Source: Caldilineaceae bacterium (GTDB taxonomy: Bacteria; Chloroflexota; Anaerolineae; Caldilineales; Caldilineaceae). Taken from it: a stretch of 64,000 bases of DNA. The stretch is from NCBI GenBank assembly GCA_026708085.1, contig JAPOVP010000007.1, positions 1-64,000 of the forward strand, written 5' to 3'. The notes below the pieces were generated by a model. That model made no database searches. It was not told the DNA's origin and was given only the letters and a program-made list of their open reading frames with translations. The position numbers were made by a program, and so were the translations under genes. Shown piece after piece: positions 1 to 64,000 of this stretch (its first letter is position 1; every line of letters begins with the position of its first letter).

Positions 1-16
1 AAGCGGCCTCCCTTGT

Positions 17-35
17 GCGGGGGCTCCGCCCCCGC
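17..35. repeat. GC hairpin, repeat family 2
   Basis: A perfect 7-bp stem, GCGGGGG/CCCCCGC, closes a 5-nt loop (CTCCG). The surrounding text (CCTCCCTT, a G-run, then CGCAACGCCCCC) recurs in a less perfect form at about 14335-14377, so this is a dispersed element rather than a single chance palindrome. No function is evident. Confidence 0.6.
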
Positions 36-206
36 AACGCCCCCTCTCCTAAAACCTCGCGCCGCAGCGAGTGTGAGGGCAATGCGAAATTGTCGTCCCG
101 CGGCGACCCGCGCCTCCCCCCACGTCGTGGCTCGTCCCGAATGTGAGCCAGCCCAGACAAGCCAGGCGAGGCAACGCCCAAGCAGCCCCAACCTGCCGCC
201 TCCACC

Positions 207-231
207 GTAGGGGCACCCCTTGTGGGTGCCC
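207..231. repeat. GTAGGGGC hairpin repeat, CACCC type
   Basis: GTAG is followed by a perfect 8-bp stem GGGCACCC/GGGTGCCC around the loop CTTGT (211-231). This is the best-preserved CACCC-type member of a family with about nine copies in the window. Confidence 0.8.
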
Positions 232-272
232 AAGCCCGCCGCCCCAAAACGCGCCGCCCTGCCATATGCCCC

Positions 273-298
273 CGTAGGGGCACCCCCTGTGGGTTCCC
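273..298. repeat. GTAGGGGC hairpin repeat, degenerate
   Basis: This copy has the conserved GTAGGGGCACCCC start, but the right arm reads GGGTTCCC, giving one mismatch, and the loop is altered. It marks the left edge of the first unit of the tandem duplication described at 275-1950. Confidence 0.7.
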
Positions 299-492
299 TC
301 TTCAGTACGCGGCGCCCCTTCGCGTCGCTCCGCGCATCCAGAGCAGTTGGAAATTCTCCGCATTCCTCCGCGGCCCTCCGCGGATCAAGAGAAGTCAGAT
401 GTTCTTCGTAGATATCCCGTTTCAGGCTAACGTCAGCGAACCCCAATTGCCCTTCCAGAAAGATCCACGCGAAACCATGACGAAAGCCCTTC

Positions 493-524
493 AAAACAGA
501 AAACACCCGCAAACATGCAGGTGT
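493..524 (-). terminator. Rho-independent terminator of first small gene
   Basis: Read on the minus strand, the stem ACACCTGCA/TGCGGGTGT (one T-G pair) with a 4-nt loop is followed by TTTTCTGTTTT. It lies 40 bp after the stop of the gene at 564-881. The second unit has the same structure with the T-G pair replaced by C-G, so the fold is conserved. Confidence 0.75.
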
Positions 525-563
525 GTCTACACCATATGTGTCCGAAATGTTGACCGTTCGCCG

Positions 564-881
564 TCATTCCTCCGCGACGCTGCGCCTCCTTTCCCTGAGC
601 ATCAGCCCTATCCAGACCTGCGCACCGCCTAGCACCAGAGCCAAAAAGCCTGCAATAGCGGAGAATATCACCCGTGTCGTCTGAGCCGCTGCATGCACTT
701 CAGATCGTAAGGCGACCACCTCCGTTCGTACCCCCTCTACATCGACCTTAGTAGCCAAATGCTCGTATGCACCTTCCAGTCGAGCGATGCGTTCACCATC
801 AGTTGACCCCTCTTGCGCGGCAACCGGTGTGCAGAACAAGACGAACAGCAGTATCCCCAGAGAGACATGATACAATTTCAT
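564..881 (-). CDS. Small exported coiled-coil protein with C-terminal membrane segment
   Basis: This 105-residue protein has no function I can name. It starts with a typical signal peptide (MKLYHVSLGILLFVLFCTPVAAQ, cleavage expected after VAA). A charged helical stretch (about residues 30-65) with heptad-like spacing follows, containing ARLEGAYEHL and VEGVRTEV. A hydrophobic segment (about 72-95) and a basic tail (RERRRS) end the protein. I start it at MKLYH because a promoter -10 box at 944-949 places the transcript start downstream of the longer GTG frame at 951-953. The ribosome-binding site is weak. The paralogue at 1425-1784 is 14 residues longer. The layout resembles XhlA-type or other small coiled-coil membrane proteins, but I would not assign it. 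Confidence 0.65.
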   Translation of the reverse strand: MKLYHVSLGILLFVLFCTPVAAQEGSTDGERIARLEGAYEHLATKVDVEGVRTEVVALRSEVHAAAQTTRVIFSAIAGFLALVLGGAQVWIGLMLRERRRSVAEE

Positions 882-943
882 CTGATATTTTTTCTCGCTC
901 TCTGATTCCGGTTCCCTGTCCTCCCTGACACCTGCGTAGTACA

Positions 944-972
944 AATGTATCACTCCCTACAAGTTTTTTCAA
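944..972 (-). promoter_or_regulatory. Sigma70-like promoter of first small gene
   Basis: On the minus strand a -35 box TTGAAA (967-972) and a -10 box TACATT (944-949) are separated by exactly 17 bp. The paralogous unit keeps both boxes and the spacing at 1850-1878 although the spacer sequence differs, which supports function. Confidence 0.7.
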
Positions 973-1040
973 GGCTTTTTCAGGGAAGTTGTGGACCAGT
1001 ATCGGGGTAATCTTCACCATCCATCCCTCAGCGAGTGCCC

Positions 1041-1065
1041 GTAGGGGCACCCCTTGTGGGTGCCC
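1041..1065. repeat. GTAGGGGC hairpin repeat, CACCC type
   Basis: This is a perfect copy of the 8-bp stem GGGCACCC/GGGTGCCC with the CTTGT loop. It lies between the two units of the tandem duplication. Confidence 0.8.
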
Positions 1066-1106
1066 AAGCCCGTACCCCCCAAAGCGCCATCCAGCCGAAT
1101 CCCCCC

Positions 1107-1131
1107 GTAGGGGCACCCCTTGTGAGTGCCC
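1107..1131. repeat. GTAGGGGC hairpin repeat, CACCC type with one mismatch
   Basis: The left arm GGGCACCC is intact and the right arm reads GAGTGCCC, so one pair is lost. It marks the start of the second duplicated unit. Confidence 0.75.
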
Positions 1132-1352
1132 TCTTCAGTACGCGGCACCCCTTCGCGTCGCTTCGTGGACCCAGAGCAGCTGATAGTTCTCCTCGTCCCT
1201 CAGTGGACCAGAAAAGGTGTTGCCGTTCCTCGTGCCACGCCGTGGATCAAGGAAAGTCAGATGTTCTTCGAAGATATCCCCTTTCAGGCAACCGTCAGCG
1301 AACCCCAGTTGCCCTTCCACAAAGATCCATGCGAAACAATGGCAAAGACATT

Positions 1353-1386
1353 TCAGAACAAAAAACACCCGCAAATGTGCGGGTGT
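1353..1386 (-). terminator. Rho-independent terminator of second small gene
   Basis: On the minus strand ACACCCGCA/TGCGGGTGT forms a perfect 9-bp stem with a 4-nt loop, followed by TTTTTTGTT. It lies about 40 bp after the stop of the gene at 1425-1784. Compared with the first unit, the base change in the stem improves pairing. Confidence 0.8.
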
Positions 1387-1424
1387 GACTGCACGGTCTG
1401 TTTCCAACTATTGACCGGTCACCG

Positions 1425-1784
1425 TTATTCCTCCGCGACGCTGCGCTTCCTTTCCCTGAGCATCAGCACAATCCAGACCTGCGCGCCGCCTAGCACCAGA
1501 GCCAAAGAGCCTGCCAAACCGGCAAATATCACCCGTGTCGTCTGTACTGCTGCATGAATTTCGGATCGTAAGGCGACCACCTCGGTTCGTAACCTCTCTA
1601 CTACAGTTTGTGCCCTCTCTACTTCGGTTCGTACCCCCTCTACATCGACCTTAGTGGCCAAATGCTCGTATGCGCCTTCAAGTCGAGCAATGCGTTCACC
1701 ATCAGTTAACCCCTCTTGCGCGGCAACGGGTGTACAAATCACGACAACCAGCAGTAACCCCAGCACGACATGATACAATTTCAT
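1425..1784 (-). CDS. Small exported coiled-coil membrane protein, paralogue of 564-881
   Basis: This 119-residue protein has the same plan as its neighbour: signal peptide (MKLYHVVLGLLLVVVICTPV, then AAQ), an acidic coiled-coil region, a hydrophobic segment (GLAGSLALVLGGAQVWIVLM) and a basic tail. Its coiled coil carries 14 extra residues (ERAQTVVERLRTEV), equal to two heptads, which look like an internal repeat of the VRTEV segment. The start is chosen at MKLYH because the promoter at 1850-1878 leaves no room for the longer GTG frame. The partner or target is unknown. Confidence 0.65.
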   Translation of the reverse strand: MKLYHVVLGLLLVVVICTPVAAQEGLTDGERIARLEGAYEHLATKVDVEGVRTEVERAQTVVERLRTEVVALRSEIHAAVQTTRVIFAGLAGSLALVLGGAQVWIVLMLRERKRSVAEE

Positions 1785-1849
1785 CTCTATTCTCTGTTCT
1801 CGATCTCGACCCTTGGCTCCCTGCCCCTTTCTGGCACCTGTGTAGTACA

Positions 1850-1878
1850 AATGTATCACTCTCTACCAATTATATCAA
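1850..1878 (-). promoter_or_regulatory. Sigma70-like promoter of second small gene
   Basis: On the minus strand there is a -35 box TTGATA (1873-1878), 17 bp, and a -10 box TACATT (1850-1855). The -10 box and spacing match the first unit, and the -35 differs by one base. About 50 bp of upstream sequence (GTGGACCAGT, CGGGGTAATC) is also conserved between the units. Confidence 0.7.
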
Positions 1879-2005
1879 GGCTTTTTCAGAGGAATTGTGG
1901 ACCAGTTTCGGGGTAATCCAGACCATCCGTCCCTCAGCGGGTGCCCTTACTCCTCGCGCGCAGCAGTTCACTAAAAACTAAAAACTAACCACCAAAAACT
2001 GCCCT

Positions 2006-3247
2006 TCAAACGCCCTCCAACACCCCCAAACACCGCTCTATCTCCTCCACCGTGTTGTAATGCACCAAGCCCAGCCGCAGCCAGCCGCCGCTCCCCTCCA
2101 TACCCATCCTCTCGCTCAACGACTGCGCATAGAAATCCCCGTTCCACGCAAAAATATTCTCCTCCGCCAGCGCCCGTGCCAGCTGCTCCGGCGTCCTCCC
2201 CTCCTTCCGCAGCGACACCGTCGCCACCCTTCTGTCCAAATCCTCCCGCTCCGTCAGACCGTAAATCCGAACACCCGGCACGCTCATCAGCCCGTTGACC
2301 AGCCGCTCCGTCAGCATCCGTTCATACGCCCCAAGTACTGCCCAGGCCGCAATCAGCTTCTCTCTCCGGCTCTCCGTCGACGCGACCCCGCCGTACTCAA
2401 CCCCCAGCCCGGCCAGATAATCGATAGCCGCCGTCACGCCCGCCATCCCTTCATGATTCTGCGTGCCCATCTCCCACTTGCCCGGCGGCACATCCCCGGC
2501 CGGACGCACACGATAAGCCTCCAACCGCTCCCACTGTTCCCGCTTACCGTATATCTGCCCGCTGTGCGGCCCAAAAAACTTGTACGACGAGCACGCCAGG
2601 AAATCGCACCCCAGCTCCCGCACGTCGATCAATCCGTGCGGCGCATACTGGACCGCGTCCACAAACGTCAGCGCGCCCACATTTCCCGCCCAGCCGATGA
2701 TTGTGTCCACGTCATTGATCGTCCCCATCGCGTTGCTGGCATACCCCACCGCCACCAACTTCGTGCGCTCCGTAATCTGCCTCCGCACATCCTCCATATC
2801 CAGCGTCCCGCTCTCCACGTCCACGTCCGCCCACCGTACGTGCGCCCTCCGCTCCTCCGCCGCCAGCACCCACGGCATCACGTTCGCGTCATGGTCCAGC
2901 CGTGTTACCACCACCTCGTCCCCCGGCCCCAGCTCCCGCGCCAGCGACCGGCTCACTTGAAACGTCAGGCTCGTCATGTTACTGCCGAAAACAACCTCAT
3001 CCGCGTCGCAGCCGAGCAGATCAGCCACCGCCCTGTGCGCCGCTTCGATCACCGCATCAGTCCGTCGGCTGGTCTCGAACACCCCGTGCGTATTCGAATT
3101 GCGCCGCGTCATGGCATCGACCATCGCCGCGATCACGCTCTCGTGGACCTGCGTACCACCGGGATTGTCGAAAAAGATAGCCGGCCTGCCGTTGAACGAC
3201 TCCTGCAACGCCGGAAACTGTCCCCGGACCTTCTCAACATCGAACAT
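2006..3247 (-). CDS. Cysteine desulfurase-like class V aminotransferase
   Basis: This 413-residue protein is a PLP-dependent fold-type I enzyme of the cysteine-desulfurase-like group often annotated as TIGR01976. Visible marks are the N-terminal FFDNPGGTQVHESV, HDAN near residue 119 over the cofactor ring, DAVQYAPHG with Asp197, and the Schiff-base lysine in SSYKFFGPH (Lys223). The C-terminal region lacks the conserved catalytic Cys loop of true NifS/SufS enzymes as far as I can see, and no scaffold gene (IscU/SufU) is adjacent. Sulfur transfer is therefore possible but unproven. It is about 50 bp upstream of sppA's stop, on the same strand. Confidence 0.8.
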   Translation of the reverse strand: MFDVEKVRGQFPALQESFNGRPAIFFDNPGGTQVHESVIAAMVDAMTRRNSNTHGVFETSRRTDAVIEAAHRAVADLLGCDADEVVFGSNMTSLTFQVSRSLARELGPGDEVVVTRLDHDANVMPWVLAAEERRAHVRWADVDVESGTLDMEDVRRQITERTKLVAVGYASNAMGTINDVDTIIGWAGNVGALTFVDAVQYAPHGLIDVRELGCDFLACSSYKFFGPHSGQIYGKREQWERLEAYRVRPAGDVPPGKWEMGTQNHEGMAGVTAAIDYLAGLGVEYGGVASTESRREKLIAAWAVLGAYERMLTERLVNGLMSVPGVRIYGLTEREDLDRRVATVSLRKEGRTPEQLARALAEENIFAWNGDFYAQSLSERMGMEGSGGWLRLGLVHYNTVEEIERCLGVLEGV

Positions 3248-3296
3248 GGCTTTCTCCAGGCTCCCGCGCCGCGTCGCGGCGCGGCCTACTTAACCT

Positions 3297-5090
3297 TTAC
3301 TTAATCTTCGGTAAACCGTCCGCCAGCATCCATACACGCTCACGCCCCATCAATGAAGACACATCCCCTTGCAAAACCCCCAGCAGTGCCTCCGTCAACT
3401 CCGCAAACTCCTCCCCGCCCACAAGCAGGTCCAGGCTGCCTTCCGCAACAGGCGGGCGCGGCCGTTTCTCGTCCGCTTTCACCGCGACCACGGGGACCGT
3501 CCCGTCCGTCGGCAATCTCGCCAGTTCGCACAGCCTGTCGACGGCCGTGGCAAAACTGCCGATCTCATCCACCAGACCGCGCACCTGCGCCTGCCTGCCT
3601 GTCCACACGCGCCCGCCGCAAAGCGCCTCAAGCGAGTCCGGCTCCATTTTTCGCGCATCCGCCACCAGCCGCTTAAAGATCCCATACGTGTGCCCTATCT
3701 GTTCCTCGACTTTGCCCCGCTGCTTTGGCCTCCAGGGACCGTCGTTCGCATAGAGATCGGCGTTCTCGCCTCGCTGAACCGGGAAGCTCTTCGCGCCTAT
3801 CTTGTCGAATGCCCCGCTCGTAACCAGCTTGGCCATTACCACGCCGATGCTCCCGGTGAGCGTCGCCCCCTGGCACACAATCCGCCGCGCCGGCAGCGCC
3901 ACGTAGTATCCTCCGCTGCCCGCTACATCCCCCATATAGGTCACCACCGGCTTCTTCCGGTTTAACAGTGTCAGCTCCCGCCACATCAGATCGCTCGCCA
4001 GCGCCGAACCGCCGCCCGAATCGACGTGCAGCAGAACGCCTGCCAGGCGTTCGTCCTGGATCGCCGCCCGGACTGTCTGCTGAACAGTTGAACTTCCGGC
4101 TGTGCTGCTGCCAATGATCGGCAGCCCTCCCGGAAAACGTCGGCTCTTCCCCGTTGTGATCGTCCCGCTAAGCGAAATTACCCCGATCCCCTTTCGGTGC
4201 CGCAGCCGGGGACGGCGATAGAGCGTCCGGCGCGCCTGATCATAAGGCAATATCTGCACCTCCTCCTTCGGCCCGCCCAGCGCCTTCGCCAGCTCGTCTT
4301 CGTAGACAGTGTCGTCAACCAGGCCCAACTCCGCGGCTTCCTTGGCCGTCAGCGGAGCACTGTCGATAGCTGCGCGTACCTGCTCTTCGCTCCTGTCGCG
4401 ACCCCTGCTGATCGCCGAAACCATCTCGCCATACAAACCGTCCAGCAGCCGTTCCATCTGCTCTCGGTGTGCCGCACTCATCTCACTGCGCTCCAGTGTG
4501 TCCAACGCAGTCTTCCATGGCGCCACCTTCACCACCTCCGCCTCGACGCCGATGCGCCGCAACGTCTCAGCCAGAAAGATCGGCTCAGCCCGCAACCCGA
4601 GTACCGACCACTCCGTCTGCGGCGAGACGAACACGCGGTCGGCCGCCGCTGCCACCACGTACTCGGCACCGGCGCACGTCTCCAGATAGACCACGACCTC
4701 CTTCGCCTCGGCGCCGGAACTGTGCTCGCCGCTCCAGCCTCGGAAACGCGCAAAAAGGTCGGCTAGGGACTGGGCCTGCGCTAGGCTGATCTGTGCTCCC
4801 TTGACCAGGATCACTACGCCCCGCACATCAGGGTCTTCCGCGATCCGCCGCAACGCATCGTGCAGCGCCTCGACCGTCAGCGCAGGCTTGCCTCGCGAAA
4901 CTATGTTAAGATACCGCGGCCGCTGCGGCGTCCTCTCCAGCAACGGGCCGGAAAGCTCGAACAACACATAGTCAGCCCAGCTCCCCTTGGACAGCCGCCG
5001 CACGCCATTGGCCAGCAAGCACCCGCACGCCTGCCACAGCCACGCCATGCCCCGCACAAGCCGGATGACGCCTCTTCCTATCACACTCAT
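3297..5090 (-). CDS. sppA: Signal peptide peptidase SppA, long (67K) type
   Basis: This 597-residue S49 serine protease with two tandem domains cleaves leftover signal peptides at the membrane. The N-terminal domain supplies the catalytic lysine (APWKTALDT, Lys193 from this start). The C-terminal domain supplies the serine (VDSGGGSALASD, Ser362), and GDVAGSGGYY and TLTGSIGVV follow as in the family. The size matches the E. coli-type long form. I start at MSVIGRG because a GGAGGGGG Shine-Dalgarno lies 6-7 bp upstream. An in-frame ATG at 5168 would add 26 residues without a comparable site. Only a weak N-terminal hydrophobic segment is visible (LVRGMAWLWQACGCLLA). Confidence 0.85.
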   Translation of the reverse strand: MSVIGRGVIRLVRGMAWLWQACGCLLANGVRRLSKGSWADYVLFELSGPLLERTPQRPRYLNIVSRGKPALTVEALHDALRRIAEDPDVRGVVILVKGAQISLAQAQSLADLFARFRGWSGEHSSGAEAKEVVVYLETCAGAEYVVAAAADRVFVSPQTEWSVLGLRAEPIFLAETLRRIGVEAEVVKVAPWKTALDTLERSEMSAAHREQMERLLDGLYGEMVSAISRGRDRSEEQVRAAIDSAPLTAKEAAELGLVDDTVYEDELAKALGGPKEEVQILPYDQARRTLYRRPRLRHRKGIGVISLSGTITTGKSRRFPGGLPIIGSSTAGSSTVQQTVRAAIQDERLAGVLLHVDSGGGSALASDLMWRELTLLNRKKPVVTYMGDVAGSGGYYVALPARRIVCQGATLTGSIGVVMAKLVTSGAFDKIGAKSFPVQRGENADLYANDGPWRPKQRGKVEEQIGHTYGIFKRLVADARKMEPDSLEALCGGRVWTGRQAQVRGLVDEIGSFATAVDRLCELARLPTDGTVPVVAVKADEKRPRPPVAEGSLDLLVGGEEFAELTEALLGVLQGDVSSLMGRERVWMLADGLPKIK

Positions 5091-5230
5091 AACCAACCCC
5101 CTCCCTATCCACGCGCCATCGGCACAATGAACAGCCCAAACGACGCCCTGCCCCACATATCTCATCACTGCAAAACCATACTATACCCGCACGATCTGCA
5201 GGAGAAAAATCGACCTCCTTCAAAGCCCAT

Positions 5231-5255
5231 GTAGGGGCAGGCCTTGTGCCTGCCC
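5231..5255. repeat. GTAGGGGC hairpin repeat, CAGGC type
   Basis: GTAG is followed by a perfect stem GGGCAGGC/GCCTGCCC around CTTGT. The loop and leader match the CACCC-type copies while the inner stem changes on both arms. Confidence 0.8.
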
Positions 5256-5298
5256 AGGTACCCCGCGGCATCATCCCCGCCTTCCCTCAAAAGCTCCT

Positions 5299-5323
5299 GC
5301 AGGGGCAGGCCTTGTGCCTGCCC
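5299..5323. repeat. GTAGGGGC hairpin repeat, CAGGC type
   Basis: This is a second copy, 68 bp from the first and in the same orientation, with a perfect 8-bp stem. The leader reads GCAG instead of GTAG. Confidence 0.8.
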
Positions 5324-5370
5324 GGGTACTTACACACCAAAACTGGTCTGCACCCACACAAGAAAACGCC

Positions 5371-5400
5371 TTGATTCCCGCACCCCTTTCGGGTTATGAT
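5371..5400 (+). promoter_or_regulatory. Candidate promoter of ABC-2 exporter operon
   Basis: TTGATT (5371-5376) and TATGAT (5395-5400) are 18 bp apart, 89 bp before the ATPase start. The spacer contains a short palindrome (CCCGCACCCCTTTCGGG). The call rests on consensus match only. Confidence 0.45.
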
Positions 5401-5488
5401 GCAACGCACCGGCAGAACCCTCCCGGCAGCGCACAGCCCCAATCCTTGCCGGTGCAGTCCACCGCTCCCAACTCTCCAATCGAGGTAC

Positions 5489-6373
5489 ATGATGCCAGCC
5501 GCGGTCGAAGTGCGAAACCTCAATAAGCGCTACCGCAGCGGAACCTGGGCCAATCGCGACATCACCCTTACCGTCGAGCGCGGCGAACTGCTCGCCATCC
5601 TCGGCCCGAACGGCGCCGGCAAGACCACCCTCGTCCGCCAGATCACGACCGAGCTCCTGCCGACCTCCGGCGAAGTCCGCGTCTTCGGACTCGACGCCGT
5701 CTCGCGCCCCAACGAAGCCAAGGCCCGCATGGGCGTAATCCCCCAGGAGACCAACTTCTACTTCGGTCTCTCCGTCCGCCACCACTTCCGCATCCTCGGC
5801 AAGCTGCGCGGTCTGCCTCCATCGACCGCATCCAGCCGCGCCGCACAGCTTGTCTCCGATCTTGGGCTGGATGAACACCAGGACAAACCGGCCGAACATC
5901 TGTCAGGCGGGCTCCGCCGCCGCCTCCTGGTCGGCATCGCCATGCTCGCCGAGCCCCCTCTCCTTGTCCTCGACGAGCCCAGCGTCGGCCTCGACCCCGA
6001 GTCCCGCCGCGACCTGTGGGACCTCCTCCGCAACTACCGCCGCAGAGGAGCAACCATCCTCCTGACCACGCACTCCATGGAGGAGGCCGAAACGCTCAGT
6101 GACAAGGTCGGCATCATCCACGACGGCGCACTGCTGGCACTCGACACCATCGCCAACCTCCGTGCCGCCCACGGCTTCGACTTTAAGATCAGCTATCTGG
6201 CCGACGGCCGCACTCACGTCCTCTACGGCGCCAGCGACACCGAACTCCTCCAGCAGGTCCAATCCCTGGGCATTCGTGAATACGCCGTCTCTCGGACAAC
6301 GCTGGAAGACGTCTACCTGGGCCTGACCGATGGCAAAGGACGGCTGAACGAAGGGCCAATCGCCGATGACTGA
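5489..6373 (+). CDS. ABC-2 type exporter, ATP-binding protein
   Basis: This 294-residue ATPase subunit of a DrrA/CcmA-like exporter acts on the cytoplasmic face. Walker A is GPNGAGKT (about 39-46), the signature is HLSGGLRRR, Walker B is LLVLDEPSVGLD, and TTHSMEEAE carries the switch histidine. The C-terminal tail (about 220-294) is the accessory domain usual in this group. I start at the ATG at 5489 because GAGG lies 4 bp before it; the upstream open frame has no start signal. It overlaps its permease by 8 bp, so the two are translationally coupled. The substrate is unknown: lipid, polysaccharide or drug are all possible. Confidence 0.85.
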   Translation: MMPAAVEVRNLNKRYRSGTWANRDITLTVERGELLAILGPNGAGKTTLVRQITTELLPTSGEVRVFGLDAVSRPNEAKARMGVIPQETNFYFGLSVRHHFRILGKLRGLPPSTASSRAAQLVSDLGLDEHQDKPAEHLSGGLRRRLLVGIAMLAEPPLLVLDEPSVGLDPESRRDLWDLLRNYRRRGATILLTTHSMEEAETLSDKVGIIHDGALLALDTIANLRAAHGFDFKISYLADGRTHVLYGASDTELLQQVQSLGIREYAVSRTTLEDVYLGLTDGKGRLNEGPIADD

Positions 6374-7157
6374 ACACAACGATTCCGTCCCCAACCTCCC
6401 CGCATACCCCTACGCGACAGGCGGCTTCCGCAAATTCATCTCCGATACCGTCAGCGTCTTCGAGCTCAACTTCATCCCTTCCCTCCAGCACTGGTACTTG
6501 ACCCTCCTCCTCGCCGTCGCCTTCCCGCTGCCTTGGTTCTACGTAACCAAAGCCATCGCCCCTGACGACCCCCAGGTCCTCCGCCGCCTGCTTGCCGGCA
6601 CCCTCATCTTTGGCGTCGCCTTCTCTGTCGGCATGCTCGTCGGGCAGAACTTTGTAGGCCAACGGTTTACCGGCACACTCCGTCTGCTCATCACTATGCC
6701 GGTCTCCAAGGGCGCCTATATCCTCGGTTCGCTCGCCCACTCCGCAATCTCGGGCGTGATAACCGTAGTAATTCTGCTCGCTTTCGCCCTGGTGGCCGGG
6801 ATCGACATCCAACTGAGATGGGGACTGGCACCCTCTCTCGTACTCACCGTGCTCGCAGTCAGCGGCCTCACGCTATTCTTCGTCAGCTTTGCACCGTCAG
6901 CGCAGGCCGGCAACATCGCCACCGGCCTCCTGTCCCTCGTCCTGGCCGCCCTCTCCCCCGTCTACTTCACAATGGACCAGGCCCCCCTTCTCATGAAGCT
7001 GATTGGCTACATCTCGCCTCTGCGCTACGCTGCTGACGCCATCGAAAAGTCGCTGTCAGGCAGGATAGACGTTTGGACGGAAATAGTTATACTCTCTGTA
7101 ATAGCCTTGGTCGCCATGTCCCTCGGTCTCTGGAGAATGCCGTGGAGAGAAAAGTAG
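6366..7157 (+). CDS. ABC-2 type exporter, membrane permease
   Basis: This 263-residue permease partners the ATPase at 5489-6373. Six hydrophobic stretches can be placed: about residues 38-58, 75-95, 115-140, 150-170, 175-195 and 235-255. An amphipathic N-terminal helix precedes the first, and FGVAFSVGMLVGQNFVGQRF lies in the second-third region, as in ABC-2 membrane domains. It overlaps the ATPase gene by 8 bp. Nothing downstream hints at the cargo. Confidence 0.8.
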   Translation: MTEHNDSVPNLPAYPYATGGFRKFISDTVSVFELNFIPSLQHWYLTLLLAVAFPLPWFYVTKAIAPDDPQVLRRLLAGTLIFGVAFSVGMLVGQNFVGQRFTGTLRLLITMPVSKGAYILGSLAHSAISGVITVVILLAFALVAGIDIQLRWGLAPSLVLTVLAVSGLTLFFVSFAPSAQAGNIATGLLSLVLAALSPVYFTMDQAPLLMKLIGYISPLRYAADAIEKSLSGRIDVWTEIVILSVIALVAMSLGLWRMPWREK

Positions 7158-7286
7158 CCAAAAAAACCCTGGCTCGCGATCAACACGCACTGCACAGCCT
7201 GCACATTACCCAATCTTCCAAAGCCTCCGTCTCCAAACCGATACCGTTTCGGCTGGAATCCTAACCCTGTGTAAGGAGCGAGCAAA

Positions 7287-8408
7287 ATGTCCCACCAGTA
7301 CACGGCCGCTGTCATAGGCGCTGGCATGGGAGGCAGAGTCAGCATGGCTGGCCTGGACGCGTCGCCCCGCTTCCAGCTTGCCGCCTTCGCCGATATCCAG
7401 GCCGAAGCGCGCGCAGACACCCAGGAAATGTACCCAGGCATCCGCGCCTTTTCGAGCCATCAAGAACTATTCTCGGCCTGCCCCACCGACATCGTCTGCG
7501 TCTCCACCTGGCCGCCCTCCCACCTGGAAGTGACCCAGGCCGCCCTGCAACTTCCTCTCAAAGGCATCCTTGTCGAAAAACCATTGGCGGACAACTTTGC
7601 CGTTGGCCGCCAGATCCTGGAGCTCATCCGCGCCAGAAACCTGCCCATGGCCGTACCCCATGGCCTCCTCGTCGCCGACCACAGCACCCAGGTCCTCCAA
7701 CGCGTCCACGACGGCGAGATCGGCCAGCTCAAACTCGTCGAAATCCAGTGCACCGGCTGGGACATCATCAACGCCGGCATCCACTGGCTCGACTTCTTCG
7801 TCGAACTGACCCACCGCGAACCCGTCGAATACGTCCTGGCCGCCTGCGATGCCAGTACCCGTACCTATCGAGACAGCATGCAGGTCGAAACGCTCGCCGT
7901 CACCTACGCACAGACCACCTCCGGCACCCGCGTCGTCATGAATACCGGCGACTATGTTTCTTTCTCCGAACCGGTTGAGAATACCCTCTTCCGCCTCGTC
8001 GGCACGCTCGGGACGATTGACTTCTACGGCTGGGAGAACCGTTACCGCATACTTAACGCCGAATATCCGCAAGGCCAACTGTTCGAATTCGACCCGGGCC
8101 CCACCGTCCTTCACCAGCGCCACCTCGAAAACCTCGCCGCCCAGATCGACCGCGCCCAACCTGACTACACGATCGCCGAAGGCTCGCTGGCCGCCCTCGA
8201 ACTCTGTGAAGCCGCCTACGTTTCCATTCGCAATGGCAGCGTGCCTGTCCCGCTTCCGCTCGACGACTTTACGCCCCCGCCCGCCGTCGACTGGCAGCCC
8301 GGCCTCCCCTACAGCGGCCAGGGCGGCGGTCGCAACGGACGCCGCCTGCCCCCTCGCCCGCAATCAGATGACCCAACCCTTCGCACCGCTCAGAAGGAGG
8401 ACAAATGA
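7287..8408 (+). CDS. Gfo/Idh/MocA family oxidoreductase
   Basis: This 373-residue NAD(P)-dependent dehydrogenase probably acts on a sugar or polyol. The N-terminal Rossmann fold shows VIGAGMGGR (residues 9-17), and the family EKP motif is present (LVEKPLADN, Lys98). GIHWLDFF in the C-terminal domain carries the expected active-site histidine. A strong Shine-Dalgarno (AAGGAG) precedes the ATG. Its stop overlaps the next gene's start by 4 bp (ATGA), so the two proteins are made together. The proline-rich C-terminal tail after about residue 335 is probably disordered. Confidence 0.85.
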   Translation: MSHQYTAAVIGAGMGGRVSMAGLDASPRFQLAAFADIQAEARADTQEMYPGIRAFSSHQELFSACPTDIVCVSTWPPSHLEVTQAALQLPLKGILVEKPLADNFAVGRQILELIRARNLPMAVPHGLLVADHSTQVLQRVHDGEIGQLKLVEIQCTGWDIINAGIHWLDFFVELTHREPVEYVLAACDASTRTYRDSMQVETLAVTYAQTTSGTRVVMNTGDYVSFSEPVENTLFRLVGTLGTIDFYGWENRYRILNAEYPQGQLFEFDPGPTVLHQRHLENLAAQIDRAQPDYTIAEGSLAALELCEAAYVSIRNGSVPVPLPLDDFTPPPAVDWQPGLPYSGQGGGRNGRRLPPRPQSDDPTLRTAQKEDK

Positions 8409-9493
8409 CTGCCCGCTTTGGCATCGTCGGCGCCGGCTGGCGCGTAAACTGGTTCCTGCGCGCCGCCCGCGCCCTGCCGGACAGGCTGCAGATCGCCGGT
8501 CTGGCCGCCCGCCGCCCCCAACGCGCCTTCGACCTGGTCGCCGGTTATGACGTAAATATCTACCGCTCACCCACCGAAATGATCGCCGCTGAAGTGCCCG
8601 ACTTCGTCGTCACCAGCGTTTCCTTGCCGGCCAATCCGCCCATCATCCGCCAGCTTGTAGAACAGGATATGCCCGTCCTGTCCGAAACGCCTCCCGCGAC
8701 CACCGTCGAAGAAATGATCGAACTTTGGGCTCTGCAGGAGCAGGGCGCCCGCATCCAGGTCGCAGAACAATACCATCGCCAGCCCCACCACGCCGCCCGC
8801 CTCGCCTTCGCCCACAGCGGACGTCTCGGACGCATCAGCCAGGTCCAGCTCTCCGCCTGCCACGGCTACCACGGCATCAGCCTCATCCGCCGTTTCCTCG
8901 GCATCGGCGCCGAGCAGGCCACAGTCACCGCCCGCCGTTTCACCTCTCCCATCGTCCAGAGCCCCGGTCGCGACGGCCTGCCTCCCGCAGAGAAGATTGT
9001 CGGGTCCGATCAACTCCTCGCCACCTTCGACTTCGGCGACCGCCTCGGCATTCTCGACTTCACTCCCGACCAGTACTTCTCCTATATTCGCGGCCAGCGC
9101 CTCCTTGTGCGCGGCGAGCGCGGCGAAATCATAGACAATCAGGCCGTCTATCTGCAAGACTACCTTACACCCATCCGCGTCCCCTTCACCCGCCACAGCG
9201 CCGGCCCCGACGGCAACCTCGAAGGTAACTACCTCAAGGGCATCCAGGCCGGCGAACACTGGTGGTACCGCAACCCCACCCTCCCCGCCGAGCTAACAGA
9301 CGACGAGATCGCCGTCGCCGACCTCCTCCTCCGCATGGCCGACTACGTCCGCGGCGGCGAAGAAGCCTACTCCCTCGCCGAAGCCTGCCAGGACCGCTAC
9401 CTCGACATCCTCGCCGCCCAGGCCGCCGACACCGGCCAACCGGTCCACTCCCAGCACCAGCCTTGGAGCAATGCCCTGTCTGCGCAAAGCTAA
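8405..9493 (+). CDS. Gfo/Idh/MocA-like protein with altered EKP motif
   Basis: This 362-residue protein has a Rossmann start GIVGAGWRVNWF and the family C-terminal alpha/beta domain (YFSYIRGQRLLVRGERGEI). Where the family has EKP it reads SETPPAT (Glu94-Thr95-Pro96), so the lysine expected to assist hydride transfer is missing. It may have lost dehydrogenase activity or act as a partner of the intact protein at 7287-8408, with which it overlaps by 4 bp. GGAGG precedes the ATG. Codon choice is strongly C-ending, like its neighbours. Confidence 0.8.
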   Translation: MTARFGIVGAGWRVNWFLRAARALPDRLQIAGLAARRPQRAFDLVAGYDVNIYRSPTEMIAAEVPDFVVTSVSLPANPPIIRQLVEQDMPVLSETPPATTVEEMIELWALQEQGARIQVAEQYHRQPHHAARLAFAHSGRLGRISQVQLSACHGYHGISLIRRFLGIGAEQATVTARRFTSPIVQSPGRDGLPPAEKIVGSDQLLATFDFGDRLGILDFTPDQYFSYIRGQRLLVRGERGEIIDNQAVYLQDYLTPIRVPFTRHSAGPDGNLEGNYLKGIQAGEHWWYRNPTLPAELTDDEIAVADLLLRMADYVRGGEEAYSLAEACQDRYLDILAAQAADTGQPVHSQHQPWSNALSAQS

Positions 9494-9654
9494 ACCTGCA
9501 TCATTTCCTTCGGCCCGCGGCTTCTCACTTCTCCCCCTGCACGTCTTTACTAGGGCTCGTTAACGACTGTCTGAACAACGACTTCCGTCTGCCAATTGCG
9601 ATTGATCATCAAATGGCGGCGCAGCTACGCAAAGAAAACCCGGCACGCCTCTAG
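9494..9654. other. Short intergenic gap, nothing recognised
   Basis: No gene, terminator hairpin or repeat stands out between the second Gfo/Idh gene and the degenerate repeat tract that starts at about 9655. Confidence 0.6.
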
Positions 9655-9930
9655 CGCTCTCCGCGCCCCTTCGCGTCCTCCGCGGACAGCAAGATGTTCT
9701 TCGCGCCCCTTCGCGTGCATTCGCGGATAAAAAAGGTGTTCTCCGCGTCCTCCGCGGACAAAAAGGTGTTCTTCGTGGTCCTTAGCGGCCCTTCGTGGAT
9801 CAAAAAAGGTGTTCTCCGCGTCCCTCCGCGTCCTCCGCGGACAGCAAGGTGTTCTTCGCGCCCCTTCGCGTGCCTTCTAGGACAAAAAAAAGGTGTTCTC
9901 CTCATCCCTCCGCGTCCTCCTACGCAATAC
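9655..9930. repeat. Degenerate tandem repeat tract of the 'CGCGTCCTCCGCGGA' type
   Basis: At least five imperfect units alternate two phrases: CGCCCCTTCGCGT or CGTCCTCCGCGGA, then an A-rich AAAAAAGGTGTTCT. The period is near 45 bp but drifts. The same phrases occur at 310-400 and 1140-1256. The tract gives an open minus-strand frame rich in GREE, RRTPF and SAEDAE words, which I regard as an artefact rather than a protein. Confidence 0.75.
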
Positions 9931-10413
9931 GGATCACGCACACAGCAGGCTTTCACATAGAACGAACGGAACGAACGCGAATCCAATCGATCTGCGCAAC
10001 CGCCGCGCCTGCCCTCGCGGCCGATTTTTCCCGTTTGATTCATGACTAAATATTATTTACAATGGTGCTGACTTCTCCGCATTGAAATACTGTATAAAAA
10101 CATAGCTAAGGAGAATCACGAGATGTAAGAGCCCAAATGAGTCCCCAACTTTCCCCCCGTCGAGGATGGGCGCCGGGAACTGCTGTCAGCGTGCTATCCG
10201 CACTTCAGACCGCTCAACAGGTCTTGGCAGCCCGCTGTCCTGTTGAGTAATCTTCACCGCTTCATGTTGAGGAGTAGACGTCGGCTTGCATTTGTCCCAC
10301 TGAAATCACCACAGAGTTGATCGCTTTTTCCACGTGTTCAGTACGCCTGTGCCCCTATCGAACAGGGGGACAAACGACACGGATCAATCTTCTACGGTCT
10401 GAGGAGGGCCACC
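9931..10413 (+). other. Long leader region of sugar importer operon
   Basis: No gene is visible. From about 10040 the sequence becomes AT-richer (AAATATTATTTACAATGG, GTATAAAAACATAG), a likely promoter zone. At 10109-10130 an AAGGAG stands 9 bp before an ATG that is followed at once by TAA, a start-stop arrangement. The remaining 280 bp to the binding-protein gene show no terminator-like hairpin. The gene itself has a strong GAGGAGG site at 10401-10407. Confidence 0.4.
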
Positions 10414-11850
10414 ATGAATGCGAAACGCTTGAATCGACGTGACTTTTTGAAGACGACGGGAACTGTGACAGGCGCTTCTCTGCTGGCGGCATGTGTTGCG
10501 CCGGCCGCCCCCGCCCCGGCAGGAGAGCAAGCGGCCGCCGAAGAGCCCATGGCGGAAGAAGGCTCGGTTGCAATGTGGAGTATGAGCTTCCCGCCGCACG
10601 AGTGGATGATGGGGGCAGCGATCGAAGTATTCCAGGAAGCAGGAGAGCGCGGGTTCACATTGGACTATCAGCCGCAACCCGGCCAGTACAGCGCAAAACT
10701 GCGCGCCGCCATGTCGGCCGATGAGGCCCCCGACATCTTCGTCATGCACGGGACCGCACTGCTGGAGCTGGCCCTGGCTGGGCATATCGCTCCGGTGACG
10801 CCTGACATCGTGACACTGGAGCAGGCCAAAAGAGAGTTCATGCCCGAAACCTATCTGCAGTCTCTCTACGATGGCAACCTCTACGCCATTGGTGTGCCCG
10901 ACCCACCTGGCGACGCCGGTTTGGTCGCCAACCTGGATCACCTTGAGGAGGCCGGGCTGGAGCACCTGACGGTCTTCGAAAACATCGACCAGATGCTGGA
11001 CTACGCAGAGCAACTGGTCATCAGAGAAGGGGATGACATACTGCGCGCCGGCTTGATGTTTACAGGCGATGGGAACAACCCGATTTATTGGCTTAGCGCC
11101 ATTATCGATCTGGGCGGTACCTGGTTCGACAATGACAACCAGGTTTTCACCCTGCAGACAGCCGAATCTACCGCGGCGATGCAGTTTTTCTATGACGTGG
11201 TTTGGGAAAAACGACTCGATGACCCCGCTCTTGGCAACAACAGCTCTGATGCCTTGGCCCAGGGCCTGGCGAGCCTGGCCTTCAAATGGCCGGAGTTCGT
11301 GCCCTATTCAGGCACCGCCTTCCCCGGTCTGAGACTGGGATTCATCGTCAAGCCGGGATTTACCGAAGGCAAGCCGGCTATCTTCAACCACTCCGATACA
11401 TGGAACTTGGCCGTCTGGTCTGGCACCGAGAACAAAGATAGTGTCACCGAGTTTCTCTCCTATTGCGCCCAGCGCGAAGTGCAGCGCGCCATGCTGGAGC
11501 AGAATCCGGGTATCTCCCCCCTCAAGGAGATCAACTTCAATGACGACTTCTTTGTCACCGGCAAGGGCGCATATCTGGCCCCCGTGTTGGACGCCATCAC
11601 CAAGGGGCAGTACCGCTACTACGGACCGTTCGGCAACATGGATACGCTCGAGTACGATATCATGTGGCCTGTCATGAACAGAATGCTTCAGCAGGAGCTG
11701 ACGGTTGAGGAGACCCTGGTCGAAATGGAAAACGCGCTGAACGATGAAATGGCGCAGTACCAGGACAAATATCCAGGCCTGGATCCGGTTCAGATCCAGT
11801 GGGATGGCTTGCCGGCTGAACTGATGGAAGGGATCCCCATGCAAGGGTAA
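10414..11850 (+). CDS. Extracellular solute-binding protein (family 1), Tat lipoprotein
   Basis: This 478-residue receptor of a carbohydrate ABC importer is anchored outside the membrane. The N-terminus has a twin-arginine motif (LNRRDFLKT) and a lipobox (SLLAAC, Cys27), followed by an Ala/Pro/Glu linker. Such Tat-exported, lipid-anchored binding proteins are common in Chloroflexota. The body matches family 1 proteins (MalE/UgpB-like), with SADEAPDIFVMHG and the C-terminal YPGLDPVQIQWDG. A strong GAGGAGG precedes the ATG. Two permeases follow but no ATPase, so the importer must borrow a shared MsmX-type ATPase encoded elsewhere. The sugar is not evident. Confidence 0.9.
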   Translation: MNAKRLNRRDFLKTTGTVTGASLLAACVAPAAPAPAGEQAAAEEPMAEEGSVAMWSMSFPPHEWMMGAAIEVFQEAGERGFTLDYQPQPGQYSAKLRAAMSADEAPDIFVMHGTALLELALAGHIAPVTPDIVTLEQAKREFMPETYLQSLYDGNLYAIGVPDPPGDAGLVANLDHLEEAGLEHLTVFENIDQMLDYAEQLVIREGDDILRAGLMFTGDGNNPIYWLSAIIDLGGTWFDNDNQVFTLQTAESTAAMQFFYDVVWEKRLDDPALGNNSSDALAQGLASLAFKWPEFVPYSGTAFPGLRLGFIVKPGFTEGKPAIFNHSDTWNLAVWSGTENKDSVTEFLSYCAQREVQRAMLEQNPGISPLKEINFNDDFFVTGKGAYLAPVLDAITKGQYRYYGPFGNMDTLEYDIMWPVMNRMLQQELTVEETLVEMENALNDEMAQYQDKYPGLDPVQIQWDGLPAELMEGIPMQG

Positions 11851-11987
11851 AGCGGATGGCACTCTCCAGGTAGGATGCCGTCCACAGGTATCGGGGATTG
11901 GGGAAGCGCCGAACACTGACCACTCTCGGGCCCCCAATCCCCTGCTACAGTTTCCCTCCAGCCGTCACACTTTGGGGAGGTTCAGGG

Positions 11988-12932
11988 TTGACAACGATTG
12001 AAGAATCGCGCGGCGATCAAACGACAGAACGGACCGGAAATGTCCTGTTGAACCGCCTGCGCGTGCCCCGTAACGCCTTTCCGTGGCTCGTGCTGACCCC
12101 AATCCTGTTGTACTATTTCCTCTTCCTGATCTATCCGATTCTATATGCCGTCTGGGTCAGCCTCCACCTCTGGATCATTGAAGACCCCAGCGCCAGCCAG
12201 TTTGTCCTCTTCAGAAACTATAGCGATCTCCTGCTGCCTACTTCCCGCTTCCAGGACGCATTCAGAAACACGATCGTCTATGTCATTGTCCGCACAGTCG
12301 CTCTGGTGCCGCTGGGCCTTCTGACCGCCCTGTTGCTGTACCAGTTTCGACGTACGCAGCGCTTCTATCTCTTCTGCGTCTTTGCACCAATCGTCTGTCC
12401 CAGCGCCGCCATCGCCGTTCTCTGGAAATGGCTCTACCATCCGCGCTTTGGGCCGATCAATGCCCAGTTGGCGGAGCTTGGTCTCCCGCGCCAGGGGTTC
12501 ATAACCGAGGCCAACCAGGCCCTCTATTCCGTCGTAGCCGTCGACATCTGGCAACACATCGGCTTCGGGGCCGTCATCTTCCTGGCAGGACTGATGAGTA
12601 TCCCTGAACAGCTGTTGGAGGCAGCCCGCATCGACGGCGCCAGTCGCTGGCAGCTTTTCTGGAGAATTACGCTGCCTCTTCTCTCCCATACGACGCTCTT
12701 CGTGACCGTCATCACGCTGATCGGCTCCTTCCAGGTCTTCGACCTGATCCTGGTCATGACTTCAGGCGGCCCCGGGTACGCAACCTATGTACTCTCCTAT
12801 CTGATCTATAACGAAGGCATTTTGCGGACCGACATGGGGGCCGCGTCGGCGATCTCGCTGGTGATGTTTGCCATCATCATGATCTTTACCGTAATTCAGT
12901 TTCGCCTGCTGCGTCCCAGGTGGGAGTATTAG
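11988..12932 (+). CDS. Sugar ABC transporter permease, MalF/UgpA type
   Basis: This 314-residue permease has a long N-terminal hydrophobic segment (LVLTPILLYYFLFLIYPIL) and five more, with the EAA loop EAARIDGASRWQLFWRI near residue 210 where the ATPase docks. I start it at the TTG at 11988: GGGGAGG lies 7 bp before it, whereas the open frame extending back to 11898 has no ribosome-binding site and encodes nothing family-like. It is the middle gene of a binding protein/permease/permease operon. Confidence 0.85.
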   Translation: MTTIEESRGDQTTERTGNVLLNRLRVPRNAFPWLVLTPILLYYFLFLIYPILYAVWVSLHLWIIEDPSASQFVLFRNYSDLLLPTSRFQDAFRNTIVYVIVRTVALVPLGLLTALLLYQFRRTQRFYLFCVFAPIVCPSAAIAVLWKWLYHPRFGPINAQLAELGLPRQGFITEANQALYSVVAVDIWQHIGFGAVIFLAGLMSIPEQLLEAARIDGASRWQLFWRITLPLLSHTTLFVTVITLIGSFQVFDLILVMTSGGPGYATYVLSYLIYNEGILRTDMGAASAISLVMFAIIMIFTVIQFRLLRPRWEY

Positions 12933-13057
12933 GCCCATATACCGGTTAGGTCGCCAAAAGATTGTCCCGGCCTGCAATGGTCACTCCCAACGACAGCTGA
13001 CGAATTGGGTATCTGAAACGGAAAGCCGGGAACTGCAAGAAGGACGAGCCATCACCT

Positions 13058-13915
13058 ATGTTTGAAAATGGCATTTCGCCCAGGACGTTGGGCAAGGGAA
13101 ACATATCGTTCGAGCGGATTGTCCTCACGCTCGTCATGCTTGCGATCGCCGCGGGAATGTTTGTGCCCTTCATCTGGATGGTGCTCTCGTCGTTCAAGCC
13201 ATACCAGGAAATCCTTTCCCTGAAACCGACGCTCTGGCCCAAAGGGTTCACCGTGGGAAACTATACTACGTTGACGGGCGAGCTTCCTTTCTTGCGCTAT
13301 TTTCTCAACAGCGCTGGCGTTTCGTCAGTCGTAACCCTCGTCATCCTCTTTACAAGCTCATTATGTGGATATGTTTTCGCCAAGTTTGACTTCGCCTTCA
13401 AGGAACTGATCTTCATGACCATCATCAGCAGCATGATGGTTCCCTTTGCAGTCGTCGTTCTGCCTCTCTACTTTCTCATCGCCCGGTTGGGAATGCTTGA
13501 TACCTACCTGGGCCTGGTGGTCCCCTTCATGGTCAACGCCTTTGGCATCTTCCTCATGCGCCAGTTCATGGAGGGCATTCCCCGCGATCTTGTCGATGCC
13601 GGGCGCGTGGACGGCGCCGGCGAGATGTGGATCTATTGGCGAATTATGCTCCCTCTTTCCCTCAATGCGCTCTCCGCCCTGGGCGTCTTTGTCTTTCTCT
13701 GGTCCTGGAACTCTTTGTGGTGGCCGTTCATGATCATCTCGGTAAGCGAACTGCGCACGCTGCCGCTTGGCATCGCCACCCTGGCCTGGGAATATGCCAC
13801 TCGCGTAGATCTGGTCATCACCGGCGCAACCATCGGCGTAGTCCCGATACTGATCCTCTTCGCCCTGATGACGCGCACAATTGTGCGCGGCGTAGCCTTG
13901 ACCGGCATGAAATAA
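13058..13915 (+). CDS. Sugar ABC transporter permease, MalG/UgpE type
   Basis: This 285-residue second permease shows the usual order: an N-terminal segment (IVLTLVMLAIAAGMFVPFIW), the FKPYQEI linker, five further hydrophobic stretches and the EAA-type loop (DAGRVDGAGEMWIYWRI) around residue 188. The 125-bp gap to the first permease contains no gene or terminator. No ATPase follows; the next 1.7 kb is non-coding. Confidence 0.88.
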   Translation: MFENGISPRTLGKGNISFERIVLTLVMLAIAAGMFVPFIWMVLSSFKPYQEILSLKPTLWPKGFTVGNYTTLTGELPFLRYFLNSAGVSSVVTLVILFTSSLCGYVFAKFDFAFKELIFMTIISSMMVPFAVVVLPLYFLIARLGMLDTYLGLVVPFMVNAFGIFLMRQFMEGIPRDLVDAGRVDGAGEMWIYWRIMLPLSLNALSALGVFVFLWSWNSLWWPFMIISVSELRTLPLGIATLAWEYATRVDLVITGATIGVVPILILFALMTRTIVRGVALTGMK

Positions 13916-14334
13916 CAAGACTAGGCAGCTTACCAGGAGTCCCTCTCGGTCTGGAACGTTCCCAAACCCACCCCCATCCTCCCCCAGGATTCACTTCTTC
14001 TCTGAAAGTGACTGATTCACCCGCACACCGGTCGAGCAGCGCCTGAGCGCCCACACGCGACCAGTGCATCCCAGACCGCCCGAATCGCTGCGCCACGACG
14101 CCCATGCTCTCCTGTCCCAAGCCGCCGACGCCGCCCAACCCCAATCCCTCTCCCCTCATAGCAAGACCTGACATCACCAACCATTGACCACCGTAGGCGT
14201 GCAGTTCAAAATGGGGGTGACTTCTCCTACACGTCCGGCAGCAACGAAACCATAGCTATTCCGCGTTCAGCTATGAAGCAATGGTAACGCCGTCTCTGAC
14301 CACTAACCACTGCAGTTCTGGGCGGTCGGGCCTT

Positions 14335-14377
14335 CGGCCCTCCCTTATGCGGGGGGACTCCCCTCGCAACGCCCCCC
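14335..14377. repeat. GC hairpin, repeat family 2, degenerate copy
   Basis: CCCTCCCTTATGC, a run of six G, ACTCCCCTCGC and AACGCCCCCC match the copy at 3-45. The stem here (14349-14367) is imperfect. Confidence 0.5.
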
Positions 14378-14528
14378 TTCAACACCAGCCTCATCCACCG
14401 TGCTGCCTCTTCCCCACCATCGTGCCTGCTCGACACTATTCCCCCCAACCGGTCCCGCCAACACAGACCTCATGCCCGCCCAGCCCCCCCCTCATGCGTC
14501 GTCTTCACCACACCCTTGAAACGGACCC

Positions 14529-14553
14529 GTAGGGGCAGGCCTTGTGCCTGCCC
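14529..14553. repeat. GTAGGGGC hairpin repeat, CAGGC type
   Basis: Perfect 8-bp stem GGGCAGGC/GCCTGCCC with the CTTGT loop, identical to the copy at 5231-5255. Confidence 0.8.
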
Positions 14554-14598
14554 TCGCCCCCCTCATGCGCCATCTTCATCACACCGCCAAACGATCCC

Positions 14599-14622
14599 GT
14601 AGGGGCACCCCTTGTGGGTGCC
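14599..14622. repeat. GTAGGGGC hairpin repeat, CACCC type
   Basis: Stem GGGCACCC/GGGTGCC with the CTTGT loop, losing only the last pair. It lies 46 bp after a CAGGC-type copy in the same orientation. Confidence 0.8.
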
Positions 14623-14739
14623 TCACTCAAGGGCGCTTTGTGAAACTTTGTGACTCTCGTGGAAGGACAACATGATGGGACCGCAAGTACCAGTCCAGAC
14701 AAATGCCAACGACTCCTGACCACTGACCCGCGGTTCCTC

Positions 14740-15590
14740 AGGCCAATTGTATCAAGAACAGTGTTATAATAGCCTGGTGCCGAAATATCAATTGGCATTA
14801 CTGAGACCGTACTGTCATCACCAAACCATGACTGACGCTGCTGGCAGCGAATCCGAAGTCAGGGGAGGACCCTTCCAAGACTGGTAACTGCCCAGTACCC
14901 AACCAAGACAGCGTGGAAACGTGCGCGAAGCCAAGCGCAAAAGTCCAGGAAAAGGAGTACTGCCCGCCCTGACCCGCCCTGACCCGACATTATCCTACAT
15001 AACCCGACTTGACCCGACATGAAACGTCCAGTTCCTCCCACCAGGTCAGAGTTCGTACAACTCTCGTACAACGCACGCACACACTCGTCCGGCCTCGCCA
15101 GCGCCGGCGAGGCCATAATCACAGCCCATCCCGTAAATCCCATGAATCACAGTTCAGACAACCCGCAAACGCTCATAAACTCTCGTCCAACGCTCATACG
15201 AGACAACCAGCGCCTGCCAGCCTCTAATCACGGTTAATCCCTTAAATCCCATAAAATCACAGTTCAGACAACACGTAAACGCTTATGAACGCTCGTAAAC
15301 TCTCATACACTCTCGTCCACCACACAGATGAGAAATCCGCCAAGGTCGGCATCGCTGCCAAACGCATACGGGCCGGCTGGAATTAGAAACATCTTCCAAA
15401 GGTGCCACACAACTGAGATGCGATTGCCCTGCCCCAACATAAATACGTCCCCTGTGGGCGCCTGCTGTGTGCTAAAATAGTGACCGCATTCAGACGAAAT
15501 GGCACTGGCCCTGGCAAGCCGGCTCTTGTCAAAGGAAAATCCGAATACGTAGAAAGACAACTGTAGTTCAGTCATTTGCCGAATGTCTGA
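14740..15590. repeat. Long direct repeat R1, left copy
   Basis: This stretch aligns in order with 19740-20715 (R2). Shared blocks, all read on the plus strand, include TATAATAGC(C/T)TGGTGCCGAAAT, GGGGAGGACCCTTCCAAGAC, a cluster of 'CCCGACTT' words, 'AGTTCAGACA' phrases, CTCGTAAAC-type words, and a 240-bp 3' block from GAGAAATCCGCCA to GGCCCTGGCAAGC. Identity by eye is roughly three quarters. No gene can be assigned. The minus-strand frame at 15303-15575 is open, but its counterpart in R2 differs by amino-acid-changing substitutions. Confidence 0.65.
15160..15310. repeat. CTCGTAAAC-type short tandem words in R1
   Basis: Imperfect 10-bp units such as CTCATAAACT, CTCGTCCAAC, CTCGTAAACT and CTCTCATACA recur here. 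The matching tract in R2 (20411-20467) has cleaner units. 'AATCACAGTTCAGACAA' phrases at about 15140 and 15250 interrupt it and recur at 20390 and 52030. Confidence 0.5.
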
Positions 15591-15676
15591 CTGTCCCTAT
15601 CTGATCAAAGACAGCGGAAGACAATTTGCGAAGTCAAACTGCTTTGTCAGAAAAGACCCGTTTTGGCGCGACATGT

Positions 15677-16903
15677 GTAGTGGTCTGACAGGTAGGGTTT
15701 AACGGATAAGTGAACTGTGGCACACTCTCCATAGGAGCAAACACAAGGAGAGGGGAAATGCCAGCGAAACAATATCGGCTGAGCTTGACAGCGGAGGAGC
15801 GCAAGGAACTGGAATCATAGGTGAATACAGGCACAGGTTCGGGGCGCCGCTTAAGACGAGCTCGCATCCTCTTGATGGCCGATGAGGCACAGGAGGGCGG
15901 TGGCTTTAAGGACGCCGAGATTGCCAAGGCTTTGGGTGCGCATGCACGCACAGTCGAGCGAGTTCGGGAGCGGTGTGTCACAGTCGGAATCGAAGCCGCC
16001 CTTACCCACACGCGTCCGAAACGGAAGCGGCCACGCGTCTTGGATGGTGAGGGTGAAGCCCGCCTGGTGCAGTTAGCCTGTAGCGCTGCGCCCGGTGGAC
16101 AGGAGAGATGGACGCTACAGATGCTGGCCGATAAGCTGGTCGAATTAGAGGTGGTCGAACGCATTTCGCCCGAAACGGTGCGTACAACGCTCAAAAAACG
16201 AACTTAAGCCTTGGTTGAAAGATGAATAGTGTATTCCAGAGAAGGCAAGCGCAGAGTTCGTCTGCGCCATGGAAGATACGCTGGCAGTCTATCATCGGGA
16301 GCAAGACCCCAGACGACTGCTGGTCTGTCTTGATGAAGGCAGTAAACAACTGACCAAAGAGACCCGTCTGCCCCTGCCTCCCCGACCCGGTGCGGTGGCC
16401 AAATATGACTACGAGTATGAACGCAACGGCACCAGTAATCTCTTTCTCTGCTTCGCACCTCTGCAAGCCTGGCGTCATGTCAAGGTGACAGAGCGCCGTA
16501 CCATGGTCGACTTTGCCCACTGCATGCGCGACCTGGTCGATTTCCATTTCCCGCAGGCAGACACGATCGTCTTGGTGATGGACAATCTGAATACGCACAA
16601 ACTCGCATCTCTGTATGAAGCGTTTCCGCCGGCTGAGGCGCGCCGCATTGCCGCCAAACTGGAAATCCACTACACCCCCAAGCATGGAAGTTGGCTCAAC
16701 ATGGCTGAAATCGAACTCAGTGTTCTGCATCGACAGTGCCTGAACGCTCGCATCCCTGACAGACAGACCTTGATGCAGAAAGTCGCAGCTTGGCAAAAGC
16801 GACGCAATGCTTCTGCATCGACCCTCAACTGGCGTTTCACCACCGCTGACGCTCGCATCAGACTCGAACGCCTCTATCCGTCAGTAGAAAACTGTTGAAC
16901 TAC
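15677..16903 (+). mobile_element. Decayed IS630-type insertion sequence
   Basis: The element is bounded by related ends. The left end starts GTAGTGGTCTGACAG and runs to AACGGATAA. The reverse complement of the right end starts GTAGTTCAACAG and runs to GACGGATAG. Both ends carry a TA, the target dinucleotide of IS630/Tc1 elements. It contains a single transposase gene broken by two stops and a frameshift, so it cannot move by itself. It sits between the long direct repeats R1 and R2. Confidence 0.7.
15758..16898 (+). pseudogene. IS630 family transposase, broken
   Basis: The coding sequence begins at the ATG at 15758 (MPAKQYRLSLTAEERKELES) after GGAGAGGGG and is stopped at once by TAG (15818-15820). 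It is open again to 16207 as the helix-turn-helix half (FKDAEIAKALGAHARTVERV). At an A-run near 16195 the frame changes, and a further TAG stands near 16229 where a Trp codon is expected (KDE-stop-CIPEKA). The catalytic half (16269-16898) then keeps the DDE residues: VCLDEGSKQ, VMDNLNTHK and HGSWLNMAEIELS. The frame change looks like loss of two A residues rather than programmed slippage, because the stops on either side already block a full protein. Confidence 0.85.
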
Positions 16904-16967
16904 GAGTAGGCAGCGGCAAAGTCCGGCGGCAGTTTGCGCAGGGCGAGAGTAGTTTGGAGGAGAGAAA

Positions 16968-17279
16968 GTGACGGTAGCGGTGGTCTCGGAGCAGGCTTCC
17001 GAATTGGAGAAGCTCTGCGTCCGCTATCATGTTGAACGGCTGGATCTGTTTGGTTCGGCTGCTTCCGGCGGCCACAGAGAGGGCGCCAGCGATCTGGACT
17101 TTCTGGTCGAGTTCCGGCCTTTACCCTCTGGGGCGTATGCCGACGCCTATTTCGGGCTGTTGGAGGCTCTGGAAAGGCTCTTTGAAGGTCATGTTGACCT
17201 TGTGGTCGAGTCGGCGATCCGGAATCCTTTCTTCCGGCAGCGCGTTGAAGAGACCAGGACACAGATCTATGCGGCTTGA
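16968..17279 (+). CDS. MNT-type nucleotidyltransferase, toxin-antitoxin-like
   Basis: This 103-residue minimal nucleotidyltransferase has the motif LFGSAASG with DLDFLV (Gly29-Ser30, Asp42, Asp44) and a third acidic residue in HVDLVVES (Asp77), so the metal site is complete. Such proteins pair with HEPN RNases (MntA/HepT). MntA adds AMP groups to HepT and silences it. The start overlaps GGAGGAGAGAAAG. The next gene, a HEPN protein, starts 11 bp before this stop. The partner appears internally deleted, so the pair may be inactive. Confidence 0.82.
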   Translation: MTVAVVSEQASELEKLCVRYHVERLDLFGSAASGGHREGASDLDFLVEFRPLPSGAYADAYFGLLEALERLFEGHVDLVVESAIRNPFFRQRVEETRTQIYAA

Positions 17280-17496
17280 GGCCAGGAAGTACCTGTTTGA
17301 TATTCGCAGCGCAGCAGATCTCTTGGCCGAGTTCCTGGCAGGAAAGACATTCGCTGATTACCAACGCGTTATCGCCTTTCGCAATATCCTGATACATGGC
17401 TACTCCGACGTGGACGACGGGCTGGTATGGGACGTGGTTGAGACGAATCTGCCATTGCTGCGTCATGAGGTTGAGAGACTGCTAAACGATGAGTAA
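17269..17496 (+). CDS. HEPN domain protein (HepT-like), internally shortened
   Basis: This 75-residue protein starts MRLEARKYLFDIRSAADLL and ends with the RNase motif region FRNILIHGYSDVDDG (R-x4-H). Family members are usually near 110 residues. Here KTFADYQ, which normally comes early in the protein, is joined straight to RVIAFRN. About 35-40 residues, including the helix that normally reads like 'VERQFEIIGEAL', are missing in frame. The catalytic R and H remain but the fold should be compromised. The gene overlaps the MNT gene by 11 bp. Confidence 0.7.
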   Translation: MRLEARKYLFDIRSAADLLAEFLAGKTFADYQRVIAFRNILIHGYSDVDDGLVWDVVETNLPLLRHEVERLLNDE

Positions 17497-17505
17497 CATC
17501 TGTTT

Positions 17506-17688
17506 TTTGGTCAGCTTATCGACCTGGAGGAAGCTCTACGGCTGCCTACGGTCCCGTTTCTGGTGGAGGCGCGGGACTGGGCGCGCCTGCCCTAGAGTTT
17601 TCAGCGCGAAATCGGGCGAGATTACCTCGTACTGGTGAAAGAGCCGTGTGGGCCGGCGCGGCAGCCGTTTGAATCCGGAGATGGCTGA
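17506..17688 (+). pseudogene. Relic C-terminus of a second nucleotidyltransferase-like gene
   Basis: In one frame the plus strand reads FGQLIDLEEALRLPTVPFLV, EARDWARLP, a TAG stop (near 17593), then SFQREIGRDYLVLV. It ends in a TGA that overlaps the next gene's ATG by one base (TGATG). The sequence resembles C-termini of MNT-type nucleotidyltransferases (DWARTPESFRRIIEREYVVLQ-like). The start is absent, and the TAG replaces what should be a Glu codon. It is therefore a fragment of a second toxin-antitoxin-like gene. Identification rests on recall of family endings. Confidence 0.5.
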
Positions 17689-19445
17689 TGACATATACCG
17701 ACGAAGAGATCTTGCGCCGTTTGCGTCTCGGTGAGGACAGCGCTTGGGAGTTCAAGCAGCTTGAATTCAGCGGCGACAGGCCGGTAAGCCCGCGCCGCGA
17801 TGACTGGGCCAACGAGGTCGTCGCCTTCGCCAACGCAACCGGCGGCGCGCTCCTCTGCGGCGTAAGCGACGACGGCGACGTGCAGACCATGTCGCGGCGG
17901 CAGATCACCAACCTGGATGCGCTTCTGGTCGAAGTCTGCACAGACTCGATCAAGCCGGCGGTACGCATCCGCACCGATCATCGCGAACTCGCTGGCGGCA
18001 GACCGGTTCTGCTGGTCGAAGTTCCCCAGGGCGACTCACTGCACGAGGGGCCGGGCGGCGCCTATATCCGCGTCGGCGCGTCCAAGCGCCTCATGACGAG
18101 CGACGAGCGCATGCGCCTGGCCCAGCGGCGCGGCCAGGCGCGCTTTCGCTGGTTCGATGAGCAGCCTGTGCCAGGTACGGGATTTCGGACACTTGATGAA
18201 GATCTTTGGAAGCCTTTTCTCAGTTCGGCCGGCGCGGCCGATCCTGAAGCGGCCCTGGAGAAAATGGGTTTCCTCGCGCAAGATGAACATGGTGTCCAGA
18301 GGGCCACGGTCGCCGGCCTGCTTCTATGCAGCCGGGCTCCCCAGGAGTGGCTTCCAAACGCCTGCATCACTGCAACCTGCTACCGGGGCAAGGATCGAAC
18401 GACCGGCCAGATCGACGCCCAGACAATCACCGGACCACTCAACCGACAGATCGCGGAGGCAGTCGCTTTCGCATTGCGTAACATGCGCGTCGCGGCGCAC
18501 AAGGCGCCCGCGCGGGAAGAGCTGCCTCAATATAGTGAAGAGGCTCTGTTTGAGACGATCACCAACGCCGTGGTCCACCGCGACTATTCGATTCATGGGA
18601 CGCGGACCCGGCTGTCGATGTTTGAGGACAGGGTGGAGATTCAGTCCCCCGTAGCGCTTTCGAACAATCTGACAGTTGACGACCTGGCATACCGGCAGTC
18701 GACGCGCAACAAGATTCTGGCAACGGCGCTCGAACGGATGTCCGCCGGAGATATCAGAGGAGCTGGCGGACGGCTTTACGTGATGGAGAGACGCGGGGAC
18801 GGCATACCCATCATCCAGCGTGAAACGCGATCGCTGAGTGGCAAGCCACCCCATTTCGAGCTTGTCGGCGGGTCGGAACTCCTTGTCATCTTGCCTGCCG
18901 CGCCACAGGAACTGGCCCCCGCCCGCGTCGTCATTACCGTCCGCCATGCCGACCAGCCTGTCGCCGACGCGGGGCTGCTGGCGTTGTTTCCCAACAAGAC
19001 TTGGAAACAGGCGAGTACAGATGCGTCAGGGCAGGCGGTCATTGGTCTGCATACCGGGCATCTGCCGATGTCGGTCTTCGCGGCTGCCGAAGGCTTCGCC
19101 GCGCAGGTGGAATCGGGGTGGATTCCGGCCCAAGGGCCGCTTACTCTTGAACTGAACCGGCTGCCCGGCGGCGGTTCAGTCATTTTCAACGAAGCGACCG
19201 GCCAGATTCCAGGGGTGGCGGGGGGTTTGAATCCGATACGGGATACGCATGACAGGACCTACCTGTACGCTTCCAACATCGCCATAAACCAGGGCCGGCG
19301 GCAGCCCGTTCACTTCCTCTTGGGCGAGGAGCTGCGCCTGACCGACGCCAATGGCCAGGAGATGTTCGTACGTATCGTCGACATCGTCGGGCGCTCTGCG
19401 CTGGTGGAGTACCGGCCGGTCGACGGGACAGTGGGCTTGGCTTGA
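17688..19445 (+). CDS. AlbA-type DNA-binding / GHKL-like ATPase regulator with C-terminal extension
   Basis: This 585-residue protein opens with an AlbA_2 (Schlafen-type) domain, residues 1-125 (WEFKQLEFSG, VVAFANATGGALLCGVSDDG). Next is the HATPase_c_4 region (about 285-400: ETITNAVVHRDYSIHG, VEIQSPVALSNNL, GDGIPIIQRE). These two define the transcriptional-regulator group COG2865. The last 175 residues add a carboxypeptidase-regulatory-like beta domain (GLLALFPNKTWKQASTDASG) and a small terminal domain. Its ATG overlaps the stop of the relic at 17506. It sits in the R1/R2 accessory zone beside toxin-antitoxin genes, where such proteins are often found; its target is unknown. Confidence 0.8.
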   Translation: MTYTDEEILRRLRLGEDSAWEFKQLEFSGDRPVSPRRDDWANEVVAFANATGGALLCGVSDDGDVQTMSRRQITNLDALLVEVCTDSIKPAVRIRTDHRELAGGRPVLLVEVPQGDSLHEGPGGAYIRVGASKRLMTSDERMRLAQRRGQARFRWFDEQPVPGTGFRTLDEDLWKPFLSSAGAADPEAALEKMGFLAQDEHGVQRATVAGLLLCSRAPQEWLPNACITATCYRGKDRTTGQIDAQTITGPLNRQIAEAVAFALRNMRVAAHKAPAREELPQYSEEALFETITNAVVHRDYSIHGTRTRLSMFEDRVEIQSPVALSNNLTVDDLAYRQSTRNKILATALERMSAGDIRGAGGRLYVMERRGDGIPIIQRETRSLSGKPPHFELVGGSELLVILPAAPQELAPARVVITVRHADQPVADAGLLALFPNKTWKQASTDASGQAVIGLHTGHLPMSVFAAAEGFAAQVESGWIPAQGPLTLELNRLPGGGSVIFNEATGQIPGVAGGLNPIRDTHDRTYLYASNIAINQGRRQPVHFLLGEELRLTDANGQEMFVRIVDIVGRSALVEYRPVDGTVGLA

Positions 19446-19739
19446 TCGTCAATACATCTTTAGGGATATTTTGATGCGATTCCGATCCTTCAACTCGTGG
19501 ATCTGGAGAAAGTCCTGTCGCTGTCGAGGATCAAGATTTTGTAGCGGATTCCGCGGCCAGAGCGAATCTGACCTTAGACCGCCGCATCCGTATCGCCGAT
19601 GGAAGGACGAGTAGTTTAGAGTACCCTCATGCCTGAAAAGGCGCTCAGAGCGGCCCTGGCGCCGTCGCTTGACTTTGACCTGCCCTTGGGTGGTTTCACG
19701 GCGGGCTTTCTCTTCGTGATCGCCGCCGAAGGGCCAGTG
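19446..19739. other. Intergenic, nothing recognised
   Basis: No gene or fold was seen between the AlbA gene and the start of R2. A minus-strand frame running through this stretch into R2 has no family character. Confidence 0.6.
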
Positions 19740-20180
19740 AAATTGCATCAAAAACAGTGATATTGCAGTGATATAATAGCTTGGTGCCGAAATGTGAATA
19801 GGCATTACTGATAGAGTTTCGCCGTCACCAAGCCATGACTGTCGCTGGCAGGGATTCCGAAGGCGGGGAGGACCCTTCCAAGACCGTAAGCTGCCCGTCA
19901 CCCCACCAAGACTGTGAGAAACTGTGCTCGAAGCCAGGCGATAAAGCCCAAGAATAGGAAATCAGCCCGCTCTGACCCGACATAAACCCGACTTAACCCG
20001 ACCCTAACCGTCCGGACCCGACGCACTACCCCCCACCGCCGGCAAACCGGCATGAGTCTGTCGTCTGTTAGAGCAGTGGATGAGCATCGTAGAGAACCTG
20101 CCAGAACCGGGAATCGACTCTCGAAACGGAAAAACTGATGCAAAAGCGTAACGAAAACGGGGGACAGGAGAAAAAAAATT

Positions 20181-20260
20181 CGCCCTACTTTACCCGACTT
20201 AAGCCTACTTTACCCGACTTAAGCCTACTTTACCCGACTTTACCCGACTTGGCCCGACAT
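20181..20260. repeat. 20-bp tandem repeat built from CCCGACTT
   Basis: Three units of AAGCCTACTTTACCCGACTT (the first with CG instead of AAG at its start) are followed by two half units (TACCCGACTT, GGCCCGACAT). Shorter clusters of the same word occur at 14967-15022 and 19975-20012. No function is evident. Confidence 0.8.
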
Positions 20261-20410
20261 TTGACGCCCACTGCGTTCCAACAAATCACCGGAAATACAA
20301 CTCTTGTACATCTCTCGATTGACCTCGTACGCGCCCACGCGCACCGGCGAATCCCTGATCACAGCCCATCGCGCAAATCTCATGAACTGTAGTTCAGACA
20401 TCACCCAAAC

Positions 20411-20467
20411 ACTTGCAAACCCTCGTAAACACTCGTAAACTCTCGTAAACGCTTACAAACTCTCGTC
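20411..20467. repeat. CTCGTAAAC tandem words in R2
   Basis: Four or five 10-bp units (CTCGTAAACA, CTCGTAAACT, CTCGTAAACG, CTTACAAACT) run without a break into the shared 3' block of R2. Confidence 0.65.
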
Positions 20468-20756
20468 CACCACATAGATGAGAAATCCGCCAGCGTCGGC
20501 ATCGCCGCCAAACGCAAACGGGCCGGCTGGATTCAGGAACATCTTCACAAGTTGCTGCAAAACCAAGATGCGATTGCCCTGCTCCAACAAAAATTCGTCC
20601 CCTGTGGCCGCCTTTAGTGTGCTATAATAGTGACCGCATTCAGGCGAAATGGCCCTGGCCCTGGCAAGCAACGACTCTTGCCAGAAGAAAATCCGACAAC
20701 GGAGGAAGGCAGCTGTATCGCATATGGCCAGAGCCTCGCTTTCCTGCCTGAACCCT

Positions 20757-20781
20757 GTAGATGCCCCCCTAGTGGGCGCCC
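20757..20781. repeat. GTAGGGGC hairpin repeat, strongly degenerate
   Basis: GTAGATGCCCCCCTAGTGGG followed by CGCCC keeps the leader and the right arm of the CACCC type but has lost several pairs. It is probably an old copy. Confidence 0.45.
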
Positions 20782-20837
20782 TACAAGGGCCGCAAAGGCG
20801 TCAAAATGTCGATGAATCGGTCCCGAAACTGCTTCCT

Positions 20838-20866
20838 TAGACAGTCGACGCCGCGCAGTGTATAAT
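20838..20866 (+). promoter_or_regulatory. Sigma70-like promoter of radical SAM gene
   Basis: TAGACA (20838-20843, five of six consensus bases) and a perfect TATAAT (20861-20866) are 17 bp apart. The start codon at 20932 lies about 60 bp after the expected transcript start. This probably serves the long co-directional run that follows. Confidence 0.65.
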
Positions 20867-20931
20867 CACCCTCGGTCCTAAGCGGACGGCCGCGCGCAAA
20901 AACTGTCCGCTGTAGACAGAAATCCAGACCA

Positions 20932-21831
20932 ATGGCAAAAATCCTTCTCGTTCACCCACTCTTTCTCAGCCTCAATCCCGAAGAGCAGGCACTCCAAAGC
21001 CCCTACTTCCCGCTCGGCCTTCTCTACCTCGCCGGCTATGTACGCGCCCAGGGCCACCAGGTCGCCGTCTTCGACGGCACCTTCGAAGAAGACGTCAGCG
21101 CCTTCTCCGCACGCCTCGCCGCCGAAAAACCCGACCTCGTCGGCATCTCCGCCGTCCTGCCCCTGCGCGACATGGCCCTCACCCTGGCCGCCGACGCCAA
21201 AACCACCGGCACACTCACAATCCTCGGCGGCCCCGACCCGACCAAAGACCCCGCCTACTACCTCCAATTCCCCCAGGTCGATATGGTCGTCCACCATGAG
21301 GGCGAGCAGACCCTCGACGCCCTGCTCCGCCTCATCGACGCCGGCCCCCTCACGCCCGCACTGCTTGCGCGCGAACCCGGCATCGCCTTCCGCGACGCCG
21401 CCGGCGCGCCCGTCGTAAACCAGCCGCGCCCCCCCGTCGAAAACCTCGACGAGCTGCCCCTCCCCGCCCGCGACCTCATCGACATGGACCGCTACCTCGA
21501 CACATGGCGCGAAGAAAACGGCTACTCATCCCTCACCATCTCCACCTCCCGCGGCTGCCCCTACGGCTGCGATTGGTGCCGGGACTCCGTTCACGGCCAG
21601 GCCTTCCGCCAGCGCTCCCCAGAGAGCGTCGCCGCCGAAATGAAGCAGCTCAAAGAGACCTACGAAATCGACCGCCTCCGCGTCGTCGATGATGTCGACG
21701 GCATCGAGCGCGAATGGGTCGAAGGCTGGGCCGAAGCCGCCGAAGCCGCTGACGCCGCCATCCCCTTCGAGGCGCTCTACGACCTCGAACGCCAGGACCT
21801 GCCCATGCTCGATGTGCGCGATACGTTGTGA
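20932..21831 (+). CDS. B12-binding radical SAM protein, short form
   Basis: This 299-residue protein has an N-terminal cobalamin-binding-like domain (LGLLYLAGYVRAQGHQVAVF, LVGISAVLP, ILGGPDPT). The radical SAM cluster site is SRGCPYGCDWC (Cys209, Cys213, Cys216). BchE-type relatives are usually 450-600 residues, and a full radical SAM barrel needs about 200 residues after the cluster. Here only about 80 follow, so the barrel is incomplete. Either this is a shortened lineage-specific form or an early stop has cut it. The end (LPMLDVRDTL) is clean and followed by non-coding sequence. The substrate is unknown. A methyltransferase gene follows after 81 bp. Confidence 0.8.
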   Translation: MAKILLVHPLFLSLNPEEQALQSPYFPLGLLYLAGYVRAQGHQVAVFDGTFEEDVSAFSARLAAEKPDLVGISAVLPLRDMALTLAADAKTTGTLTILGGPDPTKDPAYYLQFPQVDMVVHHEGEQTLDALLRLIDAGPLTPALLAREPGIAFRDAAGAPVVNQPRPPVENLDELPLPARDLIDMDRYLDTWREENGYSSLTISTSRGCPYGCDWCRDSVHGQAFRQRSPESVAAEMKQLKETYEIDRLRVVDDVDGIEREWVEGWAEAAEAADAAIPFEALYDLERQDLPMLDVRDTL

Positions 21832-21912
21832 AAAAAGCGCAATCAGTACCTCCCCACCGTGAGTGGGGCCCTACACGCACCTCCGGATGACGCGGCTGCC
21901 GGGAACTGAAAG

Positions 21913-22644
21913 TTGAATGACTTCTTCTCGGACGGCTCCCCCTTCCTCCGCCATCCCCTGCTAACCGCCGAACGAACCCGGCGGGAAATCGACTTCCTCG
22001 TTGACGCGCTGCCCCTCCCCCCCGGCGCACGCGTCCTCGACGTCGGCTGCGGCTTTGGCCGCCATAGTGTCGAGCTGGCCCACCGCGGCTTCCATGTCCT
22101 CGGTATCGACCCCGCCGCGGCCATGATCAGAGCGGCCCGCGAAAAAGCGCAAGAGGCTGGCGTCGATGTCGAATTCCAGCAAGTGGCCGCAGAAGGCTAT
22201 TTCACCGCCGAACCCTTCGACGCCGCCCTCTGCCTCTTCACAACCCTTGGACAGGTCCCGCCCGCGTCAGATGATGACAACCGCGACCTGCTAACCACCG
22301 TCTTCGATTCCCTGAAAGAAGGCGGCCGCTTCGCCCTCGAGCTCCCGCAAAAACAACCTGCCCTCGACGCCCTCAAACCCTCCGACCGCTTCGGCAGCGA
22401 CACCAGCTACGCCCAGGTGGACCGCAGCTACGACGCCGGCACCGGCATCGTCACCGAAAAGTTCCACATCGTCTCCCCCGACGGCTCCCAGGACTTCCAC
22501 CTGCGCTACCGCCTCTTCACCCGACAAGATGTCACCGGCCTCCTGACCGCAGCCGGCTTGCAACTGCGCAAAGGCTATGACGGCTACACCGGCGCCGACC
22601 TGACCGCCGATAGCCCTGCTATGCTCTTCATTTGTGCCAAATGA
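21913..22644 (+). CDS. Class I SAM-dependent methyltransferase
   Basis: This 243-residue enzyme has motif I VLDVGCGFGRHSVEL (about residues 41-55), the acidic end of strand 2 (GIDPAAAMI), motif II around DAALCLFTTLGQV and motif III GGRFALELP. This set is typical of Methyltransf_25-like small-molecule methyltransferases. The start codon is TTG at 21913 with no strong ribosome-binding site. The stop overlaps the next gene by 4 bp (ATGA). The substrate is not evident; linkage with the radical SAM gene and an importer may point to a small nutrient pathway. Confidence 0.82.
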   Translation: MNDFFSDGSPFLRHPLLTAERTRREIDFLVDALPLPPGARVLDVGCGFGRHSVELAHRGFHVLGIDPAAAMIRAAREKAQEAGVDVEFQQVAAEGYFTAEPFDAALCLFTTLGQVPPASDDDNRDLLTTVFDSLKEGGRFALELPQKQPALDALKPSDRFGSDTSYAQVDRSYDAGTGIVTEKFHIVSPDGSQDFHLRYRLFTRQDVTGLLTAAGLQLRKGYDGYTGADLTADSPAMLFICAK

Positions 22645-23369
22645 CTCCCAATTGGCTCACCCCCGACCTGCTCAACCTGCTCCTGCAAGGTCTCCTCCTC
22701 ACCGTCGCCCTCACCGCCGTCACCGCCGCGCTCGCGCTCGCCCTCGGCGTCGCCGCCGGTACCATGCGTATCTCTGGCAACCGATTCGCCGCCGTCCTCG
22801 CCGTCCTTCACGTCGAGACGCACCGCAACCTGCCCGCCCTCGTGCTCATGATCATCTGGGCCTTCGCTCTGCCCAATCTCTTCCCCACCGAGCTGAGGCG
22901 CCCCATTTTCTTCGATAACGCCTTTCTCAACTGGCTCAGCAGTTGGAGCGGGCTCTCTCTGCCCTACTATACGCTCGCGGCCGGCGTCGCCCTGGTCCTC
23001 AATACCAGCGCCTACCTCGCAGAGCTCTTTCGCGCCGGCGTCGGTGCCATCCCCCAGCAACACGTTGACGCCGCCCGCACGCTCGGCGCCTCGCGACTCA
23101 AACTCTTTTGGACGGTTCTGCTGCCCCAGGGCCTGCGAACCGCATTCCCGGCCATCTCAACCCGCCTTATCCATCATCTCAAAAATACCGCGCTGGCCGC
23201 CTTTGTCGCCACACCTGAATTCTTTCACAGCGCCCAGACCGCAATCACCCGCACCTTCCTGGCGCTCGAATTCCTAATGCTCGCCGCCATCGTCTATCTG
23301 CTGCTCGCCTTTGCCTTCTCCGGCCTGCTGCGCTGGGTCGAAAAGCAATGGCTCGTAGCCGGAGGCTGA
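22641..23369 (+). CDS. Polar amino-acid ABC transporter permease 1
   Basis: This 242-residue HisM/GlnP-type permease has three or more N-terminal hydrophobic segments (LLLQGLLLTVALTAVTAALA first). NTSAYLAELFRAGVGAIPQ and DAARTLGASRLKLFWTVLLP carry the family's AYxAE(I/L)xRxG and EAA motifs. The ATG at 22641 overlaps the methyltransferase stop (ATGA), so I prefer it to the TTG at 22632. With the next gene it should form a heterodimeric channel. Confidence 0.87.
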   Translation: MTPNWLTPDLLNLLLQGLLLTVALTAVTAALALALGVAAGTMRISGNRFAAVLAVLHVETHRNLPALVLMIIWAFALPNLFPTELRRPIFFDNAFLNWLSSWSGLSLPYYTLAAGVALVLNTSAYLAELFRAGVGAIPQQHVDAARTLGASRLKLFWTVLLPQGLRTAFPAISTRLIHHLKNTALAAFVATPEFFHSAQTAITRTFLALEFLMLAAIVYLLLAFAFSGLLRWVEKQWLVAGG

Positions 23370-23411
23370 CGGTGCCGGTTTTCAGCCTTTGCCCTCGTCT
23401 ACTGATCGCCG

Positions 23412-24134
23412 ATGAGTGACCACATATCCTTCCTGATCGAAAAACTGCCCGCCCTTCTGTTTGGCTTCTCAGGCCAGCGGCCCGGTGGGCTCTTCCTCAG
23501 CCTCATCCTCGCCGTGCTCGCCGTCGCCGTAGGCTTCTGTCTCGCCGTGCCTGTCAGCAGCGCCGAGAGGTCAAAACTGCGCCCGCTGCGCTGGTGCGCC
23601 GTCGCCTATGTCGAGTTCTTCCGCGGCATACCACTGATTCTACTGCTCGTGCTCATACATCAGGGAGTCGGCGGCGTTCGCTTCGGGCTCAACTGGAGCC
23701 CCCGCACGTCGGCGCTTGTGGCGCTGGCTCTCTATTCCAGCGCCTATCAGGCCGAAATCCTGCGCGCCGGACTCGCCGCCGTACCCCAGGAGCTGGTCGA
23801 GTCCGCCCGCCTCATGGGCAGCCGCCCCCGCCAGGTCTACATCCTCGTCAGACTGCGGTACGCCCTCCGCGTCATGCTGCCCGCATTCACCGGCCAGGCC
23901 ATCAGCCTCTTCAAGGACACCTCAGTCGTCGTCGTAATCGGTGTCGCCGAAGTCATGACCGTCGCCCGCATGGCCCTTGGCGCCGACGTCACCAACGCGC
24001 CCTACTGGGTAACCATGTACAGCTTTGTCGGCGTGCTCTATTTCGCCCTCGCCTTCACACTTTCCCGCCTCTCCCAGCGCTGGGAACGGCGTAGTCGACC
24101 ATCCGATCTTGCCCACTCCTTTTTCAGCTACTGA
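23412..24134 (+). CDS. Polar amino-acid ABC transporter permease 2
   Basis: This 240-residue partner permease has EFFRGIPLILLLVLIHQG, YSSAYQAEILRAGLAAVPQ and ESARLMGSRPRQVYILVRL, the full motif set of the HisMQ family. It is 42 bp after permease 1. A 300-bp gap with an inverted repeat (24287-24309) separates it from the binding protein. Confidence 0.88.
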   Translation: MSDHISFLIEKLPALLFGFSGQRPGGLFLSLILAVLAVAVGFCLAVPVSSAERSKLRPLRWCAVAYVEFFRGIPLILLLVLIHQGVGGVRFGLNWSPRTSALVALALYSSAYQAEILRAGLAAVPQELVESARLMGSRPRQVYILVRLRYALRVMLPAFTGQAISLFKDTSVVVVIGVAEVMTVARMALGADVTNAPYWVTMYSFVGVLYFALAFTLSRLSQRWERRSRPSDLAHSFFSY

Positions 24135-24436
24135 AGCAAGCCCGCCATCGCGGCCTGCACTCGAACCGCGCGCAAGGATCTGACCTTGAACAACACCCGC
24201 AATTTCGATTCTTCGCAGAGGGATTGTATCGCGAATGCGTACCATTGCTTACATATGTTATGCCCTCAATTGTGTTACGATTGAACGAATACGCTGTTAG
24301 TGCGTATTCAACCACACTTGCTCAGCCGACTCTACGAAATTACTGCCGCGCAATGCAGCGCACTTCCAGGATTCGTCGCCGGTTTTGCTGAACCCGGTTG
24401 CCATCTGCTACACTTCAGCTTCAGGAGCCACATTCA
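24135..24436. other. Intergenic gap inside the importer gene set
   Basis: No gene seen. The AT-rich centre (24230-24310) contains TTACATATGTTATG and the inverted repeat at 24287-24309, so a promoter or operator for the binding-protein gene is likely here. A Shine-Dalgarno AGGAG at 24423-24427 precedes that gene. Confidence 0.5.
24287..24309. promoter_or_regulatory. Inverted repeat, possible operator or mRNA hairpin
   Basis: GAATACGC/GCGTATTC, an 8-bp perfect inverted repeat, spans the 7-nt TGTTAGT. Pairing extends outward (TTGA/TCAA) past a two-base bulge. There is no T-run, so it is not a classic terminator. Confidence 0.45.
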
Positions 24437-25288
24437 ATGAAGAATGCATCGCAACTTATCTTCCCCCTCCTTCTCGTCGCCCTCTTGCTGGCCGCCTGCC
24501 AGGCGATCCCGGCTATGCCTGCTGGCGACACTCTTTCTCTCGCTGATGAAATAGCCGATCGCGCAACCGTGCGCATCGGCGTGCGCAACGACAATCCCCC
24601 CCTGAGCTTTGTCACCGAAGATGGTGAATGGGTCGGCTTCGATGTCGACCTCGCCCACGCCATGGCCGCCCAGTTGGGCTTGGAACCAGAACTGATCGTC
24701 GTCGACGGCACCACCCGCATCAGCTTCCTCCAGGAAGGCCGCGTCGACATTTCGATCGCCAGCATGAACCACACCCGCAAACGCGACAACGCCATCGACT
24801 TCAGCATCACCTACTTCTGGGACAACCAGTCCTTTCTCATTCGTTCAGGCGAATACACCTCCATCGACGAGTTGATGGGCAAAAAGGTGGCCGCCAACGC
24901 CGGTAGCTCCGCCATCCCCTCTTGGATTGCCTACAGCGAGGCCCAGGGCGGTCCGGCCCCTGAAATCGTCGAATTCAGCGACAAGCTTGCCGCCATGCAG
25001 GCCCTCCGCGACGGCGCCGTCGAAGGCTACACCGAAGACAACATCACCATGTTGGCCCTCGCAGCCGGCGACCCCGCCCTTGAGCTACTGCCCGGCGGAC
25101 ACAATCCCGTCCAATTCGGCATCGGCGTACCCAACAACCAGTCCTCCTGGCGCGATCAGATCAACTACGCCCTCCAGGAACTCTGGAAGTCCGGCGTATA
25201 CCACGAAATCTACGCACGCTGGTTTGAAGGTCCGGATGCGCAGATACAGCTGCCGCTAGGCGGTCAGATGGAGATCTGGCCGGAATAA
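24437..25288 (+). CDS. Amino-acid-type ABC transporter substrate-binding lipoprotein
   Basis: This 283-residue family 3 binding protein (SBP_bac_3) has a signal peptide and lipobox LLLAAC (Cys21). VRIGVRNDNPPLSF and WVGFDVDLAHAMAAQLG are the usual ligand-site strands, and SFLQEGRVDISIASMNHT is also typical. I start it at MKNAS because AGGAG precedes it and it gives a proper signal peptide. It works with the two permeases upstream and the ATPase downstream. The neighbouring DoxX and YeeE genes make a sulfur compound such as cystine an attractive but unproven ligand. Confidence 0.88.
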   Translation: MKNASQLIFPLLLVALLLAACQAIPAMPAGDTLSLADEIADRATVRIGVRNDNPPLSFVTEDGEWVGFDVDLAHAMAAQLGLEPELIVVDGTTRISFLQEGRVDISIASMNHTRKRDNAIDFSITYFWDNQSFLIRSGEYTSIDELMGKKVAANAGSSAIPSWIAYSEAQGGPAPEIVEFSDKLAAMQALRDGAVEGYTEDNITMLALAAGDPALELLPGGHNPVQFGIGVPNNQSSWRDQINYALQELWKSGVYHEIYARWFEGPDAQIQLPLGGQMEIWPE

Positions 25289-25390
25289 CTTGCGTTCCCG
25301 GTTCCTCGGCCCGGTTTGTCTGCAGGACGGGGATCCGGACACCGTGAAACCAAAGGCCCGCGACCGCAGATCATTTTCAGTAGTCAAACA

Positions 25391-26434
25391 ATGACCACCG
25401 TTTCGCTGCACAACCTTTCACACGCCTTTCCCTTCGGGCCTCCCGTCCTGCACGACGTCTCGTTTACCGTCGGACAGGGGGAGCTGATGGTCCTGCTCGG
25501 CCCGTCCGGCAGCGGCAAAACCACCATCCTGCGCTCCATTGCCGGACTGGTGCGCCCCACTGAGGGCGACATCATCTTTGACGACCAGTCCGTGCTCGGA
25601 GTGCCGCCTGAAAGACGCGGTGCCGTCATGGTCTTTCAGGAGCATGCTCTCTTCCCCTACATGGATGTCGGCGCCAACGTCGCCTTCGGCCTCAAAATGC
25701 GGCGTGTCGACACAAACACGATTCGCATCAAAGTAGCCCAGGCCCTGGCAGCCGTGCAACTGGCCGGCTACGAGAACCGCCGCCCTGACGAGTTGTCTGG
25801 CGGCCAGCGGCAGCGGGTCGCTCTCGCCAGAGCACTCGTCATCCAGCCGCGAGTCCTCCTGCTCGATGAACCGCTCAGCAGCCTGGAACCCAGCTTGCGC
25901 GAGGACCTGCGAGTCACCATCCGCACCCTCCAGCAGCAGGCCGGCATCACCATGATCTTCGTCACCCACGACCAGACCGACGCCGTTGCCGTCGCCGACC
26001 GCATCTGTCTGCTCATGCACGGCGCCGTCCGCCAGATCGGTGAGCCCCGCAGCTTCTTCGAACGTCCCGTCGACAGTGACGTGGCCCGCTTCTTCGGCGG
26101 CATCAACTTCCTGCCCGGTATCAAGCGCGGCCGCATCGTCGAAACCGATCTCGGCCCGCTCGAAGTGGACGACACCGACAAGCCCGACGGTGACGTGCTC
26201 GTTACCATCCGCCCCGAAGCCGTCGAGGTCGGTCGTAACGGCCATAACAACCTGGTTGGCATGGTCGAGACCTACAGCTTCCAGGGGCTTGTCGCCCGCT
26301 GCGGCGCCGGCATCAGCGACACCCAACTGCAGCTGACCGTGACGCCCTATCAGCGCTTCCGCCGCGGCGAAGAAATCATCCTGCACCTGCCTCGCGAACG
26401 CATCCATCTCCTACCCGCCGAGAACGGCCAATGA
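25391..26434 (+). CDS. ABC transporter ATP-binding protein with TOBE domain (PotA/FbpC type)
   Basis: This 347-residue ATPase has Walker A GPSGSGKT (about 36-43), Q-loop VFQEHALFPY, signature DELSGGQRQRVALARAL, Walker B VLLLDEPLSSLEP (a Glu-Pro replaces the usual LD of the D-loop) and switch VTHDQTDA. A C-terminal TOBE region (about 270-345: VTIRPEAVEVG) is typical of PotA/FbpC/UgpC ATPases. HisP/GlnQ partners of polar amino-acid permeases lack it, so this importer looks mixed. The start at 25391 gives the normal N-terminus (MTTVSLHNLSHAF). The stop overlaps the next start (ATGA). Confidence 0.87.
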   Translation: MTTVSLHNLSHAFPFGPPVLHDVSFTVGQGELMVLLGPSGSGKTTILRSIAGLVRPTEGDIIFDDQSVLGVPPERRGAVMVFQEHALFPYMDVGANVAFGLKMRRVDTNTIRIKVAQALAAVQLAGYENRRPDELSGGQRQRVALARALVIQPRVLLLDEPLSSLEPSLREDLRVTIRTLQQQAGITMIFVTHDQTDAVAVADRICLLMHGAVRQIGEPRSFFERPVDSDVARFFGGINFLPGIKRGRIVETDLGPLEVDDTDKPDGDVLVTIRPEAVEVGRNGHNNLVGMVETYSFQGLVARCGAGISDTQLQLTVTPYQRFRRGEEIILHLPRERIHLLPAENGQ

Positions 26435-26883
26435 ACGTACGCGCGCCCCTGTGGCCCATCGCCATTGCTCGCGCCATCATAGGAGTACTGTGGCTCTTCT
26501 CTCTGCGCTGGAAACTGCCGCCCGATTTCATGCCCGCAGAGGGGCCCGGCCTCATGGACTGGCTGCAACTCGAAGTGACACATGCCGCCTTCCCCCTCTA
26601 CGGCCTCTTCGTCGAGCAGATCGTATTGCCGAACTTTACACTCTTCGCCTGGTTGATCTTTCTCACGGAGCTGGCCGTCGGCCTCAGCCTTCTCATCGGC
26701 GCGTTCACCCGTCTCGGCGCGCTGCTCGGCCTGGGCCTCTCTCTTAACCTTGGTATCGGCCTCCTCGAAGTGCCTGGCGAATGGCCCTGGAGCTACGCCA
26801 TGCTCGCAATGTGGCACGGCCTCTTTTTGGTCACCGGCGCCGGCCGCGTCTGGGGCCTGGACGGGCTGGGAAGACAGAACTGA
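26431..26883 (+). CDS. DoxD/TQO-like small membrane protein
   Basis: This 150-residue protein has four hydrophobic segments and the DoxX/DoxD-type pattern (IARAIIGVLWLFSLRWKLPP, then FLTELAVGLSLLIGAFTRLG and GAGRVWGLDGL). DoxD is the small subunit of thiosulfate:quinone oxidoreductase in archaea; bacterial relatives are often unassigned redox membrane proteins. It overlaps the ATPase gene by 4 bp, so the two are co-translated. A YeeE-type sulfur transporter follows. Confidence 0.7.
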   Translation: MNVRAPLWPIAIARAIIGVLWLFSLRWKLPPDFMPAEGPGLMDWLQLEVTHAAFPLYGLFVEQIVLPNFTLFAWLIFLTELAVGLSLLIGAFTRLGALLGLGLSLNLGIGLLEVPGEWPWSYAMLAMWHGLFLVTGAGRVWGLDGLGRQN

Positions 26884-27031
26884 GGTCCGCTACCGTGCCG
26901 CCTGACCGCCGCCCTCTTCCTGCGCAGCTTTCCCCCCAGCCTGCCGGAAAAGATCGATTCGCCAATGGATTTCAGTCGGCTGGCAGCGGCTACCAGCCGC
27001 CAACTGGAGTCCGCAATCGGAATGCAGTCGG

Positions 27032-28063
27032 ATGACCATCCTGCTGGCCCTTGCCGCCGGTTTAGTGCTCGGATACCTCCTCGAAAGGGGCGATTTCTGC
27101 TTCCACAGCACCCTGCGTGGCCTGATCCGGCGGCCGCCGCAACTGAACCTGCTCCGCGCCTATCTGCTGACGCTGCTCGTCGCCATCCCCCTGGTGCAGG
27201 GCATGATCGCCCTCGGCTGGATCACTCCTTGGGTAGCGCCCTGGGCCTGGCAGGCCAACCTCGTCGGCGGCTTCATTTTCGGCGCCGGCATGGTCATCGC
27301 CGCCACCTGTGTGACCGGCATCTTCTATAAACTCGGCCACGGCATGCTCGGCACACTTGTCGGCCTCGCCACCTGGTCAATCGGCGACCTGCTCGCCTGG
27401 CGCGGGCCCCTGAACTCCCTCAGGATCGCTTTGAATCAGAATCCGGTGGTCACGGACGGAATGTCAACAACGCTCCTCAATCTGCTCGGCGCCCCCTTGG
27501 GAATCGGCATGCTCATTCTGCTGCTGGCCGCCGCCGCACTGTTCCTTTGGCGTAGCCCCCGTCCCCAACAGGGGAAATACTGGTCATGGTTGCCCCTCGG
27601 CCTGGCCGTTGGGCTGTTCACAGGCTTTGCCTGGCTACTTGCCCGTGCCGGTGGTGCAAACTATACCTTCGGCACATCACGCGTTCCAACGACGCTATTT
27701 GAAACCCTTTTTAACGGAGGCGAGACCGGGAATCTGTGGATCCCAGTGGCCCTGATAGCCCTGCTGCCCGGCTCCTTCATCGCTGCCCGCCTCGCCGGCA
27801 CCTTTTGGGCCAGGGGAGAAACGTCGGGCCGCTATACACAGCTGGCCGTAGGCGGCCTCCTGATGGGCGTCGGCGCCGGCATTTCCGGTGGCTGCAACCT
27901 GGGCCATTCCCTGGTTGGCGTCCCCCTTCTGAGCCTCGGCAGCATTACCACCACCCTGGCAATGCTGCTCGGCCTGTTCCTGACCGACCGCGCCGCAGGC
28001 TTGCTCGACCATCTATCGCCCCACCTGAATCGATCCGCCACCGGAGCTACAAGTCCGGGTTGA
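27032..28063 (+). CDS. YeeE/YedE family transporter, TsuA (thiosulfate uptake)-like
   Basis: This 343-residue membrane protein has about nine hydrophobic segments. The family's cysteine motifs are present: ERGDFCFHS (Cys23), ATCVTGIFYKLGHG and GGCNLGHSLVG. In TsuA such cysteines relay thiosulfate through the membrane. The protein has the two-half pseudo-symmetric layout expected. No TusA-like (TsuB) gene is next to it; instead it is flanked by two DoxX/DoxD-like genes. The 148-bp gap before it holds nothing I recognise. Confidence 0.82.
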   Translation: MTILLALAAGLVLGYLLERGDFCFHSTLRGLIRRPPQLNLLRAYLLTLLVAIPLVQGMIALGWITPWVAPWAWQANLVGGFIFGAGMVIAATCVTGIFYKLGHGMLGTLVGLATWSIGDLLAWRGPLNSLRIALNQNPVVTDGMSTTLLNLLGAPLGIGMLILLLAAAALFLWRSPRPQQGKYWSWLPLGLAVGLFTGFAWLLARAGGANYTFGTSRVPTTLFETLFNGGETGNLWIPVALIALLPGSFIAARLAGTFWARGETSGRYTQLAVGGLLMGVGAGISGGCNLGHSLVGVPLLSLGSITTTLAMLLGLFLTDRAAGLLDHLSPHLNRSATGATSPG

Positions 28064-28104
28064 ATATTGTGTAACGGATACTGAAATCGTACAGGAGCAT
28101 CGAA

Positions 28105-28590
28105 ATGGGTCAGGAACAGAACACAGCTCGACAGGCCACCGCCATTCTACGTATCACGCTGGGCGTGATACTGATTGTCACCTGGTTCAAGAATCTGCAG
28201 GATGGAATCTACACGGCCGATGGCATCGTCGGTCTCTTTAACTATCTCTTCAACGACAACGGCGGTGGCCCCGCCTTCTATCGGGCGCTGATCAACGGCA
28301 CGATCCTCCAGGTGCCCGGCCTCTTCGCAGTCTTTCAACTGGTCGGAGAGTTGCTGCTCGGCCTCGGGTTGCTGGTCGGCCTCTTTACGCCTCTGGCTGC
28401 CCTCGGCGCCGCTCTCTTCTTCTTCAACCTCTTTTTGGCCTACTTGGGCGGCAACGATTGGATCTGGACCTACGTGCTGCTCACCGTCTCCGCGCTCGTC
28501 GTGGCTCTGGCCCAGTCCGGCCGCGCTTGGGGACTGGATAGCCTGCTCCTTAAGCGGTTGGGAGAACCCCCGGGCGGCCCCATCTGGTAG
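28105..28590 (+). CDS. DoxX family membrane protein
   Basis: This 161-residue protein has four hydrophobic segments: ATAILRITLGVILIVTWFKN, LFAVFQLVGELLLGLGLLVG, PLAALGAALFFFNLFLAYLG and WIWTYVLLTVSALVVALAQ. It ends RAWGLDSLL, like the other DoxX-type gene at 26431. A clear GGAG precedes the ATG. It closes the transport run that starts at 20932. A quinone-linked oxidation of a sulfur compound is plausible by family and context. Confidence 0.75.
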   Translation: MGQEQNTARQATAILRITLGVILIVTWFKNLQDGIYTADGIVGLFNYLFNDNGGGPAFYRALINGTILQVPGLFAVFQLVGELLLGLGLLVGLFTPLAALGAALFFFNLFLAYLGGNDWIWTYVLLTVSALVVALAQSGRAWGLDSLLLKRLGEPPGGPIW

Positions 28591-28752
28591 CGTAGTCTGA
28601 ACCTGGCGCGCGGTTAATCCATACGGAGTCCGCCGTCAGGTTACAAGGTCGTATTCACAGTAGAAGCAACGCACGCCTGCTGCCGCCTCCTTGCCCCGAA
28701 CGAGAGTTGAACTGGCAACCGCAGACAGGAATCCGAAGGCTGAAACTCTCGC

Positions 28753-30231
28753 ATGACAGTTCTTCAACTTATCTACATCATAGGCGCGTCTCTTCTCGCC
28801 ATCTATGGCCTGCAGGCGCTCCTTCTGACCCTCATCGCCCGGCGAACCCTCTTCGACGCCGAACCGCCCTCGTCCCCCGAAACACGGGACTACCCGTCCG
28901 TAACCGTTCAGCTCCCCGTCTTCAACGAACGGCACGTCGTCCGCCGCCTCATCGACGCCGTCGCCGCTTTCGACTGGCCCGCAGACCGGCTTCAGATCCA
29001 GATCCTCGACGACTCGACCGACGATACCAGCCAGATCATCGCCAACTGTATCGCCTTCCACCGCCGCAGCGGCATCGACATCAGCCAACACCACCGCACC
29101 GTACGCAAAGGCTACAAAGCCGGCGCCCTGCGTGAGGGGCTCGCCCACGCCCGCGGCGAATTTATCGCCATCTTCGACGCCGACTTCGTGCCCCCGCCCG
29201 ACTTTCTGCAACGCACCATCTCCCCCTTTGAAGATCCCGAGGTCGGCTGCGTCCAGGCCCGCTGGGGCCATCTCAACGCCAACGTCTCCCGCCTGACACT
29301 GGCACAGTCCCTTGGCATCGACGGCCACTTCGTCGTCGAACAGCGGGCCCGCAACGAGCTGGGTGCGCTGCTCAACTTCAACGGCACCGCCGGCCTCTGG
29401 CGCCGTTCCTGCATGGACGAAGCCGGCGGCTGGCAGGAGGACACGCTCACCGAAGACCTCGACCTCAGCTACCGGGCACAACTCTGCGGCTGGCGCGTCG
29501 CCTACCTGCCTGACGTAATCGTGCCCGCAGAGATCCCCGTCTCTGTTGACGCCTTCAAGCGGCAGCAGTTCCGCTGGGCCAAGGGCAGCATGCAGACGGC
29601 AAAAAAGCTATCCATCTCCGTCCTCGGCTCCGGGCAGCCGCTGTGGCGCAAGGTGCTCGGCATCGCTCATCTCACCGGCTATGCCGTCCACCCGCTCATG
29701 CTCCTCAACCTGCTCTTCCTGCTGCCGATGATGTCCTCCTTCAGCCCCGCCCTGAGAATCGCCTCCCTCTTCTCCCTCACCGCCATCGGCCCCCCTCTCA
29801 TGTACTGGACCGCAATGCAAAGCCAGGGCGTCTCCGTCCGCCAGCGCATTCGCCGGCTCTTTGTGTTGCTGGGGCTGGGAACCGGCCTCTCCGTCAATAA
29901 CAGCCGCGCCGTCTTTGAGGCCCTTCTCGGCGTCCGCAGCGCTTTCAAACGCACACCCAAGTTCGCCGTCACCCGCGCCAATAAGGACTGGCATACCAGC
30001 GCCTACGTCCTCCCCAGCGACCCGACCGTCTGGGCCGAACTCGTCCTCGCCGCCTACGCAAACGCGCTCCTGATATACAGTCTCCTCAACGGCTTCTGGT
30101 GGCTTTTCCCCTGGCTCTCCCTTTACGCCGGCGGCTATACCTATATCTCCTACCTGTCCATCCGCCAGGCCTGGGAAAGACGCGGCGCACTGCGCCATGA
30201 ACTGGCTGCCGTGCGGGAGGCGGGAGATTGA
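28753..30231 (+). CDS. Family 2 glycosyltransferase, cellulose-synthase-like membrane enzyme
   Basis: This 492-residue processive-type GT2 has an N-terminal membrane segment (LIYIIGASLLAIYGLQALLL) and then the D, D, D, QxxRW set: QILDDSTDD, IFDADFVPP, TEDLDLSYR and QQFRWAKGS. Several C-terminal membrane segments (from about 300) complete the synthase layout. It resembles bacterial CESA_CelA-like or glucomannan 4-beta-mannosyltransferase-like enzymes. No BcsB or c-di-GMP (PilZ) partner is adjacent. Its stop touches the next gene's TTG start. Confidence 0.85.
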   Translation: MTVLQLIYIIGASLLAIYGLQALLLTLIARRTLFDAEPPSSPETRDYPSVTVQLPVFNERHVVRRLIDAVAAFDWPADRLQIQILDDSTDDTSQIIANCIAFHRRSGIDISQHHRTVRKGYKAGALREGLAHARGEFIAIFDADFVPPPDFLQRTISPFEDPEVGCVQARWGHLNANVSRLTLAQSLGIDGHFVVEQRARNELGALLNFNGTAGLWRRSCMDEAGGWQEDTLTEDLDLSYRAQLCGWRVAYLPDVIVPAEIPVSVDAFKRQQFRWAKGSMQTAKKLSISVLGSGQPLWRKVLGIAHLTGYAVHPLMLLNLLFLLPMMSSFSPALRIASLFSLTAIGPPLMYWTAMQSQGVSVRQRIRRLFVLLGLGTGLSVNNSRAVFEALLGVRSAFKRTPKFAVTRANKDWHTSAYVLPSDPTVWAELVLAAYANALLIYSLLNGFWWLFPWLSLYAGGYTYISYLSIRQAWERRGALRHELAAVREAGD

Positions 30232-31103
30232 CCGCTCAAAGCGAGGGGGCAGCGCAAAGAGGCGGTAGCGAGCCCTCCTTTCCCGGCGACTCGTCCCTAC
30301 CGGACGGCGGTCCACTCCTTCGACCCTCCATCCCATTGCACGTCGACAATCCCTCCGGTCGCGCCCTGCTTGTCATGGCCAAACAACCCATCTCCGGCCG
30401 CGCCAAGACCCGCCTCGTCCCGCCCCTCACCGGCGACTCCGCAGCCTCTCTCTACCACTGCTTCTTGGAGGACATCCTGGCAACCGTGCGCGCCGCCGCC
30501 CACCTTGAAGCCTTTATGCCCGTAATCGCCTATACACCGGCCGCCGCATTCGACTTCTTCCGCCGACTCGCGCCCGATTTCTGGCTGATCCCACAGGAGG
30601 GCTTTGCGCCGCGCCCCCCGTCCGCACGGACACAACAAGAGTCGCCCGCCCGCCGTCCCGAACTGCTGGGCGACCGCCTCCAATTCGTCCTCTCCACTGT
30701 TCTCGGTTACGGCCTTCGCCAGGTTGCCGCCATCAACAGCGACAGCCCCACCCTGCCCGCGGACCTTCTAGGCGCCGCATTTCGACGCCTCGACGATCCC
30801 CAGGTCGACGCAGTCTTCGGCCCCTGCGCCGACGGCGGCTACTACTTCATCGGCGTAAAAGAGCCGCCCGGACGCCTCGTAACCGGCGTGCAGATGTCCA
30901 CCCCAACCGTCCTGCGTGATACGCTGGCTATCGCCGCCGAAGAAGACATCCACGTCGATCTGCTGCCCGAATGGTACGATGTCGACAGCGCCTCCGAGCT
31001 CGAACGACTATCCGCCGAACTGGCCTCCCATCCCGAACGCGCCCCCGCCACAAGCCGCTTCCTGACCACCCAATGGACGTCGACGTCATCATCCCAGCCC
31101 TGA
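30228..31103 (+). CDS. TIGR04282/DUF2064 family glycosyltransferase-like protein
   Basis: This 291-residue nucleotidyl/glycosyltransferase-like protein shows LLVMAKQPISGRAKTRLVPP with the (K/R)TRL signature, then QVAAINSDSPTLP and VFGPCADGGYYFIGV, the family hallmarks. The family is often next to Dpm1-like GT2 genes, as here. The TTG at 30228 is the given start, but the real one may be nearer residue 45 because the first 40 residues are low-complexity and unlike the family. A proline/arginine insertion (PRPPSARTQQESPARRPE) interrupts the middle. It overlaps the next gene by 31 bp. Confidence 0.75.
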   Translation: MTAQSEGAAQRGGSEPSFPGDSSLPDGGPLLRPSIPLHVDNPSGRALLVMAKQPISGRAKTRLVPPLTGDSAASLYHCFLEDILATVRAAAHLEAFMPVIAYTPAAAFDFFRRLAPDFWLIPQEGFAPRPPSARTQQESPARRPELLGDRLQFVLSTVLGYGLRQVAAINSDSPTLPADLLGAAFRRLDDPQVDAVFGPCADGGYYFIGVKEPPGRLVTGVQMSTPTVLRDTLAIAAEEDIHVDLLPEWYDVDSASELERLSAELASHPERAPATSRFLTTQWTSTSSSQP

Positions 31104-31756
31104 ACGAGGCCGGCAACATCGCCCAACTCGTGCGCGAGGCCGCCGCACAGCCCGTCTCCCGCGTCATCGTCGCCGACAACGGCTCCACAGATGGCACCGG
31201 TCCCCTGGCGGCTGAAGCTGGCGCACATGTGGTCGTTGAGCCGCGCCAGGGCTACGGTTACGCCTGCGCCGCCGGCGTCGCCGCCGCCACCGCCGACATC
31301 CTCCTCTTCCTCGACGGCGACTTCAGCTCCCTCCCCGCCGAAATGCCGCGGCTTTTCCAGCCCGTTCAAAAAAAACAGGCCGCTCTCGTGCTTGGCTCGC
31401 GCGTTCTCGGCGAAATCCTCCCCGGTGCCATGCCCCCCCATCAGCGTTTCGGCAACTGGCTCACCTCCGCCCTCATGCGCCAGCTCTACAAGGTTGCCGT
31501 AACCGACCTCGGCCCCTACCGCGCCATCCGCCGTGATCTGCTGCAAGAACTCCAAATGCAGGAGATGACCTTCGGCTGGCCCACCGAAATGATGGTAAAA
31601 TGCGCCCGCCGGGGCGTCCCGATTCTCGAAGTGCCCGTCAGCTTCGCCCCGCGCCGCGCCGGCCAGTCCAAAGTAAGCGGTACACTCCGCGGCTCAGTCC
31701 TCGCCGCCTACTACATACTCGGCGTCACCCTGCGCTACGCCTTCTCCAACCACTAG
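31073..31756 (+). CDS. Family 2 glycosyltransferase, dolichyl-phosphate-mannose-synthase-like
   Basis: This 227-residue GT-A enzyme has DVIIPALNEAGNIAQLV, VIVADNGSTDGT, LLFLDGDFSSLP and the C-terminal EVPVSFAPRRAGQSKVSG. It likely loads a sugar onto a polyprenyl phosphate carrier at the inner membrane face. The ATG at 31073 inside the previous gene gives the normal N-terminus. A GT39-like membrane enzyme that could use such a carrier lies 1 kb downstream. Confidence 0.85.
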   Translation: MDVDVIIPALNEAGNIAQLVREAAAQPVSRVIVADNGSTDGTGPLAAEAGAHVVVEPRQGYGYACAAGVAAATADILLFLDGDFSSLPAEMPRLFQPVQKKQAALVLGSRVLGEILPGAMPPHQRFGNWLTSALMRQLYKVAVTDLGPYRAIRRDLLQELQMQEMTFGWPTEMMVKCARRGVPILEVPVSFAPRRAGQSKVSGTLRGSVLAAYYILGVTLRYAFSNH

Positions 31757-31859
31757 GCAAAAGCGAAACGTCGCGTCTTGAGCCACTTTCCACTGATCAA
31801 AGTTCTTGACCATCCACTGATGTTCACCAAAAAACTGAAAACTCAAAACTAGAAACTCA

Positions 31860-32780
31860 ATGAACCACCGCAAAGCAATCTACTGCATGGCCCTGGCAGC
31901 CATCTTTTTCAGCACAAGTGGACTGCTGATCAAAGTGATTTCCGTTCCCCATCTGCCCCTGCTGGGAGTCCGCGGCGCCTTCGCTGCCCTGACAATCGCT
32001 CTCTTCATGGCGCGACCTCACCTGCAATCCGCACGCCGCAACCCATCCAACACCCCGCGTCCCACGCAAGCGAAGCCCCGTCCGAGAATCCCGTGGTCGT
32101 TCCCCCTGCTTGGCGGGGCCATCTCCCTCGTCTGCGCTCAGGCCTTCTTTATCATTGCAGTCCGCGAGACTACGGCCGCAAACGCCATCTTCCTCCAGTA
32201 CACTGCGCCGATCTTTGTCGCCTTTTTCGGTATTCACTACCTCCGCGAATCCGTGGGGAAACTGGACTGGCTCGCCCTCGCCGCCGTAGGCGCAGGCCTT
32301 CTTTGCTTCTACGGCGACGGCATGACTGCTGGCGGCACCATCGGCAACCTCTTTGGCTTGCTGGCCGGCCTGACCTTCGCCTGGTTTCTCCTCTTCATGC
32401 GCAAACAGAAAGACGGATCGACCATCGAAACCGTCCTGCTGGGCAACGTCCTTTCCGCGCTGCTGGGGCTTCCCTTTCTGCTCGGAGCCGCACCGAGCGC
32501 GGCCGACTGGTTGGGAATGATCTTCCTCGGCATCTTTCAGATCGGTCTCCCTTCGATTCTCATCGCCCTCGCTATCAAAGAGTTGACCGCGGTGGGAGCT
32601 GTCCTTATCCAGACCCTGGAACCTATTCTCAATCCCGTGTGGGTCCTTCTCTTCATCGGCGAGATGCCCACGCCCCTTGCGCTGCTCGGCGGAGCTATCG
32701 TTATCGGAGCAGTAACCTTCCGCTCTGTCCTGGCCAATCGGTCGCGGCGCCTGGCGGCTGCCTCCCAGCCCACAGCATGA
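31860..32780 (+). CDS. EamA/DMT family transporter
   Basis: This 306-residue protein has ten hydrophobic segments in two EamA halves. The first starts IYCMALAAIFFSTSGLLIKV. An arginine/proline-rich loop (about 58-77) follows its second segment. AVRETTAANAIFLQYTAPIFV and AVGAVLIQTLEPILNPVWV are matching positions in the two halves. Members export or exchange metabolites (RhaT, RarD, YdcZ relatives); the substrate cannot be read from sequence. Confidence 0.82.
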   Translation: MNHRKAIYCMALAAIFFSTSGLLIKVISVPHLPLLGVRGAFAALTIALFMARPHLQSARRNPSNTPRPTQAKPRPRIPWSFPLLGGAISLVCAQAFFIIAVRETTAANAIFLQYTAPIFVAFFGIHYLRESVGKLDWLALAAVGAGLLCFYGDGMTAGGTIGNLFGLLAGLTFAWFLLFMRKQKDGSTIETVLLGNVLSALLGLPFLLGAAPSAADWLGMIFLGIFQIGLPSILIALAIKELTAVGAVLIQTLEPILNPVWVLLFIGEMPTPLALLGGAIVIGAVTFRSVLANRSRRLAAASQPTA

Positions 32781-32799
32781 CAACGCAGCAAAGACCACT

Positions 32800-34845
32800 G
32801 TGACCCGCTTGATATCATTCCCCAAGGGCCGCATTGCCATGGCGGCCGCGCGCCTGACAGCGATCCGTCAGCGCATCTGGACCACCTACCTGCCCGAACT
32901 GCTCGTCCTCCTCCTCGCAGCTCTGCCCCGCCTCTGGCGCCTGGAATATCACAGCATCTGGTTCGACGAAGCCATCTCCCTCGACTGGGCAAGGCTCGGC
33001 CCCGCTCACATTTTGCCGGGCACCCTCCAGCTGATCAGAGACAAACACCCGCCCGCCTACTATCTCGCCCTCCACTACTGGCAGACTCTCCTCAACTGGT
33101 TCGGCGCCGGCCAAAGCGACGCTGCCCTGCGCATCTTCGGCGTCCTCATAGGTATTCTCATGGTCTGGGGAATCCTGCGTCTTGTAACCCGGCTCAGCGG
33201 TCGCGCCAGCGGCCTGCTCGCCGCCGCCCTCACCGCGCTCGCGCCTGTGCTCGTCTGGTACAGCCAGGAGCTGCGCATGTTCCAGCCCGCCGCCACTGCC
33301 ATAGTCTGGGCCGTCCTCTTCCTCGTCGCCGCCCGCGAGCATCTTCCCCCGCACGGCGCGTCAACCGGCAGCCGCGCCGCTCCGGCCCGCCTTCTCTGCT
33401 GGCTTGGCCTCGTAGCAGCGCTTACCTTCGCCCTCTACAGCTATCTCTACGCCGCCTTCTTCCTACCCGGCCTCGGTCTCAGCATATTCCTCCTCGCTCG
33501 CCGCAGCGGGTCCTTCGACAGGCGCTACCTACTCGAGGCCATCGCCGCCTTCGCCGTCGTCGCCCTGCTCTTCCTGCCTCTTGCCCGCAGCGCCTGGACC
33601 GTCAACAGCGCATCCGGCACAACCGGCGCCCCCTTCGCCGGCTTCCTGCCCAACCTGTGGCGCCAGTTGCACATCTTCACCGTCTGGTATACCGGCTGGC
33701 CCTCGTCAGTCCGTACTGCCGCAATCCTCTTCTTCGCCCTGCTCGTCCTCGCCGGCCTGCTCCTCCCCGGAGACCGCCGCCGCGAAACGCGCCCGCTACT
33801 CTGGCTCTGGATCGGCGCGCCCCTGCTGATCGGCAGCGCCCTGCTCGCCACCAACGCCGCCATCTTCCGCGAAGATCGCTACTTTCTCTTTCTCGCCCCC
33901 TTCGTCCTCTGGGCCGCCGCCCGTGGTGTGAGCGCAATCGCACGCTGGCAGCCGTCTGCCGGCGCTCTCAGTGGCCTTGCCGCCCTCGCCCTCCTCGCCG
34001 CATCGCTACCCGTCCTCTGGACGCCCCCGCTCTTCCGCGAAAACTGGCGCGCCGCTGCCGGCTATATCAATGCCTATCAGGAGCACAGCCCCCACGCCGC
34101 TGCCGCCGCTCTCGTCAACCCCTATTTCCTCCTCCCCGCCCTCGACTGGTACCTGCGCCAGCAACCCGCCGCAACAGAGATGCCCGTCTACGGCAACTTC
34201 AACGCCCCGCTGACCCCCGAACAGGCCGAATCCCTTATCGCCGCCCATCTGCAGGATCTGACGGCGCCCAATGGCGCCGAAACACTCTGGCTGGTCCAAA
34301 GCCACCTCGCCGGCGTCGATGATCACCGGCTGGTCCAATCTTGGCTGGATGGGAGATTCCCCCTCGTCACCGAGCAGTACCCGGCTGGCGTGGAGATGCG
34401 AGGCTATGCCGTCCGTTTCAGATACCAGACCCTGCCCGAGCTGTCCGAGACCGCCGTCCATCCGCAGGCTCAGCTATTCCCCGGCGTCGAACTCACCGCC
34501 TGCGAGATCACCACGCCGGTCGTCCCCGCGCGCGACATCTTCTACCACCCGCCCAGTGGCTGGGTCCATCTGCGACTATGGATGAGGAAACTCGAAGAAG
34601 TAAGCGAAGCGCCCCCGCTCTTCGCCCTGGTCCAGGCCGGTGACGGGCAAATCTGGGGTCGTTCCTTAGAGCGCGCCGGCGACGTGCTCTCCGTCTACCC
34701 GCCCACCGCGTGGCAACCAAACGAGTTCGTCCGCGTCGAACTCGACGTAAACCTCAACCCCCTGGCCCAACCCGGCGCCTACAATGTCAAAATCGAAGCC
34801 GAAGGCCAACCCGGCGTCCCCTGCGGAAAAGTCCAACTTGAATGA
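32800..34845 (+). CDS. GT39/ArnT-like membrane glycosyltransferase
   Basis: This 681-residue integral membrane protein has the N-terminal HSIWFDEAISL, whose acidic pair is the catalytic region of GT-C enzymes. KHPPAYYLALHYW follows, and then about ten hydrophobic segments to about residue 400. A soluble C-terminal part (about 410-681) is mostly beta and ends in a carbohydrate-module-like fold (GVELTACEI, FVRVELDVNL). It should transfer a sugar from a polyprenyl-phosphate donor outside the membrane. The GTG at 32800 is used; an ATG at 32839 is an alternative. It converges with the helicase gene, with 14 bp between stops. Confidence 0.78.
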   Translation: MTRLISFPKGRIAMAAARLTAIRQRIWTTYLPELLVLLLAALPRLWRLEYHSIWFDEAISLDWARLGPAHILPGTLQLIRDKHPPAYYLALHYWQTLLNWFGAGQSDAALRIFGVLIGILMVWGILRLVTRLSGRASGLLAAALTALAPVLVWYSQELRMFQPAATAIVWAVLFLVAAREHLPPHGASTGSRAAPARLLCWLGLVAALTFALYSYLYAAFFLPGLGLSIFLLARRSGSFDRRYLLEAIAAFAVVALLFLPLARSAWTVNSASGTTGAPFAGFLPNLWRQLHIFTVWYTGWPSSVRTAAILFFALLVLAGLLLPGDRRRETRPLLWLWIGAPLLIGSALLATNAAIFREDRYFLFLAPFVLWAAARGVSAIARWQPSAGALSGLAALALLAASLPVLWTPPLFRENWRAAAGYINAYQEHSPHAAAAALVNPYFLLPALDWYLRQQPAATEMPVYGNFNAPLTPEQAESLIAAHLQDLTAPNGAETLWLVQSHLAGVDDHRLVQSWLDGRFPLVTEQYPAGVEMRGYAVRFRYQTLPELSETAVHPQAQLFPGVELTACEITTPVVPARDIFYHPPSGWVHLRLWMRKLEEVSEAPPLFALVQAGDGQIWGRSLERAGDVLSVYPPTAWQPNEFVRVELDVNLNPLAQPGAYNVKIEAEGQPGVPCGKVQLE

Positions 34846-34859
34846 GATGAAAAGGAGAT

Positions 34860-36983
34860 TCATGTGAGGAGAAACTCCAACTTCTCCTGGACTTGCGGTG
34901 CAGGCTCAACGATGTCCGCTGTACAATAGATGTGCCGAAATCGAGGCAAATCGCAACGGGCAACGACCGTTTTCCGGGCTAAATCCAGCGGCAACAGCGA
35001 ATGGAAGCGCCCCAAATCCAAGATCGCTTCAAAGCGGGGCAGCAATCGGTGCAACGCCCGACAAAACTTTTTTTTGTTCCAATCAGGTAATTTACACACG
35101 CGACCCGGTACAAACAAACAGTGTTCGTTGACATGCATTGCTGGCGCGGAATCTTTAGCTGTTGGATATTGAGAGTGGAGGATTTCCCTCAGCATCTCGC
35201 CGTACAGTTCTCCCCAAAAGTGAAAGAGCCACGTTCCTTCGGCCACCGGTATAGTTGCTATCTGGGCCGGCTGCAGGCCGGCCCAGGCAGCCATTGCCTG
35301 ACCGACTTCCAGCGGCAGGGCGTAAGGGGCGGTCTGGGAATAGATCTCTCGGCCCAGTGGCGCTCCTCGGATGCGTTCAACGCCGATGCGGTAACGGTCT
35401 TGCCATACGACCCGCAGGGTGCGCCCGCCTAGCTGCAGAACTTCTCCCACTGTACGGCGTCGGTGAGTTTGGGCTAAGGTTCGTCCGCTGAATGCGTCTA
35501 CCAGTGTCAGCGTAAGGGGGGCACTGCCGATATTGCTATAGATTTCGTGGGCGTCCACCAACTCATCCAACGCCGGCCCAGGCCGCCACTCACCCAGCCG
35601 TCCGGCGCGCAGGAAATCGAGCCGGCTTAAGTGACCCAAGATACTGCGCAGGATCTCATCATCAAATGACACCGGCGTTACTCGCCTCAAATCGGGCAAT
35701 CGAATGGCGCCCGTTGGGCTTTGCTTGAGAATACTGAAAGTCTGCTGAACCAGTACCGACGGCAAGAACGAAACCCCCTCCCGCCCCGCAACTCCGTCGG
35801 CTAGCGCAATCAGTGCCTGAAACTGTGCAACTTCCAGCCGGGAGCGGGCCATGCACAACACGCGCGTGATACCCGTGCGCCGGCCCCCGCGGCCGATGCG
35901 CTGCAAAAAGGATTGAAGCGACGGAGGTGGCCCGATGAGGGCCACATCGTCAATGCTACCGATGTCGATGCCTAATTCCAATGTGGAGGTGCTTACACAG
36001 ACAGCCACAGGCGCGACAGCAAAATCCCTTTCCACCTCAAGGCGTAAGGCCTGATCCAGATTCGAGTAATGGGCAAAGACGGCAGCGTTATAACCCAGAT
36101 ACGCGCGGAGAAAGGCCGCGGTCTGCTCCACTTCGTTGCGAGTGTTGCAAAAAACAAGCGTCTTGCGGATTCCGGTGCCTCTTCGCACTCGTTCAGTGAG
36201 AGCCGCCGCCAGCTCATCCAGATCCGTCATCGACGCAATCGTAGCGTCAAGTCTCCGCTTGCCCGCGACTGCGACAATTTTCAGTGGAGCGGTCGGAATT
36301 TCGTCAAAAGGCTGGCTTTTCAGGTAGCGCTCTGCTACACCTTCGGGATCAAGAACAGTGGCGGACAGGGCAATGCGCTGTAAAGGAACAGCCTCTGTTG
36401 TCGCCTGCTTTTGGTGATAGGCCCGCACAGTCTCGATGCGCCGCAATAGGCAACGCAGTTGGTCGCCCCGGGGGCCGCCATCAAACAGGTGAATCTCGTC
36501 CAGCACTATGGCTTGCAATGGGGCCAGCAGGCGCGGTGCTCGGGTGAGAAGGGAATCGGTCGATTCTGGTGTGGTGATGAGAACGGTCGGTGGATTTCGG
36601 GTGGAGACCGGCCCGGTGTCGCCGCTTTTCATTGTCAGGGACACTTCCAATGCTGCAAAGGGTCCCTGCAAACGCTCGTACAGGTCTCGCACCAACGCCC
36701 GCGTGGGGCAGATGTAGAGAATGTGGAGACGGTTTGGAGATCGTAACCCTTTCTGCCGCTGGATCGGCCCAAAACAGTATCGCTCCAGCAACGGGGCTAT
36801 AGCCGCCTCGGTTTTGCCGGAGGCGGTAGCGGCTATGACGAGTGTATTTTTGCCATCGAGAATCGGTGGGATCGTTTGCTGTTGGACGGGGGTAAGGCTG
36901 CCGTGCCGAGCGAAAAAGGGTGTCCAGGTACGGGGTAAACGGGACTTGAGGGCGAGAAGGCAATCATGCTGTGTCCAAGTCAT
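34860..36983 (-). CDS. Superfamily 2 DEAD/DEAH helicase, Lhr/BrxHI-like
   Basis: This 707-residue helicase has a Q-motif-like LTPVQQQTIPPIL, Walker A AATASGKTE (51-59), motif Ia PTRALVRDLY, motif II VLDEIHLFDGGPRGDQLR, motif III ALSATV, motif IV FCNTRNEVEQ, motif V STSTLELGIDIG and motif VI QRIGRGGRRTG. The GRGGRR box and the Lhr-like spacing put it near the BrxHI helicases of type 2 BREX. The C-terminal 280 residues have no domain I can name. It starts at the ATG (36983), three bases inside a TTG. It is the last gene of a minus-strand run behind two BREX-type ATPases. Its GC content is lower than that of the glycosylation genes on the other side. Confidence 0.82.
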   Translation of the reverse strand: MTWTQHDCLLALKSRLPRTWTPFFARHGSLTPVQQQTIPPILDGKNTLVIAATASGKTEAAIAPLLERYCFGPIQRQKGLRSPNRLHILYICPTRALVRDLYERLQGPFAALEVSLTMKSGDTGPVSTRNPPTVLITTPESTDSLLTRAPRLLAPLQAIVLDEIHLFDGGPRGDQLRCLLRRIETVRAYHQKQATTEAVPLQRIALSATVLDPEGVAERYLKSQPFDEIPTAPLKIVAVAGKRRLDATIASMTDLDELAAALTERVRRGTGIRKTLVFCNTRNEVEQTAAFLRAYLGYNAAVFAHYSNLDQALRLEVERDFAVAPVAVCVSTSTLELGIDIGSIDDVALIGPPPSLQSFLQRIGRGGRRTGITRVLCMARSRLEVAQFQALIALADGVAGREGVSFLPSVLVQQTFSILKQSPTGAIRLPDLRRVTPVSFDDEILRSILGHLSRLDFLRAGRLGEWRPGPALDELVDAHEIYSNIGSAPLTLTLVDAFSGRTLAQTHRRRTVGEVLQLGGRTLRVVWQDRYRIGVERIRGAPLGREIYSQTAPYALPLEVGQAMAAWAGLQPAQIATIPVAEGTWLFHFWGELYGEMLREILHSQYPTAKDSAPAMHVNEHCLFVPGRVCKLPDWNKKKFCRALHRLLPRFEAILDLGRFHSLLPLDLARKTVVARCDLPRFRHIYCTADIVEPAPQVQEKLEFLLT

Positions 36984-37161
36984 CAAGCCATGCTTTCAGT
37001 TCGGCGAAATCTCTGGAAAGCTCATTGATTAGCTGAAAATTCAAATCTGCAAGGATTGTTTCTAGCTCTGGCGCGTAATCTATATGGCTTGCTGACTCAA
37101 ACTCTTTCGCAATTCGCTCAGTAACGTTGCCGCCGAATAGTCCGGGTGTAGGTAAAGCAGA
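36964..37161 (-). other. Open frame bridging ATPase and helicase genes, no start codon
   Basis: On the minus strand a 65-codon frame runs open from inside the end of the ATPase gene to a TGA inside the first codons of the helicase gene. It fills the 96-bp gap completely. Its translation has protein-like, acidic helical character (ESASHIDYAPELETILADLN, then FQLINELSRDFAELKAWLDD). It lacks ATG or GTG, and its only TTG is late. It lies in the -1 frame of the ATPase, so it may be the true C-terminus of that protein reached by frameshift, or the remains of one. Confidence 0.4.
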
Positions 37162-38543
37162 TCAAAGAGTTCCACAGACAGTCGCATGGCAGCACGAATG
37201 TTCAAATGGTCACTACGCATCCCCTGACCCAGATGTTCAGCTGCGCCCTGGCATACCTTTCGGTGGCGTTCGTCAGGTTCGTAGGCGTAGGCTTGGGTGT
37301 GGAACGCCAGCGCCTGTTCCAAAAATCTGTCAATCTCTTGGGCTGTGTAGCGGTGATTCAGGTGCAGAATCTGCTCATCCTCAAGCCAGGCTTCCAGCGG
37401 TATGTCGCTGTGGGTAACGGTAAACAGGAAGAACAAGGACTGGCTTCCACCGTACCGGATGGGATACTCCCGAAAACGATGTTGGGGCAGACCGTCAGGA
37501 TTGATTCTGATCGCAGAGTTCCCCAACGCGGCCCGCACCACAGCGCTGAAGAAGAGACTGGCCTTGGGCCGCTGATAAGGATAGAGGAGCGAGTAGCTTT
37601 CCGCTTCGTCAAGCAGTACGCAAAGGCCGCTGTAGCCGGCCAGCCGGGCCAATACGCTGATGCCTGTCAGCAGATAAGCAATCTGACGGGCGTTGTGACT
37701 GTTCCGGTAGATTGAGGGGAAGCGAAATCCACGGGGCCTCGACCGCTTCATCGCCCAATCCATCCATCTCTCCTTGCGTCCGCCCATCAGCCAGTTCTGC
37801 CAAGCAGCCCGCTTGTCGGAAGAGGAGCTTTCGCCCAGCGCCTGCAAGCCACAGACCAGTGGATCATCCGCTTCAGGCGCGCTTTCAGAGAACTTGGCCT
37901 GAAGCGCCGGCGTCTTCGTTATTTCGGCCAAGAGCGGCCCCAGCCCACGCTCGTCACTTTGCGGGTAGCGCAGATTGCGCATCAGACTGCCGTAAATGTC
38001 GAAGGCCCGGTGGGGCGGCAGTTCATGCAAGTCCAGGCTGGTGACGGCAACGAGGAAATTGCAGTCCAGCGCCTCTTGGGTGGTCAGTTCAATGACATGA
38101 CTCTTGCCATAACCGTACTCACCGAGGACTGCCCGCGTCGCGCCGCCTTCGCTGTGAGCCTGGTGCAATGCCTGCGTGAGGCTCTTGCGCTCGGCTTCCA
38201 GGCCTATCGTCAGATCGCGGATGCGCTGCGCTGGCGCCACGCCCACCCGCAGTGACTCGATTAGGTGACGGGCCTCCCAGCGGTCGGGGGCCATCGGCAT
38301 GGGGACAATGCGGGAGAGGTTGCCAGCGGACACAAGGGTCTCTCGCGGGCGCTGGCCGTTGAATTCCAGTCTGGACCGGCGAAAACGCAAGCCGCTGGCA
38401 AAATGCACCATCCACTCTGTGCCATTGCGGTACTGCGCGACAATCCGGCCGCGTCCATATTGGGGATGCTCTACATTTTCACCAATCATGCCGGAATCCA
38501 GTGGGGAATCCAACCATCGCGCCCCGTTCGAGCAGGGCTGCAT
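37080..38543 (-). CDS. BREX-type P-loop ATPase (DUF2791, BrxC/BrxD-like) with N-terminal Tudor-like domain
   Basis: This 487-residue protein has Walker A GEYGYGKSH (141-149) and Walker B LCVLLDEAES (about 305-314), the pattern of DUF2791 ATPases. Residues 19-62 (NVEHPQYGRGRIVAQYRNG, then a conserved WMVHF) resemble the small C-terminal Tudor-like domain of PcrA/UvrD helicases, which contacts RNA polymerase. It is 10 bp behind the second ATPase gene and 96 bp before the helicase. The predicted end (SLSQQAI) may be too short; see the overlapping open frame at 36964-37161. An internal ATG at 38489 is an alternative start. Confidence 0.72.
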   Translation of the reverse strand: MQPCSNGARWLDSPLDSGMIGENVEHPQYGRGRIVAQYRNGTEWMVHFASGLRFRRSRLEFNGQRPRETLVSAGNLSRIVPMPMAPDRWEARHLIESLRVGVAPAQRIRDLTIGLEAERKSLTQALHQAHSEGGATRAVLGEYGYGKSHVIELTTQEALDCNFLVAVTSLDLHELPPHRAFDIYGSLMRNLRYPQSDERGLGPLLAEITKTPALQAKFSESAPEADDPLVCGLQALGESSSSDKRAAWQNWLMGGRKERWMDWAMKRSRPRGFRFPSIYRNSHNARQIAYLLTGISVLARLAGYSGLCVLLDEAESYSLLYPYQRPKASLFFSAVVRAALGNSAIRINPDGLPQHRFREYPIRYGGSQSLFFLFTVTHSDIPLEAWLEDEQILHLNHRYTAQEIDRFLEQALAFHTQAYAYEPDERHRKVCQGAAEHLGQGMRSDHLNIRAAMRLSVELFDLLYLHPDYSAATLLSELRKSLSQQAI

Positions 38544-38553
38544 TTGACGCCTA

Positions 38554-39828
38554 TCAATATGGCGGTGTTTCGCCTGCGCTCAGTTCAGCCACCTGCCCGC
38601 GTATGATCGCTTTTGCTTCGGCTTCGGTCAAGGTATTCTCTTCACCGGCATTCTGCTGGGCTAACACGGTGACGAAGCTCTTGACGAATAAACGTCTGTG
38701 GCTCACGTCCAGGAACATGTCCGTGGCGGCATTTGCCAGAATCTCCGCGTTGGCACGTTGTGTCTGGTGATCCAGATCTGTATTGAACGCTGTTTCGAAA
38801 ATTGGGATCAGTTTTTCACCGATGGTCAGCATAAGAACGTTTTCGTCGACGTCCAAACGTTCCAGATTGATCTGCGGACTGAAGGAATTTGTACGTGAGA
38901 AGGGGCCAAAAGCCTGTACGCGCTGTCGCAACGCGTCGTAGCGAGGTACAGTTTCGTTGATGAACTGGGGGGGCACTGCGTAGACGAACATGCTGCCAGG
39001 CAGATCGTCCCTGGTACGGTCAATGACCTCTCGCAGATTGTCTGTCGCAAGTCTTTCCGCCTTGCCGCCAATGCTGGCCATTCGGTCCACCTCATCGAAC
39101 AGCAGGACCAAGCCATTGTAGGAGAGTTCCCGGATCGTCTGTACCAGCGAGCGCAGCATCCGAAAGGCATTCGGGCGGGTAATTTTTTCGGTGACGCCGA
39201 GGCCCCGCAGAATTTTCGTATCGTCGGGGCTGGTCGTCTCCCCCATCAGCCAACGGGTGATCGAGTCCAGCCGGGCTTCGTGCCTGCGAATCAGAGCGTC
39301 AAAATAGCCCAGGATTGCTCTCTTATAGGCTAGGCTGTCGATGGCCGCCTTTTCCAATGTTTCCACGAGACCTGTGTAGTTAGGGTGGGTGAGTGTCTCC
39401 AGGACAGGGTGACCGACGAATCTCGTGAGAGTACCTTCCAGGAACCGAGTCAGTCCCTTTTCATCGCTAATCTCCTGCTCTTTCTCGTGCCAGATCAGGT
39501 TTCGGGCCACCGCAGCATAGACTAGTCGTTGGTCGTTGTAGGGAGTTTCCACCGGACTGAGGTCCACTTTGGCGACGGCAAATTCCTGACTCCAAGCCAG
39601 ATCCTGTAAGCAATATAGAAAGTGGGATTTGCCGCTGCCGTAATCGCCGACGACGATCTTGTAGGCGCCGCCGCCATTCTGCAGATAGGAAGAGAAGTAG
39701 TACTCATCCAAGGCATCAAGCAGGGAGCGATTGCCCACATTGAAATGCTGAACCCCCCGAGCCGGCGGTGTGCCGCTGGTCCCCAGATTCTCAATGATAT
39801 GGCGGGCCAATGACTGGGAAATGCTCAT
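38554..39828 (-). CDS. BREX-type P-loop ATPase (DUF2791, BrxD-like)
   Basis: This 424-residue protein has Walker A GDYGSGKSH (61-69) and Walker B LVLLFDEVDRM, followed by GKAERLATDNLREVIDRTRD and YAVPPQFINETVPRYDALRQ. This is a more standard BrxD-like ATPase than its neighbour at 37080. It probably acts as an oligomeric ATPase on DNA with the helicase. The ATG at 39828 overlaps the previous stop by one base (TAATG), so the genes are translationally coupled; an upstream GTG at 39840 is less likely. Confidence 0.78.
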   Translation of the reverse strand: MSISQSLARHIIENLGTSGTPPARGVQHFNVGNRSLLDALDEYYFSSYLQNGGGAYKIVVGDYGSGKSHFLYCLQDLAWSQEFAVAKVDLSPVETPYNDQRLVYAAVARNLIWHEKEQEISDEKGLTRFLEGTLTRFVGHPVLETLTHPNYTGLVETLEKAAIDSLAYKRAILGYFDALIRRHEARLDSITRWLMGETTSPDDTKILRGLGVTEKITRPNAFRMLRSLVQTIRELSYNGLVLLFDEVDRMASIGGKAERLATDNLREVIDRTRDDLPGSMFVYAVPPQFINETVPRYDALRQRVQAFGPFSRTNSFSPQINLERLDVDENVLMLTIGEKLIPIFETAFNTDLDHQTQRANAEILANAATDMFLDVSHRRLFVKSFVTVLAQQNAGEENTLTEAEAKAIIRGQVAELSAGETPPY

Positions 39829-40733
39829 TAGCGGCTCCACAGGTCTTGCTGTTTCGGATTATCCTCCTCGAAGAATATGTCGGCATAGAATACACCATCC
39901 AGCGGGCCATTCGGAATCCACACGCTGCGGTTCGCTTGCTCCGCTTGGCTCTTCGTCGCAACGCCTAGACGCAAGCGCAACTCCGTGCCATCCACGTTTA
40001 CCAGCGCGCCCGCCTTCTGTGCCAGGACCAGATCCCGCACAAAGAAAACGCGTTCGTAATCTTTGAATGTGGAGCGAGAAGGCTGATTCCAGAAGCGGGG
40101 GTTCTGGCGGTTGAGCACCATTTTGCTGTAGATCTCAATAACATTGATGCGCCCTCCGACAGGGTATCGGGAACGCTGCTCGATCAGTTCATTCCAGGTG
40201 TTGTACAGTTCTTGCAGAAATTGGCCGGCATCGGTCTGCCGCTCGACAATCTGTTTTTTCTGCTGGTGATACGCTTTAGGAATTGCTATGAACGACAGGG
40301 CCAGAGGCTTTGTCAGCGCCTCTTTTCCGTAGAACCACTGGCCTCTACGCGCCTTGGTATCCAACTGCAATACCAATTCGCCGACCACGACCGTGGGTGG
40401 CCGGCCTGACACCGTTTCACCTTGTGTCTCGAACAATTCCCTCAGATCACGAGCGAAGTCGAAAGCCAAGGCCTCCAGCGCCTGCTGCGTTACGTCAGCA
40501 AAGGTTCTGTGGATTGTCAGCAGTTCATCGGTGACCAGACCCTGTTCTTCGACAGCCTGCAGAGCAGCCTCAAACTTGGCCAGAGCCTTCTGCATGGGCA
40601 GGGCGTCGAGCTTTTCTTGCGATGTCAGACGCATCCCCTGCTTCAACGCGCTGGTCATAGCCTGTAGCGCTTTGAAACGGGGCATGATATCCGATTGCCC
40701 GATCTTAAATTGCTCAACGAGTATGTGATTCAC
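39828..40733 (-). CDS. Unrecognised protein, first gene of BREX-like ATPase/helicase module
   Basis: I do not recognise this 301-residue protein. Residues 15-110 look helical and coiled (FKALQAMTSALKQGMRL, KALAKFEAALQAVEEQGLV). A mixed region follows (VVVGELVLQLDTKARRGQWF) and the end is acidic (FFEEDNPKQQDLW). There is no P-loop, HTH or nuclease motif. I start it at the GTG at 40733 because GGAAGG stands about 10 bp before it; an open frame runs further back to 40880 without a start signal. Its stop overlaps the ATPase start, which binds it firmly to the module. It may be an adaptor or sensor. Confidence 0.65.
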   Translation of the reverse strand: MNHILVEQFKIGQSDIMPRFKALQAMTSALKQGMRLTSQEKLDALPMQKALAKFEAALQAVEEQGLVTDELLTIHRTFADVTQQALEALAFDFARDLRELFETQGETVSGRPPTVVVGELVLQLDTKARRGQWFYGKEALTKPLALSFIAIPKAYHQQKKQIVERQTDAGQFLQELYNTWNELIEQRSRYPVGGRINVIEIYSKMVLNRQNPRFWNQPSRSTFKDYERVFFVRDLVLAQKAGALVNVDGTELRLRLGVATKSQAEQANRSVWIPNGPLDGVFYADIFFEEDNPKQQDLWSR

Positions 40734-40860
40734 AAAATATACCCTTCCAGAGTGAAAAAACGATTCTATTACACCATTTTCTACACGTCTACGGCAAATG
40801 CAAGACAGATTAATTCGAAGTGATCCGGAAAAAAGCGTCTGCCATTCGCTAGGGGCATCA

Positions 40861-43323
40861 TTATACACGACCCAAATCATTAGGAATGATAATCCCCAGC
40901 GCCCCCACCGGCGCCCGCTGAAAGAACCGCCTGTAAGCCCGCACCTCAGCCAGCAGTTCCTTCAACTCCTCCTGCAGGAGCCTTCTCTCACTGCCGTCCC
41001 CTTCGCTCCCGTCCCCCGGCATCACCAGCGCGACATCGCCCTCTTCCCACCCCTGCAATCGCAGCAGCCCCTTCTGTTCCAGCCAGAGCAGACTGCAACG
41101 AACGATCTCTTCCGTTAAACCGATGCGGGCCGCCAGCCTGTCAATGGGAAGCTTGCCGTCCTGTACTGCCGCGCCCCGACCCCCATCCTCACCCGGCCGC
41201 ATCGACCACTTTGCCATCCCCGCCACCTGCTTCAGCACTGCATCCGGCTGTGCTTCCGCCGTGTCGCGGCCAATCAAGTACAGTTCAGTTGGGGCTACCC
41301 TTTCCACCAGCCAGTGCAACAGCTCCGGCGACGGCGGACTGCTCCACAACACCAGCGGACGATCCGTCTCGGCCCGGGTCGACGCCAACCGCGAGCGCAA
41401 GGGAATATCTCCCAAACGCGTACCCTCCGCATACCATACCGCGCTTTCGAAGGACGGCAGATCCCCCGCGGATACAAGCTCGCGTCGCAAGTCATGAAGG
41501 ACACACTCCCCCTCCACCCCTTCGACGACGCGCGTCGCCTCTGCTTCTTCCGCCGCCCGCACCGCCTCCAGCGTCAGTTGAGCCGTCCGCTCACCGCGAT
41601 ACTCATTGACGCCCAGCGTGTAGGCAATATCAACCGCACCGCCCGGCAGCTCCACATCCGCGCTGCGCCACCAGACCGCCGTCTGCCTCCTCTCCTCCTT
41701 ATCCTGCAGCAGCAAACGCCGGTGCGCGCCGTCCCGTCCGATCCGACGGTCCTGAACCACCTTCAGACTCTGGGTTACAAATTTGGGCAGCGGGTTGCCG
41801 TTGCCAAAGGGGGCCAGCCTCTCAATCTCCTCTGCCAGCGTAAGGCTTACCTCGGAGAATGGCAGCTCCGCGTCAATTTGCAAGCCTTCCGGCCCCCCAT
41901 CAATTCTGTGTTGGTCGACCTGCCGGCTCAACTCGCGCCGGAAGCGGTCAATGTTAGCCGCCTCCAGCGTCACCCCGGCCGCGCCCGGGTGCCCGCCATG
42001 CTGCATAAGCAGCTCCGCACACCCCGCGATCGCCCCGCCAATATCCACCCCCGCCGTGCTGCGCGCGCTGCCCCGCGCCGGCTCCCCAGGTGGGCTGCAC
42101 AGCAATACCGTCGGCTTGTGATACGCTTCAACCAGCCGCGCCGCAACGATGCCGATGATCCCCGCATGCCAGTTGGGATTCGCCAGAACGATCGCATTGA
42201 AATCCAGCAGGACCGGCTCCCGCTCCAGCATGTCGAACGCAGTCTGCGTGATCTGGCTGGTCAGCAGCCGTCTCTCGTTGTTCAGCCGCTCCATCTGCGC
42301 CGCCAACTGCCCCGCGCGGATCGCGTCATCCGTCGTCAGCAGCTCCACCGCCACCGTCGCATCATCCAACCGCCCCAGCGCGTTCATACGCGGCCCAATC
42401 TGAAAACCGATCGCCTGCGCGTCAACGCTGTCCGGCGACAGCCGGGCGATCTCCATCAGCGCCTTCAGCCCGATCCGTTCCGTCCGCCGCAACCTGTCCA
42501 ACCCGATCTGAAGCAGGTAGCGCGTGTCATGCATCTGCTCCGCAACGTCTGCAACAATACCCAGCGCCACCAGGTCCAGGAACTGGGCCGCACCTTCGGG
42601 GTCGCCCGCCAGTTCATAGAGCCGCTGCACCAGCTTATAGGCCACGCCCACGCCCGGCAGCGTGCGCAACGGATCATCAGCACGCAAAAACTTGGGGTTG
42701 ACGATCGCGTCCGCCCGCCGCACGCTCTGCTCACCGGCCACGTCCGCCGCTTCACCGCATGGCGGCTCCTGGCCCGCTTCAGCGTCGGCAAACTCAGCCG
42801 GCAAGTCATGGTGGTCCGTGACCACCACCGTCAGCCCGGCCTCCTTTGCTATGCCGATCCCCTCACCATCCCCGATGCCCGTGTCGCACGTCAGCAGCAC
42901 GTCCGGCTCAAAGCTCTTGTCCTCCAGCAGCTCCTTCAGTTTCGCGGTTTTGATGCCGTGCCCTTCACTGAAACGGTTCGGCACGTGAAAGCGCACTCGC
43001 TCCGCCCCCGCCAGCTCCTGCAGCGCCGCCACCAGCAGCGTCGTGCTCGTCTGACCGTCAACGTCGAAATCGCCCCAGACAAGGAAGTTCTTACCCTGAC
43101 GGACCGCATCCATCAGGATCTCCGCCGCCCGGTCCAGGCCGACCAGCGCGCTCGGCCGCGCCGGCGCATACGCCGCGCTGTCCAGAAAAGGCAGCGCCTT
43201 CTCCGCAGTGGTCATCCCCCGCTGCGCCAGCAACCGCGCCACCAGAGGATGCCCACCCACCGCAGCCCGCAGCGCCGCCGAAGGTTCAACTAGTGGTCTC
43301 AGAATCCAGGGTTGGGAGGGCAT
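40861..43323 (-). CDS. recJ: Single-stranded-DNA-specific exonuclease RecJ
   Basis: This 820-residue protein degrades single-stranded DNA 5' to 3' in recombination and mismatch repair. The DHH-family metal motifs are present: WGDFDVDGQTS (residues 83-93), CDTGIGDGEG and VVVTDHHDLP (DHH 170-172). The DHHA1 part has NPNWHAGIIGIVAARLVE and HGGHPGAAGVTLE. It is longer than E. coli RecJ (577) because of a roughly 30-residue insert after DHHD and a C-terminal extension of some 240 residues, as in several Chloroflexota and cyanobacteria. The ATG at 43323 gives MPSQPWILRP, the usual N-terminus; the open frame further upstream is not family-like. GC and codon use are high and C-ending, unlike both neighbours. 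Confidence 0.9.
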   Translation of the reverse strand: MPSQPWILRPLVEPSAALRAAVGGHPLVARLLAQRGMTTAEKALPFLDSAAYAPARPSALVGLDRAAEILMDAVRQGKNFLVWGDFDVDGQTSTTLLVAALQELAGAERVRFHVPNRFSEGHGIKTAKLKELLEDKSFEPDVLLTCDTGIGDGEGIGIAKEAGLTVVVTDHHDLPAEFADAEAGQEPPCGEAADVAGEQSVRRADAIVNPKFLRADDPLRTLPGVGVAYKLVQRLYELAGDPEGAAQFLDLVALGIVADVAEQMHDTRYLLQIGLDRLRRTERIGLKALMEIARLSPDSVDAQAIGFQIGPRMNALGRLDDATVAVELLTTDDAIRAGQLAAQMERLNNERRLLTSQITQTAFDMLEREPVLLDFNAIVLANPNWHAGIIGIVAARLVEAYHKPTVLLCSPPGEPARGSARSTAGVDIGGAIAGCAELLMQHGGHPGAAGVTLEAANIDRFRRELSRQVDQHRIDGGPEGLQIDAELPFSEVSLTLAEEIERLAPFGNGNPLPKFVTQSLKVVQDRRIGRDGAHRRLLLQDKEERRQTAVWWRSADVELPGGAVDIAYTLGVNEYRGERTAQLTLEAVRAAEEAEATRVVEGVEGECVLHDLRRELVSAGDLPSFESAVWYAEGTRLGDIPLRSRLASTRAETDRPLVLWSSPPSPELLHWLVERVAPTELYLIGRDTAEAQPDAVLKQVAGMAKWSMRPGEDGGRGAAVQDGKLPIDRLAARIGLTEEIVRCSLLWLEQKGLLRLQGWEEGDVALVMPGDGSEGDGSERRLLQEELKELLAEVRAYRRFFQRAPVGALGIIIPNDLGRV

Positions 43324-43360
43324 AGTAAGCAATGTGGGCAGCGATTTTCGACGACCAGGG

Positions 43361-44005
43361 TCAGAGGTGCCACCCGTTTTCCCGAATTGCGTTGCTGACC
43401 TCTTCTTCCAGAGCCGCAAACGCACTCAGCTGTCTCAACGGCGCATAATCACCTATGAATTCGGTGACGCGTTCCGCATGTTTGGTTACCCGGGAGCTTC
43501 TCAGCCGTCGTCTGTTGAGGTCACTGGCTTGAATGAGTAGCTGGCTCAGGACACCCTTTGGATCGGGTAGACTTTCCAGCCGACTTACTGCGGGCAGTTC
43601 TAGTTGACCCGTATAACGCCTGTTTCCTGCTGCTGCCTTGATAGCGTCTTCATCTATCAAGAGCCAGGCCTCTTGCATTCGAACTGGAATTACGCAGACA
43701 TAAGCGGGCGACAGGCCATCTGGTATAGCAGCAATCGCCTCATGTATCTCTCGTATGCGTTTCTCTCGAGGTTCCCTGTCTGCATCTCGGTGAACAAACA
43801 GGAGATCACAGGGGTAAAACGCAAGGCTGCGTTCTATCTTGTCTGCCAACTTTGGTCTGTCAGGAAGCGGCAAAATGCCAAGATCTGCCCAAGCCGCTTG
43901 AATGGGACAGCGTACTCCATTCTCAATCAACAACCAGTCCAGGACAGGAAGAAGTGCCCTATCGCTACCTCCTTCAGCAACCAGCGTATAGCGGAGTTCC
44001 TCCAT
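43361..44005 (-). CDS. TOPRIM-like (DUF4276-type) partner of the adjacent ATPase
   Basis: This 214-residue protein begins YTLVAEGGSDRALLPVLDWL, where Glu11 sits at the TOPRIM glutamate position, and has LLFVHRDADRE with the DxD pair (Asp74, Asp76). Such small TOPRIM-like proteins (DUF4276, DUF4435) pair with SMC-like ATPases in defence systems: OLD nuclease is the fused form and PARIS AriA/AriB the split form. The ATPase gene ends 2 bp upstream, so the two are one unit. The class here is judged from motifs, not from a search. GC is lower than in recJ. Confidence 0.65.
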   Translation of the reverse strand: MEELRYTLVAEGGSDRALLPVLDWLLIENGVRCPIQAAWADLGILPLPDRPKLADKIERSLAFYPCDLLFVHRDADREPREKRIREIHEAIAAIPDGLSPAYVCVIPVRMQEAWLLIDEDAIKAAAGNRRYTGQLELPAVSRLESLPDPKGVLSQLLIQASDLNRRRLRSSRVTKHAERVTEFIGDYAPLRQLSAFAALEEEVSNAIRENGWHL

Positions 44006-44007
44006 CG

Positions 44008-45441
44008 TCAGTACAGTTCCACATTTTCCATCAGAAGACTCAGTTGACTACCGTTATTCGGTATAGGATTCAGATAGTATAGCAAGCGTCCTTTCATCAC
44101 AGTTCTCTCCCCAGGGGACGCCTCGCCGCGCCAATTGTCCGGCAGCCATCTGAAGACCGCCTTTTGAAAGCGCTTGTCATCGCGGATGGCCTGTTCCGTC
44201 TCCGCTATAAGTAGGCTTTCGGGCGGAACAAGATGTACAACCGCTGGAGAATGGGTATTTACGATCACTTGGCGTAGAGGATTGTCCTTAGCAACAGACC
44301 TTGTAACGTCGACCGCAATGTCCTGAAGCAACTCCAACATGGCCGCAATTCGTTCAGGATGAATTCCGTTTTCCGGCTCCTCCAAACAGATGACGCCCTG
44401 GGCAGAGGGATCGAGCGCCAGCACTGCCAGCGCCAGAAATCGTAGCGTGCCGTCGGACAGAGATCGGGCGGGGTAGGTCGTGCCATTCTTGTCCTGAACT
44501 TGCAAGGTCAGCAACTGCCTCCTCTCATCTCTATCGATACTGACCTCATATCCATCATCAATCAGGTCAGTCAACCTCAAAGCAATCTGTTCGTAAACCC
44601 AAGTATCATGGTCATCAGTACTTTCCGGGCTCTCGGAGTGCGCTAGCGCATAGAGTGTTGCAGGTAGGTGGGAGCCATCGGGACGCATCCCTGGAGGTGT
44701 CATAAAATCGTCGGGCCTGCGCAACGACGAAGGTTCGAGTTGGAGCAAACGCCAAGATTGCATCTCTCGCCGGGCAAGCAGAGCGGTTGGACTTTCGGTC
44801 GCGTTAACGGTTGAGAGTAAGGTTCGAGGAAGATTGCTCGCTGAGAATGACTGAGGGCGCCCACTGCTGCCACCATCTTGGTGCAGACGGATTACTCGCT
44901 GCCCCTCGTGATCCACAGTAGAAATAAATGGAGCCGCCCTGCGTCCTTTGACGACTGAGTTCCGCCAGCTTTTTGCGCTATGATGGAATCTGAGGTGTTT
45001 CCACGCCTCGCCAAGTTTTATGTGCTCCAGGCTCTCCTTGACCAACTCAAATGAACCAGACAATGGCAGTCTGTCATCAACGCGATAGGCCAAGTCCAAA
45101 GAGTAACGCAGAAATGTAAAATTGGCCTTTGCTTCCTGACCCAGGTCGTCTACCCCTTTATCTGGGATTATCATTTCTGCCGTAAATGAGATTCTATTTG
45201 TGTACTCGTTACCTATGCGATGGAACAGACCTTGAACTGATGATGCCTTTTCGTCTTCTGCGCGGACTGACGCGGCGGCATCAACAAATGTGTCGCTGGC
45301 AAGCCTGCTCAGAAATTGTATCGCATCAAACAGGTTGGACTTTCCCGTCCCGTTCGCACCGGCGATGCAGGTGAAAGGGCCAAAGCGGACATCAACGTCG
45401 ACCAGGTTTTTGAAGCCGGATACTTGCAGTCTCGTTAACAT
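44008..45441 (-). CDS. AAA_21/SMC-like ATPase
   Basis: This 477-residue ABC-fold ATPase has Walker A GANGTGKSN (28-36), the signature-like RSLSDGTLRFLALAVL, Walker B VICLEEPENGIHP and an H-loop NTHSP. The coiled-coil arms are short, as in AAA_21/AAA_15 proteins rather than RecN or SMC. GGAGG lies 4-5 bp before the ATG. The TOPRIM-like gene follows after 2 bp. The pair looks like a two-protein OLD or PARIS-type defence unit in which the ATPase holds the TOPRIM nuclease until a phage protein is sensed; that role is inference. Confidence 0.75.
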   Translation of the reverse strand: MLTRLQVSGFKNLVDVDVRFGPFTCIAGANGTGKSNLFDAIQFLSRLASDTFVDAAASVRAEDEKASSVQGLFHRIGNEYTNRISFTAEMIIPDKGVDDLGQEAKANFTFLRYSLDLAYRVDDRLPLSGSFELVKESLEHIKLGEAWKHLRFHHSAKSWRNSVVKGRRAAPFISTVDHEGQRVIRLHQDGGSSGRPQSFSASNLPRTLLSTVNATESPTALLARREMQSWRLLQLEPSSLRRPDDFMTPPGMRPDGSHLPATLYALAHSESPESTDDHDTWVYEQIALRLTDLIDDGYEVSIDRDERRQLLTLQVQDKNGTTYPARSLSDGTLRFLALAVLALDPSAQGVICLEEPENGIHPERIAAMLELLQDIAVDVTRSVAKDNPLRQVIVNTHSPAVVHLVPPESLLIAETEQAIRDDKRFQKAVFRWLPDNWRGEASPGERTVMKGRLLYYLNPIPNNGSQLSLLMENVELY

Positions 45442-45477
45442 AAGGCCTCCATCAGTCTCGAATTCAACCCTTCCCCA

Positions 45478-45675
45478 TCACACCGGAATCCACTCGTAGG
45501 AAAGGTTCGAGACATCGATATGCTCACCCGCATGCTCAACTATCAAGCTGACAATCTTCCCATTGCCGTCCAGTTCAATCAAAAGATCCTCACCTACATC
45601 CCGCGTTTCGACGATTTCCCTGTCAGAAAAATCGATTAAAAGCGTATCAGTATCCTCAAAATATCTCACGTCCAT
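45478..45675 (-). CDS. DUF2283 family small protein
   Basis: This 65-residue protein (MDVRYFEDTDTLLIDFSD at the start, ending VSNLSYEWIPV) matches DUF2283. These short single-domain proteins often lie beside DUF4258 or other toxin-like partners and are presumed antitoxin-like. No DUF4258 gene is adjacent here. It lies between the PD-(D/E)XK nuclease and ATPase genes on the same strand, 36 bp from the ATPase. It is found in the same frame as a longer artefactual open frame; the ATG at 45675 is the sensible start. Confidence 0.7.
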   Translation of the reverse strand: MDVRYFEDTDTLLIDFSDREIVETRDVGEDLLIELDGNGKIVSLIVEHAGEHIDVSNLSYEWIPV

Positions 45676-45709
45676 GGCGCTCCGGGCGATGGCGTTCGGC
45701 GTAGTCCAC

Positions 45710-46588
45710 CTAAAACGCCAGCTCCTGTACCTCCTCCAACGTAAACTCCAACGCCCTCTCCAGTTCCTCGTCCGAAAACGCCTCCTCGTCCTGCTCCTCC
45801 AACTCACTGGCCTCGACGCCGCGATCGCAGCGCGAACGGTAAATGCAGTAGCCGCAGAATCGCTTCCGATTCTCATCCGTATCGGCCACCTTCGGGAAAT
45901 CCCTCTCCCTTTCCCCACTGAGAATCCCGCCCAGCAACTCCTCGAACTTGGCCCGGTTCGCCGCATGCAGTTCACTGCTGTAACAAAAAGCGACCGGCTC
46001 AGCCGGCGCCGCCGTGAACCAGTAGCGCATCTCCACCTGCTCAGGCGCCAGCGGCCCCCACGGCAGCCCCGCGCTCGCTTCCACCAGCACGTACGGATAG
46101 ACAAGCGTCTGCATCCGCTGCTGCAAGATCGCACGCCGCGTCACCCGCTTATTCGTCTTCCAATCAAGGACCACCGCCCGGCGGTCCGTCCCCTCTCCAC
46201 CCACTGCGATCATATCGTAGCGTGCCGCAAGCCGGTACCGCCCCGCCTCAACGTCTAGCGGTATGCTCAGTTCTCGCTCGATTTCAACGACTTCCGTTGG
46301 CAGATCGGCCGGCCGGTGGCGCAGATAGCTCTCAAACCACTCATCCAATGGATGTTCCAAACCGTCCGCCAGCAGGTCGGTCGCCAAACCGGCCTCGACC
46401 CGCTCAACCAGCTGATGAAACTGACTCCCAATTTTCAGCTGCCGCTCGTTTTCGTCATAGGGCGAAGCCTCCAACGCCGGCCACTTGAGCTGCTCCACAT
46501 AGGCCAGCCAGAAACGGCGTGGGCAGTTCACGTAAGATTGCAAGCTGGACTGGCTGAAGGCAAAGGTCGAGGGCAGTTTCAAAGACAC
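45710..46588 (-). CDS. PD-(D/E)XK nuclease with Fe-S cluster cysteines (RecB/Cas4-like)
   Basis: This 292-residue protein has FSQSSLQSYVNCPRRFWLAY (Cys22). The nuclease core shows GSQFHQLVE (His58), ARYDMIAV (Asp125), VVLDWKTNK (Asp142, Lys144) and LQQRMQTLVYP (Gln157). Three C-terminal cysteines in FCGYCIYRSRC complete an AddB/Cas4-type 4Fe-4S site. It ends in a strongly acidic tail. No Cas1/Cas2 or AddA gene is nearby, so it stands alone. The GTG at 46588 begins the family-like N-terminus with AGGAG 13 bp upstream; the start is uncertain. It is the first gene of the minus-strand DNA-enzyme run. Confidence 0.82.
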   Translation of the reverse strand: MSLKLPSTFAFSQSSLQSYVNCPRRFWLAYVEQLKWPALEASPYDENERQLKIGSQFHQLVERVEAGLATDLLADGLEHPLDEWFESYLRHRPADLPTEVVEIERELSIPLDVEAGRYRLAARYDMIAVGGEGTDRRAVVLDWKTNKRVTRRAILQQRMQTLVYPYVLVEASAGLPWGPLAPEQVEMRYWFTAAPAEPVAFCYSSELHAANRAKFEELLGGILSGERERDFPKVADTDENRKRFCGYCIYRSRCDRGVEASELEEQDEEAFSDEELERALEFTLEEVQELAF

Positions 46589-46965
46589 GGTGAACCGTTT
46601 TCTCCTTATGACCAATAGGCCCAAAGGCCCCCACAACTGCCGTAATTGTAGCACACAGGTTCGCCCACCTCAATCAAACCTGCCTTTGTACGTGCCCTGC
46701 CTCCTGGCTTCCAGCTGGCAACGCGCGCCGCGCGCCACTGTGCCAGTACCCCCGCCAGCGTCCATCCGCAGGCGGCCAGCACCCAAATCAACTAAGTCAC
46801 AGTCTGGACAAACGACGACCCCTCCCCGCTCACAAGGTCCGCGATACCCCTGACGTTTGCGGGAATCGCCTACTTCGCATACCATCAGAAAACCATCGCG
46901 CCCCAGGCACAACGGCAGGCGCCCATCCATTCCAACCTCACTCACCCATCCGAGGAACCCGCTCT
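46589..46965. other. Divergent intergenic region, no convincing gene
   Basis: This separates the minus-strand nuclease run from the plus-strand RraA gene. Frames open on both strands have no family character or start signals. Promoters for both directions should lie here, but I see no clear consensus. Confidence 0.5.
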
Positions 46966-47763
46966 ATGAGCAGACCCACCCACGACTACGCGGCCATCGA
47001 AGTCCCGTCTGCCGGCGTGCCCTTGCCCGTTGACGGCGGCCCCGTCACCCGCCCTCAGCCTGAACTCATCGAACAGCTAAAGCGAGTCAGCACCGCCACC
47101 GCCAGCGCCACCATGCACCGTTTCGGCATCCGCCACACCTTTATCCAGGGCCCACTGCCCCGCACACCAGGAGCCAAAGTTGTAGGCCCGGCCGTGACGC
47201 TTGCATTCATGCCCCAAAGAGAGGACGTCTTTTCAGGCGCTGCCCAGGAAGGCGCCGAAAAACGTGGCGCGCTCTGGGCAGTCTTCGAGACCGTCGAAAA
47301 CGGTGACGTGCTCGTCATCCAGGCCTTTGCCAGCCGCTATACCGGCTGCGTCGGCGAAATGCTGACCACCTACTTCAAGGGCCGCGGCGGCGCCGGCATC
47401 GTCGTCGATGGCTGCGTACGCGACTGGCCCAACATTCAGCAGATCGGCGTGCCCCTCTGGACAGTCGGCTTCACGCCCAACTACGCATCTCAGGCCGAAC
47501 TCTTCCCCTGGGGCCTCAACGTGCCCGTCAACATCAGCAACGTGCTTGTCCTTCCCGGAGACGCCATTATCGCCGACGATGACGGCGCCGTCGTCGTCCC
47601 CCGCCAGATGATCCCCCTCGTACTCGAGCACACCCTCGAGCACGAAGAATGGGAGGTCTTCAGCCGCATCAAACTGGCCGAAGGTGGCGCCCTCAGCAAA
47701 TACTACCCGCTCAATGACGAGGGCTGGGCTGAATACGAGGAATGGAAAAAGTACAACGGATAA
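46966..47763 (+). CDS. RraA family protein (HMG/CHA aldolase-like)
   Basis: This 265-residue member of the RraA/demethylmenaquinone-methyltransferase-like fold has the typical GEMLTTYFKGRGGAGIVVDG plus CVRDW, which forms the metal and substrate site, and DDDGAVVVPRQ near the C-terminus. In soil and marine bacteria these are usually aldolases or decarboxylases acting on 4-hydroxy-2-oxoacids. An FAH-family gene follows 43 bp downstream, which supports catabolism of aromatic- or sugar-acid-derived keto acids rather than RNase E control. Confidence 0.83.
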   Translation: MSRPTHDYAAIEVPSAGVPLPVDGGPVTRPQPELIEQLKRVSTATASATMHRFGIRHTFIQGPLPRTPGAKVVGPAVTLAFMPQREDVFSGAAQEGAEKRGALWAVFETVENGDVLVIQAFASRYTGCVGEMLTTYFKGRGGAGIVVDGCVRDWPNIQQIGVPLWTVGFTPNYASQAELFPWGLNVPVNISNVLVLPGDAIIADDDGAVVVPRQMIPLVLEHTLEHEEWEVFSRIKLAEGGALSKYYPLNDEGWAEYEEWKKYNG

Positions 47764-47806
47764 CCCGGCAAACCAACTCTGTGCACCCTTGAAGGAGCAA
47801 GCCCCA

Positions 47807-48622
47807 ATGTATCTCACCAGACACAGTACATCTGCTGGTCCGCGCTGGGCGGTCGATGGCAAGCTGCTGCCCGCCGGCGTGACGCTCAGCACACTGCTGG
47901 CCCTGCCCGAAGGTCGACTGTCCTCGCTGCTCACCGAGCTGGCGACAGACGAAGAGGCCGCCGGCCCGCTGCTGGCGCCCCTAGACGACCACCAGGAAGT
48001 CTGGGGCAGCGGCGTCACCTACCTCCGCAGCCGTGACGCCCGCAAAGCAGAATCCGAGACAGCAGCCGACGTCTATCAGCAGGTCTACGATGCCGACCGC
48101 CCTGAAATCTTCTTCAAACAGGTCGGCTGGCGCACCGTCGGCCACGGCCAGACCGTCCGCATCCGCGCCGACACCACCTGGAACGTGCCCGAACCGGAGC
48201 TCTGCCTCGTAATCAACGCCGCCGCCCACATCGTCGGCTACACCGTCGGCAACGACATGTCCAGCCGCGACATCGAGGGCGCAAACCCCCTCTACCTCCC
48301 CCAGGCCAAGACCTACGACGGCTCAGCCGCGGTCGGCCCCGGCATCCGCTTGGCCGCCGCTGGCGCCCTCACCGATCTCGCAATCAACCTGGAGATCGAG
48401 CGCAACGGAGCCGTCGCCTTCGCCGGCGAAACCTCCACCAGCCAGATGAAGCGCACTTTCCCCGATCTGGCCGAATACCTCATGCGCGAGATGACCTTCC
48501 CCCACGGTGCCCTGCTGATGACCGGCACAGGAATCGTCCCACCCGACGAGTTCACCCTGCAATGCGGTGATATCGCCAGAATAAAGATTGACGGCATGAC
48601 CCTGGAGAACACGATTGCGTAG
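47807..48622 (+). CDS. Fumarylacetoacetate hydrolase (FAH) family protein
   Basis: This 271-residue protein has the metal-site motifs EVWGSGVTYLRS, EPELCLVINAAAHIVGYTVG and NDMSSRDIEG, with KTYDGSAAVGPGI and MTGTGIVPPDEFTL. Members hydrolyse or isomerise C-C bonds in acylpyruvates and sugar-acid lactone pathway intermediates. AAGGAG precedes the ATG at 47807 by 9 bp, which decides the start over longer open frames. It pairs with the RraA gene just upstream. Confidence 0.87.
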   Translation: MYLTRHSTSAGPRWAVDGKLLPAGVTLSTLLALPEGRLSSLLTELATDEEAAGPLLAPLDDHQEVWGSGVTYLRSRDARKAESETAADVYQQVYDADRPEIFFKQVGWRTVGHGQTVRIRADTTWNVPEPELCLVINAAAHIVGYTVGNDMSSRDIEGANPLYLPQAKTYDGSAAVGPGIRLAAAGALTDLAINLEIERNGAVAFAGETSTSQMKRTFPDLAEYLMREMTFPHGALLMTGTGIVPPDEFTLQCGDIARIKIDGMTLENTIA

Positions 48623-48767
48623 CAGTTGCCGTAAAGTTTAAAGCCCGCTGAGGAAAAGGATAAACGGCGAAAATACTTTCCTCCGGCGAGCGCATGTTCG
48701 TAAACGAAACAAGACCGGTGCCGTCTAAACGGTTGAACTATGAAATTTTTGCAAGAAAGTCCACAAG

Positions 48768-49025
48768 ATGGCTAAGGTAGGACGCAAAACTGTAGAGTTA
48801 ACCCAGGTAGTTTCCAGGGATCCCGAAGTCCACAGCGACGACCTGGTGTTCGCCGGTACTCGCGTTCCCGCGGAAATACTGGTGGCCTATCTCTCAAGTG
48901 GCTCCTCAATTGAGGAATTCCTGGAGTCTTTCCCAACGGTTGAGCGCTGGCAGGTCGAGTCGTTTCTCGAATTCTCGCTCGCAGCAATCGATAATCTGCT
49001 GTTTGAAAGTTCGCGTGCTGCTTGA
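48768..49025 (+). CDS. DUF433 family protein, antitoxin-like
   Basis: This 85-residue protein has VVSRDPEVHSDDLVFAGTRV and SSIEEFLESFPTVERWQVES, typical of DUF433 (VapB-like antitoxin, wHTH). The usual partner, a DUF5615 PIN-like toxin, is not present: the next gene is a sulfatase. It appears to be an orphan. The upstream gap is AT-rich (ATGAAATTTTTGCAAG) and contains no other gene. Confidence 0.75.
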   Translation: MAKVGRKTVELTQVVSRDPEVHSDDLVFAGTRVPAEILVAYLSSGSSIEEFLESFPTVERWQVESFLEFSLAAIDNLLFESSRAA

Positions 49026-49143
49026 CTAGGATTTCGATATCCGCTTCACCATCCCCACGACCAACCTGTTAACGAAGCCTCGTTAGCACAAACTCTGCTT
49101 TTGAGACCTGATTACGTCTACCAAACCCGACAGGAACATCTAA

Positions 49144-50568
49144 ATGGCCCGCCCCAACATCCTCCTCTTCCTCACCGACGACCATGGCCAGTGGGCCAAT
49201 GGATGCTACGGCAACAGCGAACTCCAAACGCCCAACCTGGACCGCCTCGCAACTGAGGGCGCCCGCTTCGCCGACGCCTTCACCCCCTGCCCCGTCTGCT
49301 CCCCGGCGCGGGCCTGCCTCATGACCGGGCGCACACCCTCGCAGGTCGGCATCCACGACTGGCTCCAGGAGGCCGAACCGGTCATCGGCGACCATGACTG
49401 GCTGGCCGGCGAAGAGACGCTGCCGCAGCTCCTCTCCCGCGCTGGCTACCACTGCGGGCTCTCAGGCAAATGGCACATGGGCCGTTCCCACCGCACGCCC
49501 CCCGGCTTCGACTGGGCCTTCGGCCTCCCCCGCTGGCAGGGTGCCCACAACGGCGCCTATACCTATCACCTCAACGGCGAACCGGTGGAACTGACGGGAA
49601 ACAAGAGCACACTAATCACCGATCACGCGCTCCAACTTCTAGACAACGCGCCCTCGGATCAGCCCTTCTTCCTTAAGGTAGGCTACATCGCGACCCATTC
49701 GCCCTATCAGGCCGAAACCCATGACCCGGAACTGACCGCCCAGTTCAAAGACGCCGCCTTCACCGACATCCCCCCTTACCACCCCCATCCCTGGCAGCGC
49801 AACGAGGGCCTCGCCGGCGGCTTCCAACCCACCGACCAGCAGATTCGCACCCGCTATGTCGGCTACTACACCGCCGTAACCGAAATCGACCGCGAGGTAG
49901 GCCGCCTCTTGGACCGGCTGGAACAGGACGGCACCCTCGACAACACCATAGTCATCTACACATCCGACCACGGCTGTTCTGTAGGCCAGAACGGCTTCTG
50001 GGGCAAAGGCAACAGCACACGCCCCCTGAACATGTACGAGATCTCAACCCGCGTCCCCCTCATGGTCCGCGCCCCGAGCCTGGTTCAGCCCGGCCAGGTC
50101 AACCAGCGCTGCGTCGATCACTACGACACTTTCAGCACCATCTGTGACTGGGCCGGCATAGAGCTTGACGAGCGCCGCAACTACGCCGGCGCCAGCTACG
50201 CCCATCTGCTAGACGGCAGCGGCCGTAACACTTGGGACGACACCCGCTACGGCGAGTACGGCGACCTGCGCATGATTCGCACTCGCGAGCACAAATTCGT
50301 CAAACGCTATCCCGACGGCCCCCACGACCTCTTCGAACTTGAATCGGATCCAGGTGAACAACTCAACCGCGCCGGCTGGGACGAATTTGCCGCGTTGCAG
50401 GACGAGCTGGAACAGCAGATGGAAGATTGGTACAGCCGCCATGAGGACTCTCACAGCACCGGCCTGCGCATAAAGTTTCAACGCACCCACAACCGCAACG
50501 AGGCTTGGCGCGACGGCTTCCGCGAGCGGCGCGGGCTGCAGGTATATGAGAAGTGGCAGGATGCTTGA
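49144..50568 (+). CDS. Sulfatase
   Basis: This 474-residue type I sulfatase has NILLFLTDDHGQW with the metal-binding Asp12-Asp13. The formylglycine site is CSPARACLMTGR, where Cys52 begins C-x-P-x-R, and GLSGKWHMG follows. The C-terminal half has YTSDHGCSVGQNGFWGKG. The cysteine must be oxidised by a formylglycine-generating enzyme that is not in this window. There is no signal peptide, so it is probably cytoplasmic and acts on imported sulfated sugars or related esters. Confidence 0.88.
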   Translation: MARPNILLFLTDDHGQWANGCYGNSELQTPNLDRLATEGARFADAFTPCPVCSPARACLMTGRTPSQVGIHDWLQEAEPVIGDHDWLAGEETLPQLLSRAGYHCGLSGKWHMGRSHRTPPGFDWAFGLPRWQGAHNGAYTYHLNGEPVELTGNKSTLITDHALQLLDNAPSDQPFFLKVGYIATHSPYQAETHDPELTAQFKDAAFTDIPPYHPHPWQRNEGLAGGFQPTDQQIRTRYVGYYTAVTEIDREVGRLLDRLEQDGTLDNTIVIYTSDHGCSVGQNGFWGKGNSTRPLNMYEISTRVPLMVRAPSLVQPGQVNQRCVDHYDTFSTICDWAGIELDERRNYAGASYAHLLDGSGRNTWDDTRYGEYGDLRMIRTREHKFVKRYPDGPHDLFELESDPGEQLNRAGWDEFAALQDELEQQMEDWYSRHEDSHSTGLRIKFQRTHNRNEAWRDGFRERRGLQVYEKWQDA

Positions 50569-50661
50569 ATCAGAGAAGAAGAATAGCGATCTGGGCGAAC
50601 GCCCTCCTCGCTACTGGGACCCCATACTTCTGCAATGAAAGCACGCCTGTGTTGACCGCTC

Positions 50662-51138
50662 TTAAAGGCCGTGCCAATTGCCGCCCTTGAACCAGTTCAG
50701 AAAAACCTCTCGATCTTCCTCATCTGCAATTGCCTCGCCGGCAGCCTGCGCTTGCTCTCTGGTTTCTCGCGCTGCCGCCGTATCCCCACCGGCCGCGTAC
50801 GCCCTGGCCAGGGAGTCATAGGCAAAAGCCTTGTCCCAATCTTCCACCGCATCGGGATTGCCTTCTATCAGCCCGAGACAGCGCCGGGCATGACGCAGCG
50901 CAGCCTCGCCCAATCCTGCCGCCGCATACACGCTCGCCACCGCAAACTCGCCGCGAGCATGATTGGCTACCGTGCCCACCTGCATCCAGTGATAGCAGCT
51001 GGCGTGCACCGCATGGATGTAAGGCTCGCACGAATCAGGCGTGATCAGCCCGGCATCCAGTGCGTCCATCGTGCTGTTGTTCAGATCGATTCCAAACCAG
51101 CGGTGGGCTTTGGCAACTTCAAAGGGGGCTTCCGCCAT
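50662..51138 (-). CDS. Conserved hypothetical protein, alpha-helical repeat type
   Basis: This 158-residue protein starts MAEAPFEVAKAHRWFGIDLN and has two TPR-like helix pairs: EFAVASVYAAAGLGEAALRH and AFAYDSLARAYAAGGDTAAA. Its end is aromatic (REVFLNWFKGGNWHGL). I know no assigned function. It is convergent with the sulfatase and lies downstream of a methyltransferase gene on the same strand. Confidence 0.7.
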   Translation of the reverse strand: MAEAPFEVAKAHRWFGIDLNNSTMDALDAGLITPDSCEPYIHAVHASCYHWMQVGTVANHARGEFAVASVYAAAGLGEAALRHARRCLGLIEGNPDAVEDWDKAFAYDSLARAYAAGGDTAAARETREQAQAAGEAIADEEDREVFLNWFKGGNWHGL

Positions 51139-51285
51139 TGTTCTTTCGCTCCAGACAGTTTTGGTCCCGCCCGCCAAACGGACAGAACATTGTAAGTTGG
51201 CGGCAGGTCACCGCCTGTGAAAGAATAGGTCAGACACTTTCCATGCTGCATCTGCGTCCTTTCGCTATGTCCCGCGACTCTGAGA

Positions 51286-51936
51286 CTAGACGATTCCCAG
51301 CAAGCAGGCATAGTTTTGGGACGCCGTCGGCGCCTCGATCTCCTCCTCCCACAAATGCAGATTGCGCGTGTCGGAAAAGCCAGCCTCCTGGAGCAGCTCC
51401 AAATGACGGCCAATAGGGAACCGGCCCGGTTCAAACGGCAGACGCGTCCCGTCCGGCTTTACAAAATCACCGTTAAGCAGAATCCTACCCTCTGGAAGCG
51501 CCGCCGCGCAGGCCCGATAGACATGCAAGGTCTGCGCCTGACCCCCCAGATCGTGCAGCGCCCAGGTTGATACGATCGCCGCCGGCGGACCCGCCAGGTC
51601 GCTGCCCCAACCGTCGCCCAGCAGGTCAGCCTGCTGAAACTGTACGCGATCGCCAAACCGTGCCAGACGCGTAGCCGCCTGCGTCAGCATCGGCTGCGAA
51701 AAGTCGACGCCTTCATACGAGATCCGCGGCATCCGCTCAAGCAGATACTCCGCCAGATAGGCAGGCCCGATTCCCAGTTCGACGACATGACCGTCGGCCG
51801 GCACCGCGCTCTCTAGTTGCTGGAGAATCGTCTCGAACAGATGCAGTCGCTCCGGCGTCGGTATGAACCGCCGCGCCCAATCCTCGGCGTACGCCGCCTC
51901 GTGAAACTCATGCGTCGCGCCAACTACCTCAGACAT
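51286..51936 (-). CDS. Class I SAM-dependent methyltransferase
   Basis: This 216-residue enzyme has motif I GHVVELGIGPAYLAEYLL, a strand-2 acidic end YEGVDFSQPML, VQFQQADLLGDGWG, and the motif IV region AIVSTWALHDL. GGAAG precedes the ATG at 51936. The substrate is unknown. It lies about 150 bp before the helical-repeat gene at 50662 and may be co-transcribed with it. Confidence 0.8.
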   Translation of the reverse strand: MSEVVGATHEFHEAAYAEDWARRFIPTPERLHLFETILQQLESAVPADGHVVELGIGPAYLAEYLLERMPRISYEGVDFSQPMLTQAATRLARFGDRVQFQQADLLGDGWGSDLAGPPAAIVSTWALHDLGGQAQTLHVYRACAAALPEGRILLNGDFVKPDGTRLPFEPGRFPIGRHLELLQEAGFSDTRNLHLWEEEIEAPTASQNYACLLGIV

Positions 51937-52095
51937 CGCTCTTCCTTCCTTACTCTGAATCAAGAGATGGACCATAACCTGCCGCCTGACCGACCCGCGG
52001 CAGCATCAACTGTCCCGTTCACATAACCACACAAATCGCAGTTCAGACAAATGAATTCGTGCCTGAAAACTGAGAAGATCCCCCTGAAATAGCGA

Positions 52096-52122
52096 GGAGC
52101 CGGACGTCATTGTCCCGGCTCC
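52096..52122. repeat. Hairpin downstream of htrA
   Basis: GGAGCCGG/CCGGCTCC, an 8-bp stem around an 11-nt loop, has no adjacent T-run on either strand. It lies about 90 bp past the htrA stop. Confidence 0.55.
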
Positions 52123-52173
52123 CCAACTACATATATTGGAGGAAGCATATGTCATCTGAAAGAGATGGCGGCA

Positions 52174-52199
52174 CGCGCCCCTGGCAAAGCAGGGGCGCG
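52174..52199. terminator. Strong hairpin just after htrA stop
   Basis: CGCGCCCCTG/CAGGGGCGCG is a perfect 10-bp stem with a 6-nt loop, 14 bp past the htrA stop on the minus strand. There is no U-tract, so it may protect the 3' end or pause RNA polymerase rather than terminate by itself. Confidence 0.5.
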
Positions 52200-52213
52200 C
52201 TCAACCCCACTAC

Positions 52214-53617
52214 TCAATTGCCGCTGTCCACTTCCAGGCTCAGTACTTCGCCGCTCAACGCGTCTACCAAGACTGTCGCCGTCTCCTCTTCACCTGCAAG
52301 CGTTACGATCCATACCCGCATACCCCCGCGGATTCCACTCCGAGCCGAGCTTCTCCGGATCGGTCCTATCTCGTCTGACACCTCGTCAACCGCGATCCCA
52401 ATCGCTTCCCCACTGCTGATCACCTGCGGAGCAGCCTCACCACTCGCTTGCACGGGCGGCCGCGCATCCAACTCCACCTCAAATGTGCGGCTTCTCCGCC
52501 CGCGCAGGACCTCGATCTCCACTACCTCACCCGGCGACTTCTGCATCACAAGGTAGCTGATCACGTCCTCGAAACTCCGTACCTCTGCCCCGTCAATCCG
52601 GACGATGATGTCCCCGTTCCGCAGACCCGCCTCTGCAGATGGACCCCCCCGCAGCACTTGGCCTACAAGTACGCCAAGAACATTCGGGTTCAGGTCGGCT
52701 TCCCGCGCCACAGGCGCTGAAATCGTTCTGCCGGAAATGCCGAGAAACGGATAGACAAACTCCCCTTCCTCGATTAGAGCCGGTATGACCCGCTCCGCCA
52801 CTAGAATTGGAATCGCGAAGCCAACACCTGAGTTGACTCCGGTGCCGAAGGGTGTGCGCTCATCCGTACGAATCGCGAAGTTGATTCCCACGACCCTGCC
52901 GCTCAGGTCCAGAAGCGGCCCTCCTGAATTGCCGGGATTAATGGCAGCGTCTGTCTGAATCACCTCGGGCAGCGAATAACGACCCGCGAGGCCCGGAGCC
53001 CCGACAGGCATGCTGCGACCCAGCGCACTGACGATACCCAGGGTCATCGAATTATCAAGGCCGAACGGGCTCCCCAATGCAATCGTGTAGTGGCCCACTT
53101 TGGGCAACGCCGGCGCTCTCTCCAGAGGGAGCAGAACCATCCCTTCGGGCGCCTCTACCTTCAGCACGGCGAGGTCCGACTGCGAATCGTCAGCGACCAG
53201 CTCGGCCTCTGCCCACCTTCCATTGCTGAAGCTGACTAATATGTCGGCAGCGTCTTCAACGACGTGGCTGTTGGTCACGATGTGTCCCTCTTCATCCCAG
53301 ACCCAGCCGCTGCCTTGCCCCCACATTCTTTGGGTGGGATCCTGCGCACGCGGCCCTGATCGCCGCGCCTGAATGCTGACGACCGACTGGGTTGCTCCTT
53401 CATAGATGCTGGACAGCAGCGTCTGGTCGGGGTGATCAGGTCCCTCTTCCTGCGTAATGTAAGTGTACTCTTGCGGTCGGTACTGCGGCGTCGTGGCATC
53501 AACTGTCGCCGGCGTGATCTCTATCCTGCCTATACCGGCCAGTCCAATTACGAACGCCATGGTCAAAATACCAACCACGATCAGAAACGTTCGTAGACTC
53601 ACGGTCTTCGGTTGCAC
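52214..53617 (-). CDS. HtrA/DegP-like serine protease with PDZ and C-terminal PepSY-like domain
   Basis: This 467-residue protein has an N-terminal membrane anchor (LRTFLIVVGILTMAFVIGLA) and a trypsin-like domain with His118 (TNSHVVED), Asp148 (SQSDLAVLKV) and Ser231 (NPGNSGGPLLD). A PDZ domain follows (about 300-385, GPSAEAGLRNGDIIVRIDG). The last 65 residues (ISSGEAIGIAVDEVS, then TATVLVDALSGEVLSLEVD) resemble PepSY, an unusual addition. I start at the GTG at 53617 because GGAAG lies 7 bp before it. It probably degrades or refolds damaged envelope proteins and is encoded behind a two-component system likely to control it. Confidence 0.87.
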   Translation of the reverse strand: MQPKTVSLRTFLIVVGILTMAFVIGLAGIGRIEITPATVDATTPQYRPQEYTYITQEEGPDHPDQTLLSSIYEGATQSVVSIQARRSGPRAQDPTQRMWGQGSGWVWDEEGHIVTNSHVVEDAADILVSFSNGRWAEAELVADDSQSDLAVLKVEAPEGMVLLPLERAPALPKVGHYTIALGSPFGLDNSMTLGIVSALGRSMPVGAPGLAGRYSLPEVIQTDAAINPGNSGGPLLDLSGRVVGINFAIRTDERTPFGTGVNSGVGFAIPILVAERVIPALIEEGEFVYPFLGISGRTISAPVAREADLNPNVLGVLVGQVLRGGPSAEAGLRNGDIIVRIDGAEVRSFEDVISYLVMQKSPGEVVEIEVLRGRRSRTFEVELDARPPVQASGEAAPQVISSGEAIGIAVDEVSDEIGPIRRSSARSGIRGGMRVWIVTLAGEEETATVLVDALSGEVLSLEVDSGN

Positions 53618-53759
53618 TTGAATTCTTCCTTTATCTACAACACATCTTCCCCAATAGTTCAGAGAAAATGTTCTGCATCGACACTTCTTTGCCCACATAG
53701 CATAGCAGGACGCGCAAAGGGAGTCCTTATAGGAATCCTATGGCAACTTTAATGCAACC

Positions 53760-55223
53760 TTAAATGCTGTGACCAGTTTTGGAAGATTTTTCTGCTTGGG
53801 CCGCTATATCAGATGTTTGGGGACTCTCCATCGGCAGCGAAAGCACAAATCTCGCCCCCGTGCCCGCAGCGCGATGATGGGCCGTCAACCTGCCGCCCTG
53901 CGCCTCGGCCAGCCTCCGCGACAGCGCCAAACCAATACCCATCCCTTCCCGTACCCGCTCCTGCCGCGGAGAACGATAGAGAAAGTCGAAGATGCGCTCA
54001 AATTCGGAAGGATCGATGCCTGGCCCTGAATCTTCAAAAGTCAGTACGACCAGTCCCGTCTCTGTCCCAACTTCAATCTGGATCTGCCCGCCGTTCGGCG
54101 TGTACTTGATTGCGTTGTCCAACAGGTTGCCGATTATCTGGCTCAAGCGCATCGGGTCCGCAGCCGCCCGCGTCGCCTCCGGCGGAAACTGCGTGACGAG
54201 TTCAATCTCTTTCTCCCTGATGCGCTGGCCGTAACGGCGGCACTCTTCCAAAACCAGCTCTCCAACATCGGTAGGAACGATGTCAAGCGCAAGATTCTGA
54301 ATTTCATTCCGCGCCAGTAAGGCCAGATCGTCCAACAGACGGCGCAACTGATCAACCTGATCGTCAATGCCTGATGAGAGCTCGACCACCAGCTCCGAAT
54401 CTTTGCCGTTCTGTCCCAGAACCTGTGCGGCCGCCTTAATCGCCCCCAGTGGCCTCCCCAACTCATGCACCACCGAGCTCAGCAATCGTCTCCTCCCCTG
54501 CTCAAGCTCATACAACCGCTCCGACATCTCGTTGAATGTACGCGCCAGAGTTCGAACTTCGGCCGGCCCTTCCTCCTCCACGCGTTTTGGAGGAGCATCG
54601 AAATTAACCGCGCGGCTGGCTGCTGTCAACCTCTCAAGTGGCTTATTGAGTGAACGGCTGAGGACAAAACTGAGAAGCACCGACACCAGCAGGCCCGCGC
54701 TCACCGCCCCCCATACGGTCCACCGCAGAACTGCCAGGCGGTTTGTCACATCCGTCAGCTGCTGTGACAGATGCACCGCGCCCACAACCTCCTGGTCCTC
54801 GTTGCGCACCGGCACGGCCACGTCCGCGTTACCCATGCTCACTTGCCTTGCGATCTCACCTGCCAGAGCCTTCTGCAACAGCTCAGGGTCTGGCGGCCGT
54901 ATCGGCACCTCTGTCGATGCCGTGGCCAGACCCGGTCTGACCACAATGTTCCCGTTCCGGTCCACCAGATAGAAAAGAGTGGGTATCCGTACTCGCAGCC
55001 GGGCGAACAACGAGCTTGCCTGCTCCGGATCCTCCTGCGCCGCCAGTTCAGCCTGATAAAGCCGCGAGATAAGTTCTCCCTGTCCGGCCAGCTCCGCCGT
55101 CGCTTCATCCAACACAAAACGGGCCTCAATCAGATAGAAGAGTAGAAAGCTGAGCAAGGGAACAATGACAAGCAGAGGAAGAAGATGGCTGATCGTCAAC
55201 CGGCTGCGCAGGCTACGCCACAT
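53760..55223 (-). CDS. Sensor histidine kinase
   Basis: This 487-residue kinase has two membrane segments (about 12-32 and 166-188) enclosing an extracytoplasmic sensor domain of about 130 residues, then a HAMP domain (about 190-245). The HisKA domain has His253 in SSVVHELGRPLGAIKAAAQV; the canonical H-E-L-R-T-P box is changed to H-E-L-G-R-P. The catalytic domain has an N-box (IIGNLLDNAIKYTPNGG), a G1 box (DSGPGID) and G2 GMGIGLALSRR. It overlaps the response regulator gene by 11 bp. The sensor signal is unknown; envelope stress is suggested by the HtrA gene downstream. Confidence 0.88.
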   Translation of the reverse strand: MWRSLRSRLTISHLLPLLVIVPLLSFLLFYLIEARFVLDEATAELAGQGELISRLYQAELAAQEDPEQASSLFARLRVRIPTLFYLVDRNGNIVVRPGLATASTEVPIRPPDPELLQKALAGEIARQVSMGNADVAVPVRNEDQEVVGAVHLSQQLTDVTNRLAVLRWTVWGAVSAGLLVSVLLSFVLSRSLNKPLERLTAASRAVNFDAPPKRVEEEGPAEVRTLARTFNEMSERLYELEQGRRRLLSSVVHELGRPLGAIKAAAQVLGQNGKDSELVVELSSGIDDQVDQLRRLLDDLALLARNEIQNLALDIVPTDVGELVLEECRRYGQRIREKEIELVTQFPPEATRAAADPMRLSQIIGNLLDNAIKYTPNGGQIQIEVGTETGLVVLTFEDSGPGIDPSEFERIFDFLYRSPRQERVREGMGIGLALSRRLAEAQGGRLTAHHRAAGTGARFVLSLPMESPQTSDIAAQAEKSSKTGHSI

Positions 55224-55932
55224 CGGAGCTATCCTTCCCAGCAGGGGTCAATCGGTAACCCACGCCCCGAACTGTATGAATACGCCGCGGCCGGGCTGCG
55301 TCCTCTTCGATCTTCGTGCGCAGCCAGCGAACATGCACATATACCGTCTGCGATTCGCCAACCCAGTCCGTCCCCCACACATTCTTCAAAATGTCATCAA
55401 GGGGAACAACCTCACCCGCCCGGCTCGCCAGATAAGCGAGCAGTTGAAACTCCCTCGGCGTGAGCTCTACAGTTTTTCCCCCCAAAGTGACCTGATGTGC
55501 CGACCTGTCCAACTCCAGATCGCCAACAATCAGATTGGACAGGTCGACCCCGCTGCTGGGCTCCCCCCTCGCCGCGGCACGCCGCAATACGGCCCTCACC
55601 CTGGCCAGCAACACGTCGATATCAAACGGCTTCGTCACATAGTCGTCCGCGCCCAGTTCCAAGCCGACGATTTCATCCAACTCCCGCCGCCGCGCCGTCA
55701 CAAAAATAATTGGAGCGTCGAACGACTGCCTGAGCGCACGCAAAGTTTCCAACCCGTCTATTCCCGGCAGCCCAATGTCCAGCAGCACCAGCTGTGGTTC
55801 CACTTCGCGAGCCTTAGCCAGCGCCTCCTCTCCACTGCCGGCCGTTTCCGTACTGTAACCGGCATCCCGCAATCCGATCGAGACACTGCGCCGCATCAAC
55901 CGATCATCATCCACCACGAGGATAGTCGTCAT
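55213..55932 (-). CDS. OmpR/PhoB-type response regulator
   Basis: This 239-residue protein has a receiver domain (residues 1-120) with the acidic triad VVDDD, phospho-acceptor Asp52 (VLLDIGLPGIDG), Thr in FVTAR and Lys in VTKPFD. A winged-helix DNA-binding domain covers about 135-230 (ELTPREFQLLAYLASRAGEV, VYVHVRWLRTKIEED, VRGVGYRL). It is the first gene of the minus-strand set regulator, kinase, HtrA, and may control its own operon. Confidence 0.9.
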   Translation of the reverse strand: MTTILVVDDDRLMRRSVSIGLRDAGYSTETAGSGEEALAKAREVEPQLVLLDIGLPGIDGLETLRALRQSFDAPIIFVTARRRELDEIVGLELGADDYVTKPFDIDVLLARVRAVLRRAAARGEPSSGVDLSNLIVGDLELDRSAHQVTLGGKTVELTPREFQLLAYLASRAGEVVPLDDILKNVWGTDWVGESQTVYVHVRWLRTKIEEDAARPRRIHTVRGVGYRLTPAGKDSSDVA

Positions 55933-56008
55933 AGACAGTTTCAGTAGATCAATCTACCCGTAAAGAAATCGACCACGAGAGGGAGCGCTTCCTCCTTCTC
56001 TCCACCGG

Positions 56009-56485
56009 TCAGCGTACGCCCACGCCGAACTCATACACCAATTGCCCACCCAGCCAGCCACTGAAGATAACGAGCCCAATTCCCAGAAGGAGTTGCGCAG
56101 TGAATCGCCACTTCCCTCCTCGTCCGGTAAGAAGATCCGTCTCCCAATCCCAGCCTTCACTCTCCGTTCTGTTCCGCCGCAACCATCGCAACCAGCCGCG
56201 GTAAATCAGGTCGCCGTAGAGAACGGCCAGGACCAGACCGCTGCCCGTATGCCAGTTGAGAAGCGGACGGTACGGTGCATCCGGTGGCAGGACCCCTTGC
56301 GAAACGATGCCGCTGACAATGGCAGCCAGCAAGGTCAGCCATCCTGGCAGGAGCAGCCCCCATCCTAGAATACGCAATTCAACCCGGGGCCAGCGGTGGA
56401 GGGTTCCCAGTAGGGCGAGGCTGCCGCAGATCAGCAACGCGATCGGGAAATGTACGACTGCCGCATGAATGAGCGAAGGTTTCAT
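56009..56485 (-). CDS. DUF2231-like four-helix membrane protein
   Basis: This 158-residue protein has four hydrophobic segments and histidines in the first and third (LIHAAVVHFPIALLICGSLA and LLNWHTGSGLVLAVLYGDLI), which could bind haem as in cytochrome b561-like DUF2231 proteins. I start at MKPSLIHAAV because the longer open frame upstream is not family-like. Its neighbourhood (MsrP/MsrQ, HtrA) would fit a respiratory or redox role; that is inference. Confidence 0.72.
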   Translation of the reverse strand: MKPSLIHAAVVHFPIALLICGSLALLGTLHRWPRVELRILGWGLLLPGWLTLLAAIVSGIVSQGVLPPDAPYRPLLNWHTGSGLVLAVLYGDLIYRGWLRWLRRNRTESEGWDWETDLLTGRGGKWRFTAQLLLGIGLVIFSGWLGGQLVYEFGVGVR

Positions 56486-56820
56486 TGTAGCCAGTGTAGG
56501 CGCGTTCTGACCTCTTTGAAGTAGCTGCGATTCCTGTTCCCGGATGATCGCTGATCTGCCCAAGTAGGCCGGATTATCTCGGACTTCGAAATCAGTAATT
56601 TTGTCTTCAAATTGGCCATCCTGCAACTCTGCGCCGGAGTCTCCATTGAACGACAAGGTGCAGGAGAGATTCTACCGTGTTTTTCGATTATCGATAACGA
56701 TCTGATAAGATTTGGGGCAATAGTTACATAATAAATGAGGGCTATACTGGAAGATGTAAGTAATTTCATGGGACCGAAACCAGCCTGGGCTGGCAAGCGC
56801 ATGGAGAAAGGATTAGAGAA
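56486..56820. promoter_or_regulatory. AT-rich divergent regulatory region with palindrome
   Basis: This 335-bp gap lies between the DUF2231 gene (minus) and msrP (plus). It becomes markedly AT-rich from 56680. TTATCGATAA at 56688-56697 is a perfect 10-bp palindrome and a possible operator. TATACT near 56743 could be a -10 box for msrP, without a good -35. GGAGAAAGGATTAGAGAA before 56821 supplies the ribosome-binding site. Confidence 0.4.
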
Positions 56821-57801
56821 ATGTCACGCATACATATTCCCAAGATCCCTTGGCAGGAAATTACGCCTGAAGAGGTCTTCCTGAATCGGCGCAAATTCAT
56901 GAAGGGCGCAGGACTGGCACTGGGCACGGCAGCTCTCGCTGCACGTTCCATGCCTGAAATGGAGGAGGTAGCCAGCGGGGCCGATTCCGATAGCGCCGAA
57001 TCCGAGGCGGCTCCAGCCGAGCTCGCTGCAACCGACGAGCTTGGCGACCCGTTCAACACCTTCGAGCAAATCACCAATTACAACAACTACTACGAGTTCT
57101 CAACCGACAAGCAGGCGGTCGCCCGTCTGGCCGAGGGCTACCCCACCTCCCCCTGGACCGTTGAGATCGGAGGGCTGGTCAACAACCCCGGCACCTACGA
57201 CGTTGACGACCTGAAGCAAATGTTCGATATCGAAGAGCGCGTCTACCGGCTGCGCTGCGTGGAAGCCTGGTCCATGGTCATCCCCTGGATGGGATTCCAG
57301 CTCTCCGACCTGCTTGAGGTCATCGAGCCGACGTCGGACGCGAAGTATGTGCGCATGGAAACGATCCTCGACATGGAGGGAATGCCCGGCCAGAGGAACA
57401 GCAGCTGGTACCAGTGGCCCTACGTCGAGGGCCTACGCATCGATGAAGCCATGAATCCGCTCGCGATTCTCGCCACCGGCCTCTATGGCAAAGACCTCCT
57501 GCCCCAGAACGGCGCACCGATCCGTCTCGTCGTCCCCTGGAAGTACGGCTTCAAAAGCGTAAAGTCGATCGTGAAACTCGATCTCGTCGCCGAGCAGCCG
57601 ACCTCACTCTGGATGGCCGCCGCCGGCCACGAGTACGGCTTCTATGCCAACGTCAACCCGGAAGTCAATCACCCGCGCTGGTCACAGGCCACAGAGCGCC
57701 GCATCGGCGAACGCGGCCGGCGTCCAACCCTGATGTTCAATGGGTATGAAGAACAGGTCGCCTATCTCTATGAGGGCATGGACCTGGTTGCAAACTACTA
57801 G
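56821..57801 (+). CDS. msrP: Protein-methionine-sulfoxide reductase catalytic subunit MsrP (YedY)
   Basis: This 326-residue molybdopterin enzyme repairs oxidised methionines in exported proteins. It has a twin-arginine export signal (LNRRKFMKGAGLALGTAALA) and the molybdenum-ligand cysteine in VYRLRCVEAWSMVIPW (Cys146). IPWMGFQLSDLL and LVVPWKYGFKSVKSIVK are cofactor-binding loops of the sulfite-oxidase-like family. MsrQ follows after 78 bp, which makes the assignment secure. The acidic, alanine-rich linker after the signal (EEVASGADSDSAESEAAPAE) is longer than in E. coli. AGGATTAGAGAA precedes the ATG. Confidence 0.92.
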   Translation: MSRIHIPKIPWQEITPEEVFLNRRKFMKGAGLALGTAALAARSMPEMEEVASGADSDSAESEAAPAELAATDELGDPFNTFEQITNYNNYYEFSTDKQAVARLAEGYPTSPWTVEIGGLVNNPGTYDVDDLKQMFDIEERVYRLRCVEAWSMVIPWMGFQLSDLLEVIEPTSDAKYVRMETILDMEGMPGQRNSSWYQWPYVEGLRIDEAMNPLAILATGLYGKDLLPQNGAPIRLVVPWKYGFKSVKSIVKLDLVAEQPTSLWMAAAGHEYGFYANVNPEVNHPRWSQATERRIGERGRRPTLMFNGYEEQVAYLYEGMDLVANY

Positions 57802-57879
57802 AGTACCGTCGAGTTTGAAATGGCCGGCGGTCAGTTCCCGACCGCTGGTCACCAGAGTTTGAAGTGTAGAAGGTGACGT

Positions 57880-58536
57880 ATGAATCTCGATAAACTGCTA
57901 ACCAAAGGGCAGATACTTTGGCTGACGCATATCGGTGCCTTGATACCTTTGGCGTGGCTGCTGTACCAGGACTATACGAGCGGACTGAGTGTCAACCCAA
58001 TCCAGGACTGGACCCTCCGCACCGGCAAACCGGCCCTTGTCCTGCTCGTCCTCTCTCTCGCATGCACGCCCCTGAATATCATACTCGGCTGGCGAAACAT
58101 CATCCCGGCTCGCAAATGGCTGGGTCTCTATGCCTTCAGCTACGCGGCCGTCCATTTCTACATCTTCATCGGCGAAGATTACGGCTTTCAGTGGATATAC
58201 ATCTGGCAGGATGTTGGCACCAAACTCTATATCATCGTCGGGTTCAGTGCCCTGCTGATTCTGCTCCCTCTCGCTCTCACTTCGTCCAAAGGGTGGATGC
58301 GCCGCCTCGGTAAGTGGTGGAAGAAACTCCACCAGTGGGTCTACGTCGCCGGCGTCCTTGCAGTATTTCACTACGTCTGGGTCGTGAAGGCCGACTACCG
58401 CGAACCGGCCGCCTGGGGTGTTCTGCTCGGCATCTTCCTGCTCGTGCGTATTCCCGTCGTCCGCAAGCGCATCGCCAGGTGGCGCTCCAGGCTGCGCGGC
58501 CCGGCCGCACCAAGAGCGAGACGGTCTCCGGCCTGA
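57880..58536 (+). CDS. msrQ: MsrQ (YedZ) haem-binding membrane subunit
   Basis: This 218-residue membrane protein of the ferric-reductase-like family passes electrons from the quinone pool to MsrP. About six hydrophobic segments are visible. Haem-ligand candidates are His in FSYAAVHFYIFIGEDYG and in KLHQWVYVAGVLAVFHYVWV, and TGKPALVLLVLSLACTPLN is family-typical. The tail is strongly basic (KRIARWRSRLRGPAAPRARR). No terminator T-run follows, but a large hairpin lies at 58588-58628. Confidence 0.9.
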   Translation: MNLDKLLTKGQILWLTHIGALIPLAWLLYQDYTSGLSVNPIQDWTLRTGKPALVLLVLSLACTPLNIILGWRNIIPARKWLGLYAFSYAAVHFYIFIGEDYGFQWIYIWQDVGTKLYIIVGFSALLILLPLALTSSKGWMRRLGKWWKKLHQWVYVAGVLAVFHYVWVVKADYREPAAWGVLLGIFLLVRIPVVRKRIARWRSRLRGPAAPRARRSPA

Positions 58537-58587
58537 TGCCGCCGCGACAATAAAACCGATTGACCGCCCAAGCGGTAACTCTCAACG

Positions 58588-58628
58588 GGGGGTGTTCCTG
58601 AAAGTCCACAACGGACCGGAACATCCCC
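58588..58628. terminator. Two-way hairpin between convergent genes
   Basis: GGGGGTGTTCC (58588-58598) pairs with GGAACATCCCC (58618-58628) over 11 bp with one G-T pair. A nested GTCC/GGAC stem lies inside the loop. It fills the gap between msrQ (plus) and the Cys-rich gene (minus), so it could end both transcripts, although T-runs are weak. Confidence 0.5.
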
Positions 58629-58937
58629 TTACTCTTCTGTCTCCTGGGCGCACCGGGGGCAGAACTGTGGGTCCTCTAACTCGATCAAATGCTCGCTGCA
58701 CACCGAGAATGTGACTTCAACTCGTTCAGAGAGGAAGCGCTTCTTGACCTCGGCTTCAAGCAGAAGTGTGCGACAGTTGCTCGTCAGCAGAAAAGTCGGC
58801 ACAGGACACCGATTGCACAGCTTGCGGTGCCAGGGGCGTTCGTTACGCGGGCTCTCTTCAAGCAAACGGCATGTCTCCCGCTGACTGCCGCGGTGATAGT
58901 CCCCATAGAAATACCGACAGTTAACCGGTTGTGGCAT
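58629..58937 (-). CDS. Cys-rich small protein, zinc-ribbon-like
   Basis: This 102-residue protein has eight cysteines in the pattern NCRYFYGDYHRG, ETCRLLEESP, KLCNRCPVPTF, SNCRTLLLEAEVKKRF, FSVCSEHLIE and QFCPRC. It resembles a conserved Chloroflexota hypothetical family (CRxYYGDYxRG, then CxxCPVP) that I know only as unassigned. The paired cysteines suggest a structural zinc or Fe-S site. It is convergent with msrQ and has no obvious partner gene. Confidence 0.7.
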   Translation of the reverse strand: MPQPVNCRYFYGDYHRGSQRETCRLLEESPRNERPWHRKLCNRCPVPTFLLTSNCRTLLLEAEVKKRFLSERVEVTFSVCSEHLIELEDPQFCPRCAQETEE

Positions 58938-59077
58938 CGAGTTCTACCGGGTGAGGCCGCCCTCCCGACACTCTCTGTAACGCGGGCAGAAAATGTGAGA
59001 AAGAGTCGGAAAAACAGAACCGCCGAAACCGATCGGCGGCCCTTGCATCTGACTGTATCTTCAGCGCGTGCTTGCGC
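58938..59077. other. Short gap, nothing recognised
   Basis: The sequence between the Cys-rich gene and the end of the HARE-HTH-like gene, both on the minus strand, holds no repeat or clear promoter that I can see. Confidence 0.5.
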
Positions 59078-60325
59078 CTAGTTGTTCCAAAACGGGACAT
59101 CACCGTAGTCGTCCTGGTCCCAGTCACCGCCCAAAAGATAATCAGGATCGATAAACAGTCGGTCAGCCAGTTCGTTCTTACGCCTCTCCTGCTCCGGCAT
59201 CAGAAACCCAAATTCGTGCTCCAGGCTGACAAGCATCTCCAGTTCCGCCTCCAGCAGGTGGAACTCCGTATGATTGAGTGGCGTCATGTCCGGGGCGAAC
59301 TCCTTGAGTTCACTCAAGTACGCCTGATACGCTTCACACGAATCCCCTTCAGAATCCGACGCTGGAAGTTCCCCTCGCCCCCATTCCAGGGACGGGAATT
59401 CCGGATGGCCGTTTCCATGGACGAAATGATCATATCCGGGGCTGTCCAGATTCTCAAACAAGGACCCCAATCGGTTCTTAGGCGGCTTATCTGCCTTGGA
59501 CGGTGTCTCGCGGCCATTGGGCGCCGCGTCGTCGCCGCTGCCATTTTGGCTCCCGGTTGTATATCCGGCGTCTTCAAGCAGGCGCAAACTGCTATACTCG
59601 TGCAAAACAAAATGCATATCGTCCGGCGGAATCTCATCGCCGTATACGCTCTGTCCGATTAGGGCGCCCGCCAGCTCCCACACCGGCATCGCAGCACGCG
59701 TTTTTCTGTCCCTGCCGACGATCTGCTCCGCAGCCCGCGACAGAACGACGTTGCGCTTCCGAATCAGATCCTCCTGACGGGACTCTTTCGGCTGCAGACG
59801 CATCCCATATTCGCCGCCAACTCCATCCTTCACCTGGATCAGCACATCGTCCTCGGTTGTTCCGCCAGCCTGATCAACCCATCTCACAAACGGCTGACCA
59901 AGCCGCAAGGCCCAGGTGCCCCGTTCAATCTCCGCATGCACCTGCAGAGTCGGGCCCCCCATCAGCTCTACCGAAATCAGCCGTGTATCGGGCCGGTGTG
60001 TCTGAAAGAACTGGGGGAAGAAGACAGCGTGTTCCAGTTCGTCCAGCAGCAACGTGCCCTTCCGGATTTCGCTGCGTGTAAGGGGATGTCGAAACTGTTG
60101 ACCCCGCAGCAAACAGGAAAGCCAGCCGAAACGTCCAGACCCCACCGGGATCGCCTGATACAGTTTGCTGATAGCCTGATAGACGGCGCTGCGCGCACCG
60201 CTCCCGACCGGTCGCTGTTTCGCTATGCGGGAAATCAGGGTATCGATACTGAGGGGTGTAGGGGAGTTGCTCAGAATCTCGGCAACACAGGTGAAATAGC
60301 TGGGATATTCTCTATCTTTCGCCAT
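59078..60325 (-). CDS. HARE-HTH-like N-terminal domain protein of unknown function
   Basis: This 415-residue protein has an N-terminal winged-helix-like domain (about 1-70: YFTCVAEILSNSPTPLSIDT, then SAVYQAISKLYQAIPVGSGR and FGWL). It looks like the HB1/ASXL/restriction-endonuclease (HARE-HTH) fold, which elsewhere links DNA-binding to restriction enzymes and RNA polymerase delta. The middle (about 100-250) is mixed alpha/beta with no motif I know. A low-complexity linker (GDDAAPNGRETPSKADKPPK) leads to an acidic C-terminus (DQDDYGDVPFWNN). It is an orphan: the next gene downstream on its strand encodes the small Cys-rich protein. Confidence 0.65.
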   Translation of the reverse strand: MAKDREYPSYFTCVAEILSNSPTPLSIDTLISRIAKQRPVGSGARSAVYQAISKLYQAIPVGSGRFGWLSCLLRGQQFRHPLTRSEIRKGTLLLDELEHAVFFPQFFQTHRPDTRLISVELMGGPTLQVHAEIERGTWALRLGQPFVRWVDQAGGTTEDDVLIQVKDGVGGEYGMRLQPKESRQEDLIRKRNVVLSRAAEQIVGRDRKTRAAMPVWELAGALIGQSVYGDEIPPDDMHFVLHEYSSLRLLEDAGYTTGSQNGSGDDAAPNGRETPSKADKPPKNRLGSLFENLDSPGYDHFVHGNGHPEFPSLEWGRGELPASDSEGDSCEAYQAYLSELKEFAPDMTPLNHTEFHLLEAELEMLVSLEHEFGFLMPEQERRKNELADRLFIDPDYLLGGDWDQDDYGDVPFWNN

Positions 60326-60480
60326 TCAATTTGCCTCCTGGAAGCTATTATCCCATACGAGACCCCGTTTGTCCACCACAAACCCTGGCGCCGCAACAAA
60401 CTGTCTCGGTTCCTGTCGCGTTGCCAGGGTGTAGTTGAACCGCTTATGGCACCGGCAGACTGCTCACGTCGCAGCGCGCC

Positions 60481-60885
60481 TCAGTCGGCCGCTGCGAGAA
60501 CAGGCCGGAACTTGTATCCGTACACGATCTCGCCGCCGTCTCCCTCCTCGCGCAGCTTTCGTGTCACCATCTCCACCGGCATCCCAATCTCTACATCCTC
60601 TTCTGAGATATCCGTCAACTGCGCGGTCACCATCGGTCCTTCTTCCAATTTGACCAGCGCTACCGTGTACGGCCGCTGCGCCAGAAAACCATCCGGCACA
60701 TTGAACATCTTCGTATAGCTGTATACCTCACCCCGCCCGCTCATCGTGTGCAGCGGGCCCGCAGCTTCACTGCAATGGGGGCAGACATCGCGCGGGGGAA
60801 AGATCGCCTGATGGCAGTCAGGACAGATTTCACCCTGAAGACTGTATCGCTGCTGTCTTGTGCGCCAAAGGCTGGCAATACTCAT
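60481..60885 (-). CDS. DUF35 OB-fold protein with rubredoxin-like zinc ribbon
   Basis: This 134-residue protein has a zinc ribbon CPDCHQAIFPPRDVCPHC (four Cys) followed by an OB fold (GEVYSYTKMF, PYTVALVKLEEGPMVTAQL, IGMPVEMV). DUF35 proteins are usually made with a SCP-2-type thiolase and bridge it with other acyl-CoA enzymes, as in the archaeal thiolase/HMG-CoA synthase complex. A thiolase gene of this type lies 151 bp upstream on the same strand, so the pair is likely one functional unit. Confidence 0.87.
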   Translation of the reverse strand: MSIASLWRTRQQRYSLQGEICPDCHQAIFPPRDVCPHCSEAAGPLHTMSGRGEVYSYTKMFNVPDGFLAQRPYTVALVKLEEGPMVTAQLTDISEEDVEIGMPVEMVTRKLREEGDGGEIVYGYKFRPVLAAAD

Positions 60886-61036
60886 AGCATCCTCGCTGAT
60901 TCAATCCGGTCACTACCGCTTCTGCACTTCGATCCTACCTCTATCGACCTATCAATCTCTATCTACCGGAGGCCCGTGAACAGCACTGATAGCTTCTGAC
61001 AGCCGTTTGCCCACTGGATCTCCCGTCACAGCCCGC

Positions 61037-62200
61037 TCACCCGCCCAATATATGGGTGACTATCGTCGCGCCGCTGCCGCCGATGTTCTGCGTCATGCCA
61101 ACTGATGCACTCGCGATCTGCCCTTGCCCGGCCTCGCCCCGCAACTGCTGCACCGCCTCCACAATCTGGTACATTCCCGTTGCGCCTACAGGATGACCTC
61201 TGCTCTTCAATCCTCCCAAGGTGCTGATTGGTATCCTCCCATCCGGTCCAATCGCATCGTCAGCGGCCAGATGCCAACCCTCCCCCCGCCTCGCGTAGCC
61301 GGTCGCTTCCAGGCTGAGCGCGCTCATGATAGTGAAGGCATCGTGTAACTCGAAAAAGCTGACGTCCGCAGGCGTTACTCCGCTCTGCATATACGCCTTC
61401 TGGCTGCTGACATAGGCCGCTTCCAGAAAGAGTGGGTCTTTGCGATCATGCAGAGCGATCGTATCGTTGGCGCTGGCGCTCGCCAGAATCTGCACTGCGC
61501 CGGGATGATGGCCGGTCACGTATGCCCCCGCCTGCTCCGACGCCACCAGCACCGCCGCCGCCGCCCCATCGCAAACGGGGCTGCTGTCCATGATATTGAT
61601 CGGTGTCGCGATCATCGGTGCATTGAGATATGCGTCCAGAGAGATCGGTTTCTGGAACATGGCATGAGCGTTCTTGGCGCCGTTTCGATGAGCATTGATG
61701 CTGAATCCGGCAAATGCATCGATCGGAACGTCGAACTCATACATATACCGCTGCATGATCAGCGCGTTCAGCCCCACAAAAGAGACGCCGTGCGCCGCTT
61801 CATATTCGGCGTCCGCCGCCGTCGCCAGGCCGGCCGTCGTGCTTTCTCCAGACGTGTCTGTCATCTTCTCCACACCGCATACGACCACAACGTCGTGCAT
61901 GCCGCTGGCCACCGCCATGTGACCGATACGCAGCGCCGACGCCCCGCTGGCGCAAGCCGATTCGATCTTCGCCGCCTCGACGTTTCGCAGCCCGCTGAAG
62001 TCTGCGATCAGCGTCGCCAGATGTTCCTGGCTCAACAGGCTGCCGCTGAGCATGTTGCCGACAAACAGCGCGTCTACCTGTTCCGTACCAGCCTCCTTCA
62101 ACGCCTCTGCAATCGCATGATAGGCTATATGGCGGACGGACAGATCCCAGTGTTCGCCCACAGGTATCTGTCCGATTCCAACTATCGACACATTGCGCAT
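61037..62200 (-). CDS. SCP-2-type thiolase (acetyl-CoA acetyltransferase-like)
   Basis: This 387-residue condensing enzyme has the nucleophilic Cys83 in KIESACASGASALRIG, a MNMHGG-equivalent region around INAHRNGAKN, and the base histidine in KSRGHPVGATGMYQ. The second catalytic cysteine seen in classic thiolases (near the C-terminal GG) is replaced: SVGMTQNIGGSGATIV has none. That is typical of the SCP-x/archaeal group working with DUF35 proteins. The ATG at 62200 gives the normal MRNVSIVGIGQ start. The pathway, fatty acid or steroid side-chain breakdown or acetoacetyl-CoA formation, cannot be decided here. Confidence 0.88.
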   Translation of the reverse strand: MRNVSIVGIGQIPVGEHWDLSVRHIAYHAIAEALKEAGTEQVDALFVGNMLSGSLLSQEHLATLIADFSGLRNVEAAKIESACASGASALRIGHMAVASGMHDVVVVCGVEKMTDTSGESTTAGLATAADAEYEAAHGVSFVGLNALIMQRYMYEFDVPIDAFAGFSINAHRNGAKNAHAMFQKPISLDAYLNAPMIATPINIMDSSPVCDGAAAAVLVASEQAGAYVTGHHPGAVQILASASANDTIALHDRKDPLFLEAAYVSSQKAYMQSGVTPADVSFFELHDAFTIMSALSLEATGYARRGEGWHLAADDAIGPDGRIPISTLGGLKSRGHPVGATGMYQIVEAVQQLRGEAGQGQIASASVGMTQNIGGSGATIVTHILGG

Positions 62201-62611
62201 AGTCGCATTCCCGGCATTGCCTTCAAAGATCCGCTCACAATGTAACAGGTGCGCTGCAAAGCGCTTCTCCCCCTGCAACTGCTGGATCGTCCGCGCACTC
62301 ACTATCATGACCCAACTGAGGTACCATTAGCTACCGGTCGAAACTACTGTCCTGTCAAAACCTATCGCACCGACCGCCTCACCTCCCCGCCCGCGCCCAA
62401 ATACCCGCGCCCAACAGGATGGACGCCCAAGTCGCAGGAGCCAGCGAGCCATGCGCTACGCAAAACGCGCCGCGCACTGACGCGACCCGCAAAACCATGA
62501 ACTGTGTTTCTGGAATGAGGAGAAAGAATCTGCGCCGCCTACTGACCACCGCGTGGGGTGGCCTCACCATTGCGCCTACGTAGAAGCCAGCCGACTACGT
62601 GTAGACCCGCA
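62201..62611. other. Intergenic gap, nothing recognised
   Basis: This 411-bp gap lies between two minus-strand genes. No reading frame with family character, hairpin or known repeat is visible. The promoter of the thiolase/DUF35 pair is probably here, but no consensus stands out. Confidence 0.55.
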
Positions 62612-63823
62612 TCACCCTTGTTGTTTCACATCTATGATCCGCCACTGGTCCGTCGTCCTGTTGCTCAAGTCCGAGGGGACGTGTTCCAGTGTAAACGCAA
62701 AGAGTTTGCTCTCCAGCCCGCTGCCGACTTCATATATGAGCGATGCCAAGACCTCCGTCGTGATCAATTGAGAGGTAGCTGCCTGGCCGGCAAAAGTAGA
62801 AATCGTTGGATAATATTGCATGGCATCAACCCAGGCGAACCCTTCCAACGTGCGTGGGACAGTCTGACGTGCCTCCTCGCTCAGAAGCAGCGCATTTTGG
62901 TCGGGTTGCAGGAGATATGCCAACACAACCGCCTCAGGGTAAAACGGGGACTGGGGAATGCCGTAACAGAACGTAAACTTTCGAGGGCCTTCTTCATAGT
63001 AGATAGCTGCGCGATAGGCTCCGGGGCTCGTAAAGTTTGGGTCCAGCCGGCGATGAAAGCGGGACTCCTTGCACAGCAGGCTACGATCATTCGTTGGATA
63101 TCGAGCGCGTATAGTCCGCATGGGGGAACGATTCGCCGCGCCATCCCACTCCTCAACGTGCAAGCCGCCAGGCGCGGAAATCTGTGTGCTGCCGTACCCT
63201 TCGCTGAGGGTGCTCCACCAGAAAATGCTGATATAGGTCGGGCCGCCTATCGGGCTTCTGCCGCCGTACACGATCAACTCATCGTGAACGGGCAATTCCC
63301 CCGGCGCCTCGCCCGCTGCCTGTCCGCTGACAGATGCCGGCATCTGCTCCGCCAGCACCTCGAAGTACCGGTTCTCAGTCTCTCTCGGATCTTCACGCCT
63401 GACCACGATCCACTCGGGGCGGCCCGACTGCCGCGGCGGCGCCACAAAACCGAATCCTGAACCTTGCCAGTAGTTGGGCAGCAGCGCATACGGCTGAAGC
63501 CAGGGGGCCGGTGGCCTTGAACTGTCTTCCGACTCCTCCGGCATGCCGATCGGCGTCTGCGAGTCGTAGATCACCGCCCCAACCGGACCGCTGATCTCTT
63601 CGCCATCGGCAGTCGTACTGGCATCGTAGCGGTAGAAGAGAAGATACTCCTCCTCTGCGTCTGCGTCGATGTTGATCGACTCCCACGTAGAGACGGCCTT
63701 CCACTCCTCCGGCAGTATCATCCCCAAATCGATGTTCAACTCGGGGCTCGGCTCCGGAGGCTCGCACGCACTCAAAAAGATCAGCATACACAGTAAGCAG
63801 AAGGCGCCCGCGCGCACCTTCAT
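62612..63823 (-). CDS. Lipoprotein of unknown function
   Basis: This 403-residue protein has a signal peptide and lipobox (FCLLCMLIFLSAC, Cys20), so it is lipid-anchored outside the membrane. A Glu/Pro linker (EPPEPSPEL) follows. The body contains ESINIDADAEEEYLLFYRYD, an FG-GAP-like acidic loop of the kind often seen in calcium-binding beta-propeller blades, and repeated beta segments (YGGRSPIGGPTYISIFWW). I do not recognise the family; relatives are likely restricted to Chloroflexota. I start it at the ATG before the signal peptide; a further in-frame ATG at 63949 lacks a ribosome-binding site. Confidence 0.75.
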   Translation of the reverse strand: MKVRAGAFCLLCMLIFLSACEPPEPSPELNIDLGMILPEEWKAVSTWESINIDADAEEEYLLFYRYDASTTADGEEISGPVGAVIYDSQTPIGMPEESEDSSRPPAPWLQPYALLPNYWQGSGFGFVAPPRQSGRPEWIVVRREDPRETENRYFEVLAEQMPASVSGQAAGEAPGELPVHDELIVYGGRSPIGGPTYISIFWWSTLSEGYGSTQISAPGGLHVEEWDGAANRSPMRTIRARYPTNDRSLLCKESRFHRRLDPNFTSPGAYRAAIYYEEGPRKFTFCYGIPQSPFYPEAVVLAYLLQPDQNALLLSEEARQTVPRTLEGFAWVDAMQYYPTISTFAGQAATSQLITTEVLASLIYEVGSGLESKLFAFTLEHVPSDLSNRTTDQWRIIDVKQQG

Positions 63824-64000
63824 CTTCCAGTCGCTGTTATGACCGCCCTCCTTCCCGCGAGACTCGCGGATCAACAGGGCACGGGAGTCAGAGCCGCCGC
63901 CGGCTCCCGGGAGCGGCGTGCCGTAGGGCCGTGTGTTCTTATGTCTCATCGGTTAAATGGTGCCGTATGCGGGCGGAAGTGGCGCCAGGGGAGGATCCGT
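63824..64000. other. Upstream flank at window end, no gene seen
   Basis: The last 177 bp hold the presumed promoter area of the lipoprotein gene, and the window ends there. No partial gene can be supported. Confidence 0.5.

Follow-up and report, generated by a model that had tools for sequence, protein, structure and literature searches.

What protein do the paired small genes at the start of this contig encode, and what keeps two copies of them there? The window analysed (64,000 nucleotides from a Caldilineaceae bacterium) lies at the start of contig C41, in a genome of 6.24 Mb. A reading of the sequence alone had described a duplicated promoter-gene-terminator unit near its left end, and such a unit is present as a two-copy direct repeat in which each copy carries an intact minus-strand open reading frame. 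Delimited by direct repeats D1–D6, unit 1 (205–1038, minus strand; the downstream copy, B type) starts at a REP-like element at 205 and contains REP-like palindromes, a terminator, a gene and a promoter. Unit 2 (1039–1949, minus strand, its right end approximate; the upstream copy, A type) follows directly. The duplication itself is of an ordinary tandem kind and concerns a one-gene transcription unit that is real and under selection; of greater interest is the wider family, which forms arrays and whose stalk lengths change stepwise. On balance, the product is probably a small membrane-anchored, self-associating rod that serves as a surface spacer or scaffold, its length set by the number of heptads and its unit tandemly duplicated.

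The encoded protein

From open reading frame, homology and heptad analysis, the copy 1 coding sequence occupies 564–881 on the minus strand (105 aa, ATG at 881) and that of copy 2 occupies 1425–1784 on the same strand (119 aa, ATG at 1784). The two proteins are 87% identical, and copy 2 is longer by two heptads, which the copy alignment places in a 42-nt insertion at 1590–1631 (minus strand; stalk residues 52–65) that is missing in copy 1. Both have the same predicted layout of a signal peptide, a helix, an LATK neck, a heptad stalk that is short in copy 1, and a C-terminal membrane anchor. The sequence-only description of a small exported coiled-coil membrane protein fits well, with a signal-type N-terminus, perfect a/d heptads and a C-terminal hydrophobic segment. 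The hydrophobic N-terminus ends in VAAQ, VFAQ or VFAP; next come a helix such as ERIARLEGAYEH, LATK, the heptads, the hydrophobic segment and a basic tail. About 20 residues separate the predicted signal peptide from the neck. When the lysine immediately after LAT is assigned to position e, the a and d positions of the stalk are 100% hydrophobic (V, I, L, M, F, A, Y) in five of five proteins, as compared to a hydrophobic fraction of 0.12–0.21 at the other stalk positions; in none of the other six registers does the value at a/d exceed 0.56. In the same five proteins, the 19-residue hydropathy maximum of the C-terminal part is 1.9–2.2, a level consistent with a membrane anchor.

The LATK neck (residues 42–45) is encoded at 747–758 in copy 1 and at 1650–1661 in copy 2, both on the minus strand, and is proposed to form a β-layer. 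An AlphaFold2 model of a single chain, calculated from four sequences with modest confidence (mean pLDDT = 68.6, pTM = 0.29), consists of two helices (3–43 and 48–118) with a break at the neck motif (residues 44–47 in copy 2). According to the available text of PMC4786415, a local β-layer arises where a trimeric coiled coil carries insertions; its consensus is [aliphatic]-A-T-K-[polar]-[DE], the downstream register starts at e, and the same motif begins the stalk of DUF1640 membrane proteins in prokaryotes and mitochondria. The neck of the window proteins, LATKVD, has V at the polar position of this consensus; A is found there in G008, G009 and G014, and the neck of G001 reads LASKVD. A register restart at e directly after the layer was found in all five proteins. 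Since LATK with this restart matches the β-layer and DUF1640 description as far as the source text gives it, the protein is best read, by analogy, as an oligomeric, membrane-anchored β-layer coiled-coil stalk. A trimer with type I topology would be consistent with these features.

Database searches added little to this picture. No Pfam family scored above its cut-off for the window proteins; the DUF1640 family PF07798 matched neither copy at E ≤ 1, nor copy 2 at E ≤ 0.01, and copy 2 had no match in Pfam, NCBIfam, PHROGs or PADLOC at E ≤ 0.01. For the family as a whole, these libraries and a PDB profile search returned weak coiled-coil matches, the best from the PDB being the Lpp lipoprotein (E = 0.0025). 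Profile libraries handle the family poorly because coiled coils match many families or none. Literature searches with the peptide EHLATK found no related protein as judged by title, and no paper was found that joined Caldilineaceae, sponge and coiled-coil, or MCUR1, CCDC90 and prokaryotic.

The motif raises the alternative of an assembly factor like MCUR1/CCDC90, that is, a bacterial DUF1640 relative that scaffolds a membrane complex instead of acting as a surface spacer. The motif and layout are held in common (PMC4786415, available text), and two of nine family members scanned singly, the paralogues L050 and L042, are above the PF07798 cut-off of 33.5 bits (scores of 51.3 and 34.8). In yeast, the homologues of MCUR1 assemble into a large hetero-oligomeric complex of the inner membrane that is required for proline use, as the accessible part of PMC7519068 describes, and the syntenic gene adjoins an aminotransferase class V gene and an S49 peptidase gene, with dnaK downstream in those relatives whose contigs extend that far, a setting that would suit such a factor. 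Against it, the window proteins themselves lack a PF07798 match, and coiled-coil repeats yield many spurious family matches. The signal peptide would leave the rod facing outside, whereas the soluble domains of Put6 and Put7 face the matrix (PMC7519068, same part). The neighbourhoods of the paralogues also mostly differ, and in three of nine (L043, L044 and L047) there is a predicted secreted fibronectin-type-III protein, in two cases together with a trypsin-like domain; the presence of such a protein is a better fit to a surface role. An assembly factor of this kind is accordingly considered unlikely, although it is the strongest of the rival explanations.

The fibronectin-type-III loci lie at L043 7473–10253, L047 4366–7110 and L044 9997–14001, in genomes G014, G009 and G011. 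A DUF1156 gene is close to both paralogue arrays of G004 (two of the nine neighbourhoods). Neither kind of neighbour was found at L042, L049, L048 or L050, nor at the window locus; L042 and L049 are an orthologous pair as judged by eye.

Boundaries, control elements and selection

The ends of the window units coincide with a dispersed REP-like palindrome. In a palindrome scan, exact consensus copies were found on the plus strand at 208–231 and at 1042–1065, the latter at the junction of the two units, with a copy carrying one mismatch at 1108–1131 and a diverged copy at 275–298 (TAGGGGCACCCC at 275; repeat family D6). The right end of unit 2 stops at GTGCCCTTA, which is the edge of a REP-like element, and an element is present at this position in G005 and, with a change, in G006. 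The palindrome TAGGGGCACCCCTTGTGGGTGCCC has 132 copies in the genome at ≤2 mismatches as compared to 0 for the control. A further copy is present in the window at 14600–14623, among the matches listed, and several occur as doublets or arrays with a spacing of about 44–71 nt. A search of the genome for a RAYT-type transposase gave no Y1_Tnp match, with a control search that was positive in 5 of 14. Duplication of the unit through these palindromes is plausible.

The sigma70-like promoter with 17-bp spacing that had been noticed in each copy was recovered by a consensus scan and by its conservation in relatives: TTGAAA-17-TACATT at 944–972 for copy 1 and TTGATA-17-TACATT at 1850–1878 for copy 2, both on the minus strand. 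The scan by itself is within chance, with two matches in 4 kb against 1.3 expected. The relatives are more informative. All eight copies with a readable promoter, from seven congeneric genomes, have a −35 of TTGA[T/A/C]A, a spacing of 17 and a −10 of TAC[A/T]TT, and the −10 block is invariant in 12 of 14 columns versus 22 of 58 upstream (p = 0.002). Upstream of four paralogues in G014 and G009, inspection by eye identified TTGACA-17-TACTTT in three and TTGAAA-17-TACTTT in one; a loose −35/−10 pattern matched none of the five upstream stretches of a tandem array in G004.

From the −10 to the start region, a TACATTTGTACT block (938–949 in copy 1 and 1844–1855 in copy 2, minus strand) is conserved over the eight copies. 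The exact 12-mer has two matches in the genome, which are the two copies, and since the reversed control pattern also has two, its rarity alone proves nothing. We take the block to resemble one half of the cyanobacterial LexA box. SOS control was considered and set aside: the region upstream of lexA does not contain TACATTTGTACT, a relaxed palindrome gave one match there against 1.6 expected, and no operator common to lexA and the small membrane protein genes was found.

An intrinsic terminator hairpin followed by a T run was located by scanning, folding and pair conservation at 503–524 for copy 1 and 1365–1386 for copy 2, again on the minus strand. The consensus scan is once more within chance (three terminator-like sites in 4 kb against 2.5 expected); however, both hairpins are much more stable than shuffled sequences (z = −4.5 and −5.4). 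A T-G pair in copy 1 is indeed C-G in copy 2, as first noted. Across the eight readable copies the stem is always kept, with 71 of 72 pair cells paired and a single change in G008 that breaks a pair. Five of the nine pairs vary, but the change is confined to one side (C to T or A to G in the 5' arm, wobble pairs being retained), and not one two-sided change was found in the eight copies. The original term "covarying" is thus withdrawn, since one-sided changes with pairing kept fit constraint rather than covariation.

A second argument had been that the flanking sequence drifts while the control elements are kept. Between the two copies, identity is 33/39 in the promoter, 24/28 in the terminator and 184/225 in the other non-coding DNA (217/276 with the leader included), and neither the promoter (p = 0.82 without the leader, 0.53 with it) nor the terminator (p = 0.47) is better conserved than its surroundings. 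Visibly lower identity is confined to the leader (33/51) and to a short stretch that precedes the terminator (28/39). From this comparison, the two copies alone do not show selection on the control elements. What does favor selection on the transcription unit comes from elsewhere, namely the hexamers, the 17-bp spacing and the stem that are kept in eight of eight copies, together with the coding sequence. The suggested comparison of dN/dS between copy 1 and copy 2 gave 0.34 (dS = 0.222, dN = 0.076) with an excess of synonymous changes (Fisher p = 0.006, from rounded counts); both copies are under purifying selection. For G014 against G009 the ratio is 1.17, based on few changes (3 synonymous, 10 non-synonymous). 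The dS between copies (0.22) is close to that of two flanking genes compared with G001, G005 and G006 (0.16–0.35), and the copies therefore diverged at about the time these genomes did.

A gene without conserved homologues in other genomes would have been a different matter; instead, orthologues occupy the same place in six further genomes (G001, G005, G006, G008, G009 and G014), which with its own genome makes 7 of the 17 in the genus. The recommended look for further copies raised the number of such genes in the genome itself to three, the additional one being located on contig C60. A single copy is found at the locus in G005, G008, G009 and G014, and the contigs of G001 and G006 end there. 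Assemblies break at or near the locus in G001, G006 and the genome itself (L037 end, L038 end, L035 end and window position 1), as expected of repeats, and copy number there may be underestimated. In the gap between the stalk gene and dnaK, G005 has a Fic/DOC gene (L036 4448–5959), G008 has a Schlafen/AlbA_2-type gene (L040 7074–8303) and G014 has neither; the gap is possibly an insertion-prone spot.

The variable copy number, along with a promoter and terminator whose conservation between copies does not exceed that of the surrounding DNA, is what a selectively neutral tandem duplicate would show, with a redundant second copy that is intact merely through its youth. This is harder to accept than the assembly factor, and improbable, given that dN/dS is well below one at a dS similar to between-species divergence, that both reading frames and both sets of control elements are intact, and that the length difference is exactly two heptads.

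The relatives also indicate how the two copy types have been reshuffled. Sites where the copies differ were scored as copy-2-like:copy-1-like, with G006 read from two contig ends that were kept apart. In G005, the upstream region and 5' half of the gene are copy-2-like (37:6) and the 3' part is copy-1-like (4:14, p = 3e-6). G006, over its two contigs, gave the same counts, and G001 is copy-2-like through the gene (37:6 and 14:3). The terminator signal is mixed, at 8:8 in G005, 6:8 in G006 and 5:10 in G001. With moderate support, trees of the two halves disagree: the 5' tree, which speaks for an old duplication, groups copy 2 with G001, G005 and G006 (bootstrap 128/200), while the 3' coding trees group copy 1 with G005 and G006 (154/200) and copy 2 with G001 (166/200), values that become 161/200 and 108/200 when the terminator is added. 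The gene region of G005 and of G006 is a mosaic of the two copy types, and the pattern may be read as the outcome of recombination in which two diverged copy types were joined at a breakpoint within or close to the heptad repeats. Since the relatives each have one copy or a contig that ends at the locus, import of a divergent allele into the lineage of the window genome is an alternative to an old duplication.

Stalk lengths, paralogue arrays and distribution

At the locus, stalk length varies in whole heptads. Counted after the motif and with the anchor, and for the seven of eight copies in which the syntenic gene can be read whole, there are 58 residues (copy 1, G014, G008 and G009), 65 (G005) or 72 (copy 2 and G001), or steps of 0, +7 and +14 residues. 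A second group of four paralogues in G014 and G009 has 41, 48, 55 and 62 residues after the motif, again in multiples of seven, and three tandem paralogues in G011 have 38, 41 and 45, which are non-heptad steps. Five tandem genes of G004 (L045 7011–10483) have 100, 166, 111, 100 and 140 residues composed of 7- and 11-residue units behind identical N-terminal sequences. Upstream of four of these genes the DNA is identical at 236–239 of 240–242 aligned positions, and the fifth is identical at 185–196 of 241–245; with such near-identical upstream DNA, tandem copying of a gene plus its flank recurs in the family. A further paralogue pair is present in G004 at L046 5903–7548.

The distribution of the family was followed with a 49-column profile of the neck region. 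It matches 16 of 17 genomes in the genus, with 1 to 28 matches each, some of which are several stretches of one gene. It has no match in 20 genomes from other members of the same taxonomic family and one in 24 from the rest of the class, the latter marginal (5e-4). A search with a single protein agreed: 16 of the 17 congeneric genomes had a match, as compared to 0 of 83 outside the genus. Sampling of the phylum yielded matches in 23 of 300 other genomes (15 from family f53, 5 from f64, 2 from f107 and 1 from f55), and in five of the 23 the best E-values are just 6e-5 to 3e-4. All nine loci retrieved from f53 and f64 (L055–L063) carry an open reading frame of the family, for example ERLARLEGAYEHLATKAD followed by a stalk and a C-terminal hydrophobic segment, and there are up to 20 profile matches per genome in these two groups. 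The neck motif is thus the mark of an array-forming family with a patchy distribution over a few lineages of Chloroflexota.

A phage- or mobile-element-derived small membrane protein of the DUF2730 or XhlA type is very improbable: at E ≤ 0.01 DUF2730 matches 9 of 17 family members and phrog_736, a phage family of unassigned function, 15 of 17, and two of nine exceed the DUF2730 cut-off of 24.9 bits when scanned one by one (27.0 and 28.2 bits), but copy 2 matches neither and the locus is stable between chromosomal genes in seven genomes. As for direct relatives on phages or plasmids, a two-pattern scan of viral contigs gave 134 pattern matches with none confirmed, and phage and plasmid records held no relative of the query, which was one 65-aa paralogue and not a window protein.

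The arrays invite a broader and more tentative proposal, which we consider possible rather than probable, that recombination itself drives length diversification. Units of gene plus flank would amplify in tandem and recombine within the stalk repeats to give lineage-specific rods of quantized length and constant neck on the surface or membrane face. On this proposal, expansion in a few Chloroflexota lineages, with no match among the other genomes sampled from the taxonomic family of the genus, is what a lifestyle-tied trait, possibly host association, would be expected to show.

Proposed role and comparison with known systems

In the preferred reading of a membrane-anchored rod, each unit would be transcribed on its own and contain a single gene, encoding a small type I membrane protein whose signal peptide is removed and whose C-terminal segment anchors it. 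The extracytoplasmic part would self-associate, most likely as a parallel trimer, to form a short rod made up in order of the N-terminal helix, a β-layer neck at LAT(K), the heptad stalk and the membrane anchor. Such a rod could serve as a surface spacer or scaffold, with the number of heptads setting its length. The unit would have been duplicated in tandem at about the time the close relatives diverged, plausibly by recombination between the flanking REP-like palindromes, with both copies staying under purifying selection and recombination among the heptad repeats altering stalk length and making hybrid genes.

An unclassified small gene pair is now tied to a structurally defined motif, and it points to a multicopy family in which one genome has as many as 28 profile matches, some being stretches of one gene. 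The whole-heptad changes and mosaic genes provide a natural series for testing the importance of stalk length, and the patchy expansion of the family can be tested against lifestyle.

Three known systems offer a comparison. The Bdr proteins of Borrelia are multicopy paralogues with central repeats of varying number and a C-terminal membrane segment. By this general description alone, they resemble the window family in all three respects; their repeats are different and they belong to another phylum. The DUF1640/CCDC90-like proteins have a conserved N-terminal head domain. In this family (PF07798; MCUR1, CCDC90B, Put6/Put7 and prokaryotic homologues), integral membrane proteins have an ATK motif where the C-terminal coiled-coil stalk begins, as outlined in the available text of PMC4786415, whereas the window proteins are below Pfam detection, have a signal peptide and present a short helix alone before the neck. 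The window proteins look like DUF1640-type proteins in sequence, yet fall outside Pfam membership. With the β-layer coiled coils of DUF3782/Tcar0761, as far as the same text of PMC4786415 describes them, they share [aliphatic]-A-T-K-x-[DE] and a downstream register at e; there, 14 consecutive nonads follow one another, while the window proteins have one neck motif, heptad repeats and a membrane anchor.

Follow-up and report, generated by a model that had tools for sequence, protein, structure and literature searches.

A four-gene ATPase–ATPase–helicase unit in Caldilineaceae as a candidate defence module related to Shango and BREX

Gene content and proteins of the locus

Four ORFs were read directly on the minus strand of the window (the whole analysed stretch of 64,000 nt from a Caldilineaceae bacterium), in the order p1-A1-A2-H. 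The genes and associated features are as follows:

p1: 39828..40733, minus strand, protein of 301 aa with a GTG start
A1: 38554..39828, minus strand, BrxC/D-family (PF10923) AAA+ ATPase of 424 aa, counted from the ATG that shares a base with the p1 stop codon
A2: 37080..38543, minus strand, second PF10923 AAA+ ATPase, 487 aa
Tudor-type small beta barrel at the N-terminus of A2: 38340..38498, minus strand, related to the PcrA/UvrD Tudor domain
H: 34860..36986, minus strand, SF2 DExH helicase of 708 aa, BrxHI/SngC/Lhr-like, in a clade of its own
Whole module: 34848..40893, minus strand, segment of ~6.05 kb between recJ and a glycosyltransferase gene, either present or absent as one piece
recJ-like gene: 40861..43425, minus strand, borders the insertion site; flank, not part of the module

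The p1 start is preceded eight bases upstream by the Shine-Dalgarno sequence GGAAGGG, and the p1 TAA and the A1 ATG overlap by one base (TAATG). The gap between A1 and A2 is 10 bp and that between A2 and H is 93 bp. The arrangement described in the initial annotation, with its 1-bp overlap and 10-bp gap, was therefore found at these coordinates, and the intact Walker A and B motifs that it had claimed are present in both ATPases (GDYGSGKS and LLFDEVD in A1, GEYGYGKS and VLLDEAE in A2). Both proteins match the PF10923 BrxC_BrxD family (E 5.6e-46 for A1 and 2.3e-25 for A2). H matches DEAD/Helicase_C, carries the motifs TASGKT, DEIH and QRIGRGGR, and scores 246 bits with the PADLOC BrxHI model and 234 bits with SngC. 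In trees in which BREX-2 was represented by three rows, A1 formed its own clade beside BrxD/SngB, not nested in BrxD, and H formed a separate clade outside SngC+BrxHI (support 100/100). The A2 clade was placed outside A1+SngB+BrxD, and the A1 and A2 trees had a similar branching order.

The folds of A2 and p1 are seen in predicted models. The AAA+ part of the A2 model is closest to Cdc6/Orc1 (Z 15.7), followed by TnsC (Z 13.3) and MuB (Z 12.9), and the N-terminus of A2 is predicted to form a beta barrel. The PcrA/UvrD-type Tudor domain at the start of A2 is a new observation; the relationship was demonstrated at the level of sequence profiles, the N-terminal domain matching the UvrD CTD and UvrD/PcrA Tudor domains at E 5e-5, and the Pfam family PcrA_UvrD_tudor was matched in six of 12 A2 members, each weakly. 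A Tudor with an H..aromatic-GxG motif was found in 57 of 65 A2 proteins, with leucine replacing the aromatic residue in eight. In Desulfobacterales and some archaea A2 lacks the domain, and none was detected in the Aulosira and Desulfomonile loci, suggesting that it is dispensable in part of the lineages. The PcrA/UvrD-type Tudor is a fold that binds RNA polymerase, although Tudor folds can also have other binding partners. In PcrA, H681, W684, K712 and L714 of this domain are each required for RNA polymerase binding (PMC5397179). The N-terminal domain of A2 resembles the PcrA/UvrD Tudor, including the histidine and the aromatic residue three positions on; however, it forms the N-terminal part of a BrxC/D-type ATPase, whereas the PcrA/UvrD domain is C-terminal on an SF1 helicase.

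As the initial annotation had supposed, the 301-aa protein p1 has no convincing family match in Pfam, PADLOC or NCBIfam, and comparison of its sequence with PDB, PHROGs, PADLOC and NCBIfam gave chance-level matches only. Its predicted structure consists of a long-helix bundle (residues 3-103) followed by an alpha/beta domain (residues 104-291), and Foldseek found no PDB match for p1 at E <= 0.001. VIA fold matches mostly come from residues 1-88, whose helical arrangement is a common one, and residues 168-293 weakly match ORC1 winged-helix regions (Z 6.2-6.7, a range rated as common); no fold is claimed for p1, since these matches lie within the common range. A nuclease role is unlikely because D234 is the sole acidic residue among the near-invariant columns. 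In addition, p1 was not found in the viral contigs searched, nor was the Desulfomonile p1 in phage records.

Conservation and mobility of the unit

Related loci (~80) were collected with A1 as the sole query. In these loci, p1 lies directly upstream of A1 in 76 of 78 cases; A2 comes immediately after A1 in 67 of the 68 that could be tested, and H follows in 39 of 44, not being adjacent to A2 in the remaining five. This gene order far exceeds chance. The unit occurs in Chloroflexota, Acidobacteriota, Desulfobacterota and archaea, and across 47 loci pairwise distances correlate among the four proteins with r 0.86-0.98. The check proposed in the initial annotation, whether p1 co-occurs with the ATPase/ATPase/helicase order in distant genomes lacking pglX and pglZ, gave a positive result.

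Gain and loss of the segment could be followed within the genus. Seven congeneric genomes lack exactly the ~6.05-kb segment from recJ to the glycosyltransferase gene; homology to these empty sites ends at 40894-40897 and restarts at 34843-34847, and no target-site duplication was obvious by eye at the module ends. Only four of 17 genomes in the genus survey had p1 while recJ was present in all 17 regardless of the module, indicating that recJ is a flank. Based on conserved order, co-inheritance, and gain and loss as one piece, the four genes constitute one unit.

The genomic neighbourhood varies among relatives. recJ adjoins the unit in the genus and family, and other clades carry the unit elsewhere and on plasmids. 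A 26.9-kb Desulfomonile plasmid (pDESTI.01 of D. tiedjei, NC_018026.1) has a complete unit at 10215-15641 beside an AbiE pair and no BREX, and on an Aulosira plasmid the unit directly follows a BREX-2 system equipped with a BrxD and a BrxHI of its own. In relatives, the core genes are interspersed with restriction–modification and OLD-like genes; the cargo recorded comprises C5 and N6/N4 methyltransferases, AAA_21+DUF4276 pairs, and PIN, HNH, CARF, Uma2 and AHJR nucleases, and such defence-type cargo points to defence. The unit also displays the general traits of antiphage systems, being mobile, patchily distributed and near other defence genes.

Comparison with Shango, repair, BREX and transposition systems

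The Shango loci examined comprise a TerB_N/TerB_C protein, an ATPase and a helicase. Shango protects against phages (PMC10250203), and the SngC and BrxHI helicases belong to a clade whose defining feature is antiphage function (PMC12278908). Like the present unit, Shango is a mobile, coupled operon in which a non-enzymatic protein precedes a PF10923 ATPase and a BrxHI-like helicase, and the PADLOC SngB and SngC models match A1 and H. The unit might then be a Shango variant in which p1 replaces SngA, the ATPase has been duplicated and the whole works as Shango does, a reading to which the matching gene places and coupled starts lend some weight. We regard it as unlikely. No SngA homologue was found in the locus flanks, TerB_N is absent from the genome itself and from 26 of 28 unit-bearing genomes, and a Tudor domain was found in none of the Shango loci checked. 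The profiles of p1 and SngA are unrelated (hhalign probability 0.1%, the SngA alignment consisting of four rows), and a TerB-like nature of p1 was rejected by this profile comparison alone. Nearly every locus of the unit has two PF10923 ATPases versus one in Shango, the second bearing the Tudor domain, and A1 and H fall in clades separate from their Shango counterparts, with the A2 clade outside A1+SngB+BrxD. The initial annotation had named a TerB-linked ATPase/helicase cassette as a system that this gene order might match; such a cassette does exist in the form of Shango, but the unit has no TerB and contains two extra components.

A housekeeping role in DNA repair or replication conflicts, rather than defence, appears improbable. 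The proximity of recJ in the genus and family would suit such a role, H also scores with ligase-associated DEXH helicases, and Tudor and AAA+ folds are characteristic of replication and of transcription-coupled repair; however, the patchy occurrence of p1 next to a universal recJ, the presence of the unit at other sites and on plasmids in other clades, and the cargo between core genes all argue against it.

PF10923 ATPases are commonly interpreted as 'BREX', the label also given to one annotated copy of the unit. Type 2 BREX consists of PglW, PglX, PglY, PglZ, BrxD and BrxHI. The BrxD-BrxHI dyad, an ORC/Cdc6-type ATPase with an Lhr-like helicase, resembles A1-H, and BrxD has been proposed as the loader of BrxHI (PMC12839542). 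PglX and a DUF6079 protein (a proxy for PglY) from a BREX-2 locus (L127) were used as queries against all ORFs of loci L022-L120. The flanks of the ~98 loci in the first collection yielded no homologue of pglX (by BLAST), pglZ or DUF6079, in agreement with the lack of pglX and pglZ noted initially, and the PglZ domain PF08665 is absent from the genome itself and from 37 of 47 unit-bearing genomes. Type 2 BREX differs in possessing a methyltransferase and a phosphatase, which are absent from the unit core and the flanks searched (PglX, PglZ). It is very unlikely that the unit is a type 2 BREX remnant that lost pglW, pglX, pglY and pglZ and retained brxD and brxHI. BrxD and BrxHI are the top-scoring PADLOC models for A1 and H; nevertheless, both proteins lie outside the corresponding clades, BREX contains no counterpart of p1 or A2, and the Aulosira unit stands beside a BREX-2 with its own dyad. 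The earlier notion of a stripped BREX is thus largely refuted. Operation without methylation, which had also been suggested, is consistent with a core devoid of a methyltransferase, while some relatives have methyltransferase cargo. The BREX-related (BR) systems with DUF499 and the type 3 BREX BrxHII likewise combine an AAA+ ATPase and a helicase and contain a Tudor domain (PMC12839542), but there the Tudor is carried by a Swi2/Snf2 helicase and the core includes a methyltransferase, whereas in the present unit it is on the ATPase.

Membership in a transposition or integration machine whose AAA+ protein chooses target sites like TnsC or MuB is hardly credible: A2 resembles both folds and the module moves as a single piece, but ORC/Cdc6 matches rank higher, no constant transposase or integrase member was seen, and a helicase has no role in such machines.

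Proposed function

The unit looks like an undescribed cousin of Shango and BREX, not a broken piece of either. In line with the initial claim of an undescribed four-gene system, no name for it was found in the model libraries covered or in the literature found on BrxD, Shango, BREX-related and Ter systems, although the 2012 Ter-systems paper or DefenseFinder after 2023 may mention it. On the whole, the evidence favours an autonomous, horizontally moving phage/plasmid defence module, representing a third lineage beside Shango and BrxD-BrxHI, for which we propose the following mechanism. A1 and A2 would come together on foreign DNA as a mixed AAA+ complex of the ORC/Cdc6 type, which in most lineages the A2 Tudor may dock to RNA polymerase; the target would thus be foreign DNA that is being transcribed or is stalled. 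p1 may serve as an adaptor or sensor in the place of TerB. The ATPases would then load or activate H, which may unwind or strip the invader DNA and leave it to host nucleases or neighbouring effectors. We infer that the unit serves defence, docks on RNA polymerase and loads its helicase, and likewise the part played by p1 and a core without a nuclease. A point against the proposal is that none of the four proteins was recognised as a nuclease or killing effector that would account for the restriction step. The A2 fold is shared with archaeal and eukaryotic ORC-Cdc6 helicase loaders, which act with an MCM-type helicase, whereas the partner in the present unit is an SF2 helicase.

A more far-reaching version is possible but rather doubtful: the unit might represent an ancient bacterial and archaeal defence family built around a heteromeric pair of ORC/Cdc6-like ATPases. 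A UvrD-type Tudor would tether this pair to RNA polymerase, where it would recognise foreign DNA under transcription and, with the new adaptor p1, load an SF2 helicase onto it. Immunity would then be tied to transcription and would operate with neither DNA modification nor a nuclease belonging to the unit.

The existence of a separate four-gene lineage without any BREX gene shows that the pair of ATPase and helicase can stand alone as a module, one employed by no fewer than three systems (Shango, BREX-2 and the present unit), and its mechanism would therefore be open to study without methylation, phosphatase or TerB. The A2 Tudor offers a concrete idea of how such systems might find their targets, namely via RNA polymerase. 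The unit of the described strain Desulfomonile tiedjei DSM 6799 (~5.4 kb) is small enough for ready cloning.

The module and its conservation

On the minus strand of the window, the module is arranged in the order p1 (a 301-aa protein), A1 and A2 (two BrxC/D-type AAA+ ATPases), and H (an Lhr/BrxHI-like helicase). Its first gene is as follows:

40733..39828, minus strand: p1, 301 aa, GTG start

A Shine–Dalgarno sequence (GGAAGGG) lies eight bases 5' of this GTG, the A1 start and the p1 TAA stop have one base in common (TAATG), and the spacing is 10 bp between A1 and A2 and 93 bp between A2 and H. Both ATPases belong to the Pfam family BrxC_BrxD (PF10923), of which no further member was detected in the same genome, and H, an SF2 helicase of the DExH type, scored best in PADLOC against the BrxHI and SngC models. 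No convincing match to p1 was found in Pfam, searched with p1 alone, or in PADLOC, NCBIfam and PHROGs, which were also searched via 49 relatives.

Relatives of p1 were present in 18 of 100 related genomes, some at only 25-29% identity, and were followed by A1, A2 and H wherever the contig permits. Searching 84,980 species genomes with A1 as the sole query yielded 80 loci, which are not independent owing to common ancestry, in Chloroflexota, Acidobacteriota, Desulfobacterota, Fischerbacteria, Sumerlaeota, WOR-3, and three archaeal groups; the most distant A1 copies were just ~32-35% identical. The initial annotation had suggested looking for p1 beside the ATPase/ATPase/helicase order in distant genomes, and this association was confirmed: among testable loci, p1 was found upstream of A1 in 76/78, A2 downstream in 67/68, and H in 39/44, with all four genes seen in 51 loci. 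Pairwise distances of the four proteins were strongly correlated (r = 0.86 to 0.98 over 47 loci, equalled in 0/999 permutations), to which shared host ancestry also contributes. The module is real and conserved, and no name for it was found in the family libraries and literature searched.

Five loci (L093, L108, L114, L117, and L120) have no helicase after A2, their gene content being p1-A1-A2 or A1-A2. Just weaker helicase relatives were detected in two archaea among the helicase-less loci, and in a WOR-3 genome (G414) an H relative (43% identity) is located at the edge of a separate contig. A congener (G002, L023:13163-15288) carries the helicase gene as two separate ORFs (492 + 196 aa) alongside the other three intact genes, possibly reflecting decay of H.

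Relationship to Shango and type 2 BREX

In the ATPase tree, SngB and BrxD formed clades (100/100 and 100/99, respectively) and the main A1 sequences a third clade beside them; the two plasmid A1 sequences branched nearby, with a placement that is not firm, and A2 fell outside all of them. In the helicase tree, a branch with support of 100/100 separated H from BrxHI and SngC. The module is best filed as a sister to Shango and the BREX-2 dyad within AAA+/SF2-helicase defence, and not as a stripped BREX.

Identity with an already named TerB-linked cassette had been considered a possible refutation. Such a cassette does exist, as the Shango loci examined combine a single ATPase and a helicase with a TerB_N/TerB_C protein, but no SngA homologue was found near the module, TerB_N was missing in 26/28 genomes, the p1 and SngA profiles did not match, and A1 and H lie outside SngB and SngC; the module was thus rejected as Shango.

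Of the earlier reading of a stripped or independent BREX-related system, the stripped form was abandoned. No homologue of the BREX-2 PglX, PglZ or DUF6079 protein was present in the flanks of any locus first collected, and the PglZ domain was absent from the module's own genome and from 37/47 module-bearing genomes, several of them incomplete. The presence of pglX and pglZ just outside homologous loci had been named as a refuting condition; pglZ was found in such a position in a single case, an Aulosira laxa plasmid (L170:5107-17001), where BREX-2 pglZ-brxD-brxHI is directly followed by p1-A1-A2-H. As both ATPase/helicase pairs are present there and differ from each other, A1 and H are not those of BREX-2, which has its own BrxD and BrxHI.

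Predicted folds and a possible mechanism

The p1 model, of high confidence (pLDDT 95.8), comprises a long-helix bundle up to residue 103 and then an alpha/beta domain, and no PDB match stood out. Only a few polar positions (Q210, Y226, D234) are nearly invariant, which speaks against p1 being a classical nuclease. The A2 model (pLDDT 89.9) has an ORC/Cdc6-type AAA+ fold, with archaeal Cdc6/Orc1 as top matches (Z 15.7 over 254 residues), and begins with a small beta barrel made up of the first ~50 ordered residues. The best solved relatives of the A2 N-terminal profile were UvrD/PcrA C-terminal Tudor domains (E 5e-5), and Pfam PcrA_UvrD_tudor matched weakly in 6/12 A2 members. A Tudor-type domain was found in 57/65 A2 proteins, and 57 carry H..[YFWL]GxG near the N-terminus; A2 lacks the domain in Desulfobacterales and at two archaeal loci, and it was not detected in the Shango loci, the BREX-2 loci or the two plasmid units. 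In PcrA, the Tudor domain mediates binding to RNA polymerase, which is severely weakened when any one of H681, W684, K712 or L714 is changed (PMC5397179). The aromatic cage of Escherichia coli UvrD includes H678 and F681 (PMC7585439), spaced as PcrA H681 and W684 are. The A2 domain may likewise bind RNA polymerase.

Shango restricts phages (PMC10250203), the helicase clade defined by antiphage functions includes SngC, BrxHI, DruE, and DpdJ (PMC12278908), and BrxD was proposed as the loader of BrxHI, modelled on the loading of replicative helicases by ORC/Cdc6 (PMC12839542). Similarly, a mixed A1–A2 assembly, with p1 as its adaptor, might encounter foreign DNA, in most lineages via RNA polymerase, and would then load H. 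No nuclease was recognised among the four core proteins.

Defence setting and mobility

In relatives, cargo occupies gaps between core genes. It encodes DNA methyltransferases (a C5 enzyme and N6/N4 types) together with their companions, AAA_21+DUF4276 pairs and further AAA_15/21 ATPases, as well as PIN proteins, HNH proteins, one CARF protein, and Uma2 and AHJR-type nucleases. Twenty cargo genes were tested, of which one was metabolic and a few had no match. Inserts between A1, A2, and H (L057, L060, L062, L068, L071, L072, L078, L081) comprise entire pairs of restriction-modification-like or OLD-like genes as well as nuclease genes; these lie inside the operon, so the module acts as a receiving site for defence cargo. 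A defence function of the module itself is predicted as likely. The window also contains the following pair just upstream of recJ, which most congeners retain whether the module is present or not:

43361-45441, minus strand: AAA_21 ATPase (477 aa) and DUF4276-like protein (214 aa), PADLOC HEC-01A/HEC-01B

Within the genus, recJ was present in 17/17 genomes and p1 in 4/17. In seven module-free congeners, homology to the window ends at 40894-40897 (the last recJ codons) and restarts at 34843-34847 (the end of a glycosyltransferase gene); the missing segment of ~6.05 kb corresponds to the four genes and nothing more, showing that the module travels as a single piece. A complete module also adjoins an AbiE toxin–antitoxin pair on the 26.9-kb Desulfomonile tiedjei plasmid pDESTI.01. 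In another congener (G004, L157:7763-10727), the recJ/glycosyltransferase junction is occupied by a DUF1156 adenine-methyltransferase-like gene and a 285-aa gene, so this site looks like a variable hotspot. In G029, the module is at another location, adjoining genes judged transposase-like from their translations, and a DUF6884/YaaA-like gene and a 232-aa gene with no Pfam match lie directly 3' of H (L038:14966-16074), possibly as extra effectors.
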